Source of the DNA: Rugalucina vietnamica
Lineage: Eukaryota; Mollusca; Bivalvia; Lucinida; Lucinidae
Reading direction: 5' to 3'
NCBI GenBank assembly: GCA_964017185.1
Contig: OZ024869.1
Location: forward strand, 74,250,617 to 74,314,616
DNA: 64,000 bases
The translations under genes and the position numbers were made by a program. The stretch's first letter is position 1, and the number at the start of each line of letters is the position of its first letter. The notes under the pieces were generated by a model. The model was not told where the DNA came from. It was given only the letters and a program-made list of their open reading frames with translations, and did not search any database. Shown here piece by piece: positions 1 through 64,000 of the stretch.

Positions 1-284
1 GATTTCGATTTTTCTGCAGAATTGATGCGTCTGTACACATTTTTATATGCATGCTGTCCAAGTATATGTTTCTCTACTGGACAAAATTAGGAGAAAGTAT
101 TTGGTTTTCTCAGCAAAGCCCAGTAACTCGGCTCTATATTTTAGTACTAGACACAAAAGATTGTTAAATAGTTGAACTTAGAGGTGTAGACTAACGAATG
201 TGTGTACTATGTATGCCCTTGACCTGGCAATAAAAGTGTTCTTTGTTCCAAGTGATTTAATAATGATCCATTTGTGACCCTGTA
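1..284. other. unassigned flank
   Basis: No gene or clear repeat is seen in most of this stretch. Positions about 250-276 carry a TGATCC / TTTGTGA wording that recurs at 10440-10760, on the other side of the foldback element. This suggests that element was inserted inside a TGATCC-rich region. Confidence 0.4.
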
Positions 285-1198
285 TAGCTAGGCAGATTAG
301 TGAAACAATCGTGCATTTGGTGAAACAAGCATGAAATTTGGCATGTAGGCTCAGAATGCCCAACTATTTTGAAAAATATCGTTGTCCAGCCGAAAATTCA
401 AAATGGCGGACAAAATGGCCGCCATTTTCAAAATGGCCGCCCTGAAATACTTCAGATCATAGTTTGCTATCTAAAACTTTACTGCATTGACTGATTTTTA
501 GGTTTTTGGTGTCAGTGTCCGTGTTTAAGAACCCATTGAATCTAAATTTCCACTTAATATTCATACTGGCGTACAAAATGGCGGCCATTTTCAAAATGAC
601 CGCCATTGAAGGCTTGAGTTACAGTTTTTCATCTTACATTTCACTGCGTTGACCGATTTTGATGCTTTTGGTGTCTTAATGTATGTAAATGAACCTATAG
701 ATTATGAATTTACACATAGTTTTCTTGTATTTATTATTTGCCATGACAAATTCGTCAAAGGTAAAGCAAAAACGTCAGCCTTTAATGTGCAAAATGCATT
801 TTGTATGCAGCCGTCTGATAAAATATAATGATTTTAGTTGCCTTTATTTTTGTATAAAGTGGATATGAATATATCAGGTGATTACATTTAATGATTATCT
901 CTTTGCATTTAATATGTTTAGCAATGAACACCATTAAAATAAAAATGGTTGCCATGTTTTGTCCATACAGGTACTTTCCTTTAAAACTGGCAATTCACCA
1001 TTTTGATTGTAAAATGGGACAGTTGTATCATAGGATTGTTATTTTTGCGCCTTATCTTGTGTAATGAGAGTGAAATTATTCCTTCTTTTTAAATTAATGC
1101 ACCATAAATGTCCATGCCGCCCTTTATAATTGACAATTATTGTATGGAATATATGGATTTATGCTCACTTGAAATGGTGTCTGCTAGACAGGTATAGG

Positions 1199-1437
1199 TA
1201 TCAGTGCCATTTATGTGGTAGTTGCATGCATTGGATACACAATAAATGAAATGGCATGAAGGGCACGATGTGTCCTTGCCCTGATTTCAACTGTGCTTCA
1301 TGCTTGAGCTTAGCTAGTCCTATGGATGAAACAGACAAAATGGAGGTGGAGTTTGGTGATGAAAAGAAACAGAGGGATAACACCCATAGAAGACATGCAG
1401 ACTCAGTTGACGTCGAGGACCAGTATGTCCAATAAGG
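1199..1437 (+). pseudogene. Cys/His-rich coding remnant, left arm
   Basis: In one frame this reads a cysteine-dense module (YQCHLCGSC, then MCPCPDFNCASCL) followed by an acidic stretch (DKMEVEFGDEKK). It is interrupted by one in-frame stop (TGA near 1249). The same module, without that stop, is encoded on the minus strand of the opposite arm. The spacing resembles a zinc-binding domain, but the family is not recognised. It may be the leftover of a transposon protein. Confidence 0.45.
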
Positions 1438-1744
1438 TGGAACGGGTCACATAGTTTTGCTATTTAGGGACATGGTCTGTGGTGGCTGTGAACTTGCTGC
1501 TGTTACACGCTGAAAATCAGTTTGCGGAAAGTGCCGCCAATTGCTGCAACCTGTCGCATCTGACCCGATAGCAGGTGTAATCAACCTGTATGAGAAGTGT
1601 TATATTTTATGCTGCAGAGACTTGTGACATGCCTGTTACTACTCTAAACCATCTCAGTTGTTATGGTAGGGCAGTGGTCCATTTGATTTGTAATGTCAAA
1701 GAAAATGATGAAGCTAGTTTTTTTCTATAAAAGCTTGACATCTA

Positions 1745-1990
1745 AACTTTGGATGCTGCACTTTGCACGGTTTGGGCATGTGGAGTGTTGCGATGGAAGA
1801 ATGCTTAAGTATGAAAGTTGCACAGAAGAGATAATGCACCCGAAAAAAACTTAGGATAAAGTATTGCAAGATGACAGAAAGAAACTTTGAATGGATTTAG
1901 CTACCCTCAAAACTGGTCTGAACGGCATTTGCGAGGAAGATTTGGCAGAAAGTTCAACTCTCAGTAGAGGAAAATGGACTATAAACTGGA
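1745..1990 (+). pseudogene. decayed reverse-transcriptase C-terminus-like remnant, left arm
   Basis: A broken frame contains RFGHVE and, after stops, KKT-DKVLQDD, resembling the region after the thumb of non-LTR reverse transcriptases, where GHV.R and a K.TW.D.L..D pattern are common. Stops and gaps interrupt it. The mirror copy lies at about 2245-2480 on the minus strand. The assignment rests on short motifs only. Confidence 0.3.
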
Positions 1991-2234
1991 TCTAATGATT
2001 TTATGATGATGAATTAGATTTTTGATTTCAGGCTTTTCTAATCATATATTTGTTAGATGTATCAATTTTCTGCCATTAAATTTTGTAGGTGTAGAGAAAA
2101 GAGTGTCTGTCTATACACAAGCAGGGCACAAGCAGGGCACAGTGGTGACATCACTGTTAGATGTGACAAAGATTTGATACTAACATGAATATGGTTAGAA
2201 AAGGTCTGAAAACATGAGTCTAATTCTATCATCA

Positions 2235-3437
2235 TACTATCATTTTATCCATTTTATAGTCCATTTTCCTCATCTGAGGGTTGACAAGTCTTCCCCGCAA
2301 ATGCCCCTGTCTGTTCAGACCGGTTTTCAGGGTGGTTAAATCAACTCAAAGTTTATTTCTGCCATCTCGAAATAATTCATCCCAAGTTTTCTTTGGCCTG
2401 CATTGTCTCTTCTGTGCAGTTTGCGTACTTGTGCAATCTTTCCATCGCTACACAAGACATACCCAAACCATCTCATTCTGTTAGTGCAAAGTACTAGAGT
2501 TGAAAGCTTTGAGAGAAAGAGCTAGCTTCATCATTTTGTTTGACATTACAAATCAAATGGACCATTGCTTGCCATGACATTGGATATGGTTCAGAGTAGT
2601 CACAGGCATGGTCTAAGTGTCTGCAGCTTGATACATGACACTTCTCACGCAGGTTGACTATACCCGCTATCAGGTTAAAGTAGTTCACAGCCACCACCAG
2701 AGATCATATCCCTAAATAGCAAAATTATGTGACATGTTCCACCTTATTTGACATATTGGTCCTCGACGCCAACCAAGTGGTCATGACTTCTATAGATGCT
2801 TCTTGATGGGTGTTCTCCCTCTGTTTTTTTTTCATCACCAAACTCCACCTCCATTTTGTCTGTTCCATCCATAGGACTAGCTAAGCCCAAGCATGAAGCA
2901 CAGTTGAAATCAGGGCAAGGACACATTGTGCCCTTCATGCCATTACATTTATTGTGTATCAAATGCACGCAACTACCACAAAAATGGCACTGATACTTAC
3001 AAGTATTACAGACATCATTTCAAGTGACCATAAATCCATACAATAATTGTAAATTACAGAGGGCGTCATGGACATTTATGGTGCATTTACTTTAAAAGAA
3101 AGCCTGATTTCACTCTCCTTACACAAGATAAGCGCAACAAATAACAATCTCATTTATACTACGGTCCCATTTTACAACCAAAACGGTGAATTGCCATTTA
3201 TAAGGGAAAGTACCTGTATGGCTAAAACATGGCCACCATTTTGATTTTTAATAGTGTTAATTGCTAAAAAAAATAAAAGAGATAATCATTAAATATAATC
3301 ACCTGACATATTCATATCAAATTTATACAAAAGTAAATGCAACTAAAATCATTGTTTTCATCAGAGGACTCAATATAAAGTGCATTTTGCACGTTAAAGG
3401 CTGATGTTATTGCTTTATATTTGGCAAATATGTCATG
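2235..3437 (-). repeat. right arm of the foldback element, inner part
   Basis: Inverted copy of the left arm from about 2005 back to about 740. It ends at 3437, where the LTR retrotransposon inserted; the arm resumes at 9403. Confidence 0.7.
2744..2998 (-). pseudogene. Cys/His-rich coding remnant, right arm
   Basis: Minus-strand frame reading a module close to the one at 1199-1437: QCHFCGSC, then NKCNGMKGTMCPCPDF, NCASCL and the acidic tail. Here the position that is a stop in the left arm is a Cys codon, so this copy is closer to the original. No start signal or splice context is convincing. Function unknown. Confidence 0.45.
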
Positions 3438-4725
3438 TGTAGTAAACCCGGGTAAAACTGGAGCAAACTAAAATGGTCTCAAATTACTTCGACCAGATAC
3501 CCGGATTTAATGATAGGTTTGAGTCTTAGGCTGGTCGACAGATTCCGCAACTTTGAGTGTTGTTTTGATTTAACTTAAAGTACATCCGCTTTGAGGGAAT
3601 TAACTTTCAACTTGTCAAGATAGCCGACACCACTGACTAAAATTTATAAGGCCAAGTCAGAAGCCTAAACTAGCAAACCAGGCTCAGGCTTATCCTCTGA
3701 TAAACATAACTCTTGTTTGCTAAAGAAACACACAACAAATGAATGAATTTCACTATTATAATGTTGATATTTTTTCCTCTTTAACTGTTATTTACAACAT
3801 GAAACAACAAAACAATTTACATAAATATAGCTATTTTCTTTAATATGATAATTTCTCTTAAGTTCAGACTTAGATTGCACTTTTTGAGATTTTACATAAT
3901 TGCAGCAAATTTTCCTAAGTCCAAAAGTCAAAAATGATGAAAATATTGAAAATGCTAAAATCAATACAAAATGACTTTTCTAAATTTTCCTAATTTTCCC
4001 TATCAATTTCTGATGTTTTTGAAGTGTTTTAAGTCCAAAACGAGCCAATACAAAATAAATAATTATTTAATAATTAATTAATAAATTTAGTCCAAAGTGT
4101 CGCAGGTTTAGTGTATTCCAAAAATGTGTATTGACTCTCCCAACTGACCAAAAACAGGCCTTTTTATACACAGAAAAGCTACCTGCCTACCCATAACATT
4201 AATGTTCTCATCCAATTCAAAAAGCAGGTTTTTAAAGCATGATAAAGCATAAAATGCAGAAAATGGTACACAAACAGCATAAAACATGAACATAACAATT
4301 CAAAACATCATACAAAAAGCATTTAAAAGGCCAATTTAAAGTCAGTTATCCTAAACCAAAATCTGCTTTACCTATTAATAATGGACACTCCCAAAAATGG
4401 GGTCAATAAACAAGAACTGAAGCATTATACTTCTTGACCTAAGCTTGGATACACAATTCTTGAACATGACACAGGTGTGTCAAGAAAAAGGTTACTTATG
4501 ACCACAGTAAATATGGTTAAAACTTCAGCAAATTACATAATAATACACATAATATCAGAGTTTCTTAAATGAGATTAAAGTTAAAGCACTGAAAGTTTAA
4601 AAGTTATGTTTATAAAGTATCTTCACACCAGAATTGGTTTTCATATTAAAATAAGGTAAAATAGCCAGTCAAAAGTAATAACCCTAAAAATCTTAAAAAT
4701 AGTGCCAAAACCCAGGTCCTTCACA
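3438..4725 (-). repeat. 3' LTR of the gag-only element
   Basis: Direct repeat of 8110-9398, 1288 bp, with roughly six differences, one of them a single-base indel near 4188. It carries no ORF of note. It is preceded on its coding strand by the purine tract at 4726-4738. Confidence 0.92.
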
Positions 4726-4738
4726 CTGCTCTCCCTTT
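4726..4738 (-). promoter_or_regulatory. polypurine tract
   Basis: The minus strand reads AAAGGGAGAGCAG immediately before the 3' LTR. A purine-rich run at this place is the expected plus-strand primer for LTR elements. The final CAG means the run is not perfectly purine. Confidence 0.65.
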
Positions 4739-5848
4739 GGAAAAAGAATGTATTTTACCCAAAATACATTCCAATTCCGTCCCCGGAATTCAAAAATAAA
4801 ACAGGAATTTCAGACCAGGAATTCCATTCACATAGAAATAATTCCTGGGTTTTGGTGTAACAATGACACAATCAAGCAAAAATAACATGTCAAGCATACG
4901 TTAGAAAATGCCACACCTCAAAATGGTTTAGAGATATCAGATACAGATAACTTTTGGATCCATAAATTTAAGATACCCCTAACACCCAAGCAAAAGTAAC
5001 ATGTCAAGCATATGTAAGTTTGAAATAATGAAACTGAAACCATGACATTCAATCTTAATACAACAGTCTGACTGATTTCATACGCAAGAAATCTCACACG
5101 CAGTGACAGCACATAGCAAAGTCTCATATGACATGACTACTCATCACACGCAGTGAAGGTACAGACACACGCAGTGAATGCACAAAGTAAGTCCATATCT
5201 CCTGGCTCTTCTCCACCTAACGCATAAGGCAGGCACACACAGTGCACGAGACCAGGCAAAACTTAAACATACATGATCAGATTCTTAGAATTCAATAAAT
5301 ATCAAAACTGCTTTTCATGAAACAAACAAAATGCACACAGTCCTTGACAGTTTCTAAATTAACAACATTATTTCATTATACTTTAGAGTTCAGTTAATGC
5401 ACAGATTACTAAGTAATGTTACGTTGACGAATGACTGTCCCACAAAGAATGTATATATGTATATGTTAATGTCCCACGAAGTATGTAAATAATAATTGTC
5501 CCACGATGTATATTGGCGATGAAAGTCCCACGAAGTTGGTCCTCAGTGAAAGGCCCATGAAGTAGACCCTCATGTCGATGTTGCTGCAGCTTCATGGGGT
5601 AGTTGTTAGCTGCAACTTAACGCCCAGAATGTTAATCCAATCAAGAATCAAATATTATTCCAATTAAGAATAACACACTGTTAACACTTGAGAATTTTAG
5701 CTTTGAATAAACATGCAATTCCAATTGCTTAATCACTAATGATTAAAAAGATTGAACACACATATTTTAACTATTTACACAATACATAAACTTCACTGAC
5801 ACTTTCACAACTTAGTTATAATACACTGAAGCTGAATGAAACAGAACA
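4739..5848 (-). other. non-coding 3' internal region of the LTR element
   Basis: This is where pol would be expected, but no ORF with protease, RT or integrase motifs is seen in either strand. It holds short repeats: ACACGCAGTGA-like units at 5094-5240 and GTCCCACGAAGT-like units at 5435-5565. Confidence 0.6.
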
Positions 5849-6634
5849 CTAGATATACGTTGATGTCGTCTGGTTTGGTTCCTCTGGGCACTGTTTAGAT
5901 TCATGCCCCTTCTTGCGGCAGTTGTAACATAGCCGATAACGTTGTCTTGATTTGGATTTCTTCTGAGGTGGAACATTTTCAACCCGACTGATTACTGTTC
6001 TGGTAGTAAATTGCTTACATGCCTCATGCCAGGTTACCATGTTGACAGCTTCTGATAGATCCCTAGGCTTTTTGATCATAATTTCATAGGCTAATTTCTG
6101 GTCTGGGAGCCCCCTTAGAAAATGTTCCACAGCAAGACTATTGTAGATATTTGTGCCCTGTATTCCTGGGTAGCCTTTTACCATCATACGATTAACATGG
6201 TCACTGTACTCTTGAAGAGTTTCCTTTGGTTGCTTCTTGACGGAGTACAGGTTGGCTCGGTGAGTTTCTGGTAGGAGGCATTCACCAAATCGCTGTCTCA
6301 TGGAGCATAGAAGCTTATCTGTATTTTGAGTAGTTTCCAAAGGGAGGGAGGAGACAAATATCAGATCTTCTCCTCTCAAAGCAAAGATCAGTCGTTCTTG
6401 AAACTTTCTGTCTGACCAGTTATAACTACGAGACAGAAGGTCCAGTTGCATGAGGAATGGCTCCCAGGTATCCTGTTTACCTTCAAATGTTGGTATTCTT
6501 GGTTTAAAGTCATTTTGAACATAAACAGTTTCATAATCATTGTCCCTTGAGGAATAAGGTCTGCTAAGGGTCAGCGTCCTGTCATATGCACAATCAGGTC
6601 CTGGCAGTGGTGAATGTTTGTATGTAAAATCCAT
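5849..6634 (-). CDS. Gag-like protein of LTR retrotransposon
   Basis: 261 codons from the ATG at 6634 to a TAG at 5849-5851; three further open codons lie upstream of that ATG. The middle of the protein (about residues 45-190) has the pattern of a retrotransposon Gag capsid region: FEGKQDTWEPFLMQLDLL, then a leucine-rich helical segment and YSDHVNRMMVKGYPG. Near the C-terminus is one CCHC zinc knuckle, CYNCRKKGHESKQC (C-x2-C-x4-H-x4-C), preceded by a basic stretch (KKSKSRQR). These imply a nucleic-acid-binding structural protein that would assemble particles around element RNA in the cytoplasm. The frame is intact, consistent with the young LTRs. There is no fused or overlapping pol frame. 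Gypsy-type affinity is likely but not certain. Confidence 0.85.
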   Translation of the reverse strand: MDFTYKHSPLPGPDCAYDRTLTLSRPYSSRDNDYETVYVQNDFKPRIPTFEGKQDTWEPFLMQLDLLSRSYNWSDRKFQERLIFALRGEDLIFVSSLPLETTQNTDKLLCSMRQRFGECLLPETHRANLYSVKKQPKETLQEYSDHVNRMMVKGYPGIQGTNIYNSLAVEHFLRGLPDQKLAYEIMIKKPRDLSEAVNMVTWHEACKQFTTRTVISRVENVPPQKKSKSRQRYRLCYNCRKKGHESKQCPEEPNQTTSTYI

Positions 6635-6742
6635 ATCGTACACTATAGCAGTTCACAAGTGAGGTAAATCCAATAGAATTGTCCACCACAGAAATATCCA
6701 AAGGTTCTGACGAGTCTTGATTAATCTGAAAACTTAAGAAAA

Positions 6743-7860
6743 CTGTCAGAGATGCCTAATGACGCATTTCTCTTTCAGATATTAATTTTGGTTTCCAAAT
6801 GAAAATTCATGTAAAACAATAATTGCAGGTGTCTTTGGCTTGATTCAATTTAAACTTTACCTGTGTCAGAAACAAAGAGCAGTTAATTGACAGAGATGCC
6901 TAATGACGCATTTCTCCGTCACACATGGAAATCATATAAAAATGACAAACAAGAAATATGGTACACAGGTGTCAGTGGCTTGGTTCAGATTCAGCTAGGT
7001 CTGTGTTAGAAACAAATAGAGCAATTAGTTGACAGAGATGCCTAATGACGCATTTCTCTGTCACACATGTAAAATCATAGAAAATTGTCAAACAAGAAGA
7101 AATGATACACAGGTTCAAATTCCAGACCTGTGTTAGAAACAAATAGAACTATTAATTGACAGAGATGCCTAATGACGCATTTCTCTGTCGTACATACAAA
7201 ATGATGAAATACAGTCAAATGTCAAAGATTTTACACAGGTGTCAGCAGATACTTTCACATTCAGGTGAATCTGTGTAAGAAACAAAGAAAAAACAATTAA
7301 TTGACAGAGATGCCTAATGAAGCATTTCTCTGTCAGACATGCAGACCTAACTTAACACACATAGAAATATACTGCTAACATAACTTATAAGACAAGGTGA
7401 GTTTGCCTAAGGACGCAATCTCTCACCAACAAAACAAACATATAACATAAATTTTGTTAGTGCTGACTTTATGAAATGGTTAGTTTGCCTTCTAGCGATT
7501 CTCACATGCTACAAAACCACGAGGCAGGACTAATCTACTCTTAACCACTAAAAGACACTCACAGACAAACACAAAACATATAACATAAATTTTGTTAGTG
7601 TTGACTTTACGAAAATGGTTAGTTTGCCTTCTAGCAATTCTCACATGCTATAAAACCACGAGGCAGGACTAATCTACTATTAACCACTAAAAGACTTGTG
7701 AGCTTGCCTAATGACGCAATTTCTCACGGACACACAAAAACACAGAACTTAATTACTAAACATAATTACTTAACACATATAGAGCTAACAGTTCTATGTC
7801 CTGAAAATGAATAACAGATTAGTAGATGTAGTGAGTTTGCCTAATGACGCAATTTCTCAC
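6743..7860 (-). repeat. array of about eight conserved hairpins in the gag leader
   Basis: Dyads of 30-36 bp occur at 6743-6778, 6889-6920, 7031-7062, 7158-7189, 7303-7334, 7396-7427, 7698-7727 and 7831-7860. All share the loop CTAATGAC (one with CTAAGGAC, one with CTAATGAA) closed by TGC/GCA. The outer stem is GACAGAGA/TCTCTGTC in the first group, but GTGAG/CTCAC or GGTGAG/CTCACC in the second. Stem bases change together while the loop is kept. Two weaker units occur near 7479 and 7618. They lie between the primer site and gag, in the 5' leader of the transcript. Confidence 0.8.
7436..7695. repeat. two-unit tandem duplication, period 138
   Basis: The segment starting at 7441 (TATAACATAAATTTTGTTAG) recurs at 7579 with few changes and ends with AACCACTAAAAGAC in both. 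It duplicates one degenerate hairpin unit of the leader array. Confidence 0.8.
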
Positions 7861-8090
7861 CAGTACATGCACAACACAGAACAAAAAATACAATAAATGA
7901 TTGCAGCTCAAGTTGTTCTGAAAGATAGACAAAGTTATTTAGAACAGCAGCGCTCTGAAATAAAATAGAAATTTAGTTAGTGAAAACAACAGCACTCAAA
8001 ATTTGTCAGTCTGTCAAGCACAAGTTCTTTTGCAAATATGATTATTTTCCCAGCTATGCTAGAAACACAGAAATCTGAGATAAATAATCT

Positions 8091-8105
8091 CCACTTCTGG
8101 CACCA
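8091..8105 (-). promoter_or_regulatory. primer binding site, tRNA-Leu-like
   Basis: The minus strand reads TGGTGCCAGAAGTGG four bases after the 5' LTR. It starts with TGG, as required to pair with a tRNA CCA end, and resembles the 3' end of some leucine tRNAs. The exact tRNA cannot be settled by eye. Confidence 0.65.
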
Positions 8106-8109
8106 CTTT

Positions 8110-9398
8110 TGTAGTAAACCCGGGTAAAACTGGAGCAAACTAAAATGGTCTCAAATTACTTCGACCAGATACCCGGATTTAATGATAGGTTTGAGTCTTA
8201 GGCTGGTCGACAGATTCCGCAACTTTGAGTGTTGTTTTGATTTAACTTAAAGTACATCCGCTTTGAGGGAATTAACTTTCAACTTGTCAAGATAGCCGAC
8301 ACCACTGACTAAAAATTATAAGGCCAAGTCAGAAGCCTAAACTAGCAAACCAGGCTCAGGCTTATCCTCTGATAAACATAACTCTTGTTTGCTAAAGAAA
8401 CACACAACAAATGAATGAATTTCACTATTATAATGTTGATATTTTTTCCTCTTTAACTGTTATTTACAACATGAAACAACAAAACAATTTACATAAATAT
8501 AGCTATTTTCTTTAATATGATAATTTCTCTTAAGTTCAGACTTAGATTGCACTTTTTGAGATTTTACATAATTGCAGCAAATTTTCCTAAGTCCAAAAGT
8601 CAAAAATGATGAAAATATTGAAAATGCTAAAATCAATACAAAATGACTTTTCTAAATTTTCCTAATTTTCCCTATCAATTTCTGATGTTTTTGAAGTGTT
8701 TTAAGTCCAAAACGAGCCAATACAAAATAAATAATTATTTAATAATTAATTAATAAATTTAGTCCAAAGTGTCGCAGGTTTAGTGTATTCCAAAAATGTG
8801 TATTGACTCTCCCAACTGACCAAAAACAGGCCTTTTTATACACAGAAAAGCTACCTGCCTAACCCATAACATTAATGTTCTCATCCAATTCAAAAAGCAG
8901 GTTTTTAAAGCATGATAAAGCATAAAATGCAGAAAATGGTACACAAACAGCATAAAACATGAACATAACAATTCAAAACATCATACAAAAAGCATTTAAA
9001 AGGCCAATTTAAAGTCAGTTATCCTAAACCAAAATCTGCTTTACTTATTAATAATGGACACTCCCAAAAATGGGGTCAATAAACAAGAACTGAAGCAATA
9101 TACTTCTTGACCTAAGCTTGGATACACAATTCTTGAACATGACACAGGTGTGTCAAGAAAAAGGTTACTTATGACTACAGTAAATATGGTTAAAACTTCA
9201 GCAAATTACATAATAATACACATAATATCAGAGTTTCTTAAATGAGATTAAAGTTAAAGCACTGAAAGTTTAAAAATTATGTTTATAAAGTATCTTCACA
9301 CCAGAATTGGTTTTCATATTAAAATAAGGTAAAATAGCCAGTCAAAAGTAATAACCCTAAAAATCTTAAAAATAGTGCCAAAACCCAGGTCCTTCACA
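8110..9398 (-). repeat. 5' LTR of the gag-only element
   Basis: 1289 bp, near-identical to 3438-4725. On the coding strand it would carry the promoter, but no confident TATA box was picked. Confidence 0.92.
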
Positions 9399-9402
9399 CA
9401 TG

Positions 9403-10408
9403 ACCAATGATAAATACAAGAAAACTATGTGAATATTTATATTCTATGGGTTCATTTACACAGTGAAATGTAAGATGAAAAACTCATTCAAGTCTTCAGT
9501 GGCGTCAATTTTGAAAATGGTCACCATTTTGTCCGCAATCATCAATATTAAGTAAACATTTAGATTCAATGGGTTCTTAATCATGGGCATTGCCACCAAA
9601 AACGTAAAAAAATCAGTCAATGTAGTGAAGTTTTTAAAAGAAGGAATAATTTCACTCTCGTTACACAAGATAAGGCGCAAAAATGACAATATCATTTATT
9701 CATCGGTCCCATTTTACAATCAAAATGGTGAATTGTCAGTTGATTTTAATGGTGTACATTGCTAAACACATAAAATGCAATGAGATACTCATTAAATATT
9801 ATCACCTGACATATTCATATCAACTTTATACTAATTTAAGGGCAACTAAAATCATTATATTTTATCAGACGGCTACATATAAACTGCATTTTGCTCATTA
9901 AAGGCTGAGGTTTTTGCTTTACATTTGACAAATATGCCATGGCAAATGATAAATATTAGAAAACTATGTGTATATTCATAATCTATAGGTTCATTTATGT
10001 ACAATTAGACACCAAAAGCATCAAATTTGGTCAATGCAGTGATATGTAAGACGAAAAACTGTAATTCAAGCCTTCAATGGCTGCCATTTTGAAAATTTCC
10101 GCCATTTTGTCCGCCATTATGAATGTTAAGTGGAAATTTAGATTCAACGGGTTCTTAAACATGGACATTAACACCAAAAACCTGAAAATCAGTCAATGCA
10201 GTGAAGTTTTAGATAGCGAACTATGATCTGCAGTCTTTCAGGGTGGCCATTTTGAAAATGGTGGCCATTTTGTCCGCCATTTTGAATTTTTGGCTGGACA
10301 ACGATATTTTTCAAAACAGTTGGGCATTCTGAGCCTACATGCCAAATTTCATGCTTGTTTCACTAAATGCACGATTTTTATTGAAAATTGACTTAATCTG
10401 CCTAGCTA
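9403..10408 (-). repeat. right arm of the foldback element, outer part
   Basis: Inverted copy of about 285-1080, containing an extra duplicated block (9650-9950) before the terminal part. It ends with TAATCTGCCTAGCTA. Confidence 0.7.
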
Positions 10409-10439
10409 GTAGTGCACGATTATGCATTAATCTTATGCT

Positions 10440-10760
10440 GAAATTTAGTGATCCGGTAATGATTGGTTACAATGTGATTCAAAGGTGATCCGTTAGTATG
10501 ATCCAATAATGATTTGTTACAATGTGATCTAAAGGTGATTCGTTAGTATGATCTGTTGGTGATTCATTTGTGTTTCATTAATGATCCGTTTGTGATTGCT
10601 TAGTGTGTTGTTAGTGATTATGAGATGATCCGTTGCGCAAAACGACCGCCCCAATATATTTAAATAAGTGATCCGTTAGCTCATTTGCATGGCAAATTTG
10701 ATCACTAACAGATCATTAACGAATTATGATTCATGTATGATTCATTGGGGTGATCCTAGG
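10440..10760. repeat. degenerate TGATCCGTTAGTGATT repeats with a 50-bp tandem pair
   Basis: Many variants of GTGATCCGTTAGT and TGATTCATTTGTG occur. The clearest unit is a 50-bp tandem duplication, 10451-10500 and 10501-10550 (each ending CGTTAGTATG). No function is evident. Confidence 0.7.
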
Positions 10761-11555
10761 TCCATTTATTTTTGTTTGGGGTGTTTTGTATATACATGTA
10801 ACAAACTTAAAGAACAGGTCGCCAATGGCATGGACATAATTTGCCTCCTCTGTGTTTTTAAACCCCGATTTGTGAAGTATTTTGCCATGTTCTTTGACTA
10901 CATAACTTTGGTTTATGGTCTACCTGTTTGGAAACTAATGAAAGATTTTCTCATGACGTTGCTCAATACTTGTCATTGTTAGCAATGATATACAGGTAAC
11001 TCCCAAACTAATTAATGAAAATAATATCTCTTATTAAGCATCAAACTTTTTAGATGAATTTTAGGGTGTCTAAGACCCTCTGACACTGACCTACATGTTT
11101 AAAAATCACAACAAAGTTGGAACTGAATACAGACATGCAACAAAAATGAGTTTTATTCCGATTTATATTTTCAAAATTTTGACCCCTACCTCTGCTTTGC
11201 TATCCATTTCTACAGTATGTGGAGGAATGCTTCACAGATTATAGCATTTATCCGTTCTTATGGTTGTTTGCAATATTCGAGCCTCTTTTGTGGTTTTCTG
11301 ACATAACACCTGCATGATTTCTCACCATAAGATCAAAGAATTTGAGTTCCCAAAATAGCACCATTTTAACAGTTCATTTGCAATACAAACAATTTACCCA
11401 AATAGCCAAATTTACTTTGGACAAGTTGAGCTCCGCCCACCTGCCACCACAGAAGGAAGAACTACCTGACCTCTTCTTGTATGGCTGTATTGTCACTTGT
11501 CAGTGGCTAAATTTATTTCAATGTAGTACATGAAATATGTTTTTTTTGTGGACAG
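10761..11555. other. unassigned sequence upstream of the first detected exon
   Basis: No repeat is recognised. One open frame (10689-10982) has an acceptor-like start near 10820, but no matching donor or recognisable protein. The upstream exons of the gene starting at 11556 were not located. Confidence 0.3.
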
Positions 11556-11680
11556 GTACAAAAGCACATTAAACAGATAAGAGAAACATTTAATCTTGCA
11601 ATTCGATCTAATCATGGGAGGACTAAATATTTTGAAGCATGTAAATATTTAATTGATTTTACTTCAATTCAAATGAGTCA
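11556..11680 (+). CDS. internal exon A of an unrecognised spliced gene
   Basis: A pyrimidine-rich tract with GGACAG (acceptor) precedes a frame starting VQKHIKQIRETFNLAI. Of the three frames this is the one read here as open to the donor. Two donors are possible: GTAAAT at 11641 (good consensus, leaves one base) and GTGAAC at 11681 (weaker, leaves two bases). The next exon needs two bases carried over, so the 11681 donor is preferred, giving 41 codons plus CA. The peptide is basic and helical-looking. No family is recognised. The exon enters in phase 0, so at least one coding exon should exist upstream. Confidence 0.5.
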
Positions 11681-12059
11681 GTGAACTGACCAGCTGTCAC
11701 ACAAATGATATGGGCGGGACTTAGGTTTATCTACTATTTTGAGTAAACTGGTATTGGCTAATTCTATGCTACTGTCTTGAGGTTAACTCAATTCACTTTA
11801 TACTACAAAGGGTTTACATAGTCTTTGAAGTCTGATGTTGAAACATCTTGGGGTTGTCTTTGATTTTGACACATGGAGACACTATTTTGCAATTGGCAAT
11901 AAGACATCTTACTACCCTCCCCATTGCAAAGTTGTAGTAGAAATTGCTTTAAAACGAAGTTTTGGGCTTTCGAAAACAAGGCATATATTACAGGACTTAG
12001 TCAATGGTCCTTGCATGAACAAAGTGAACACAACCGTTTGTTCTCATAGGTGTTAAAAT

Positions 12060-12340
12060 GCATTTAGTACAGAACATATACGCCGCAGATAATTATGGAA
12101 CGTAGTACATACATGTACGTCGTAGGTACGTCAGGCGTACACTTCATACGCCATACATAAGTTACACGCACGTAGCAAATACGCCTTGATACGCCGTACA
12201 TACGAAAGTGAAATGCCATACGAATAAAGTTACGTCACTGGTAGGCCACGGGAACGTAGCCGGAACGCCACGCGTACATGTACGTGGTACATACGTCGCT
12301 TGAACAAAATACGCCTTAGACCTCGGCGTATCGAAATTCT
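12060..12340 (-). repeat. ACGTA-rich dispersed repeat
   Basis: Dense in TACGCC, ACGTAGC and TACGTCG words. The complement of 12271-12309 matches 57213-57249 closely (CGTATTTTGTTCAAGCGACG), and further related blocks are at 58375-58460 and 59860-60260. Confidence 0.65.
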
Positions 12341-12367
12341 CATAGGAATGTGTGAAAAATCTATTAT

Positions 12368-14285
12368 TAGCTCACCTGAGCCGAAGGCTTGCAGATGAGC
12401 TTATAGTATACCCATGCTCCAGCGTCCTTCTATCGTCCACAATTTCAAAGATCTTCACCTCTGAAACTCTGGGTCAATCAAAGCCAAACTTCATATGGTG
12501 CATCCTTAGGAAGGGGGAATGTAAGTTTTTATAAATGATCCAGGTCACATGACCAAGCTGGCCGCCATGGCTATAAATAACAAAAACCTTTAAAAATCTT
12601 CTTCTACAGAACCAGAAGGCCTATGATTTTGCAACTTGGCATGAAGCATCAGGCAAGGGAGCTCTATAAAGTTTGTATAAATCATGACCCTGGTATGACC
12701 TTGATCTATTTAACGACAAGGTCAAACTTTATGTGGAGCATTGTTAGGAAGGATGAATGAATGACCTGTATAAAAGGTCAGGGTCACATGACCAAGATGG
12801 CCATCATGTTTTTAAAAAGCAAAAACCTTTAAAAACTCTTCTTCTCCAGAATCAGAATGCCTATGAATTTGAAACTTGGCATGAAACATCATGCAATGGA
12901 GCTCTACACAGTTTGTATAAATCATGACCCTGTTATGACCTTGATTCTATTTAACGGCACGGCCAACTTAGGTCGCTAATGCATTTGAATGGTAAAATAG
13001 TTAAATGTAATTAAATAAGGGGAAAACTTGCTTGGAGTACGCAAATGAACTTAAAATTACAGAAGATTTATGTTTATGAGAACCAATTTGACCCCAGGGG
13101 GTTGTCTGCCCCTGCCCCGGGACTATAAACATGTATATGACCTTAATATTCAAACATCTTCTTCTCTTAGACTGCTAGACTAATTTAAGCCAAACTTTAT
13201 GTGGAGCATTATCAGGAAAAGTTCAAAGGTCAAAGTTCAAAGTTTATTCACTTAAGCATGTAACAGCTCATCGTGATTACATCATATATAATACATACAA
13301 GTGAAGATTGACATATACAAAACAAATACATGAAAATGAAAGTGGATCATTGGATGAGTTCACAAGTACATATGACAAATCTACAATCGATGTACACATA
13401 AAATATTCTAAGCATTTGCGTTTACTAAAGAAGTTCTGTGTTTAAATGCTTCTATAACATACATGTATTTAGCGAACTTCTCAATATGTAGTAAGTTGTT
13501 TTCTTGAAATAATTGCACTAGTTTGAGCATACTTGGTCGTGTATAATAATATTTCTTTATATACCGCTTTCTTAAATTTAATAGAGAATGAAAAAAAAAA
13601 TTATTAAAGGTCAATGGCACATGATCAAGATGGCCGCCATGGCTATAAATAGCAAAAACCTTTAAAATCTTCTGCTCCAGAACCAGATGGTCTATGATTT
13701 TGAAACTTGGCAATAAGCATCAGGCAATGGAGCTCTACAAAGTTTGTGAAAATCATGAACCTGAGGTGACCCTGATCATCAACTTAGGTCGCTAATGTAT
13801 TTGAATGGGAAAAACAGTAAAATGTAATTGAATGGGGGGGGGGGAGACTTGCTGGGAGTATGCAAATGGACAGAAAATTTATGTTTATGAAAAGAATTTG
13901 GTCCTCAGGGGGTTGTCTGCCCCTGTCCCGGGTCTATATACATGTATATGACCATAATATTCAAACATCTACTTCTTTGAAACAGGTAGGCCAATTAAAG
14001 CCAAACTTTATGTGGAGTATCGTTAAGAAGGGGGGGGGATGAAAATTTATGTAATAAAGTCAAGGTCACATGACCAAGATGACCACCATGGCTATAAATG
14101 AAAAAAAAAAAAAATTCTTCTCCAGAACCAGAGAACATATAATTTTGAAACTTGGCATCAAGCATCAGGAAATGGAGCTCTACAAAAATTATGTAAATCA
14201 TGACACTGGGATGACCATGACCTATTTTACGGCAAGGTCAACTTAAGTCGCATATCTCAGATCTCAGGTGAGCGTTTGTCCTCTG
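12368..14285 (+). mobile_element. family M copy 1
   Basis: Starts with TAGCTCACCTGAGCCGAAGG and ends with CAGGTGAGCGTTTGTCCTCTG, lacking part of the usual terminal hairpin. Internal units repeat about every 450 bp with GGTCACATGACCAAGATGG and CATGACCCTG blocks. It carries a nested LINE fragment at 13234-13605. It ends only about 80 bp before exon B, so it makes up most of that intron. Confidence 0.8.
13234..13605 (-). mobile_element. 5'-truncated LINE 3' end
   Basis: A 372-bp insertion inside M copy 1, bounded by a 9-bp duplication AAAGGTCAA (13225-13233 and 13606-13614). The minus strand ends with AATAAACTTTGAACT, a short-repeat tail typical of some LINEs. Its 5' part encodes RKRYIKKYYYTRPSMLKL and a following helical stretch up to a stop near 13408, resembling the extreme C-terminus of non-LTR reverse transcriptases. 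Clade not assigned. Confidence 0.65.
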
Positions 14286-14363
14286 TTATTTTTTTTCATT
14301 TTTTTTTTTTATAAATATTGGTTTCTTTGAACGATTTAACATATGTATTCGAATGTTTTGTAG

Positions 14364-14504
14364 GTCTCCCCATAGACGAACTGATGATTCTAAAACATCT
14401 TTGCTGTTCCTAGCACGGGAAATGTATATGAAGGTACTTGGGAAGAACCACTATGATGTGTATCGCATTGAATGTGTCAACACACCTGATGAAATTCTGA
14501 GCAT
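14364..14504 (+). CDS. internal exon B of the spliced gene
   Basis: Acceptor TTTTGTAG at 14356-14363; donor GTACGT at 14505. The length, 141, equals 1+138+2, so it takes two bases from exon A and leaves two (AT). The frame is open throughout and contains DSKTSLLFLAREMYMKVLG and VYRIECVNTPDEILS. The composition looks like a real globular, helix-rich protein rather than repeat. The family is not recognised, and a P-loop or TPR assignment could not be supported. The 18-kb intron that follows contains M copies 2-5 and several other elements. Confidence 0.62.
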
Positions 14505-15059
14505 GTACGTATTTTTCTATTTTCCATTGAAAACGACAGTAGATCTATTCCGACTAGGGCTGATAAGCCAGATGTTGAATGTAAACAAACTCTACTGCGG
14601 TACAAACTTTACATGAGCTGCAGCCAAGTCACTATTGAATGTATGGGCTTGGGATTAGATGAAATAGATAATATTGCATATTTAAACTTTTTTCAGGGTC
14701 AGTGTGTAATAAAAGTTCACGACTAGTAACATGCTTTCATTGGAAACATTCATTTGTTAAAATTTCCAAGAAAATGCCATATTTGGAAAGTAAAATGCTT
14801 ACAAAAATTATGTTCAAACATAAAGTGGAAAATATGGAAAATACATGTTTAGATGTGGCAGAAGATAACAGTCATAAACCACATAAGATAAACAATGATA
14901 AAATAAAAAATATGAACGTTTTTTTGTTTTTCATTTTCTAAATCCAGTAAATTGGAAGCTGCTAAGGGATAATGAATGTTTCTGAATATGAATATAAGAT
15001 GTAGAGCAAGCAAATGGACAAATGACAACATTTCGATTTTGTCATATTAAGTATTTCCT

Positions 15060-15296
15060 ATGAGGCTATGAACCACTGCAGAAGATTAGGGTGAGGTTAG
15101 GCGCTGGTAAAACCGGTTTAAGTCCCAAGTTATTTTATATTACTGATCGTTCATAGGCGATACTTCTGTTGTGGTTTGGATTCGAGTTCTTGTGCTGTTT
15201 GAGCCTTATGTACGTTTTCATAATTTTAGATCAGTTCGGGTAACTGAGTGGCCGCCAATAGGGGAATAGCTGCTCATTCGGCTAACGATACATTTT
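15060..15296 (+). repeat. family R retroelement tail, left piece
   Basis: Matches 50620-50890 and 63070-63315 (TGAACCACTGCAGAAG ... GCTGCTCATTCGGC). It is interrupted at 15296 by M copy 2 and continues at 17383. The uninterrupted sister copies show the empty target site. Confidence 0.75.
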
Positions 15297-17382
15297 TAGC
15301 TCACCTGAGCCGAAGGCTCACAGGTGAGCTTATAGTATACCCTTGCTCCGGCGTCCGTCCGTCGTCCGTCCGTCCGTCGTTCACAATTTCAAAGATCTTC
15401 TTCTCTGAAACCGCTGGGCCGATCAAAGCCAAACTTTATGTGGAGGGGGTTGTATGCCCCTGCCCCGGAGCTATATACATTTATATGACCATAGTATTCA
15501 AACATCTTCTTCTCTGAAACCGCTAGGCCAATCAAAACCAAACTTCATGTGGAGCATTCTTGGGAAGGGGGAATGAAAGTTTATATAAATGGTCAAGGTC
15601 ACATGACCAAGATGGCCGCCATGGCTATAAATAGCAAAAACCTTTAAAAATCTTCTTCTTCAGAACTAGTGTGCCGATTTCCACGAAACTTGGTATGTAG
15701 CATCTGGGACGCGGGCCCAACATAGTTTATATAAATCATGACCCTAGGATAATCTTGACTTATTTTACGACAAGGCCAACTTAGGTCGCCAATGCATTTG
15801 AATGGGAAAAATGGTAAAATGCTATTTAATGGGTAAAACTTACTTGGAATAGGCAAATGGATAGAAGATTAATGTTAATGGAAAATTTTAGCCCCTGGGG
15901 GTTTGTCTGCCCCTGCCCCGGAGCTATATACATTTATACATTTATTACATCTTCTTCTCTGAAACCGCTAGGCCAATCAAAACCAAACTTCATGTGGAGC
16001 ATTCTTGGGAAAGGGGAATGAAAGTTTATATAAATGGTCAAGGTCACATGACCAAGATGGCCGCCATGGCTATAAATAGCAGAAACGTTTAAAAATCTTC
16101 TTCTTCAGAACCAGAAGACCTATGATTTTGAAACTTGGTGTGAAGCATCTGGGAATGGAGCTCTACAAAGTTTATATAAATCATGACCCTAGGATGACCT
16201 TGACCTATTTTACGGCAGGGTCAAGTTAGGTCTCCCATGCATTGGAATGGGAACAAATAGGAAAATGTAATTAAATGGCAGAAAACTTGCTAGAAATGAG
16301 CAAATGGACAGAGGATTTATGTTTAAGAAAATATTTTGGGCCCAGGGGGTTGTCTGCCCCTGCCCCGGGGCTATATACATGTATATGACCATAATATTCA
16401 AACATCTTCTACTCTGAAACCACTAGGCAAATCAAAGCCAAACTTTTTGTGGAGCATCCTTAGGAAGAGGGAATTAAAGTTTATATAAATGGTCAAGGTC
16501 ACTAGACCAAGATGGCCGCCATGGTTATAAATAGCAAAAAAGTTAAAAAATCTTCTTCTTCAGAACCAGAAGGCCTATGATTTTGAAACTTGGTATGAAG
16601 CATCTTGGAATGGAGCTCTACAAAGTTTATATAAATAATGACCCTTGGATGACCTTGACCTATTTTACGGCAAGGTCAATTTAGGTCTCCCATGCAATTG
16701 AATAGGAAATTATAGGAAAATGTCATGTAATGGCTGAAAACTTGCTAGGAATGAGCAAATGGACAGAAGATTTATGCTTATGAAAATATTTTAGGCCCAG
16801 GGGTTGTCTGCCCCTGCCCCGGAGCTATATACATGTAGATGACCATAATATTCAAACAGCTTTTTTCTCAGAAACTGCTCAGCCAATCAAAGACAAACTT
16901 TAGGTGGAGTATCCTTAGGAAGAGGAAATGAAAGTTTATATAAATGGTCAAGGTCACATGACCAAAATGGCCGCCATGGCTATAAATAGCATTTTTTTTT
17001 TTAATCTTCTTCTTCAGAACCAGAAGGCCTATGATTTTGAAACTTGGCGTGAAGCATTAAGAAACGTAGGTCTACAAAATTTGTAAAAATCATGACACTG
17101 GGATGACCTTGATCTATTTTTCGGCAAGGTCAACTTAGAAGATCGCCCATGCATTTGAATGGAGAAAATTGTTAAAATGTCATTTGAAGGACAAAACTTG
17201 CAGTTAATTGGCAAATGGACTGAATTTTTATGATTTGAAAAAGACATTGACTCCAGGAGTTTTTCTGACCCTGCCCTAGGGTTATATACATGCATTTTAC
17301 CATTCCAGTCTAACAAGTTTATTGGTACATGTATATACCTCAGGTCTTAGGTGAGCGTTTACAGGACCATTGGTCCTCTGGT
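15297..17382 (+). mobile_element. family M copy 2, complete
   Basis: Full-length copy: 5' hairpin (GCTCACCTGAGCC / GGCTCACAGGTGAGC), GTCC-rich tract, four to five ~450-bp units, and terminal hairpin AGGACCATTGGTCCT followed by CTGG. It sits inside a family R copy. Joining the flanks restores the sequence seen uninterrupted at 63310-63335, with no duplicated bases beyond T. No protein-coding capacity is supported; ORFs here shift between units. Confidence 0.85.
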
Positions 17383-17530
17383 CTTGGTATACGTACCTAA
17401 GTGTCATTTTAGTTTTTTTTCCCACCCCTCGGTTTATGGAGTGGGAATATCTTTCTGATTGCGCCATTTCCTGATCATTGCCTACTTGTATATTTTTGTA
17501 CCAGATAGCAACATTGTATCACCATTGCTT
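17383..17530 (+). repeat. family R retroelement tail, right piece
   Basis: Continuation of 15060-15296. It ends with the family's 3' signature, TTTCTGATTGCGCCATTTCC then TGATCATTGCCTACTTGTA. Confidence 0.75.
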
Positions 17531-18173
17531 CAGTGTTCTTTGCAACCTTGTGTCCCTGCCCATTGGGGATGTGAGAAATAGATGGGTTGCATATGGCATT
17601 ATTTATATCTGACTAGCCATCTGATTACTGGTTGATTGTAAATCGAAGGTCTGATTCTGGCCATGAAACGCAGTTTAGTCAAACCACCCATACATTTAAA
17701 CCTAGCCTCGGGGAGGCGGTTCAAACGAGTTTTCACCATCTATGTTTTTAGCAAAAATGAGAAAAATAAAAAAAAAACTTTCTACTGATTTTTTTTTATT
17801 TTTACAACTTAAAAATATTTGTTTATTGCATGGGCGTGTTTTCGTAATGTTTAAGCACATTTTGGATAGCTTTAAATACTAATATTTTGCTTAAGTCCCT
17901 TAACATGGAGTCAATGTCCAGAAATGATTATATTTTCCTTAAAAGAAGTTTTGCACCACTTAGATTATTTTTCATATTTTAGTGACATTTTGGTAAACAA
18001 GTAAAACCTACCTTTTGGAATTGGCACAGTCTGAATGAGTTTGATAAAGAATGTGATAAGACAAAAAATCGAATCGACCTTGTATGAAACTAATCTCATG
18101 CACGATATCTGTGTGAATAGAAAAAAATATCAAACAATGAAATTACTTGTTTCTCGAGAGTCCGTACTATCTA
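17531..18173. repeat. mostly unassigned; part of a TTTGCACCACTTA repeat
   Basis: Positions about 17740-18050 are an inverted relative of 33050-33680 (GTTTTGCACCACTTAGATT and flanking AT-rich sequence). The rest shows no feature. Confidence 0.5.
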
Positions 18174-18424
18174 CAAAAATGGCCGCCTACACCTTATGGT
18201 CCAACACCAGTAAAAAGTATCCCATAGGTCTCAATATATCCGAACTCCCTCACTTTGTGACACTCCCAGCTAGTACCCAACCTGACACGACCAAAAAGTC
18301 TTCTCTAACTTGATAGCCCAGCCACACCCCTACCCAAAGGTGCCACTACCGAGGGGCTGACCATCTCGACTTTCCGGTATTCCATTTGGCAATATACATG
18401 TACATGTACCTATGGGCGGATTTT
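18174..18424 (+). repeat. family T repeat, first part
   Basis: AAAATGGCCGCCTACACC ... CCTATGGGCGGATTTT. It is interrupted by M copy 3 and resumes at 20206-20270; a second partial tandem unit follows at 20271-20412. An uninterrupted copy lies at 25083-25255. Confidence 0.75.
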
Positions 18425-20205
18425 TAGCTCACCTGAGCCGAAGGCTCACAAGGTAAGCTTACAGGATGGCCATGCTCCGTCGTCCGTCCGTCGTCCGTCC
18501 GTCCACAATTTCAAAGATCTTCTCCTCTAAAACCGCTTGGCCAATCAAAGCCAAACTTCATGTGGAGCATCCTTAGGAAGAAAGGACAAAAGTTTATATA
18601 AATGGTCCAGGTCACATGACCAAGATGGCCGCCATGGCTATAAATATCAAAAACCTTTAAAAATCTTCTTCTTCAGAACCAGAGGGCCTATGATTTTGAA
18701 ACTTGGCATGAAGCATCACAGAAAGAAGCTATACAAAGTTTATATAAATCATGACCCTGCAATGACCTTGACCTATTTTACGGCAAGCTCAACTTAAGTC
18801 GCCAATGCATTTGAATGGTGAAAAATGGTAAAATGTTATTAAATGGGTAAAACTTACTGGGGATAGGCAAATAGACAGAAAATTAATGTTTATGGAAAAA
18901 TTGTGGCCCCTGGGGGTTGTCTGCCCCTGCCCCTGGGCTATATACATGTATATTTCAATAATATTGAAACATCTTCTTCTCTAAAACCGCTTGGCCAATC
19001 GAAGCCAAACTTCATGTGGAGCATCCTTAGGAAGAGGAAAAAAGTTTGGCGGCCCCCGTGGCCAAGTGGTTAAGGTCGCTGACTTCAGTGCTCTTGATCA
19101 TTCGATCATCTCACCGATGTGGGTTCGCGCCTCGCACGGGGCACGAATTCATATGTGAGACAAGCCATGTTCTGCTTGCGGGTGTGTCAGGTGGTTATCC
19201 CCGGGTACTCCGGTTTTCGCCCCACCTACCGATTGATTCGTCTCGATATGAGTGAAAAAGCTTGAAAGGGACGTAAAACTGAATCAAAAAAAAAAAAAAA
19301 AAGAAAAAAAAAAAGTTTATAAACATGTAAATGGTCCAGGTTACATGACCAAGATGGCCGCCATGGCTAAAAATAGCAAAAACCTTTAAAAATTTTCTTC
19401 TCTAGAACCAGAAGGCCTATGATTTTGAAACTTGAAACATGAAGCATCAGGCAATGGAGCTTTACAAAGTTTATATAAATCATGACCCTGGGATGACCTT
19501 GATCTTTTTTACAGCAAGGTCAACTTAGGCCGCACATGCATTTGAATGGGAATAAATAGGGAAATGTCATTTAATGGCAAAAAAACTTGCTTGGAATGAG
19601 CAAATGGACAGAAGATTTATGTTTATGAAAATATTTGGGCCCAGAGGGTTGTCTGTCCCTGCCCCGGGGCTATATACATGTGTATGACCATAATATTCAA
19701 ACATCTTCTCTGAAACCGCCTGGCCAATTAAAGCCAAACTTTATAAGGAGCATTCTTAGGAAGAGTAAATGAAAGTTTGTATAATTGGTCAAGGTCACAT
19801 GACCAAGATGGCCGCCATGGCTATAAATAGCAAAAACCTTTAAAAATCTTTTTCTCTAGAACCAGAAGGCCTATGGGTTTGAATCTTGGCATGGAGCTCT
19901 ACAAAGTCTGTATAAATCATGACCCTGGGATGACCTTGACTTTTTACGGCAAGGTCAAGTTAGGTTGCCCATGCATTTGAATGGGGAAAATTGTTACAAT
20001 GTCATTTGAAGGGCAAAACTTGCAGTAAATTGGCAAATGGACTGAATCTTTATGAGTTAAAAAAGAAATTGACTCCAGAGGTTGCTCTGACCCTGCCCTT
20101 GGGTTATATACATGTATATTACCATTCTAGTCAAACAAGTTTATTGGTATATACAATGTATCTCATGTCTCAGGTGAGCATTTACAGAACCATAGGTCCT
20201 CTGGT
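18425..20205 (+). mobile_element. family M copy 3, complete, with SINE inside
   Basis: Starts TAGCTCACCTGAGCCGAAGG and ends GAACCATAGGTCCTCTGGT. It was inserted in a family T repeat: the empty counterpart at about 25180-25190 reads GGGCGGTTTTTACACTCTAG without duplication. A SINE at 19048-19308 interrupts one unit. Confidence 0.85.
19048..19308 (+). mobile_element. tRNA-derived SINE with 10-bp target duplication
   Basis: The head (19048-19145) resembles a class II tRNA with a long variable arm: A-box-like GTGGCCAAGTGG, B-box-like GGGTTCGCGCC. The body contains CCCCGGGTACTCCGG and AAGGGACGTAAAACTGAATC, followed by an A-rich tail. The target duplication AAAAAAGTTT lies at 19038-19047 and 19309-19318, inside M copy 3, where sister units read on without a break. 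Confidence 0.85.
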
Positions 20206-20412
20206 ACATTCTAGAATGGTCCGGATTTTAGTAGGGGTAGTGTACATACGGAAGCCTCCGATGAGACACAAAAATGGCCGCCTACACCTTATGGTCCAAC
20301 TCCAGTAAAAATCTCCCATAGGCCGCAATGCAAATTGCCTCACTTTGTGACACTCCTAGCTAGTACCCAACATGACACGACCAAAAAGTCTTCTCTAACT
20401 TGATAGCCCAGC
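20206..20412 (+). repeat. family T repeat, second part and partial tandem unit
   Basis: 20206-20270 (ATTCTAGAATGGTCCGGATT ...) completes the unit begun at 18174. 20271-20412 repeats the first ~140 bp of that unit. Downstream sequence to 20602 is unassigned. Confidence 0.7.
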
Positions 20413-20606
20413 CATAGATCAGCTGGCTGTCACTCCGCTCTTCTTCGGTACCTCGTTCCACCTCCCTTACAGCTTAGCATAGGTTGCATCTAAACCAATA
20501 TCGAACTGATTGCGGATTTCGTAAGCGACTTGCAGCTAAGTTATTTTGCTATTACTCATATTATTTTTGCTATGTATTTGTACCCGTGCCGAAGATCTTT
20601 CATTAA

Positions 20607-21288
20607 ACAGCAGTCACACAGTAGCGTATAACCCAAACGCGCGCCGGGCGTATGAAAAATCTCAACACGCTGAAGATTTTGGACGTATAAAATTAATTTG
20701 TCCCTTTAACTCGCTTTTGCAGTCACACATTAGCGCGTGACTGAGGCGTGTGCCGGACGTATAAAAAATCTCAAAGTTTTGGAGTACGTTTGTCATACGT
20801 CCCAGACACGCTAGGCACGCGCTACAGACGCGCTGTATGCGTTTCATGCGCGCTCCAAGCACGCTTGGCACACGTTACAGGCGCGTTCCTAACTCGCCCA
20901 AACCAGCATCCGGTTAAAATCGAAACGCGCACGTAGCGTATACGACGTGCTTGAAACCTGTGCTCGGCGTGTGCTGGGCGTGTTCGAAACGTATTCAACG
21001 CGCCTGTAACGTGCATGGAACGTACTTGTAGCGTGTAGGTCACACGCCCGACACACGCCCAACTTCTAGAAAATTTTTAAGCATGTTTAAAATTTTATTT
21101 AGCCCAAACGCGCACGAAACGCGCGCCGTCTTTTAGCGACGCGCGCCGGACGTACACCAAGCGTACCCAGCGCGCGCCCAACGCGCCTTGGACGTGTCTC
21201 CGACGTGCGTCTGGCGTATGTGGAAATTTGTATTTTTTCAACACGCCCGGCGCGCGTTTCACTTATGCGCTAATGTGTGACTGCTGTT
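20607..21288. mobile_element. TTAA-flanked non-autonomous DNA element, CGCGC-rich
   Basis: The inverted ends ACAGCAGTCACAC (left) and the complement of GTGTGACTGCTGT (right) extend about 55 bp with mismatches. TTAA is present at both edges (20603-20606, 21289-21292), the footprint of piggyBac/Kolobok-type insertion. The interior is filled with ACGCGC, CGCGCC, GGCGTGT and GCACGC words in both orientations, very unlike the AT-rich surroundings. No ORF of transposase size. Confidence 0.72.
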
Positions 21289-21799
21289 TTAAAACACATA
21301 AAACTGCCTAAATGTTTAAATTAATATAAAAAACAAACGATTTTCGACTTTGAGTTGCTTATTCTACAGTAGTCTCCCTGATCTTTGAAATTTTCCATAG
21401 TTTCGTTAAAATCAGTCCATTGGTTTCTGGGAAGCTTTTGAAGGGTTTTACCATATATGGGCATGGCCGCCATCTTAGCCATGTGACCTAGATTATTAAT
21501 ATATACATTGGTTCCCCCATCCTATAGATGATTCACATAAAATTTGGCTTTAATCGGCCAAGTGGTTTCAGAGGAGATGTTTGAATATTATGGTAATAAA
21601 CAGGTATATTGTCCCGGGGTGGGGGCATATGCGCGCTTGGGTCCATTTTGTTTTCAGAATTATTAATATTCAGTCGTACTACCGATTTCCTGCAAGATTT
21701 TCACCTAAAATGACCTTTTAAAAATTTTCCTCGTTCAAATGCAATGGGGACTTTAGTTGACCATGTCGTAAAATAGGTCAGTGTCACTACAGGGTCATA

Positions 21800-22030
<231 letters not shown>

Positions 22031-22757
22031 ATATATATATTGTAGTACTTAAGCCATCCATGCTTTATGCCAATTTTCTTTGAAATCAGTCTACCGGTTT
22101 TGGAGAAGTAGTTTTTTGAAGGGTTTCTACCATATATGGGGATGGTGGCCATCTTGGTCATGTGACCTGGATTATTGATATATACATTGATTCCCCCATT
22201 CTATAGCTGTTTCACATAAAATTTGGCTTTGATTGGCCAAGCGGTTTCAGAGGAGAAGATGTTTGAATATTATGGTAATATACACGTATAATGCCCCGGG
22301 GTGGGGGCAGATGAGCCCATTGGGTCCAATTTTTCAGAATCATTATTATTTAGTCCTACTGTCCATTTCCTACAAGACTTTCACTTTAAATTACATTTTA
22401 AAAGTTTTCCCTATTCAAATGCACTGTTGACGGTCAAGGTCATCATAGGTCATGATTTATATACACATTGTAGTACTTGAATCATCCAAACTTCATGCAA
22501 AGTTTCGTTGAAACCGGTTCACCGGTTCTGGAGAAGAATATTTTTGAAGGGGTTTTACCATATATGGGTATGGCGGCCATCTTGGTCATGTGACGTGGAT
22601 TACTTATACACATTAGTTCCCACTTCCTATAGATGCTTCATATAAAACTTGGCTTTGATTGGCCAAGTGGTTTCAGAGTAGAAGATCTTTGAAAAGTGTG
22701 TATGGACGACAGACCGGCCAAGGTCAAGAGATGACCTTGACCTAAATTAATCATATA

Positions 22758-24385
22758 CAGTACAGTCAGCGTGATGTTTATATCCCTCACGCTTACGAAC
22801 GTGGAATCTCGCATGTCACGTGACTTTTTTTCCGTGGATTTTGCGTGGAATTAGCGTGGATTTCGCGTGAGTTTGCGAGGAAGTAGCGTGAGTTTTGCGT
22901 GGAGCGTGGACATGAAACGTGGAATTGCGCAACTGTAGCGTGAAAATAAACGTGGAAAGGATTAAGAGAGTTGCGTGAGATATAAACAGTCCCACGCTCG
23001 CTCACGCTTTCCACGTTCGTTTCACGCTCAAGAAAAAGGGACATGAAAATAGTGATTCTTTTCACTTTTATATAAATGTATATGCCTCCTGTCAATCTAA
23101 ATTAAAGCAGTGAAGTCATTTCTGCCGATGAAAGTCTGGAATGTTGCCGTGTACGGATATGTGCATGTACTAATCAATATGATGTGTAACATTTCTGCAT
23201 CAATGAAGACACGTGCAAACGTATTTTTGTTTGTATTTTCAATAATTTCTTTTGTTTTCGTTTTAAAGTTATGTTTCTTGTTTGTTTTTCTAAAAGATCG
23301 GCTTGACTTTTGTCACTTAGCACGCAAAGTGAATGGTTTGTTTGTTTGAGTAGGATACTTTATAACTTTATGCACCAAATTAGTGTTGCTTATTATAACT
23401 TACAGGCTATGCCGCTTATTAATCCTGTGTACAATAATTGTGCCGATACAAAAATAAAGAATACCTTGATTTTGTTGACTTTTAATGCTGGAAAGATAAA
23501 ACAACATGATAAAGGGATTCAGATTAATCGCAGGGGCACTGTACCGACTCTTGTAAAAGATGAAATTAACATTAATTGCATGAATTAATTGCATGCAAAT
23601 TTAATTGTTACGTACATGTAATTTATGATTACATGATACTTGTACATGAAGCAAGGTGCATAAGCCGTATTACATGTAGGTCGAGCTTTAAAAGACTTGA
23701 GGCATCTTAGGGAACACGAAAGACGCGTTTATTTGAGAGTTATTCTGAAAAACAACAAACCGGGGTGCTCACCTTCTCTTATGGCAAAAGTATCAGATAT
23801 AAATATAAATGTACATTGTTCTGCATCTAAAACCGCGGCTGTCAAAAATGCACCACGCTGCCAAGTTATATTGAAACGTACTAATTGTGTTATCCCTTAA
23901 TCTACGATGATAATTTGAACAACACTGAATAACGTATTGCTCAGTCATCAACTCTTCAAAACATGTATTTACGTGCAGGCACTTTGTCGTACAGGTGTAT
24001 GTATTTGTACAGGTCATCATCATACTAAGTTGAAGTCCTCGTACTAAGGACTTATAAATGAATATATATTTCATTTGGTCACAAAACTTTAACGAGTTTA
24101 CCTTTTTGAACGAGACGAAACGATAATCCTTTTCTCGCATGTCTCTTAATCCTTTCCACGCTTCTTTTCCTTAATGAACGTGGAAAGCGTGAGCAGGCGT
24201 GGGACTGCTAATATCTCACGCAACTCACACGCTTCTTGCGAGGAATGAACGTGGACATAGCGTGGAACAAGCGTGGATTTTGCGAGGAATAAGCGAGAGT
24301 TTTGCGTGGGTTTTGCGTGGAACTTAATCCTTTTTTTCTTTCATGCGTGAACGCGAAGGATATAAACATCACGCTGACTGTACTG
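22758..24385. mobile_element. TA-flanked non-autonomous element with GCGTGGA motifs
   Basis: Inverted ends begin CAGTACAGTCAGCGTGATG and run about 250 bp with gaps. They contain a dozen or more GCGTGGA / GCGTGA / GCGAGGAA words. TA lies on both sides (22756-22757, 24386-24387). The uninterrupted relative in M copy 9 (complement of about 60930-60945) shows one TA at the same point, which fixes both boundaries. The interior is AT-rich with no transposase. Consistent with a Tc1/mariner-type MITE. Confidence 0.82.
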
Positions 24386-24876
24386 TACCTTCATCTAATC
24401 CATTAGTTGTTTGCATCTACCACTTTTTAGGTCTCAGGCTGCAGAGTTTTCAAAAAATCCACAGTTTTCACTATTTTCCCATGTAAAAACCATTGTTTCC
24501 AAAATTGACCTTGCCCTAAAATAGGTTAAGGTCTTCACAGGGTCATGATTTTTATACAATGGTAGTGCTTGAGCAATCAATGCTTTATGCCAAGTTTCGT
24601 TTAAATCGGTCCGCCGGTTCTGGGGAAGATTTTTGAAGAGTTTTTACCATATATGGGCATGGCGGCCATCTTGGTCATGTGACCTGAATTTCTTATATAC
24701 ACATTGGTTCCCCCTTCCTATAGATACTTCATATAAAATTTGGCTTTGGTTGGCAAAGCGGTTTCAGAGAAGAAGATCCTTGAAAATGGTGGACGACGGA
24801 CGGACGACGACGGGCGGACGCCGGGTGCCTGCATATCCTTTAAGCTCACCTGTGTGCCTTCGGCTCATGTGAGCTA

Positions 24877-25082
24877 AAAAGGAAGTATTTTATGATTCTG
24901 CATACTTTGACAACTAGAATTGTTATAATTTAAGACATATACGCAAGAAAAGATCTAACATATTAGTTAGAATAACACAGTTTTGCTGTTTTGCTGATTT
25001 TTTTCATTTTCGACCAAGGGCTGAATATATCCCATTTCCGTCTGCATGGAGAGGTTTAACGGAATACCGATGGAAATATTTT
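24877..25082. other. unassigned
   Basis: AT-rich sequence between M copy 4 and a family T repeat; nothing recognisable. Confidence 0.4.
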
Positions 25083-25255
25083 GTCTAGCCCAGCCACACC
25101 CCTACCAAAAGGTGCCACTACCGAGGGGGTTGACTATCTCGATTTTCCGGTATTCCATTTTGCAAAATACCTATGGGCGGTTTTTACACTCTAGAATGGT
25201 CCGGATTTAAGTAGAGGGTAGTGTACATACGGAAGCCTTTGATGAGATCTAGTCC
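25083..25255 (+). repeat. family T repeat, uninterrupted
   Basis: Matches 18315-18424 joined to 20206-20270. It serves as the empty-site reference for M copy 3. Sequence from 25256 to 25538 is unassigned. Confidence 0.8.
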
Positions 25256-25544
25256 GTTTTAGCATGGCGATTTGTGCACAAACATGTCATATCTCGTAAA
25301 TGTGAGATTTTACACAGAATGTAGGAAATGCTCTCACTATTCAGCATTAAACATGTGTGGATGAAATTTTAAAATGCACTATTTTCGTGGGGTACGGCGG
25401 AGTGATATGTTTTTACCGGTGTGCCACCTTATACCGTCGACGTAAGTTTATCCGTATATCATGTCCTAAAGCAAACACGTGTGTGTTTGCTATTAACCAT
25501 TAATCAGTTGTTTTACACGAAGGTCAAACTAATCCCATAGAAAT

Positions 25545-26757
25545 GAGGGTCTGGATGGGGGGTCCTGGTATTCACTCATCACTAAAAATTTAGCCATTTA
25601 TTCACTGTCATTAAAATTTTGGCTTATTCATTAAAATTAGCTCGATTATTCATTAAAATATGATAATTAGGTACCGGTACTAGTCACGCCTTCTTCACCT
25701 AGCTAATATCCATAAGGACGAGTTCTATAATATTAAATTGTAGACTGCTGAGTGCAACCTTGATATTAACATCTTGAGAGAAACATATTATACTCTGCTA
25801 TACCACAAAGCCTCATATAAACTTTCCGAAATAGTATACCGATTGTTTTAACAAATCCTGTTCACCCTAAGTTTTACCCTGAATCTTTCTCTTCAATTAT
25901 GAATACCAAAGTTTAGTTAATAAAAAATGTAACTTCAGGGGTGAAAGTTATAATAAAATACTGTTGTTTAGTTAGTATGGAAGTACTATGTAATACATGG
26001 ATTTTGTGCTTGTGCCTGATTGTACAATACATTTTATTAATGTCTTAAATACCGAGCGAGCGAAGCGAGCGAGGAAAAAAATTATGTAGCGCCATATAAA
26101 TTGCCAGATAGATTTGCATTAGTGCTGCCTTGTTTCTGATTGCAAAAGACACTATAATTATGTTCTGTCATATAAAAAGCAAGATGATGTCCATCCATAA
26201 AAAAAGATGTCAAAGATTATCATTATAGGATTGGAACATACATAATAAGGACAAAGTGGGGTAATAGAATGAAAAGAAAATACATATACACATACTAACA
26301 AGCAAACAAAACATAGAAATAGTATCTGGCTAAGTAAACATCCAGAATGATTTTTTTCTCTGCCTTCAAATGACACATTTCTTTTTCAACTGGACCATGA
26401 GGTGAGCCCCTACATGCTTGGCTCCCAGACATATGTATTTCCAAACATTCGAGGATTTATGAAATATGAATACAACATTTGAACTAAATCGGGTCTGGGG
26501 GCGTCCATATGACATTCTGGAATGTCAGGGAGGCCATCTAAGACAATTCCATAGCCAAATTTTAGCATATTCATTATTCTTTAAAATGTTATTATTCACT
26601 ATTCATTATATTACTCTGCTATTCATTAAAAATTTACATTTATTCATTATTTTTAGGACCTCATTATTCACTAATCATTAAATTTTTGCTCTTTATTCAC
26701 TCTCATTAAAAATTTTAGGCCATTATTCAGTAATCATTATACCCCATCCAGACCCTC
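25545..26757. mobile_element. TIR element with 6-bp target duplication
   Basis: Perfect 16-bp inverted ends GAGGGTCTGGATGGGG with AGAAAT on both sides (25539-25544, 26758-26763). Subterminal zones on both ends are full of TATTCATTAAAA / TTCACTCATTAAA words. A GAGCGAGCGAAGCGAGCGAG cluster lies at 26052-26074. No transposase ORF. The superfamily is not assigned. Confidence 0.82.
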
Positions 26758-26763
26758 AGAAAT

Positions 26764-27083
26764 ACACAGGAGATAATCTGGCTGGCTGAAATATTTGTAC
26801 CACAGCGGCTGATTTTGTAACCTATTCCACTATAAGTAACAATCAATAGTCTTCAATAGGACAGATACCAGTAATTGTAACCTTGCATGTGATTGATCCG
26901 AAGTGTGTGCAGATCTGAGGTAAATTTAAGATGTTACGCTACCTACGATTGGTCATAAATGCGTATCTATCAACCGTCTTCTGTCACATAATAGTATAAC
27001 CTTTCTCGAATATGTTGCTATATTGTGTGATATAATCAATTGCTGTTTTGTCATACAATAGCCAAATTGCGGATGTAGTGTAT
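26764..27083. other. unassigned
   Basis: No gene or repeat recognised between the TIR element and M copy 5. Confidence 0.4.
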
Positions 27084-27123
27084 TTAGCTCACATGAGCCG
27101 TTAGGCTCACAATGTGAGCTTAT

Positions 27124-28627
27124 GATAGTTCGTCTCTCACTAATGAGAAAGACCATCATTATTTCTTGAATAGTGCTGATGTGTGTTGGTGAGTTCTTTG
27201 ATGGCTGACTAGGCCAATTCTGGCTCTAAACTGTCGGTTGCATGTAGAGCAAGTCAATGTCATAGAGTCTGCTGGTGGCACATTTGTTTTGGCTTTGCGC
27301 TCTCTTCGCTTTCTTTCAGCTTCACAGATTCTCTTCTTTTCATAGAGAGCTGCTCCTTTGTTGATGAGACCTCGCCACTTTGATCGCTCCTGTGCAGTCT
27401 GTTCCCAGGACCCCATTGGTATTTCGAAATCCTTCAGAGAGGCTTTGAGGGTGTCTTTGTAGCGTTTCTTCTTGAGAGTACCTTGAGAGCGCTTTCCCTC
27501 CTGTAGTTCTCCATAGAAAACTTTCTTTGGAAGTCGCGCATCAGGCATTCTTATAACATGGCCAGTCCATCTTAGCTGTGCTAGCTTTAAGACTGTATGC
27601 ATGCTTTGCATCCCTGCTTTCCTCAGGACCTCTGTGTCTGGAATCTTGTCCTGCCACTTGATTTTTAACAACTTTCTCAAACAGCTTAAGTGGAAATGGT
27701 TAAGTCTCTTTGCATGGCGTTGGTATACTGTCCAGGTCTCACATGCATACAAGAGGGTTGGCAGTACCACAGCCTTGTAGACTTTCAGCTTGGTGTCAAG
27801 CTTGATTCCATTTCGCTCCCAGACATTTGCACGGAGTCTTCCGAATGCCACACTAGCTTTTGCAATTCTGGCAGTGATCTCATCATCAATATGCACTGCT
27901 CTGGAGAGAGTGCTTCCCAGGTAGGTGAACTTGTCAACAACTTTCAGTTTTTGCCCATTCACAGTGATGGTTGGTTCATTATATGGTTTTCCGGGGGCTG
28001 GTTGGTGAACAACCTCTGTCTTTTTTGTGCTGATTGTGAGATCATAGTTATCACATGACTGTGAGACTTGATCCATGGCTCTTTGCATTTTTGCCTCTGT
28101 GTTGGCATTCTTATCCATATCATCTGCATAGAGGAGCTCATCTAGCACATCAGTCTGGACCTTAGTTTTGGCTTGCAACCTTCTGAGGTTGAATATGTTG
28201 CCATCAAAACGGTACCTGATTGGAAAACCAGTGTCACTGTCCTGAAAAGCATCCATAAGCATGGCAGAAAACATCATGCTGAACAGTGTTGGTGCCAGAA
28301 CACAGCCTTGTTTTACCCCATTTGTTACTTCAAATGGTTCAGAGAACTCTCCATCACTTTGCACACGTGCCTGCATGCCATCATGAAACTGCCGCACCAT
28401 AGCTATGAATCTGGGTGGACAGCCAAACTTGGCCATGATTTTCCAGAGTCCATCACGACTAACAGTGTCAAAAGCTTTGGTGAGGTCAACAAACGTCATG
28501 TATAGATCTACATTCTGTTCTTGGCATTTCTCCTGAAGCTGTCTTGCTGTGAAGATCATGTCTATTGTCCCTCTGTCTTTTCTGAATCCACATTGACTTT
28601 CTGGGATAAGTCCCGTCTGATCAAGAC
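27124..28627 (-). mobile_element. 5'-truncated non-LTR retrotransposon (LINE)
   Basis: A 1504-bp insertion bounded by the 10-bp duplication GTGAGCTTAT (27114-27123, 28628-28637). The host sequence GTGAGCTTATAGGATGGCCA is continuous in other M copies. The minus strand encodes the C-terminal two thirds of a reverse transcriptase and a short 3' region of about 35 bp without a poly(A) tail. Confidence 0.9.
27159..28627 (-). CDS. non-LTR reverse transcriptase, C-terminal part
   Basis: The open frame runs on to an ATG at 28733, but its first ~36 codons are M-repeat sequence, so the retrotransposon part starts near residue 37 (LIPESQCGFRKDRGT). RT motifs are in order: FVDLTKAFDTV (catalytic Asp), NGVKQGCVLAPTLF, LLYADDM (YADD active site), then FTYLGS, YACETW and RWTGHVIRM in the thumb region. 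A C2H2-like finger CSTCNRQFRARIGLVSHQRTH minus its last residue sits at the C-terminus (C-x2-C-x12-H-x3-H). Endonuclease and the N-terminal RT part are missing through 5' truncation. No stop or frameshift in about 490 codons suggests a fairly recent insertion. The product would copy element RNA at nicked DNA, but this fragment cannot be autonomous. The clade is left open. Confidence 0.88.
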
Positions 28628-30550
28628 GTGAGCTTATAGGATGGCCATGATCCGGCGTTCGTCCGTCCGTCCGTCGTCCGTCCACAATTTCAAAGATCTT
28701 CTTCTCTGAAACCGCTTGGCCAACCAAAGCCATATTTTATATGAAGCATCTATAGGAAGGGGGAACCAATGTGTCTATAAGAAATCCAGGTCACATGACC
28801 AAGATGGCCGCCATGCCCATATTTGGTAAAAACCCTTCAAAAATTTTCTTCTCCAGAACCGGTAGACTGATTTCAACGAAACTTGGCATGAAACACTGAT
28901 GCCTCAAGCACTACAATCATGACCCTGTGATGACCTTGACCTATTTTACGGCAAGGTCAACAAAGGTCGCCAATGCATTTGAATGGGGAAAACTTTTAAA
29001 ATGTCATTTAAAGTGAAAGTCTTGCAGGAAATGGGCAGTAGGACTAAATATTAATGATTCTGAAAAAAAATGGATCCCAGGGGCTCATATGCCCCCACCC
29101 CGGGGCAATATACATGTATATTACCATACTATTCAAACATCATCTCCTCTGAAACCGGTTGGCCAATCAAAGCCAAATTTTATGTGAAGCATCAATGGGA
29201 AGGGGTAATCAATGTATATATAAATAATTCAGGTCACATGACCAAGATGGCCGCAATGCTCATATATGGTAAAAAACCTTCAAAAATCTTCTTCTCCAGA
29301 ACCGGTGGATCGATTTCATAGAACTTGGCATGAAGCATTGATGACTCAAGTACTGCAATGTATATATAAATCATGACCCTGTGATGACCTTGACCCTTTT
29401 TTACGGCAAGGTCAACATAGGTCGCCAATGCATTTGAATAGGGAAAACTTTTAAAATGTCATTTAAAGTGAAAGTCTTGCAGGAAATGGGCAGTAGGACT
29501 GAATATTAATGATTCTGAAAACAAATGGACCCCAGGGGCTCATGTGCCCCCACCACGGGGCAATATACATGTATATTACCATAATATTCAAACAACTTCT
29601 TCTCTGAAACCGCTTGGCGAATCAAAGCCAAATTTTATGTGAAACATCTATGGAATGGGAGAATTAATGTATATATAAATTATCTAGTTCACATGACAAA
29701 GATGGCTGCCATGCCCATATATGGTGAAAACCCTTCAATAATCTTCTTCTCCGAATCTGGTGGACCGATTTCAAAGAAACTGGGCATGAAGCACCAATGG
29801 CTGAAGTACTACGATGTATATATTATAAATCATGACCCTGTGGTGACCTCGACATATTTTACGACAAGGTCAACATAGGTCGCCAATGCATTGGAATAGG
29901 GCTTTAAAAAGTCATTTGAGGTGAAAATCTTGTAGGAAATGGGTAGTAAGTAATATTAATGATTTTGAAAAAAAAAATTGACCTAAGGGCTCATATGCCC
30001 ACACCCCGGGGCAATATACATGTATATTACCATAATATTCAAACATCTTCTCCTCTAAAACCACTTGGCCATTAAAGCCAAATTTTATGTGAAGCATCTA
30101 TAGGATGAGGGAACCAATGTGTATATTAATAATCTAGGTCACATGACCAAGATGGCCACCATGCCCATATATGGTAAAAACCCTTCAAATATCTTCTTCT
30201 CTGAAACCAATGGATTGATTTCAATGAAACTTGGTGTGAAGCATCCATGGCTATAGTACTACAATGTATATATAAATCATGACCCTGTGATGACCTTGAC
30301 CAAGTTTATGGCAAGGTCAACATGGGTTGCCCATGCATTTGAATGAGAAAAACTGTTAAAATGTCATTTGAAGGGAAAAGCCAGCAAGAAATTGGCAAAT
30401 GGACAGAATATCGATTATTCTGAAAATAGATAACGGCCCAAGGTCTTCATCTGCCCCTGCACTGGGGTTAAATACCATAATATTCAAACATGTTTATTGG
30501 TATATGCAGCAGACTCAGTTGAGCGTTTACAGGACTATTGGTCCTCTGGT

Positions 30551-31084
30551 TTGAATAATCATTTTTTCATTGTTGAGCGATTTTGGGGTGTCCCAAGACA
30601 GCGAAAAATACCGACCTTAAATGCTGGCTAACCCCTTATTATTTTGCAGCACCTGTACACGGCCTGGGGCGTTCTCTCGTCTGCTGAATGTGTTGGGGTC
30701 CACAATTATTTTTGACGCATATGAATGAGTCTTGTTTTGGGGCAAATTGATTCCTCCGCCAGCAAGGTATAGCCACGCCCACCCCTATTTCCTTAGACAA
30801 ACATTGTGTTTTTGCACCTATATTTACCTGTAAAAAGCACGTGTTGGTTTGTTTGTCTAATCCACGTGTTGTCTAACCGTCATTGACCGTTAGCTAATGT
30901 GCTGATTTGAATGGTCAATATGAAATGAATATTAATGATGGGTGGTTTGACGGAGGACTCAATTACAAAGGGAGTTATGGGAACGATAATTATAGGTCCC
31001 TGCCCAATAGTAACAGTGTTTAGCTTTTGAAATGCAGACATATAAAAGTAAAGAGCTTGAACATAGCGAACTACGGTGAAACAC
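30551..31084. other. unassigned
   Basis: No exon or repeat recognised. Confidence 0.4.
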
Positions 31085-31096
31085 GGAGAGAGAGAA

Positions 31097-31131
<35 letters not shown>

Positions 31132-31138
31132 GAGAGGG
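31085..31138. repeat. (AG)n microsatellite
   Basis: Interrupted AG repeats; the LSLSLS reading frames on the minus strand are artefacts of it. Confidence 0.95.
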
Positions 31139-31236
31139 GAGTGCTGCAGACTTTTCATAAAACGAGTTGTCACAGTTACAACCCCCAACGACAAGAAAAA
31201 TGATTATAAATAAATGGAAGCTTCTACAATTATTGA

Positions 31237-31255
31237 ATATTAAATAAATAAATAA

Positions 31256-31306
<51 letters not shown>

Positions 31307-31310
31307 AATG
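31237..31310. repeat. (AAAT)n microsatellite
   Basis: Tandem AAAT/ATAA tetranucleotides, about 18 units. Confidence 0.95.
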
Positions 31311-31375
31311 AATAAATTGGCTTTGGTCAATAAGCATCTTAATTTCCAGTAGTGGTGAGGTTTGATTACCGACCG

Positions 31376-32300
31376 GATTCTATAATTCAGCCAACAGGTC
31401 ACTGTTTGGGCGTTACCTCATGAATACGTTATTGGATATGGTCTACCTTTGACTTAGGTAAAAGATAAGATATAATTTGGCAAATAGGTTACTGTATAGG
31501 CGGCAACTTTAATATTGATATCTGGGCGTGGTCGAATAGTTCATCTATTAACACTTTTACTGCCACGCCTCTCAAAAAATCAATATCTCACTGCCAAGCA
31601 TATATTTATTGTATTATTATATGCGCAGATCATATATCACTGGAAAGGGCTTTTTACGCTGAAAAATTTGATATACAATACAATTACCTCCCTTTAAAAC
31701 TTTCATCTATAACCCGGGACATAGCGGTATATCCGTAAAACGACTACAGTCGTCGGTGGCAGCGAACGGTAAAAACGACTACAGTCGTCGGCGGCAGTGA
31801 ATGTGTTAAAGTAGGGAGATTATAGAATGGTCGAACTCAGTCATCCTGGACCGCTGTCACATATTTACCGTAAGTAAACAGCTACCTGTATTTTGTCCAA
31901 TCCAGTGAATAGCACAAACTCGTATTTCATTCTTATTTTTCTAATGGAAAACAAGTGAGTTGAACTTTTACCCAATACAAAGGTAGACCATATCCAATAA
32001 CGTATTCATGAGATAACGCCCATGCAGTGACCTATTTGCCGAATTATATACAGTTAAAAAAGATTCAACGCAAAGGCTTCAGTTAGAAAATAAGAATGAA
32101 TTACGAGTTTGTCTAATTCACTGCATTGAACAAAATACAGGTAGCTGATTTCTAACTGTAAATATGTGACAGCGGTCCAGGCTGACTGAGTTTGACTTTT
32201 GTATGATCAACCTACTTGAACAGATGGACTACCCGACCACGCCCAGATATGAATATTTAAGTTGCCGCCTATACAGTAACCTATTTGCTCAATTATACTA
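31376..32300. mobile_element. foldback element with nested TTAA element
   Basis: 31379-31455 is the complement of about 31975-32045 (GGTCTACCTTTG / CAAAGGTAGACC), and 31476-31960 is the complement of about 32095-32295 once the 254-bp insertion is removed. A third, truncated relative lies at 40050-40235. No coding capacity. Confidence 0.7.
31552..31805. mobile_element. piggyBac-like TTAA MITE, 254 bp
   Basis: Flanked by TTAA (31548-31551, 31806-31809). Inverted ends CACTTTTACTGCC and CACATTCACTGCC. The right end holds a duplicated CGACTACAGTCGTCGG unit (31740-31790). The opposite arm of the host foldback (about 32195-32215) shows the site without the insertion. Confidence 0.85.
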
Positions 32301-32388
32301 AACGCCTTTTAAAGAATATATATGGACACTCCTGATATTAACATATTCCTTATATCCTGCTCTCACAACTCTAATTTCTGTTCATTAG

Positions 32389-32490
32389 GTGCTGTAAAGG
32401 TCTTCAAAGACTGTTGATCAATTACGGTTCAATGTCCAGTTATTCCGGGGACATATCATTGCTGTCTTGCCTAGAATCTATGTGGACAAG
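32389..32490 (+). CDS. internal exon C of the spliced gene
   Basis: Acceptor CTGTTCATTAG at 32378-32388; donor GTAAGC at 32491 (strong). The length, 102, equals 1+99+2, in the same phase class as the other exons. Joined to exon B it reads M, then CCKGLQRLLINYGSM, a Ser-rich stretch and CLESMWT, and it ends with the first two bases of an Arg codon. No stop in this frame. Function not recognised. Confidence 0.65.
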
Positions 32491-32832
32491 GTAAGCAACA
32501 TATTCTTATATCCTATCCAAAATCAAATTATAGTTTGTGTTCATTACGATTTACATGATTCCAATTTATTCACATTGACGCCTCACTCCAAGACAATCTC
32601 GTAGACTTACCCCGACAAGCACGAGACAGTTTGTATCATTTCAGAACTGTGGTACATACTTAAATCGGCCAAGAGTGTGCCTGGCACATTTAGATCTCGG
32701 AGCTGGCGTGCTGTTTGCAATGTTTCTAACTAATGTGATTCAGCTGTGGATTCATAACCCGTTTAATCGGTTATTGGAAGATCATACTTTTACATCGTAC
32801 ATGTAGCTGGATCAGCTATATAAACTCATCAA
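32491..32832. other. intron sequence, nothing recognised
   Basis: No repeat or further exon seen between exon C and the TIR element. Confidence 0.4.
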
Positions 32833-33666
32833 AAGAAAATTTGCACCAGTTAATATTTTTCTCATTTTAAAATAATGTTTAGTATAAGTTTAGTATAAAT
32901 CATTTCAAATAGAGTTTTAAAACTTAATACCATATTAAAGGGCTGGACTTCGTGAATACATGTAACAAAGCAATAATTTGTCTTGAAAAGATTAAATAAA
33001 AATGTATAAAAACGCTGTTTGTAATTAAAGTCAGTGTGTTTTTGAAAGCACCAAAATTTGGGATGAAAGCCCACATCTTTCGTATTTCTGGGTTTCCAAA
33101 CTCATGTCACATCCTCACTTGAGTTACTGAAAGCAATGATTTAAAGCAAAAAATAAAAAAAAAAAAAATGATTTTTTTTTAACAAAAACAGTATAATTTT
33201 TGACCACAAATAAAGATTTCTGAGATTTTATAAAGCTTAGTAACTTGTCTCTCCAATAAAATGGGTTGACTTTCCGACAAACACAGCATGCAGCACTTTT
33301 TAATGTTTAACTGGAGGTACTGCTTTTAACCCACCCCAATTCCGACTTTTTAATACGCTGCATATCAAAAACATACCCATGCTTTATCTTTTGCATGAGA
33401 TCACTTTTAACAGAAAGAAAATGGGCAATATGTTTTGGTGTCAAAACATATTGTAGTGATCAAAAATTAAAATGAATTTTGATTTTACTCATTTTCTCCA
33501 ATTTTCATTTTATCTTAAAATCGTTCCCACACGTTTTTTGTCTCATCAAACACATCATCAAACTCTTTCAGACTGTGCAATTTCAAAATGTAAGTTTTAA
33601 ATTTGCGGTTAGCAGAAACGTCACTTAAAATATGAAAAAAATATAAGTGGTGCAAAGCATCTTTTA
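32833..33666. mobile_element. short TIR element, TTTGCACCACTTA family
   Basis: Left end ATTTGCACCAGTTAATATTT; the right end is the complement of a similar TTTGCACCACTTATATTTTT, about 35 bp with mismatches. A relative of the right part occurs inverted at 17740-18050. No ORF. Confidence 0.6.
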
Positions 33667-33744
33667 AGGATCATAGTTACACGCCGTCTTACGTCATTGA
33701 CAATTCACTGCAATCCTTAAACTATCCTCAAACTAAATCCACAG

Positions 33745-33828
33745 AATAATGGAAATGCAGATAGAATTGCAAGAGGCTGAAACTGAAATTTCCGTTTCGA
33801 AAGACGCAAAAGAAAACCAGAGGGAACA
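33745..33828 (+). CDS. internal exon D of the spliced gene (coiled coil)
   Basis: Acceptor AAATCCACAG; donor GTGAGT at 33829. The length, 84, equals 1+81+2. It reads IMEMQIELQEAETEISVSK followed by a charged stretch ending NQRE, a Glu/Lys/Gln-rich helix with hydrophobic residues at heptad-like spacing. It continues smoothly into exon E (QIVQLQ...), supporting the junction. It probably forms the first half of a ~55-residue coiled coil. Confidence 0.7.
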
Positions 33829-34120
33829 GTGAGTATTTTACGTATTGTAAAACCAGAAACATGAATTGTAAACGAATCATATATATAAATAAGCGCTTCT
33901 ATACACAAATAAGTAGGTTTATGTACATGGTTACAAAATTACTTATCATGGACTGTACTTCGACTGAGGTATGTAAACACCTCTTATACATTCTCAATAG
34001 ATATTATGTATATTTTTTAAAAAAACATCTATCACTATCGTAGTAGACAATAAAACTGCCATTTAAGAATTTGCGAAAATCAACAGAAGCTTTAATCTTT
34101 ATTCTAAAAACAAGATACAT

Positions 34121-37100
34121 TAGTCCGGTAGAATCTGAGGTGGACCTGGATTTGGGGTATATAGAAAATGTTTTGACTGATTATGATAGCCAACACATTC
34201 AGGAACAAGAATCCACATGATGCCACCTTGGCATCCTTGGGCAACTCTCACAATTCAATATGGCATCCAAGAGGGTTGCCATCTGTTAAGACCTTACAAT
34301 ACTAGGCCCATAAAGTGCAAATTCTTTTATTATCTGATCAGAAATAGTCCATAACCACTATATATGTATCATATGGTGAAAAAGTTGCACTACATTGGTC
34401 TTATGTCAGTGTGAAATAAAGATGGCATCCAAGATGGCCGCCAAAATCATACAAAAAATTTCTTGGCCAAATGTCAGTTAATTTTTGCAGTATTATGGCT
34501 TTATAAGTGATGTACAGGGAGGATATACAATGCAAGAGCCCATATAGTGACATTTTGTTATCCTTGGGCCACTCGCATAATTCAAGCTGGCGTCCAAGAG
34601 GGTTGCCATCTCTTTAAACCTTACAGTACTAGGCCCTTATAGTGCAACATTACTTGTTTTCTGGTCAGAAATAGTCCACAACTATTATCAAAATATAATA
34701 TGGTGAAAAGATTGCAGTTCTATGCGTCTTATATGTTATTTTTTATTTTATTTTTTTTAAATCATGGCATCCAAGATGGCCGCCAAAAGTTAAAAAATGA
34801 TTTTCTGAACCAAATGTCGGCTTTTTACAGGAATTAAACTTTTCAAGTGATGTATAAGAAGGATTTTCTACTCAAGAACCCAGGTGGTGCCATTTTGTCA
34901 CCCCTTTGCCTCATGCATAATTCAATATGGCATTCAAGAGAGTTGTCATCTGTTAACACATTGCAGTGCTAGGTGTGTTTAATTCAAAATCGTGTGTTTT
35001 ATTATCAGAAATAGTCCAAAATTGTTGTTTGTTTATCATATTGTGATAAAGTTGCATTAGTATGGGTCTTATAATAATGTCAGTTGGAATTAAATTGGCA
35101 TCCAAGATGCCCGTCAAAATAGAAAATATTATATGTCAGGCCAAAATTTAAAATTTATGCTATTTGTAAGTGTGTGCAAGAAAGATATGCGGGACAAAAA
35201 ACAGTCGTTGCCAGCTTGCCACACTTGTGCTACTGGAAACTTCAATATGGCATCCAAGAGGGGTTTCATAAATTAAGACTTTACAGTACCATAGTGCAAA
35301 AATTGTGTTAGGTAATTACAATTGTCTTGATATGTTACTCATGTGTCTTTTTCAATAAAATTACCAACCCAAGGGTGTTTATTTAAGAAATAAATATGGT
35401 ATTGAATATAATAGCAAACATTAAAACCACCATTGCTTCTCATGAAAATGTCTCTTTCTATTGAAAATGTTACATGTTAAATGGTTTCTCAAACTAAAGG
35501 AAAATATGACTGACTTCAACTAATGCATCACATAAAGAGGTTGTCAGTCTGACACATCTAAAGATTTAGGCAGACTGCCTGTTCTTCGGTGAATGTTAAA
35601 GAAGTACAGTAAGGGCCAATTGGAGATTTTCACGCAGCACATGCTATATAAAAAGTTTTGTCTGTTTGTTTAAATTGATATTCAACGTCCCAGTCAACAG
35701 CCATGATCATGTCGGGACGTTGCCTCTATCTTATGGGGCTTGTACTCAAAATTAAAACGTCATGACATTGATGAGCGAACTGGCGCAGGGGAAGATTGTC
35801 GGGCTCTGGTCCTGGAGGTCCCAGGTTCAATCCTCAGCCGGTTCACCGTTCATTGTGGCCTTGAGCAAGTTACAAATCCACAGCTCATTAGGTAATGATC
35901 AGAGATTGATCGACTCAGTATACAGTAAAAAAAAATCCAGAACATGCTTCAAATATAACCACCCAACTATGCCAGTAAGGCTTATATGTATGGATGGTTT
36001 GACTTGAAACCACTTTTTTTCTTGGCAGGCTCAGACTTGAACGGTAAACCAGTAATCAGATGGTTAGTCAGTTCACTCAGTTGCTTGGAGGCACATGCAG
36101 CCCATCTATTTCTTTAGGCCACAATGGGCGGGGGGCCGTATTCCCACCCGACCACCCTTAGATAAAATGTTGACTGCAAGGTAACGTTTGTGTCTCCTGG
36201 ACATGTACAGCTGGCTTTTGCAAGTACATCCCCACTCCCACCACACAAAAGGTAATTACACAGACCTTGCATCGGATAGTGTAGTATGCAAAATGATAAT
36301 GACACTGACTACAAGAATCTAAAAAGATTGTGTTTTCTTTGTAAACTTGGTGTATATTGTGTTTTATCATGTTCTAAAGTTGATTTTGTGTTGATTAACC
36401 AATACCAGACTATCCTTTGACATTCACAAATGATTACGTTGATAGTGTGTTCTCTAAACACAACAATATGAGTGACAGCAGAAGCTGATATGACAAACAC
36501 ATCACTTCTTTCACATTCATCACATCTCAGCACTTATTTAGAATATCCTTTGTGCAGTATCTCCCTATCGGACTGACCTACACAAACATACATGTACCTA
36601 ATGTCAACTATCTGGTGTATCTTTTTAAAGAGAAGAGACAAAATTCACTTCAGACTTGACTGGCTGTCTTAAGAGTATGTGTGCTAGATCAATGACTTTT
36701 GTTCATAGATAATACATTATTTGTAGTTAGTACTACCCCCTTATATTTCAGAAATCATACAGCCAGAGTATGTAATGTGTATGCTAGGACACAATCTATA
36801 ATATGAAAACTGACTGTTATTTTTGGCCTTTATTGCACGGTATAAAATCACTGTTATACTATACTCCGCTATAAATTTTATAGTAAGTTTGTTATAGCCT
36901 TTACCATTCCACTACTGAGAATCACGTGGTATTGTATAGATACAAACCGATCAATGATCTGTGACACACAATGCAATTCTGCCCGAAGTTAAGGCGATAA
37001 ATTTGAGTTTTCTCCTCTAGTTTTTACTCTACTGACTGATAAGTAAGTGCAGGCCATGCGGAAATTGAACATTTATTGAATGAAATTAACATAATGAATC

Positions 37101-38135
37101 CCGGTTATAATAACAGTAGGGTTGGTATATCCATTTCATTTTTGATTGCCATCTTGACTGCCATTTTCATTTCACATGTACATGCGTGTAAGATCGATAT
37201 AAGTGCAACTTTGTGTCACCATGATACATAAATTCGTATCTATATGCTACATGTACTTCTGATTGGAAGACCCAGTATTTTGAACTATAATGACTTGGTA
37301 GTGCAATGTCTTAACAGCTGGTAACCCTCTTGGATTTCATAAAGGTTTATGGGAGTTGCCCAAAGATGAATTGGTGGATTAACCGGATTCTTCTGTCGCA
37401 TATATTTCTTTTACATAGTGATAAATAGGGTAAAAATGAAATTTGGTCGTAAAACAATTTTTACGTTTTGGTGGCCATCTTGGGTGCCAGTTTTAATTCA
37501 AACTCACATAAGGCCAATCGGAATGCCACATATTCACAATATGATACGCAAACTGCATTTGTGGGCTTTTACTGACCAGAAAACACTTGATGTTGCACTA
37601 TAAGGGCCTAGTAATGTAAGGCTTAAAGAGATGGCAACCCTCTTGGACGCCATATTGAACTCTGGGAGTGGCCCAAGGGTTACAAAATGGCACCATCTGG
37701 GTTCTTGCATTGTATATCCTCCCTTTGCAAAACCTGTAAAGCTATACACATGTATACTGCAAAAACTGACCCATTACCAAAAAAATCAATTTTTTATCAT
37801 TTTGGCGGCCATCTTGGATGCCATCTTTATTTCACACTATCATAAGGCCAACGGAAGTGCAACTTTTTCACCATATGATACATTTATAATGGTTGTGTGC
37901 GATTTCAGATCAGAAAATAAAAGACTTTGCACATTATGGACCCACTACTATAAGGTCTAAACAGATGGCAACCCTCTTGGACGCCATATTGAATTGTGCG
38001 AGTTGCCCAAGGATGCCAAGGTGGCATCATGTGGATTCTTGTTTCTGAAGGTGTTGGCTACCATAATCAGTCAAAACATTTTCTATATACCCCAAATCCA
38101 GGTCCACCAAAAATCACACATATTCTACCGGACTA
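34121..38135. mobile_element. 4-kb palindromic element built of ~335-bp units
   Basis: Inverted ends TAGTCCGGTAGAAT / ATTCTACCGGACTA, flanked by ACAT-like sequence on both sides, or by TA if the terminal TA is counted. The left arm (34121 to about 35300) has four degenerate units of about 335 bp, each with GGCATCCAAGAGGGTTGCCA and AAGATGGCCGCC. The right arm (about 37300-38135) has three in opposite orientation. The middle (35400-37290) is mostly unassigned and contains SINE pieces. No protein is encoded. Confidence 0.7.
35655..35885. mobile_element. SINE fragments
   Basis: 35670-35720 matches the tail of the SINE at 42783-42980 (CAACGTCCCAGTCAACA, ATGTCGGGAC). 35775-35880 is a separate plus-strand tRNA-like head with A-box-like CTGGCGCAGGGG, B-box-like GGTTCAATCCT and the following TTGTGGCCTTGAGCAAGTTA. 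Confidence 0.55.
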
Positions 38136-38458
38136 CATGTTAGTTCAACTAAAAAATAGTCTACATTCAGTAATCGTATAAAATAGCTACATGTAAGAGT
38201 CGCTGGAGAACATTTATTAAGGTCGAGACCTTTTTACGATTTCTCTCTGGAATCTTACAAAATACATGTATTTAGGTCTCTGGAAACAGAGGTAGGTTTT
38301 GGCACAAATCGGAAGTGCACAAATTTTTGGCCGTATATTACCAACATCGGAATACCTAATAAACAGAATACTGACCCCGGTCCTGTCTCGGCTCTATTGC
38401 ATATTTGAGTGAAAACCACTTAGTGAACACCGACACTGTTTTGTAAATTGTTCTACAG

Positions 38459-38542
38459 AATTGTGCAGCTACAGCGAGATTTGAAAGAGACTTGTGAAGA
38501 GATGACCATATTGAAAAACGAAAATAAGAATCATGTAAAACT
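38459..38542 (+). CDS. internal exon E of the spliced gene (coiled coil)
   Basis: Acceptor TTGTTCTACAG; donor GTAAGT at 38543 (consensus). The length, 84, equals 1+81+2, the same size as exon D. It reads IVQLQRDLKETCEEMTILK followed by NENKNHVK, clearly amphipathic and rich in Glu and Lys. With exon D it makes a continuous coiled coil likely used for self-association. Equal length and phase of D and E hint at an old exon duplication, though the sequences are not close. Confidence 0.72.
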
Positions 38543-38850
38543 GTAAGTATTACTAAAGATAAATCCACTCAAGCCTTGGTATAGGTCTTACAAGAATTTT
38601 AAAATTGTTGTGACATTTCAAACAGGCTGTCCCACTTGCTTTCAGGTTGAATGATCCTATTGCATGATTGCTTTGTGTAACATGCGGTAACGATCTCATC
38701 TCTCTATCCACTGACCAATACCAATACAATACACTACTGGATCATATGCTCTGCACAAGAAAAAAATCAACACACACAAACTCCCGCGTGACTTTCGAAA
38801 TTGCAGGTCCCTTCAATGTGAGACTTGAATTTCTATGTTTTTCTACATGT

Positions 38851-39100
38851 ATCTTAAGTACTATACATGCACGTACATGCATAATGTATCAGTTGAATAA
38901 AATCTCAGAATGATTAACTAAATGGGCTTCTTTTTGCACAACACAGTTCTTTAGCTTTACAGGGGATTGATTCATATCTTAAGTACTATACATGCACGTA
39001 CATGCATAATGTATCAGTTGAATAAAATCTCAGAATGATTAACTAAATGGACTTCTTTTTGCACAACACAGTTCTTTAGCTTTACAGGGGATTGATTCAT
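38851..39100. repeat. 125-bp tandem duplication
   Basis: The unit starting ATCTTAAGTACTATACATGC at 38851 is repeated at 38976 with about one difference (GGGCTTC/GGACTTC). It must be recent. Confidence 0.95.
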
Positions 39101-39471
39101 ACCCGAGTAACTTTAAAAATAGCATTAACTAAATTGGTAGACAATATGACCATATAGGAAAAACATGTTGCACATGTTATTTCAGTTGAAAAGCATCAGC
39201 TGTACAGAACATTTTGCACGATATCTAGGAGTCATGGTTGTGGATGACCTAACGACAATCAATATTAAAGAACTATATGGGCCCAAAACAAGGGCTTAAT
39301 GTCTTTTCACCACCTTTTATAACATATTTAGAGAAATAAATGAAAACGGAGCCCTGGCTATCTTAGGTACATATAAGCTGTCAAACAGGACAGGTTATAC
39401 ACTTTTTATACCATTTGCTTGGCACCTTGGGGCAAAGCTTACAATAATACAATACACCTGTCACCACTTTT

Positions 39472-40040
39472 TAGCTCACCTGAGCCGGATGCTTAAAAGG
39501 TGAGCTTATAGGATGGCCATGCTCCGTCGTTCGTCCGTCCGTCGTCCGTCCGTCGTCTGTCCACAATTTCAAAGATCTTCTCCTCTGAAACCGCTTGGCC
39601 AATCATAGCCAAACTTCATGTGGAACATCCTTAGGAAGGGGGAATGAAAGTCTATAAAAATGGTCCAAGTCATATGACCAAGATGGCCGTCTTGTCCATA
39701 TATGGTAAAAAGCCATAAAAAATCTTCTCTGGAACCGGTGGACCGATTACAAAGAAACTTGGTGTGTAGCATCGGGGACCCTGACCCATCATAGTTTATA
39801 TAAATCATGACCTTGGTTGACCTTGACCTATTTTACAGCAAGGTCAAGTTTGATTACATTGGCTTTTCAGTGAAATAAGTGACATGAATGTTGGTAGATT
39901 CAGACAACATGTTGAGCTAACGAAGTGTTGTGAGTATTAAAGTTCAAGGTCATTTCTTGACCTTGGCCAAAGGTCATTTACAAATTTAAAAATGTAAGAC
40001 TTAATTTTCTAAGCTCACATGTTGTCCGTTGGATTGAAAA
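39472..40040 (+). mobile_element. family M copy 6, 3'-truncated
   Basis: Has the start hairpin and one unit, then diverges after CTTGACCTTGGCCAAAGGTC into a piece of the 31-kb foldback family (40050-40235). Confidence 0.75.
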
Positions 40041-40049
40041 TCTGAATTT

Positions 40050-40235
40050 GTCTAGTTTAATGGATTGGACAAAATAGGTAGCTGATCTTTAACGGTAAAA
40101 TATGTGACAACGCTCTAGGCTGACTGAATTCGACTTTTGTATTATCTCCCTACTTGAACAGATGGACTAGCCGACCACGCCCAGATATGAATATTAAAGT
40201 TGCCGCCCATACAGTGACCCATTTGCCGAGGTATA
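40050..40235 (+). repeat. fragment of the 31-kb foldback family
   Basis: Matches 32115-32290 (GACAAAATAGGTAGCTGAT ... CCGACCACGCCCAGATATGA). Confidence 0.75.
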
Positions 40236-40527
40236 CACAGGTTGAGATCTAGTTGGTTTGAAAATTCAGTAAAACAAGTTTAATAAAATAGGATTTTTCC
40301 CCTTTTAAAAGCTTGCAATCTCTCATAGCTATTTTCAGGCGCTTCTTTCCAGTGTATATAAACGTGTAACTACACAGCGATAAGCAAAGGCCGAAAAGTT
40401 TCAATGCATAATTGAAATATTCAAAACACTTTGAAGTGAAGGATGTGGACCTACAATGTTTGCTTTTAGAAATTAGGCTAAACTTTGGATAACAGGGTCT
40501 TTTCTACAGTTTTTACATTATGGTAGG

Positions 40528-40590
40528 TAGATAGGTAGGTAGGTAGATAGGTACATGTAGGTAAGCAAGCAGCAAGGAAGCAAGCAATGT
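40528..40590. repeat. GGTA / GCAA low-complexity repeats
   Basis: GGTAGGTAGATAGGTAGGTA followed by AAGCAAGCAGCAAGGAAGCA. Confidence 0.9.
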
Positions 40591-41817
40591 GGCCATGTAG
40601 CCTGGCAACCATGGCATATTGGGGTAACCTATAGTCTGCCAGCGGGATTAACTTAGTTAAGTGCACTGGTGAACAACGCGTGACATCCAAGATCGGATAA
40701 TGTCCAAGTCACATGTTGACCTACTCAAGGCTCTTGAAAACCACGAATGCAAGCATGGCTGTTCTAGAATTTAGAATGCAATAACGGACGTAAAGACAGG
40801 TTCTAAAATGTGAAATATGTCAATTTCACACGTTTCACTATCCCATCAACATGTCAGGGGGTCCTAAAAAGGAAAAGGTGGATAGCAAAAAGGGACTTAC
40901 GGTCGACATAGTGGTTCCCTCTGCATCTCAAACGACCCCTCCTAGGACAACAGGGACTTGGCTCTTTGATCAGAAGTAGTGTAGAGGCGGCTGGATAGAT
41001 ACACGACGTCTCCCCCGTAAAGTAGATCCCGTTGGTAAGGGTCACGTCAGTTAGTTAATCATGCAGTTGCTCCTCTCTTTTTTCTGACTTTTCCCACGGT
41101 TAAAGTGTCCGAGGCTCAAGCCGGGAGTTGCGCTGCCTGCTTCTTAGATGACTGTCTCAGCACCACGACAAGGAGAGCAGTGTCCGACCTTTGCTGAGGT
41201 CTCTAGGAGCTCCCAACAAGTGTCACATATGATAAAAGTCTTTCGTGGTGTCCTACAAGGTTCTATGCTTAGTCGGGTGTTTTTCAATGAATGATATTAT
41301 GCCAATACAAGGTCCTTTAGACGTTAATGATGTCAGTGCTCTGCACAGAAAAAAAAACATTTGATGTTATTGACACTGATTATGGTTGTTTATTCGCCAG
41401 TTAACATATATTAGAGATCAATTAGAAGAAAACAGAGATATCATTTGTTCTTCTGAGTAATTCAGCTTTACAACAGGACACTATAACTTGATTGTCAGGT
41501 ATTTTGATATCTGATAAAAGCTCTTTCATTTATAATATTTATGCATGTATTCACTTTTCAGTACTATATGTTTGTGTTGGCATTGCGCTTCTTGGCATAT
41601 TTCTTTTGCTATTCTCTTTTGAAAGAACTTGAAGTATCAGTTTGCAACTTTGTGTGGCTCTTTTTGAGTCTGTGAACTTAAATTCAATTAATATCAAGAT
41701 TTAATTAAAATAACATGTTTTGACTCTTTTTCGACATAAATTGTTCATGTTTAAGTCTATTTGCCATTAATAATTTTTTATGGTAAGTTAAAATATTCTC
41801 ATGTTTCTGCATTTCAG
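40591..41817. other. intron sequence, nothing recognised
   Basis: No repeat family, RNA gene or convincing exon found. Confidence 0.4.
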
Positions 41818-41835
41818 GAGAAAGCAACTGGATCT
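41818..41835 (+). CDS. possible 18-nt microexon of the spliced gene
   Basis: A strong acceptor (TTCTGCATTTCAG) is followed by 18 bases in the right phase (1+15+2), adding RKQLD and joining L on either side, which would extend the coiled coil. The donor GTTAAA is weak. It may be an optional or false exon. Confidence 0.3.
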
Positions 41836-42223
41836 GTTAAAAAGGCATTTTATATCTTCCTGAAATTGCAATTGCTTAACAGAGAGTCATACAACAAGAA
41901 TGTTTACCATGCATTTACTAAGAGAATTGACATGTTACGTATACTCCTCACACGTGTGACTAATAAGTAGAGTTGCTAACTTACCGCACGGCATTCTAGC
42001 AAGCAGTTGAGTGAATAATTGTTATTCTTATGTTAAATGCTTTACTTGCATCAATAAGTATCATTTACTTTAAAATGTTCTTTTTTTGACATACATGATA
42101 TATATCTATTGCTCATCTAAGATACTTCCGTCGGAACAAAACGCAATGCACTTTTCAAATCTATAATTAAATTACAACTGATGGTTATGCAATGATATAT
42201 AGTTTGTTTCTATTTGCTTTCAG

Positions 42224-42268
42224 AACTTGCTCTAGTATGGCATATAATGGTCCGGAACTGTATAAACA
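42224..42268 (+). CDS. internal exon G of the spliced gene
   Basis: Acceptor TATTTGCTTTCAG; donor GTAAGT at 42269. The length, 45, equals 1+42+2, phase-compatible with exon E (or the microexon) and with the last exon. It reads TCSSMAYNGPELYK. Short, but both splice sites are near consensus. Confidence 0.62.
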
Positions 42269-42436
42269 GTAAGTACATATTTGACCATTAAAATAATATG
42301 TTTCACTGATGATTACAAAAATATGGTGTCACACTGATGATTACAAAAATATGATGTCAGGCCGCATATAAAATTATTTGTGTTTGCCCTCTCCCTACCC
42401 TGTATAGAAAACTTGGGTAGCTAGGTAGACCTTTTT

Positions 42437-42690
42437 TAGCTCAACTGAGCGGAAGGCTCAATAGGTAAGCTTATAGGATGGCCATTCTCCGGCGTCCGTC
42501 CGTCCTCCGTCGGCCGTCCATCCGTCGTCCACAATTTCAAAGATCTACTTTGAAGCCGCAAGGCCAATCTAAACAAAAACAAACTTCACCCAGAGCATCC
42601 TTTGGTAGGGGGAACGAAAGTTCATATCAATGGTCCTGGTCACATGACCAAGGTGGGCGCCATGGCTATAAAAAGTTTCCTTTTAAAAGG
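42437..42690 (+). mobile_element. family M copy 7, short fragment
   Basis: Start hairpin (TAGCTCAACTGAGCGGAAGG), GTCC tract and half a unit, ending after ATGGCTATAAAAAG. Confidence 0.75.
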
Positions 42691-42782
42691 AATGTTTGCC
42701 CAGTATTATTAAAAAACGAAAACTACTTTTTATTTGACCAAAAATAAACAACAAAAGCCAATTAGCTTATGGGCTCTTACTT

Positions 42783-42980
42783 GTTTGTGTTGAGGCTTAA
42801 CGTCCCAGTCAACAAGTTTTCAGTCCTGTCGGGACGGAGCCAACGCTTCCTTGGTTTAACCAGTACTAGGGAGTTAATGTGTCTTGCTCGAGGACACAAC
42901 ACGTTGCCGCCTGTGGGGATCGAACCAAGGACCTCTGAATTCGGAGTCCGACGCTCTACCACTACGCCACCGCGCTCCCT
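42783..42980 (-). mobile_element. tRNA-derived SINE
   Basis: The minus strand starts with a tRNA-like head (A box TGGCGTAGTGG, B box GGTTCGATCCC, anticodon region ACTCCGAAT, Arg-like). A body with GTCCTCGAGCAAGACACATT and GCTCCGTCCCGACAGGAC follows, and it ends with GGGACGTTAAGCC. A truncated sister lies directly beside it at 43030-43205. Confidence 0.8.
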
Positions 42981-43029
42981 TTCTGAGCTGTTGCAAAAGC
43001 TAAATAAACATATCCAAATAAATGATATT

Positions 43030-43205
43030 TGATTGATTGTATTGAGGCTTCACGTCCACGTCATCAATTTTTCAGTCATGTCGGGACGGAGCCAACGCTT
43101 CCTGTTTTTAACCAGTACTGTAGGAAGTTAATCTGTCCTGCTCAAGGACACAACACGATTCCACCTGTGGGGGTCGAACCCAGGACCTCTCGATTCGGAG
43201 TCCAC
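43030..43205 (-). mobile_element. tRNA-derived SINE, 5'-truncated
   Basis: Same family as 42783-42980 and same orientation, with the first half of the tRNA head missing. Two copies side by side suggest repeated use of one target or a tandem event. Confidence 0.75.
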
Positions 43206-44155
43206 TCACATAATAATAATATTTGAGATATCCGATGAAATCAGTAACTAGTGTTCTCGAACACATTTCTCAAATTATCTGGGCAATGCTATTTCTAGCT
43301 ATCACATCATTGCTCAAAAGCATCCGAAATCGGTGTTACACTGTAAAACATATTACTGAAAATATCCAGGATGACGTTCTATTGTACACTTTGTATACTG
43401 TGTAACAGTTAAAAAAACATGATGGCGAAAACGTTCAGCACCAACCCCCCCCCCCCCCCGCCATAAAGATCAAATGGCCTCTGCCTAGTCATTATCCATC
43501 TTCATGATCATTTTACGCGGATTTTACACAAGAACACTCAGCACCATTGTATGAGCAACAATATGTAGCTATTGCATCAATAGAATCATCAATTTTGTTT
43601 GCTCCAGACCCGTTTTCGGACAGGGTCCAAGATAAAACGAAGAACAAGCTGCATCATGATAAAAACCGTTCTTTCTTTTTGCTTTTTCAAGCGAAAATAA
43701 AGTCGCAGATCAGATGTGTTGTCACTACACAGCTGATCAACGTTTTTGCTTTCGCCCCAAAGACAATACAGTTTCTCCTTAACCCAGCTTTCTTCTGTGA
43801 CTGTTCAGTCCGGTTGGTGTACTCGTAGTGCATGTACCTGTTCCGACCTCGCGAAGATCAGTTTTCTAGCTTAAATAATGTCAGTTTTTAACGACTACAC
43901 GCAAGCTAGTTTATCAACACGAACTTTAACAACAGCAAAACACATTTGATTTCTGCTTTGAACATGACGGACTATAAGAAGCTGTAAACTTACAAAAGTT
44001 TTTTTTTTTTCTGTTGCGTCATGTCTGGATCAGAATTTTCTGTTTTCTAGTCTATGTCGTCGTTAAAGCTGTTTTCTGATGATTATGGTCGGAAACTCCG
44101 AAAGACCGTGTTTTTTTTTTCGTAATGCGACTTCTTGATAGAAGCTTGACCCCAT
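43206..44155. other. intron sequence, nothing recognised
   Basis: Contains a run of 16 or so C residues near 43446 and A/T runs; no exon in the required phase found. Confidence 0.4.
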
Positions 44156-44159
44156 GTGA

Positions 44160-44225
44160 CCTTTCAGTATCAGAATTCTTTCTGATTGCGTCATTTCCTG
44201 ATCATTGCCTTTTTGTACTTTTTAC
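44160..44225 (+). repeat. 3' end fragment of retroelement family R
   Basis: TTCTTTCTGATTGCGTCATTTCC then TGATCATTGCC, the shared 3' signature of family R. A severely 5'-truncated copy. Confidence 0.6.
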
Positions 44226-45461
44226 TAGCATGTCAGAAAATAAAACTGAGATCCTTTAAGAGCAGTGAACATATCAATGAGAAAGGGGATGAGCCATGTC
44301 GCTGTTTCAGCTACTTATAAGCCTCTGCAGTGACCCTATAAGGTTTGGCAACATGGAGCCAAACACAATTGCTGTAATTTTGCATCTTTTAAGAATTTAT
44401 CAATATTGACATAAGTGGGTGGGGTATGTTAAACAGATATCTACTGTTTTTTAATCTTCAATCAAATGATCATCATGGGAACATCTTCGTGTGGAACTTA
44501 ACCCCTTCAAACCTATACTTATACAGTAAAATTGAGGTTTTAATGTTTGTAATTATGTAATTTTAAAGTCAAAAACGCTAATTTCTAACAAAATCAATAT
44601 AATAAACCAATATTTTATTATAGGCAAGGTAAATATTTGTAAAATTTAAATTTAGTTAATAAAAAGATAATTTATATGTAATAAAAGTAAATTTCCAAGT
44701 AATCATGGAAAAGTTTCCGTAATGGATGTGCATTTATTGCTCATAGATGTCACAGATACTAGGAATGACTCAATATAGTTATTCTTTTTTTTAAATTTTA
44801 AATAGCTTGGCTTAGAATTGGAAATGTAACTGGTTTTCGTGGGACCCATTTCCTGGTAAATAGAATGCATTTGAATAAATATTGCACAAAGCCTACATGT
44901 CTAGGATACATAATCTGAAAAATTAAGGATTATCTTGGGGTCATGGAAATGCATTTCTCTAGGAAAAGTTAGTGTAAACATGCTTTTCTGGAAAATTCTC
45001 AAAGTGGATAACTTGGGGCGGCTCGTGTTCGCTTATTGTTTGCTGAAAGATGACGTGCCTTTTGTTTCAGGTTCTTATTTGATTAAAGTCAATGACTACA
45101 TCGAAAAATCCTTTCAAAAAAACTACGAAAAATAGGTCCGACGATTTCAAACCGGAAATAACTGAAAAAATACTCACTTGCTCTGAGGTGATCACTCATT
45201 TCACAATGATCATGTATACACAAATCCATGTTCAAAAACATATTCAACAGCCCCAGGATAAAGCATGCTAAAGAATGTAGAATTTTTGACAAAAATAAAC
45301 AATGTTTTTTTTAATACAGGTAAATCTTCATGCATGCATATACAGTGACCACACATAACAGGGTAGTCAATACAGAGACTAGTATAATCCAAATGGGACC
45401 AAATGTATAAAACGATGGTAAGAAAATGAATTAAAACCGATACTAATTTTCTGATTTTTAG
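44226..45461. other. intron sequence, nothing recognised
   Basis: AT-rich. A frame ending in SYLIKVNDYIEKSFQKNYEK (to 45135) follows a good acceptor at 45069, but its phase does not fit exon G. Confidence 0.4.
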
Positions 45462-45585
45462 AATACCCTCACTTATTTCAAAGGACCGAAAGGAAACTAT
45501 AATCTGCATTATGGATGATAGACGGAGAGACTTTTTAGGGTCGCCACACGACACAACACCAGCTATGTACAGTAATAGCAAATAA
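45462..45585 (+). CDS. terminal exon H of the spliced gene
   Basis: Acceptor TTCTGATTTTTAG. It takes two bases from exon G and reads IPSLISKDRKETIICIMDD, RRRDFLGSPHDTTPA and MYSNSK, then TAA at 45583-45585. The stop overlaps an AATAAA polyadenylation signal (45581-45586). The tail is polar and basic, with no membrane segment. Two decayed copies of this exon lie at 53219-53336 and 53595-53670, inside the candidate 47-54 kb element. The joined fragment A-H is about 235 residues. Confidence 0.68.
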
Positions 45586-45806
45586 AAGTAAAACAGAGAA
45601 TTTCAACCGCTGAGCCAAAACATGAGAAAAACAATTTTGGCTACATTAGGGCAACAAAACACAGATCAGTACCGTTGATACAGTATTCAAAAGCATTTTT
45701 GTTTGCATATTTGTTAAACAAGGCATAGTTTACTATACAATCTGCTACCTACGGTCAATGTTTTTTTTTTTTTTTTTTTTTTTTCAGGGCTTCTATTTAA
45801 ATGAAA
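45586..45806. other. 3' flank with poly(T) run
   Basis: Downstream sequence of exon H. A run of about 23 T at 45762-45784 adjoins the truncated M copy 8. Confidence 0.5.
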
Positions 45807-47070
45807 TACTATAAATAGCAAAAATCTTTAAAAAAAGAATCTTCCCCAGAACCGGAAGGCATATGACATTGAGACTAAGCAAGAAGCATCAGGGAGAGGA
45901 GCTCTATAAAATTCTCTTAATCATGACCAAGGAATGACCGTGACCTATGTTACGGCAAGGTCAATATAGGTCGGCCATGCATTTAAATATGGAAAACTGT
46001 CAAAATGTAATTTGAAAACTTGAAGGAAATGGACTGAAGAAACTGGACCCTCGTTTGTCCCCACCCTGATTCAATATGCATGTATATTACCATAATATTC
46101 AAAGATCTTCTTCTCTGAAACCGCTTGGCTAATTAAAGCCAAATTTGATATGAAACATTTGCAGGAAGTGGGAACCAATGTACACATAAATAAGCCAGGT
46201 CACATGACCAAGACCAAGACAGCCGCCATGCCCACATATTGTAAAAACCTAAAAAGTTTCAAAAATCTATTTCTTCAGAACCGGTGGTAAAATTTCAACA
46301 ACACTTGACATGTAGTTTTGTGGACTAGAGTATACAATATGTACATAAATAATAATGACCCTGTAATGACCTTGACCTATTTCACGACAAGGTCAACATC
46401 GTACATGTAGGTCGCCCAGGCATTTGAATGGGAAACAAATGTTAAAATGTAATTTGAAGGGCAAGACTTGTATGAAATGGGCAAATGGACTGAAAATTTA
46501 TCATTCTGAAAAACGCTGGTACCTAGGGATTGGTCTACCCCCACCCCGGGGCAATATACATGTATATTACCGTGCCACTAAAAGATCTTATTCTCTGTAA
46601 CTGCTTGGCCAATAAAGGCCAAATTTTGCATGAAGCATTATGAAGGTAGAACCATTGATATATTGATATATATATAAACATACATGATAATCCAGGTCAC
46701 ATGACCAAGTGACCACCATGCCCATATATGGTAAACCCCTTAGATAATTTTCTCTAGAACTGGTGGACTGATTTCAATAAAACTTAGCATTTACAGATGT
46801 AACTAGAGTACTAAAATTATTATGAATCTGTGATGACCTTGTCCTATTTAACAGCAAAGTTAGATTAGATCGCGTATGCAGTAAACTGTGAAATTGTCAT
46901 TAAAGATAACAAAAACTTCCTGGAAATGGGCAAATGGACAAATATTTATGATTCTAAAAATAAGATTGACCCAATGAGTTCATTTGTCCAACATGCATAT
47001 GACCATAAAAGTCCAACAAGCTCATTGGTACATGTATATATTCGAGATCTCAGGACCATTGGTCCTCAGG
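45807..47070 (+). mobile_element. family M copy 8, 5'-truncated
   Basis: Begins mid-unit at CTATAAATAGCAAAAATC, holds about three units with the CCCACCCCGGGGCAATATAC subfamily mark, and ends with GGACCATTGGTCCTCAGG. Confidence 0.75.
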
Positions 47071-50027
47071 TTTTGTTTTTGATATGAATTACCATTTAAT
47101 GTGTAATTTTGGTCGAAGGTATTTGCCGCAAAGCTAATATAATTAGAGTTGCTTTACAAGGTTGGTAGTGCTTGAGGATAAGAAAAGAATAGTCAATAGT
47201 CAATTGGTAAATGAAATTTTGCCGCTCAGCTGAAATTCAAACAAGCCCTAAATCGCAAATAAAATTACCTCATCGTTCGGAAGGATGAATTTGGTCTCAA
47301 ATTAAAGATAATTTATACAAAGTACAGTATTTTAGGTATACCAACGATTTTCTATCTATATAAGGCTCAGTCAGTGGGAAGCACGTAAATGTTCTCATAT
47401 TTTCGCTAGGACACCTCTAAATCTTGTTAGTGCGTTTTAAAGTGACCCACCCATTCTTGAAAAATGCCGTTTTACGAAGTTAAATCTCTCATTCATTAGA
47501 GAAAAACTTATGGATAAACATGTATGTCTTTTAATTTGCTACGAGGAATAGACATACTGGCTCAAATTAAATTATTTTTAACATTTTTGGGAGAAATAGA
47601 TAATGAAACAGGCTTCAAAATGTATATGGTCACGTAGACTACATGTATGCATACAGAAGATAAAACGCTAAAACTTCGAGTCCCCATAGATAGGCCCATA
47701 CATGAACATGATTTTGAAACGAAAATATACCTCATCGTCCAGAAGGAGACATTTCGTCATAAATTAAAGAAAAGTGGTTGTTCTTTGAAAAAAAAGGTGT
47801 AGCACTTAACCAGGACAGGGCAGATATATACCTCTTTTTTGGGTTAAATCCTAAATGACACGTTGGAATATTGGAAAGTTGAAATATCATTGATTCTTTT
47901 CAATTTTGATCACTGTGTTAAATTTGTTTCAACATACAATCATTTGTCTACACATTGTAATTGGTTTAAACATTTTAAGAATGTACGCTACTGCCATAAC
48001 GATGCGTAACACACGTAACACATTATATTATACAATTAACTGGCGCCATGCGATGCGATTTCTCTATAAAATATTTCATAGCGTACTAAAATTAAATGTA
48101 CATGAAAATGCTGTTTATAAGCCTTTGCAATGAATAATTTACTTTACCAATGATCTTTTTTTTTATATTGTTAGCCATTGTTAAATCACCTACCAAATTC
48201 TTGAATTATAACGCTTTCTGTAGAAATGGATACTTCGCCACTATAGAAAGTTATTAAATAAAAATGTCGGCCTTTACCAGATCAGAAAATTCGAACACGG
48301 TCCGCCACCTCGACGGAGGAGAAAAAAAGCTGAAGTTTAAAGTACAAAGTAGTCTTATTCAAATGGTTACGTAAACTACATTCTTATTAATAAAACAGTT
48401 AAGCATTGCATACAGCTTAATTTCAGGATCAAAGGAAGTTTAAGGTCCGTTTGATCATTTAATGCAGTTTCCGTTTACCAAAATATACTTGTTTGGTTTA
48501 AATGCAATCTGTCGTTGTTGCTGTTGTCGTCGTCGTTTGTATTTTCCTCTACACTATTTTGTAGCATAACAGTGGTTTGAAGACTTGTATAGCCTAACAT
48601 AGAAGTTTAGACCCAAATAAGAGTACGTCTATAAAACCTACATTTTATTCTTAGTTCTACAGGATTTTTTCTTTGCAATTTGGTTCTATATTGGAGTTCA
48701 GTGAAACCGATATGTCCTGAGGTAGCATTTTAATTTGTGTTACATACGTTACACACAAAACACGATATGTTACATTTTGTTGACTTTCTTCACTGTGTGG
48801 AGTCATTTCAGTTATTCAAAATATTTAGAATAAAGTGTATTCATGTGCCTTTTCCAAATATAAGATTCATTGTTTCAATCTTAGGTTTGGTAGCAATGGT
48901 TTACTGTACGCAATTATTTCCAACTGTATGGCAGGGCCTAATCAGCATCTATAGATACGGATATGGTCATAGTTTGATATATTTCTAATCTGAATCTAAG
49001 CCCACGCTGTTGCCATTATAGCGAAAACATGAAATCATTTCAAAACGTACATTCAAAGAGATGTTTACTTAATAAGAGATGTTTACTTAATAGATGTTTA
49101 CTTAGTATATAATATTCCTATGCGTGTCGTAGATAACCTTGCACTGTTAATTGTTTACACATTCATGTTTTATAGCATATCAATAGAACCTTAAACTTGA
49201 TTACAAAATAAGAGAAGCCACTTTTGGAACGATTGTTTCCAATCCACTGACGTTAACCTTTTAATAACTTTGATTTTAGTCAATTTACTGTAGATAAAGT
49301 GAAGGTAACGTACAGTTATATGTGAAACAAGCAGTATTGAAATCATATCAGCGACATCACTAACGTGTTACACTTACTATACAGTATTGGGGTGAAATTG
49401 TCGTCTCTGTGTAAGAATGGCCTCTTTAACATTAAATACACTCCTTAAGTTCTCGACATGATTAAGCAAACTTGTATGTTAAATTGTACAAACAAATTAC
49501 TTAATTATGTTACGTATGTTACACCATAATAATATATATAATGGTGCTATTGAATAAGGATTCATATTTAATTGACTCTAATGCAATTGAGCAGGTATTT
49601 TTATCTGTGTTTTTATGTTGTGATGTAATTTTAAGTAAAGCTACAACGTTATAGAAATGCATTGGATAGCCGGTATAGAAGAATTAGCAAACGATTTAAA
49701 AAATAAGGAAAAGCCGTATGTGTTGTAAGTCATTTTTCACACAAATCACATTACTGAACCTCTCCTTAACGCTTACAAATAATATGATACTTATTGCATT
49801 TCCCTTTAAATGAATATGACATAAAGTTGCTCTTGATGAAGCAGAATTTCAAAATTTTGCACCACAACAAACATTGTATGTAAAACCTTCTATAGCAAAA
49901 CACCTGTTGCTATAATAGCTTGTAACAAAGCGTCTTTGTGAAAAAAATACAAGCAGGAATTCGTTCCAATTATGATACTCTCATGATACACAGAAAGGTA
50001 AAAGTAAGCAAACGGAAACCGAAAAGC

Positions 50028-50073
50028 TATCGTAGACACTATGAATTGATTATCGTAGACACTATGAATTGAT
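50028..50073. repeat. 23-bp perfect tandem duplication
   Basis: TATCGTAGACACTATGAATT plus GAT, twice in a row, directly before the retroelement ORF. Confidence 0.9.
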
Positions 50074-50359
50074 TTCCAAATATAATGTTGGGTTAAAGAC
50101 ACTTTTAAGTGAGGGCCTTTCGGAACCTGAATTTTATGGTGACTTGGTTTACAAATTAAAGAAACTTAAAGGAATAAATGATTTTTCTTTTCAGTTCGGA
50201 AAAATCATAACACGTTACAGACGTATAGGTTATAACTTGAATGTTATGCGACAGTCTGCATGCTTAGTTTTTAACCCAATCATGGTTGATAATTATGCTG
50301 CCTTCTTTAATTGCACGCCGGTGGGTCGGGCGTCAGACTCTATGATGGCCCCGACTTAA
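50072..50359 (+). pseudogene. C-terminal fragment of a retroelement-type ORF
   Basis: Open frame without a proper ATG near its start, containing LSEPEFYGDLVYKLKKL, FGKIITRYRRIGYNL, MRQSACLVFNP and FFNCTPVGRASDSM, then TAA. From memory, similar peptides recur in invertebrate repeat-derived proteins; I cannot name the element type. It is followed directly by the family R tail, which would be its 3' untranslated region. It is truncated at the 5' side, near the 23-bp duplication. Confidence 0.55.
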
Positions 50360-50754
50360 AGCTATTCATTTTAGTTGGTTGGGGCCGGAGCTTCTTGTCT
50401 GTTGCTTGGCCCACCGGGGTCCAACTGGTGTTTTTCTTTTGCTCCGGAGTTAGTAGGTTATTCGGCGCCCAGGGATCTCCATCGTCGGGCAGCTTACTCA
50501 ATCTGTGAGTCCTGGTTTTTGATTCATCGGGATGTTTATCATGATTTATTTGTTTGTTCTTGATGATTCATTGACTAGTTAGAGATTCACCACGAGGACC
50601 GAAGAACTAACTAAATGTTGTGAACCACTGCAGAAGCTGAGGGTGAGGTTAGGTACCTGTAAAACCGGTTTAAGCCCGCCAGTAACTTTGTGTTACTGAT
50701 CGTTCCAAGTCGATACTTCTGTAGTGGTTCTTTTTGTTTTATGTCTTGGTGTTT

Positions 50755-50789
<35 letters not shown>

Positions 50790-51010
50790 TGCTGTTGGCG
50801 CCTTATGTATGTTTTCATATTTTTAGTTAAGTTAAGGTAACTGAGTGGCCACCTATTGGGAAAATAGCTGCTCATTCGGCTTACGATATGTTTCATGGTA
50901 TAAGTACCTGATTGTTAGTTTGGTTTTTTCCCACCTCGGTTTTTGGAGTGGGAATCTTTTTCTGATTGCGCCTTTTCCTGATCTTTGCCTACTTGTACCT
51001 TTCATGTTTC
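50360..51010 (+). repeat. family R retroelement tail, most complete copy
   Basis: Shares its length with 62810-63430 (TTTAGTTGGTTGGGGCCGGA / TTAGTTGGTTATAGCTGGAG) and with 15060-17530. Includes CCACTGCAGAAG (50625) and CTTCTGTAGTGG (50716) as an inverted pair and ends TGATTGCGCCTTTTCCTGAT. A T30-class run lies at 50757-50788. Confidence 0.75.
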
Positions 51011-52970
51011 CTGAAAGTTTTTAGTATGCTAAGAAGGAAACTCATTCCCTTGATAATTATCATCAAGGCTAGTATTATATACCATGATACGAGATCGCAA
51101 ATTTGGATAACTTTATTAATCAAAGTATCATTGTATCATGTAATTCATTCTTTTGATATAAAATGAACTATTTTGGCCTGTGAAGTGACGGCCAATACAT
51201 AATGGACCACCTTATTGCTCTACAGTGTTTTAAGGGAAAAAAAAACAACGTAGTGAGACAATTATGAAATTCTAATAAATGTGTTATACACGTTACATTT
51301 TGAACATAAAGGAAAATATTATAAAGATGGGGCTTTCAATTGTTTTGTACTCAAGACAAAACCATTCTGCTAAAAACGATTGAGGTTTCGGGGATAATAT
51401 TTGAATATTGTGCGCAATACTTTAGTGATACCTGTGGAAGAGTGTCAGTTTGGGAAGGGGTATGGCTATCCAAAGATAAATACATTTAACTCAATGACTT
51501 TATATAAATATTATATGTTTACAACATTTAAAAAACAAATAAATTGTTAATTGGTTTTGTCTATAAAATGGCAGCAATAATCATTCCTGACTTGATATAA
51601 GAAACTAACTTAAAGTATCTTTGATATCTATATTGTGTTCAGAGTAACAAATTTGCACCCATGAGCAATTACCCTTGGGTGCAAAGTAGGTCTTAATATC
51701 ACCCAGAGTACATGTATATTGTATATGCAAAAACTTTACCTTTAAATAAAATCCAATAACGTGTGTTTCCTTCTTTCTTATATTCTTTCTTTCATTCTTT
51801 CCCTCTTTCTTTCTTTTCCTGTTTATTTCATGTCGTTTTATGCTTTGTATTTGGCATTTTACTTTACGGTGTTACGCGTGTTACATTTTCAATTAAGTAA
51901 GTACAAAATGCCGAGAAATCGATGCAATTATTCGGCTTTATCAAGTTAAATACACTCTACCATTAAGTCATTATTCCTTAAACGTTATATAATATATCTC
52001 AAAACGATATCTTTGCAAGCAACATGTTCTTTGATTATTCGCATGTGTGTATGATGTAAGCAAGGTTGATCCCGTTAACTCATTCTGCTTAAATCAAATT
52101 CAATGTTACACATGGTTTTAGTTAAAACATTAAATTTCCTGATAAATCGATATGATATATTTAGTAACAGTTTAAGGTTCTTGCTAAGTATACGCATCCT
52201 ATGGGATACTTTATGCTCAATACATACATTGAGGTTCAAAATTAAGAACTGTTACGTATGTTACATGGCATAGCTCTTACTGAAATACGTTATTTCTCTA
52301 GGAAACCTCTTTCTTGAAATTATTTAAACGTTGTAAGAGAACTGTCCCAGTTTTACAAAGACATAAAGACATTAGAAATAGCTCTTATTTGTGCAAAATG
52401 GTTGAAGGGTCACTTTAAATTTTCGAGCTTTTCAATAGGAGTCGAAGTGTTCAGCGACATATTATGAAATATATGTCAAATATAGATTCCTAGTATTTTG
52501 TTTGAAGTGTTTCCATTAAATATATTATGTAACCGATACAACTGTACTTTGATATGAATAACATGAATACTAGAACAAATAAAAAAAACAACACAAATTG
52601 TAAAAACTTAAAACTGTTTTATATCGGCCGACCCAAGTCCTTTTTATAAAGTAACATATGTAACATCTCAGAATGCACCTTGAAGCTCTATACGTATTTC
52701 TATATGAGTATATGAGTATATAGTTATTGAGTCAGGAAGAATTGGGAGGAAAAGCGAATTTACGAATCGGTTTCAAATAGGTTTTGTAACCATGCACCAA
52801 AAATGAATATGCTTGAGAATGATATGTGTGCCCATATTTGTCAAATTACGCTACAATGTTTTGGGGCGCAAAACAACCAATTATTCCAGGCGACACCCAT
52901 CTTTCATTTTAGACTAAACTTCCCCATCCGAAAGATAAGGTTATGTTTCATATTGAATAAAGATATTTGT
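51011..52970. other. AT-rich, no gene
   Basis: Contains five of the GTTAC motif full or half sites and a CTTT-rich stretch at 51767-51825; otherwise nothing recognised. Confidence 0.4.
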
Positions 52971-53218
52971 TAGATCCTTTGGAAGCAGTGAAAATACAAA
53001 GCTAGAAGATGGGCAATATTGTACAATTTCGGGTAATGAACCTTCATCAGTGATCCTTTTTAAAACTGGCAGCGAAAGCCAGACATTTTGCTGCAATTTC
53101 AAGAATTTACATCTGTGTAGTCTAAATCAAAGACTCAAATTCCCAAAGGGGCCAAATTATCAAAATAATGTTAAGAAGATGATTCTTAACATATAAAAAA
53201 TTGAAATACTTCATATAT

Positions 53219-53336
53219 ATTCACTGATCCCAAAGGATCAAAAGAAAAAATATAATCTGCACTATGGATGATGTACGGGGAGACCTTTTAGGGCCGCCAC
53301 ACGGCACAACACCAGCTGCAGTAATAGCAAATAAAA
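53219..53336 (+). pseudogene. pseudo-exon copy 1 of exon H
   Basis: Aligns with 45468-45585, including ATAATCTGC, ATGGATGAT, CCACAC-GCACAACACCAGCT and AGTAATAGCAAATAAAA. One extra base in the A-rich stretch shifts the frame. The AG acceptor seen before exon H is lost. Probably not functional. Confidence 0.8.
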
Positions 53337-53594
53337 ATAATTGTTACATCCTTTGGAAGCAGTAAAAATACAAAGCTAGAAGATGGGCCATATTGTACAA
53401 TTTCGGGTAATGAACCTTCATCAGTGACCCTTTATAAAACTGGCAGCGAAAGCCAGACATTTTGCTGCAATTTCAAGAATTTACATCTGTGTAGTCTAAA
53501 TCAAAGACTCAAATTCCCAAAGGGGCCAAATTATCAAAATAATGTTAAGAAGATGAGTTTTAACATATAAAAATTTGAAATACTTCATATATAT

Positions 53595-53670
53595 TCACTG
53601 ATCCCAAAGGATCAAAGGAAAAATATAATCTGCACTATGGATGATGTACGGGGAGACTTTTTAGGGCCCC
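53595..53670 (+). pseudogene. pseudo-exon copy 2 of exon H, truncated
   Basis: Same origin; the frame is intact in the shared part, but the sequence departs after GACTTTTTAGGGCCCC and there is no acceptor AG. It is the second unit of the 374-bp duplication. Confidence 0.78.
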
Positions 53671-53723
53671 GGATTAGCATAACGCCTTTATAGGGAATGT
53701 TGTATTTACTAATTGTGTTTAAA

Positions 53724-54340
53724 TTTGTCCGCAGGCACGTAGTCTCCGTGACCATATACACCAAGAAGCATGTGTTATCATTTATTCCCCTTTAAACTGG
53801 AAAATAAAACAATTCTATCAAGTTTATCAATTTTCTCTTGGTAATTCGGAAGAGTATACACGTGAATCTATAAGTTATTCTCTATCCAATGGCGATTCAA
53901 TGTCGAAAAAACGTTACTTTTCAAGAATGGGTTGGGTTTTTAAAAGCGTACTGCCAACATGGAGAGATGCAAAAGCGAAAAAATGGAAACATCTACACAC
54001 TGCCCATTAACTGAACATTACATAGATACAAAATTATTGGTATATCTAAAATACTGTACTGTGTATAAAAAAAACGCAAAGCGTCAAAATCAAAATTTCT
54101 ACCATGTTACGTACATGTACGTTACCGGCCGTTAAAGCGTGTGTTAAAAGGCACAAAAAATTCAAATTAACTACAATGTGTCGACATATCTATGTACAAG
54201 ACGAAAATATAATCAAAGGTTCGAAACTGAAATCGAATAAAAATATTTTGATATTTTTCCATCCCAACGGGCAATTCTTAATTTTACTAAATACAGAGTA
54301 TCTCCCCTTTTTCTAATATGACGCTACACTTTTTTTGCCA
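53724..54340. other. unassigned
   Basis: No repeat or exon recognised up to the right terminus of the candidate element. Confidence 0.4.
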
Positions 54341-54576
54341 CTACGACAACCGGATTTTGAAAGTACAATCAATTATCTTTAATTTGAGGCCAAATTCATC
54401 CTTCCGAACGAAGAGGTAATTTTATTTTCCAACATAAGTTTCAGCTGAGCGACTCATTAACTTTTGGGAGAAATCATTTATTTTCCCACATAAACGATTT
54501 TAACAACAACAAAAACACGTTATTTTGAAAGGGCAATACATTTTTAGTAAGCACACTTTTGGTGAGTGGAGAGGGC

Positions 54577-54775
54577 AAACAACCCAGCAGGCACCTGACG
54601 TCTGTTTGACGTCAGACATTGGTTATATTTTGGTCGCGACGTCATATAACCAATTTCCAACGTCTATCAGACGTCATTTCCTGACGTCTTTTGGACGTCT
54701 GGATTGGACGTTGTTTTGACGTCAAACTAGTTCGTCAGTTAGACGTCGTAATCAAGACGTGATTTAGACCTTGTG
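54577..54775 (+). repeat. TGACGTC-rich repeat end, subfamily 1
   Basis: Begins CCAGCAGGCACCTGACGTC and contains the dyad ATTGGTTATA...TATAACCAAT (54623-54655). A related inserted copy at 55893-56058 has ATTGGTTGTA...TACAACCAAT. Confidence 0.7.
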
Positions 54776-55550
54776 TTTTTCATACTTCTGACCATGTGTG
54801 GTGTGCAAATTAATGAAACTTCACTTTGGGTAAAAATCAGACCATTCGTTTCGTGTGTTTCTTTTGCTTTCTTTCTTTCTTTTTTTTTCTATGTTACTTC
54901 CAGCAGACATTTGATGTCCGTTGGACGTCAGATTGACGTCAGACTCCAACGTCATAATAACATTGGAGTTAGGTTGATTTTGAAAAGTTGTTTGTTGTCA
55001 AAACTAGACGTCAATCTGACGTGCTAAAGCCAACGTCGGTTTAACGTCTGAAAGCTGACGTCAATCTGACGTCCTAAAAACGACGTTTGAATTCATGTCA
55101 TATAAATAGTTTAAGGTGTATATTTTTTCGCATTTTTGAATAACAGTGGATTCAGAAGAGCAGTGATGCACTTTTGATAGTCGATAGAGTTTTTCGGAAC
55201 ATACAAAATGTTCAAGATATTAATTCAGCCTGATGTTGGTACATCATATTTAAGCAAAATTTTATTGCTTTATGGTGCTAAAACCAATTAGACATTAGTG
55301 TGAGAAATAAGATTATTCTGAATAATGGTGAAATAAATATTAAAATATACAAATTTTATTTTCATCTTAATTGAAAGTTTGATAATTTAGTGAAAGACTT
55401 TATTTTGATTAATAGATAATCATTTTTTTCTACATTAATTAAGCATGAGGGCGAAATATGGGATTTCCCATACGAGACTCAGATATGACTTTTAAGTGGC
55501 AAGGTTGAAATTATTATTTGAATTTGATATTATATAGAGGATCTTACACG

Positions 55551-55632
55551 AGTGGTCATTTCATATGAAATTTATTAAACGAGCCTTCAGCGAGTTTAAT
55601 AAATTTCATATGAAATGACCACGAGTGTAAGA
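55551..55632. repeat. near-perfect 38-bp hairpin
   Basis: TCTTACACGAGTGGTCATTT and following bases pair with their complement up to 55632, leaving a GAGCCTTCAGCGAG loop. It sits in the inner part of the palindromic element. Confidence 0.85.
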
Positions 55633-56486
55633 TTCCTTTTATCATATGACTTCTAAAATAGGATTTTATCGCCTTCGAAGTGGACATATTTTCAATGAAA
55701 ATCTACATTGTTGTTACGGACGTCTGACGTTACGTATTCCCGCAAAAGTGTTATTACACGTGTGGTCATACGATTTTTATGACATGACGTTATCCACTGG
55801 AAAACAGCGAGGTCATATGATAATACATAATATATGTAAGAAATTATGTCAGTTTAAGGGCTGCTAACTCTGTCGACATATATGAAAAACACGTCCCCAG
55901 CAGGCATCTGACGTCAACTTGACGTCGGATATTGGTTGTATTTTGGCCACGACGTCATACAACCAATAACCAACGCCCACCTGACGTCCAGTCCTGACGT
56001 CAGTGGACGTATTGATATGACGTCGAAATGACGCCGGATTCAAACGTAAGTCTAACGTCATATGTCGACAGAGTTAGCTGCCCTTGAACTGACATAATTT
56101 CTTGCGCAAAAGTAACAACATCAAATTCAAATAATAATTTCAACATAGCCACTTTTAAAAAAGCCATATCTAGGTTTCGTATCTGAAATCACCATGCTTA
56201 ATTAATTTAGAAAAAAATAATTATTTGTTAATCAAAATAAAGTCTTTCACTAAATTATTAAACCTTCTATTAAGACGAAAATGAATTTTGTATATTTTAA
56301 TACTTATTTCGCCATTTTAAATTATTGATTGTTCGCAATAGTCTTTTTATTTACACTAATGTCTTATTTGTTTTAGCACCATATAGCAATAAATAAATAA
56401 GAATAAGACATGAATAAGATATACCAACATCAGAGTGATTTGACATCTTAAACATTTTGTATATCCCGAATAACTCTATCAAAGAA

Positions 56487-56697
56487 GAGAAGCCTCCGTG
56501 GTGCAGTGGTTAAGTCACTCGCCTTGTAAACCAAGGGTCGCAGGTTCGATCCCGGGCTTCTCCTACATGTAAAACCTCCTTCCGGTTGAGCCTTCGGGTG
56601 CTTCCGGAACAACAAACCCACAAAAAAACAACCTCCTATAGTACTGGTCTCGCCCAGGAAAAACAAAAACAAAAAAAACAAAAAAAACAAAGGATTG
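56487..56697 (+). mobile_element. tRNA-Thr-like SINE
   Basis: The head (56487-56562) has an 8-bp acceptor-like pair GAGAAGCC/GGCTTCTC, A box TGGTGCAGTGG, anticodon context CTTGTAA (UGU, Thr) and B box GGTTCGATCCC. The body has TTCCGGTTGAGCCTTCGGGT and the tail is A/C-rich (AAACAAAAACAAAAAAAACA). It interrupts the right arm of the TGACGTCA element; the left arm shows the site without it. No clear target duplication. Confidence 0.8.
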
Positions 56698-57184
56698 AAA
56701 GGGAATAACAATAGTGCATCACCGCACCACTGAATCCACTTCAGGATTTCAGAATGTTAATTTAACTGCGAACAAACATTCACGATATCGGTTTTAGCAC
56801 GTCAGATTGACGTCTGTTTTTGACGTCAAACAAACTTTCAAAATCAACCTAACCCCAACGTTATTATGACGTCACATTTGAGACATCAAACCAACGTTGT
56901 TTTTCTGACGTCAGAATGACGTCTGTTTTTGACGTCAGAATGACGTCTGTTTTTGACGTCAAACAAACTTCAAAATCAACCTAAATCCAACGTCATTATG
57001 ACGTCGGAGTCTGACGTCAATCTGACGTCCAACTGACGTCAAATGTCTGCTGGGAAACATTCTTTTCATTTTTGGTCTCACTGTCTCATAACGAAAACAT
57101 GCCCATGCAATATACATAGATTTTTTCATTTTTGAAAATTGGAAATTTTGATATATTTCTTATCTTTGCTCAAAACATATAGCT

Positions 57185-57385
57185 CTGTCACATATCCACG
57201 TATCAGCGGCGTATTTTGTTCAAGCGACGTATGTACCACGTACATGTGACGTTCCTGCTACGTTCCCGTGGCGTATCGGTGCCGAATCTGTATTCGTATG
57301 GAATTTCACTTTCGTATCTACGGCGTATCAAGGCGTACATGTACATGTATGTGCTACGTACGTGTGACGTACGAGGGTCGTCCCA
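57185..57385 (+). repeat. ACGTA-rich dispersed repeat
   Basis: GTATCAGCGGCGTATTTTGT and following, matching the complement of 12060-12340. Confidence 0.7.
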
Positions 57386-58374
57386 AAAGTTCCATTTCTT
57401 TCACTGTTTTGTCACAATAACAGCATATCAGAGCATACAACACTTATGGTGACCAAATACTATATCTTAGGGCTTTCTGGGCAAATTTTCGTACTGCTAT
57501 GTGTATTTGTTAAAGAAACGCAGTGGAGGTTTGAACCCTAGTACCCCTACTGCAGGTCTAATGACGTTGCTGTTAATTGTGATTTTTTTTTGTTAATATT
57601 TCGCAATTTGGATGGATACACTACAAACATGAAATCTATTTTAAAATTAGATTTATATTGAGCTTAATGATACTGTAGTATATATTTGGAAATCAAAGTA
57701 AAATATTTAAAAGCAAATCGTCAAAATGATACTATAATACTATAATGAAACTCTTTCAAATTAAGAATAATCAACTAAATGCTATCCACTGTTAACCACT
57801 TTTCATGTTTCATTAGGTCAAGGCATATTTCTGTTAGCTGTAATATCTTTTCAAAAATATGTGTTGTGTAATAGTATTGAAGTCCCCAACTAATATGAAG
57901 CTAAACAATTGCTTGGTTTCCATTATAGAACACGTTTAAGACATTTAAATATAATGACACTGTATTTTTGCTCCGCATGTTTTCGCTGACGTCGCTATTT
58001 TATTGTTTAATGTTTTTAGGCATGCTTCTTTATTTGTCTCACAAACTATCAAATCATACTAAAATTCCATAACATTATCACTAAATGGTGCTCATAGAAT
58101 GGTAGTTAGGCTGATATATTTTCTAAATGATCACACTATACCAATGTTAATTTAGCAGATTGCAAAAAATAGAAGTTCCGAAAACATAGTTTGCATAGTT
58201 TGACCTGCTCCAATCATGCCTTCGTATGGTTACCAAGGTAACCGTAGCAGTGAGGTCATTGAAGTGAGTATAGCGTTGTACAGTAAAATAAGTTCTAATT
58301 ATTCTGCATGAGTAACTTTGGTTGGTTCCTGCAATGCGTTCAGAATAAAATGAACGTGTAACTGGACTTTTGGG
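57386..58374. other. unassigned
   Basis: AT-rich sequence between two ACGTA-rich blocks; possibly the inside of an element bounded by them, but this is not shown. Confidence 0.3.
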
Positions 58375-58465
58375 ACAAGCCACGTATATATGGCATATGA
58401 AGTGTACGCGTTACGTATCTTTGGCGTATGTACTACATTCCATTCTTATCTGTGGCGTATCTGTT
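58375..58465 (+). repeat. ACGTA-rich block
   Basis: CACGTATATATGGCATATGA ... GTGGCGTATCTG, same word usage as 57185-57385. Confidence 0.55.
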
Positions 58466-59040
58466 CTGTACCGATTGTTTTTTAATACCTATAAAAGCTT
58501 TTGTTACTTTTGTTCATGCAATTCTAACATAACAGTTATCAATTATCAGAGGTCGAAGATAATCTAGATTAATTACACCGAAGAAAAAAAACCGAGGGGA
58601 GGGAAAAACATCTCAAAGCTCGCAACCCTAGTCGTGAAACGACATAAACAAAGACAGAGGCTACACCGAGCGTAGCCCTGAAAGAACTCTGCACGACAAC
58701 CCAGATCGTGAGAAATATCTGATCCATGACTTCAGAAAAAAGCGAAAAAAAAATATATAGAAGCATTGAAATTCACTCGGAACGCCACAAAATATTCCTG
58801 ATACTCCTAATACGTCACACATACTCCACAGCAGCGAAGCGTACGTATAGTCCAAAAATATTCACCTGGTGTTGGGTGAACTCTATTAGTATATAATTAT
58901 AGTTCGTTGCAATTCTAAATATATCTTCGGCACGCTTCGTAATTGCTCGTACATCATAGTGACTCACCGTGATTGTTATTACTATTTAGCAAGGTAAATG
59001 TATCGGAATATAACGTTGCTATGCTAAGAAATTGTCCAGG

Positions 59041-59118
59041 AATGCATAGCGCAAATGGTAGAGCACGCAGATTAAGATGATATTACTTTTCATTTTACAG
59101 ATAGCGGTTCGAGTCTAA
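59041..59118 (+). pseudogene. tRNA-like remnant
   Basis: A box TAGCGCAAATGGTAGAGCAC and B box GGTTCGAGTCT, but the spacing between them is longer than normal and no stem set closes. A degenerate tRNA or SINE promoter. Confidence 0.35.
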
Positions 59119-59130
59119 CGATTGATCACC

Positions 59131-59135
<5 letters not shown>

Positions 59136-59177
<42 letters not shown>
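59136..59177. repeat. (TTA)n microsatellite
   Basis: About 14 TTA units. Confidence 0.95.
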
Positions 59178-59178
<1 letters not shown>

Positions 59179-59593
59179 TCTTATGTACCCTATTCATTCT
59201 CTATCGTATTTAATAATATGATTTTTGGTCAATTTTGTGTATGTTTTTTTCTCTATTTTTATACATAGAATATAAATATATTTCATACTCTAATTATATG
59301 TAATTTCAAACTTCAAATACAATAAATTTCATTCGTCGTCGTTGCTACTGTCGTCGGAAGAGTCATATCTGAGGTTGATGACCAGGACGTTGAAAAATAT
59401 TTTCTTTAGCTTTAGAAGATAAGAAATGGTTTGACTTCTGCTTAGACATATTGTCGATATGGTTGTGTTTTTTGCACGATATGATACATGAAATGTGCAA
59501 TAAAGCAAGAATATCATGTTCTCCGTGCGATTGCTTTTGACAAAACGTGATGTGCATTTTATTTAATAAAACAAAAAGAACATATATTTTCAT

Positions 59594-59667
59594 CTTCTAA
59601 GGGATTCGAACCAGGGATCTCCATGTTACAAATACGGTGTCGTCCTAACCACTTAGCTATGGACCTT
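59594..59667 (-). pseudogene. tRNA-Thr(UGU)-like remnant
   Basis: The minus strand has A box TAGCTAAGTGG, a TTTGTAA anticodon-loop pattern (UGU) and B box GGTTCGAATCCC. The acceptor stem does not close, so it is a tRNA-derived sequence rather than a working tRNA gene. Confidence 0.6.
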
Positions 59668-59854
59668 GTGATACACAATGTAGCAAACTGCTTATATATT
59701 GGGTACACATTCTTCGCGTTTTTTATCGAGACTTACCGACGGTGCACGAATCAAGTACGATACTATCGATAATTTTTATACAGCGTCATAGCGATTTAAT
59801 TTATGCAATGCATAAAGGTCAACGTCGGGTGAATATTTTCGGACTATAGCACAA

Positions 59855-60260
59855 ACGTAGCACATACGCCATTGACACGCGAGATACGCCACACGTTCAT
59901 CGCTGTTACGCCGTAGATTCAAAAATACAATCGAGGATACGCCACACATACGTTACACATACGCCACACTTACGTAGCAAATACGAAAGGTACGCTGTAC
60001 ATACGTCACGGTTACGTAGCATGTTAACCGCGACGTACGCGTGGCGTATCAGGAGTATGAACTACGTATCTACGGCGTACCTGCCACGTTGCCTTCGTAT
60101 GTACGACTTATGTGTGACATATGTACGGTGTATCGGACCTGCCACGTACGTGCTTCGAATTTCTAAGTGCACACATAAAAACGTAGCACCTCGGCGTATG
60201 AGGAGTACGATCTACGTATCGAGGAGCATGAGCTACGTATGCTCACGTATGTACGACGTG
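59855..60260. repeat. inverted pair of ACGTA-rich blocks
   Basis: Left of about 60010 the text is TACGCCAC/ACGTAGC-rich; right of it the complement (GTGGCGTATC, GCTACGT) prevails, so the block folds back on itself. Confidence 0.6.
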
Positions 60261-60433
60261 GGATATAAGGGAGTATACAATACATGGACATGTTTTCCTG
60301 ATGCGAGGTTAAGATGGCTTAATTTATTTTGCACGGTATATTTAAGGTTTAGATATTTGCGCAAGTGATTAACAGTGCTATTTAATCTCATAAAGATGAT
60401 GAATCAGTTGTTCAAGAATTAATTCCATATTTT
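60261..60433. other. unassigned
   Basis: Short AT-rich spacer. Confidence 0.4.
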
Positions 60434-62605
60434 TAGCTCACCTGGCTCACAGGTGAGCTTATAGTATACCCATGATCCGGCGTCCGTCCGTCCGTCGTCC
60501 GTCCGTCCGTCGTCGTCCGTCGTCGTCCACAATTTCAAAGATCTTCTTCTCTGAAACCGCTTGGCCAATCAAGTTGAAATTTTATGTGGAGCCTCCATGG
60601 ATAGGAGGAATGAAAGTTTGTTCACGGGAACTTTATCACATGACCAAGATGGCCGCCGCGCCCATATATGGTAAAAACCATTCAAAAATATTCTTCTCCA
60701 GAAGCGGTAAGCCGATTTCCACGAAACTTGGTATGTAGCATTGGGGACTCCAGCACATCATAATTTGCTAAAATGATGACCCTGGGTTTACCTTGACCTA
60801 TTTTACGGCAAGGTCAATTTTGGAAACATAGGCTTTTACATGGGAAAAAGTGAAAACTATGAATTTTTTGAAAACTATTGCAGCCTGAGGCCTGAAAAGT
60901 GGTAGATGAAAACAACTAATGGAGTAGATGAAGGTATGTGATTAATTTAGGTCAAGGTCATCTCTTGACCTTGGCCAGTCTGTCGTCCATACACACCTTT
61001 CAAAGATCTTCTCCTCTGAAACCGCTTGGCCAATCAAAATGAATTTTTATGTGGAGCATCCATGGGTAGGGGTGACGAAAGTTTGATCGCGAAATCCAGG
61101 TCACATGACCAAGATGGCAGCCACGCCCATATATGGTAAAAACCACTCAAAATTTTTTTCTCATGAACCGGAAGGCCGATTTTCACGAAACTTGGTATGT
61201 AGCATTTGGGACTACAGCCCATCATAGTTTGATCAAATGATGACCCTAGCATGACCTTAACCTATTTTACGGCAAGGTCAATTTTGTAAACATAGTCTTT
61301 TACATGGGAAAAGTGAAAATTATGGATTTTTTTTTAAAACTATTGCAACCTTAGGACTGAAAAGTGATAGATGCAAAACAACTAATGAAAGTATGTGATT
61401 AATTTAGGTCAAGGTCATCTTTTGACCTTGACAAGTCTGTCGTCCATACACACTTTTCAAAGATCTTTCTCTCTGAAACCGCTTGGCCAATCAAAGTGAA
61501 ATTTTATGTGGAGCATCCATGGATAGGGGAAACGAAAGTTTGATCACGAAATCTAGGTCACATGACCAAGATGGCAGCCACGCCCATATATAGTAAAAAC
61601 CACTTAAAAATCTTCTTCTCCAGAACCGGCAGGCCGATTTTCATGAAACTTGGTATGTAGCATTTGAGACTCCAGCCCATCATAGTTTGATCAAATGATG
61701 ACCCTAGGATGACTTTGACTTATTTTACGGCAATTTCAATTTTGGAAACATAGGCTTTGACATGGGAAAAGTGAAAACTTTGGATTTTTTTTTGAAAACT
61801 GTTGCACCTGGGACCTGAAAAGTGATAGATGCAAACAACTAATGGAGTAGATGAAGGTACATGATTAATTTAGGTCAAGGTCATCTCTTGACCTTGGCCA
61901 GTCTGTTGTCCATACAAACTTTTCAAAGATCTTCTTCTCTGAAACCGCTTGGCCAATCAAAGTGAAATTTTATGTGGAGCGTCCATGGGTAGGGGGAACG
62001 AAAGTTTGATCGCGAAATTCGGGTCACATGACCAAGATGGCTGCCATGCCCATATATGGTAAAAACCACTCAAAAATCTTCTTCTCCAGAACTGGCTGGC
62101 CGATTTACGCGAAACTTGGTATGTAGCATTTGGGACTTCAGCCCATCCTAGTTAATAGAAATGATGATCCTAGGATGACCTTGACCTATTTTATCGCAAG
62201 GTCAATTTTTGAAACATATGCTCTTAAAGGATCTCAGTTTTAATTTTATTTTACATGGGAAAAGAGGAAAAGAATGGATATTTTGGAAACTGATGCAGCC
62301 TGAGACCTGGAAGTTGCTAGATGCAGACAACTAATGGAGTCAATGAAGGTAAGTAATTAATGAAGGCCAAGGTCATTTTTGACCTTGACCCAAGGCTATT
62401 TAAATATCAAAAGTAAATTATGGTTTTCTCAGAAATCACAGGTTTTTAAACTATTGCAGCCTGCGACCTGAAACTTTGCAGATGCAGACAACTTATGAAG
62501 TCAATAAAGGTGTGTGAGTATTCAAGGTCAAGTTCATTTCATGATGACTTAATACTCCAAGATCATGCTTCAGGTGAGCGTTCTCAGGACCAATGGTCCT
62601 CTGGT
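60434..62605 (+). mobile_element. family M copy 9, complete
   Basis: Start TAGCTCACCTGGCTCACAGG (loop shortened), long GTCC/GTC tract, four units with CACGCCCATATATGG and TCTTGACCTTGGCCAGTCTG (a third subfamily), end GGACCAATGGTCCTCTGGT. Flanks join as TTTT|TATATT without a longer duplication. Confidence 0.85.
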
Positions 62606-62809
62606 ATATTATTAAGCATATTGTGGCACTGTAGTTCGTATATTCTTGATAATCTATGGCAAAAATGTGTTTTCTGACGAAGTATTTTTAAAGAAACTGA
62701 CCCTCTCCCATTTTGACAAAGATTTATGCTGCAGGTTTTCAAGAACAAGAGAGTTTTGTCATGTTGTTGCATTTATCAAATGCTTGATTTTACGACATAA
62801 AGCTATATA

Positions 62810-63430
62810 TTTTAGTTGGTTATAGCTGGAGCTTCTTGTCTTTTGATTGGTCCATTGGGGTTTAACTTGTTTTTTCGTCTGCTCCGGACGTTCAGTAAGT
62901 TATTGGGTGCCAAGGGATCTCCATCGTTGAGCAGCTAACGAATCTGAATCTGTGAGTTCTCGTTTTTTATTCATCTATGAGGAAATCATGATTTATTTGT
63001 ATTACCTTAAGTTGATGATTCATTGACTAATTAGAAATTCATCACGAATACCGAACAACTTACTAAATGTTGTAAACCACAGCAGAAGCTGAGGGCGAGG
63101 TTATGGCCATGTAAAACTAGTTCAAGCCCGCCAGTTACTTATATTACAAATCGTTGCAAGGCGATACTTCTGTTGTAGTTTCTATTGTTTTATGTATTGG
63201 TGTTGAATTTTTGTGCTATTATCACCTTTTATGAGTTTTCGTATATTTTAGTTCTTTTAGGTTTTGGTAGCTGAGTGGACACCTATTTGGAAATAGCTGC
63301 TCACTCGACTTCGATATGTTTTCTTAGTATAAGTACCGAATTTTCTGTTTAGGTTTTTCCAACCTCGGTCTTTGGAGTGGGAATTTCTTTCTGATTGCGC
63401 CATTTCCTGATCATTGCCTACTTGTACTTA
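62810..63430 (+). repeat. family R retroelement tail
   Basis: Collinear with 50370-51000, uninterrupted across the point where M copy 2 entered the 15-kb copy. It ends TGATCATTGCCTACTTGTAC. Confidence 0.75.
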
Positions 63431-63431
63431 T

Positions 63432-63910
63432 CGATGAAACTTGGTATTTAGCGTCAATGACTCTGGTCCATCATAATTTGAATAAATCATGACCTTGGGT
63501 TGACCTTGATATATTTTACGGCAATGTCAGTTTTGGTCACATAGTTTTTACCATGAAAAGAGTGAAACCAGTGTATTTAAAGGAAGCTTTGTAGCATGTG
63601 ACCGCCGGGAAAGTTGGTAGATACAGATACTTATCGAGCCAATGGAGTTGTGTGATTATTCAAGGTCGAAGTCAGTTCTTGACCTTTGTCAAAGGTCATC
63701 TACATATTAAATGTAAAACTTTATTTTGTCAGAAACCGCTTGACATATCAATTTGTAGTATCTGAGGAAGGAGGAACCCAAGTTTGTAAAAATGATCCAG
63801 ATCACATGACCAAGATGGCCACTATGCCCATATCTTCTCTACAATCGGTAAACCGATTTCAATGAAACTTGATATGTAGCAGTGGGGACTGTGGCCCACC
63901 CTAGTTTGCT
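63432..63910 (+). mobile_element. family M fragment, both ends missing
   Basis: Begins mid-unit at CGATGAAACTTGGTATTTAG and contains GATCACATGACCAAGATGG. It is joined directly to the family R 3' end. The last ~90 bases of the window are unassigned. Confidence 0.65.
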
Positions 63911-64000
63911 CATCAGGAAAACAGGAGTAGACATATTTATTTCTAAATTTTGATCCAAAGCATAGATTGTGGGTAATCGTTTGAACCATCTCTATGTATA

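Follow-up and report, generated by a model that had tools for sequence, protein, structure and literature searches.

In the leader of an LTR retrotransposon of the lucinid bivalve Rugalucina vietnamica, we found an array of hairpins that combine a near-constant loop with stems of two sequence classes, and the leaders of other element families in the same genome carry hairpin arrays with other loops. The RNA structure of these hairpins is well supported by sequence comparison. We lean towards reading the array as a multi-copy, family-specific structured RNA signal, whose reader would most likely be Gag and whose step would be packaging.

The window, which here means the whole stretch of 64,000 nucleotides that was analysed, contains the element on its minus strand, and the RNA form is therefore the reverse complement of the letters as displayed. 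Two near-identical LTRs, a primer binding site and a purine tract, the features by which a Ty3/gypsy-type element is recognized, were all found. The parts of the element are as follows:

8110 to 9399, minus strand: 5' LTR (in sense orientation), 99.5% identical to 3438-4726, with TG...CA ends by inspection
8091 to 8105, minus strand: primer binding site TGGTGCCAGAAGTGG, compared across copies, most of which have TGGTGTCAGAAGTGG
5849 to 6634, minus strand: gag ORF of 261 amino acids with a capsid-like region and one CCHC knuckle, without a pol frame after it
4727 to 4742, minus strand: purine-rich stretch adjoining the 3' LTR, by position the polypurine tract
3438 to 4726, minus strand: 3' LTR, from comparison of the LTR pair

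The primer binding site probably resembles the 3' end of tRNA-Leu. Approximately 1.1 kb downstream of gag is without a long open frame, and no pol frame is present in the window copy. Against Pfam, the window Gag scored 19.8 bits for zf-CCHC and 15.4 bits for Retrotrans_gag, both below the cut-off. Window positions 303-1736 match, at approximately 76 to 91%, inverted copies at 2504-3437 and 9399-10379, the sequence that flanks the element, so that the element seems to be inserted into a repeat. Elsewhere in the window, at 12400-20150, 28600-30430 and 60400-62550, lies a large dispersed and tandem repeat family in which successive copies are often approximately 443-466 nt apart.

Eight hairpins, five of class 1 and three of class 2, lie between the primer site and gag. 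Their RNA loop is GUCAUUAG (plus-strand DNA form, CTAATGAC), and each unit is built of a lower stem that varies in sequence, an internal loop whose 5' side is longer and contains A, an upper stem of 4 bp and the near-constant loop. In RNA sense, class 1 reads GACAGAGA-AA-UGC-GUCAUUAG-GCA-UCUCUGUC and class 2 reads GGUGAG-AAA-UUGC-GUCAUUAG-GCAA-A-CUCACC. The structured units of the leader, in the order of the RNA, are the following:

7829 to 7862, minus strand: class 2 hairpin with loop GUCAUUAG, by folding
7696 to 7729, minus strand: class 2 hairpin with loop GUCAUUAG, by folding
7614 to 7649 (about), minus strand: class-2-like unit without the conserved loop and without a fold, by folding against shuffles
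7475 to 7510 (about), minus strand: second class-2-like unit without the conserved loop and without a fold, by folding against shuffles
7395 to 7428, minus strand: class 2 hairpin with the loop variant GUCCUUAG (plus-strand form, CTAAGGAC), by folding
7302 to 7335, minus strand: class 1 hairpin with the loop variant UUCAUUAG (plus-strand form, CTAATGAA), by folding
7233 to 7276, minus strand: second stem between class 1 hairpins, arms 7269-7276 and 7233-7240
7157 to 7190, minus strand: class 1 hairpin, by folding
7107 to 7133, minus strand: second stem with a shortened loop, arms 7126-7133 and 7107-7114
7030 to 7063, minus strand: class 1 hairpin, by folding
6963 to 7006, minus strand: second stem, arms 6999-7006 and 6963-6970
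6888 to 6921, minus strand: class 1 hairpin, by folding
6823 to 6866, minus strand: second stem, imperfect, arms 6859-6866 and 6823-6830
6744 to 6777, minus strand: class 1 hairpin, the terminal unit, whose lower stem has two mismatched pairs (8/10 kept), by folding

All eight hairpins of the window folded with z values of -2.0 to -5.1 relative to shuffles. A previous, sequence-only reading of this DNA had described eight dyads with a common loop closed by TGC/GCA, with outer stems in two classes that change on both sides together, and had placed them between the primer site and gag. Position, near-constant loop and the two stem classes were borne out, and the TGC/GCA closure was found in 8/8 dyads, but the loop is exactly CTAATGAC in only 6/8. 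A second conserved stem, ACACAGGU/ACCUGUGU, which lies between class 1 hairpins, had gone unnoted in that reading. At each of its eight positions, the number of paired modules was between 64 and 74 of 75, counted at columns that were chosen by hand after RNAalifold had missed that stem; on the 75 whole class 1 modules, RNAalifold recovered the hairpin and not the second stem. A search of Rfam with its curated families gave a single match, on the plus strand, with 19.9 bits (gathering threshold, 50) and an E value of 2.8, and two hairpin patterns gave 0 matches in viral contigs.

The copies of the element were picked without using the array, by a search with the word at the junction of LTR end and primer site. 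This word has 27 exact matches genome-wide, and 27/27 adjoin hairpin matches. An exact word would miss copies with an altered junction; a search with two mismatches gave four further sites only, all of another family. Of the junction sites, 26/27 were read. In the 1.09-Gb genome (47 contigs), the 14-nt core TGCCTAATGACGCA of the hairpin was counted 181 times, compared to 0 occurrences of the reversed control, and 174/181 fall in the 26 copies read. These copies contain 209 countable units, 128 of class 1 and 81 of class 2, with 7 to 11 per copy, and class 2 precedes class 1 in 26/26 copies. Omitted from the count were 2/211 units that exceed 7 mismatches (L033:4761 and L043:5185), the unit L042:4395, whose 5' arm is replaced, and an off-array chance word (L043:2257). 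The replaced-arm unit of L042, at approximately 4395 (sense), stands beside an intact class 2 unit at 4323 and looks like a rearranged duplicate. Class-2-like units without the conserved loop were present in 22/26 copies, at 1 to 3 per copy. No antisense units were found in the loci of the copies; all units found share one orientation. The loop is exactly GTCATTAG (GUCAUUAG) in 174/209 units, GUCCUUAG in 18 and another variant in 17. Besides the AUG that class 1 hairpins enclose (window 6756-6763 and the other class 1 loops), 91/128 units have a second in-frame AUG 15 nt upstream, within a conserved CATGT.

Random stem mismatches in other copies, or absence of the array from young copies, had been named beforehand as observations that would speak against selection on structure, and neither was seen. 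All 209 units keep at least 8/10 pairs, and 159/209 keep 10/10. LTR pairs were found in 10/15 loci examined, 97.0 to 99.9% identical and several of them partial, with that of L042 in two pieces of 99.5 and 100%, and the array is present in these copies. Within the stretch covered for the three copies with a pol frame, no LTR pair was found, and the statement on young age applies to the copies with a pair.

The hairpins are better conserved than their surroundings. Between the copies with a long Gag (L031, L034, L041 and L050) and the rest, ungapped identity is 93-98% over the 32-nt hairpins, whereas the 50-nt flanks need gaps and reach 75-90%. When the 73 distinct hairpins of both classes were taken together, 93.2% of the cells were paired (81.5% in shuffles), the covariation score was 0.467 (0.256 in shuffles; 0.03-0.21 in slid versions), and 133 cells were double-changed (43 in shuffles); for each of these three values, 0/500 shuffles were as high. 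RNAalifold, applied to the same alignment, found 7/10 pairs changed on both sides. The number of pairs with a both-sided change, 6 versus 5.0 in shuffles (108/500 as high), and the number of pair types, 14 versus 14.3 (389/500 as high), did not exceed shuffles in this set of 73 hairpins. Stem covariation had been taken by the sequence-only reading as the mark of selection on RNA. This stands between the classes, where the covariation is strong, but is weak inside class 1, where 4 double-changed cells compare with a shuffled mean of 1.8 (29/500 as high) and the score is reached by 82/500 shuffles. Since the signal is nearly gone in class 1 alone, the covariation of the family is mainly the difference between class 1 and class 2, and this difference may be one old event. 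Within-class transitions that keep a G-U pair outnumber those that make an A.C mismatch by 10 to 7 change types and by 34 to 8 rows, but one position dominates the rows, and we place no weight on this asymmetry.

The stronger evidence pointing to RNA structure is found in other families, beyond the window. The four extra junction sites belong to a second family, in which 4/4 copies read (L056-L059, first 1.2 kb, sense) have seven words of the form UGUUGGU, UGUGGU or UGUGGGU per leader. At least 3 paired bases, counted outward, flank 25/28 of these loop words, and the arms vary by site (AAGUU/AACUU, GAUC/GAUC, GGAUU/AAUCC, GGGCU/AGUCC and AAAGCU/AGCUUU). In thirteen distinct hairpins, 48/52 inner cells were paired versus 38.4 in shuffles (0/20000 as high); copy by copy, 26-27/28 were paired versus approximately 21 in shuffles (5 to 11 of 5000 as high). 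A doublet of this family was found at seven places in a genome search. A fifth copy (L076) has the same seven hairpin words, and a fuller member (L077) combines six stem-bearing words with a Gag frame of 535 amino acids and a protease frame. Neighbouring hairpins of the second family can sit on a shared outer stem, as in both doublets of L059 and the second doublet of L056. For the first doublet of L056 no such fold was found, and five doublet stretches were not clearly stabler than shuffles (z of 0.11 to -1.87).

Moreover, all of six loci upstream of Gags that are approximately 50-59% identical to that of the window (L078-L083) have leader arrays, with 2 to 10 hairpins each. Two hairpin types were distinguished in them, alpha (GGAGG-AAA-UCGC-AUCUCAG-GCGA-C-CCUCC) and beta (UGCAG-ACUA-CUGC-AUGAUAG-GCAG-C-CUGCA). 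Both have the architecture of classes 1 and 2, that is, a lower stem, a 5' internal loop, a 4-bp upper stem and a 7-nt loop, with other loops and other stems, and the layout of alpha equals that of class 2, including the AAA bulge that faces a single nucleotide. Among 40 hairpins collected by loop word (14 alpha and 26 beta, with AUCUCAG- and AUGAUAG-like loops, respectively), 40/40 have 4/4 upper pairs and at least 4/5 lower pairs, and one compensated change, from UCGC/GCGA to UCAC/GUGA, was found in alpha. The 10 distinct arm pairs of alpha and beta alone were 96.7% paired versus 78.1% in shuffles (1/5000 as high). Pooled with the first family, 38 distinct arm pairs had 93.3% of cells paired versus 71.6% (0/5000 as high); in this pooled set, both partners change from one hairpin type to another at seven of nine pair positions. 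Alpha hairpins folded with z values of -1.5 to -2.4; beta hairpins were no stabler than shuffles (z of about -0.9), and of two that were tested, one adopts a different fold. The loop words of the second family, alpha and beta were chosen after inspection of the sequences. Excluded from the alpha and beta counts were five off-array word matches (in L077, L079, L080, L082 and L083), four of which have at most 2/4 upper pairs and one of which (L082) is cut by the end of the locus; L083 also has an alpha-like unit, at approximately 1530, that lacks the loop word and was not included. The spacing of hairpins in L078-L083 is often approximately 58 nt, and pyrimidine-rich words, TTTCTTTTTCAGCT, which resemble splice acceptors, recur between beta hairpins.

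Two detectors were applied to leaders. The first, which requires different stems, flagged the second family (0/100 shuffles as high in 4/4 copies) and did not flag the first (18/100 shuffles as high in the window copy, 24/100 in L041), so its negative result on 16 further leaders that share the primer site says little. The second detector found no loop common to at least two hairpins in the first approximately 1.43 kb of these 16 leaders, all of which come from one contig and 7/16 of which begin identically, apparently as one family. As positive controls, it gave 6 in both the window copy and L041, and 3 and 4 in L056 and L057; in L078, L080, L079, L082, L081 and L083 it gave 8, 9, 2, 3, 3 and 4, with L079 the weakest, its top loop not being that of its array. 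The seven leaders that begin identically (L063-L066, L068, L069 and L075) share one word that resembles a hairpin, TTGC-GTTGAG-GCAA, at 524 nt from their start.

The array is carried by elements with very different coding parts. LTR ends, primer site and hairpins are common to the copies, and the coding part differs. When gag matches were assigned by position in the 27 array loci, the window Gag type was found in 11 (8/11 without an internal stop) and a long Gag frame of 547-553 amino acids in 4; other open Gag frames have 401 (three loci), 339 (three), 390 (two, approximately 4 kb from the array), 298 (two) and 360 (one) amino acids, and one locus has broken gag pieces only. In three of the long-Gag copies (L031, L034 and L041), a second frame overlaps and follows Gag; the fourth, L050, was read over its array only. 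The partial pol frame of L034 matched RVT_1 (4.8e-32) and Asp_protease_2 (1.7e-07), with the RNaseH-like model below the cut-off. In ten gag-only copies followed from LTR to LTR (the window copy, L032, L033, L035-L040 and L042, some with partial LTRs), no non-Gag frame of at least 150 amino acids was found inside the element. The array is thus common to copies with a pol frame and to at least three gag-only types with strongly differing Gags. It had been described as belonging to a gag-only leader, which is true of the pol-less window copy but not of the copies with a protease/reverse transcriptase frame; the accompanying guess, that a pol-less element might be linked to a partner, is supported by the finding of the same array together with such a frame in the same genome.

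Between Gag types, dN was approximately 0.24-0.50 and dS was 0.6-0.7 (331-amino-acid versus long type) or ranged from above 1.3 to not computable, with dN/dS of 0.07-0.41 where computable. Within the window Gag type, dN/dS was 0.12-0.24, except for two close pairs with 0.83 and 1.36; the L033-L039 Gag pair had 0.59. Several gag-only types keep their Gag frames mostly open, and these frames are under purifying selection. Across Gag types, capsid residues show strong conservation, and the zinc knuckle reads CYNCR or CYDCR in gag-only Gags versus CFYCN in the long Gag. Of the other Gags compared with Pfam, those of L033 and L041 reached the cut-offs of zf-CCHC and PNMA and that of L032 did not. 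The 331-amino-acid Gags (L032 and L044) have a capsid near that of the long type (L031, L034 and L041) and a knuckle like that of the other gag-only types, which suggests recombination between element types.

Protein-binding RNA hairpins look like this: the loop hardly varies, the stem varies but stays paired, and an internal loop lies on one side. We infer that Gag is the reader, that packaging is the step and that cooperativity is the reason for the many copies. An element-encoded reader, most likely the nucleocapsid part of Gag, would recognize the hairpins, and the array would mark the RNAs of one family for packaging. Gag-only relatives would be packed into the particles of a pol-bearing partner, or assembled with them, and copied with its reverse transcriptase, and several sites per RNA would allow cooperative loading of Gag. 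Packaging of the Ty3 gRNA depends on the NC domain and its zinc finger, according to the cited part of PMC4974528. Since the knuckles of gag-only and long Gags differ and the hairpins hardly do, at least one Gag may not read the hairpins. The class-2-like units that persist without the loop, the beta hairpins that are no stabler than shuffles and the weak covariation inside class 1 also speak against this reading, and the reader may serve another step than packaging.

A role of the array in dimerisation or long-range pairing is possible. A 9-nt complement of loop and stem (GCCUAAUGA, GCCTAATGA) lies 46 nt after the start of the last core in 4/4 long-Gag copies (sense positions: L031, 4625; L034, 5007; L041, 4970; L050, 1408) and in 0/22 others, so that long-range or intermolecular pairing in the pol-bearing partner would be possible. 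A shorter loop complement, GCCUAAUG (GCCTAATG), was found in spacers of 7/26 copies. The full 8-nt complement CTAATGAC, expected of a kissing-loop partner, did not occur in sense orientation in any of 11 element stretches.

If the reader were instead a host protein, the hairpins might help to export the long leader RNA from the nucleus, to stabilise it or to control its translation, which we regard as unlikely. Structure and conservation would suit any RNA-binding protein, near-identical hairpins despite different Gags fit a common host protein, and the leaders of 11 copies, with 1.3-2.3 kb and 17-46 AUGs each, may need help in translation or export. However, the loops differ within one genome (GUCAUUAG, AUCUCAG, AUGAUAG and UGUUGGU), which is unexpected of one shared reader, and no array was found in the first 1.4 kb of the 16 further leaders that share the primer site. 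That loops differ by element family within one host favours an element-encoded reader over a host factor.

The units might also act as DNA, as an array of protein-binding sites of the enhancer or insulator kind. The inner word ATTGCGTCAT presumably resembles a pair of bZIP half-sites, every unit found has a single orientation, and tandem repeats sit in the leader, as in the gypsy-type insulator. According to the cited sections of PMC8872304, repeats in the 5'UTR act as insulators or have other regulatory roles in gypsy, ZAM and Idefix of Drosophila, and repeats of Tirant and ZAM are described in those of PMC5408687; leader repeats as such are known from gypsy-type elements. As far as these sections go, the Drosophila repeats are DNA sites for host proteins or have an unclear role, whereas here the units form hairpins whose arms change in a complementary way and whose loops are specific to a family. 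The arms change in a complementary manner around a constant centre, and across families with different centres; a bound DNA word needs neither complementary arms nor a one-sided internal loop. We consider binding at the DNA level improbable.

Less probable still is that the array tunes gag translation by short upstream ORFs, although class 1 hairpins enclose AUG CGU CAU UAG and start and in-frame stop are kept in 124/128 class 1 units (two with UAA for UAG). Also in its favour, AUGs were below the shuffle mean in 11/11 leaders. Class 2, with the same loop, has UUG or CUG for AUG in 81/81 units, so that an upstream ORF cannot be the common function; furthermore, alpha hairpins are without AUG, and beta hairpins have one AUG without a near stop. 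Finally, 77/102 class 1 spacings are 138-148 nt and the flanks are homologous, from which it follows that the array grew by duplication, but that it is nothing more than functionless inverted repeats spread in tandem is very hard to reconcile with hairpins better conserved than their own flanks and with the same shape, in other sequence, in other families.

Packaging signals of RNA viruses and phages have shared loop motifs on varied stems. In these systems, many RNA sites jointly promote assembly of the coat protein (cited part of PMC6281560), as the units of the array may do with Gag. The viral signals are dispersed over the genome, whereas here the hairpins stand together in the leader, an untranslated part of a reverse-transcribing element. 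With the psi of retroviruses and Ty elements, the array has in common the position in the leader, the stem-loops and the proposed reader, Gag/NC; it differs in having 7-11 near-identical hairpins of one design. In various retroviruses, destabilised stem-loops of the leader impair packaging, as stated in the section cited of PMC8396678. Ty3 has a 5'UTR of 193 nt, and the cited passage of PMC11381356 calls the cis sequences for its packaging "not precisely defined". TRIMs and other pol-less LTR elements likewise lack pol and depend on an autonomous partner (PMC3532108, in the part cited); here, by comparison, several gag-only types have mostly open Gag frames that are under purifying selection. 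In the open-access literature searched, no report of a multi-copy hairpin array in the leader of an LTR element was found.

For this Ty3/gypsy-type clade, we tentatively propose that a constant, old scaffold carries a loop that serves as a family address and switches as families split, that Gag would read this address, and that gag-only parasites would keep the address of their partner in many copies. The genome holds a natural set, in which one architecture occurs with at least three loops and another design with a fourth, in pol-bearing and in gag-only elements. With this set it can be tested whether a loop code separates the RNAs of different families and how pol-less elements parasitise their partners.
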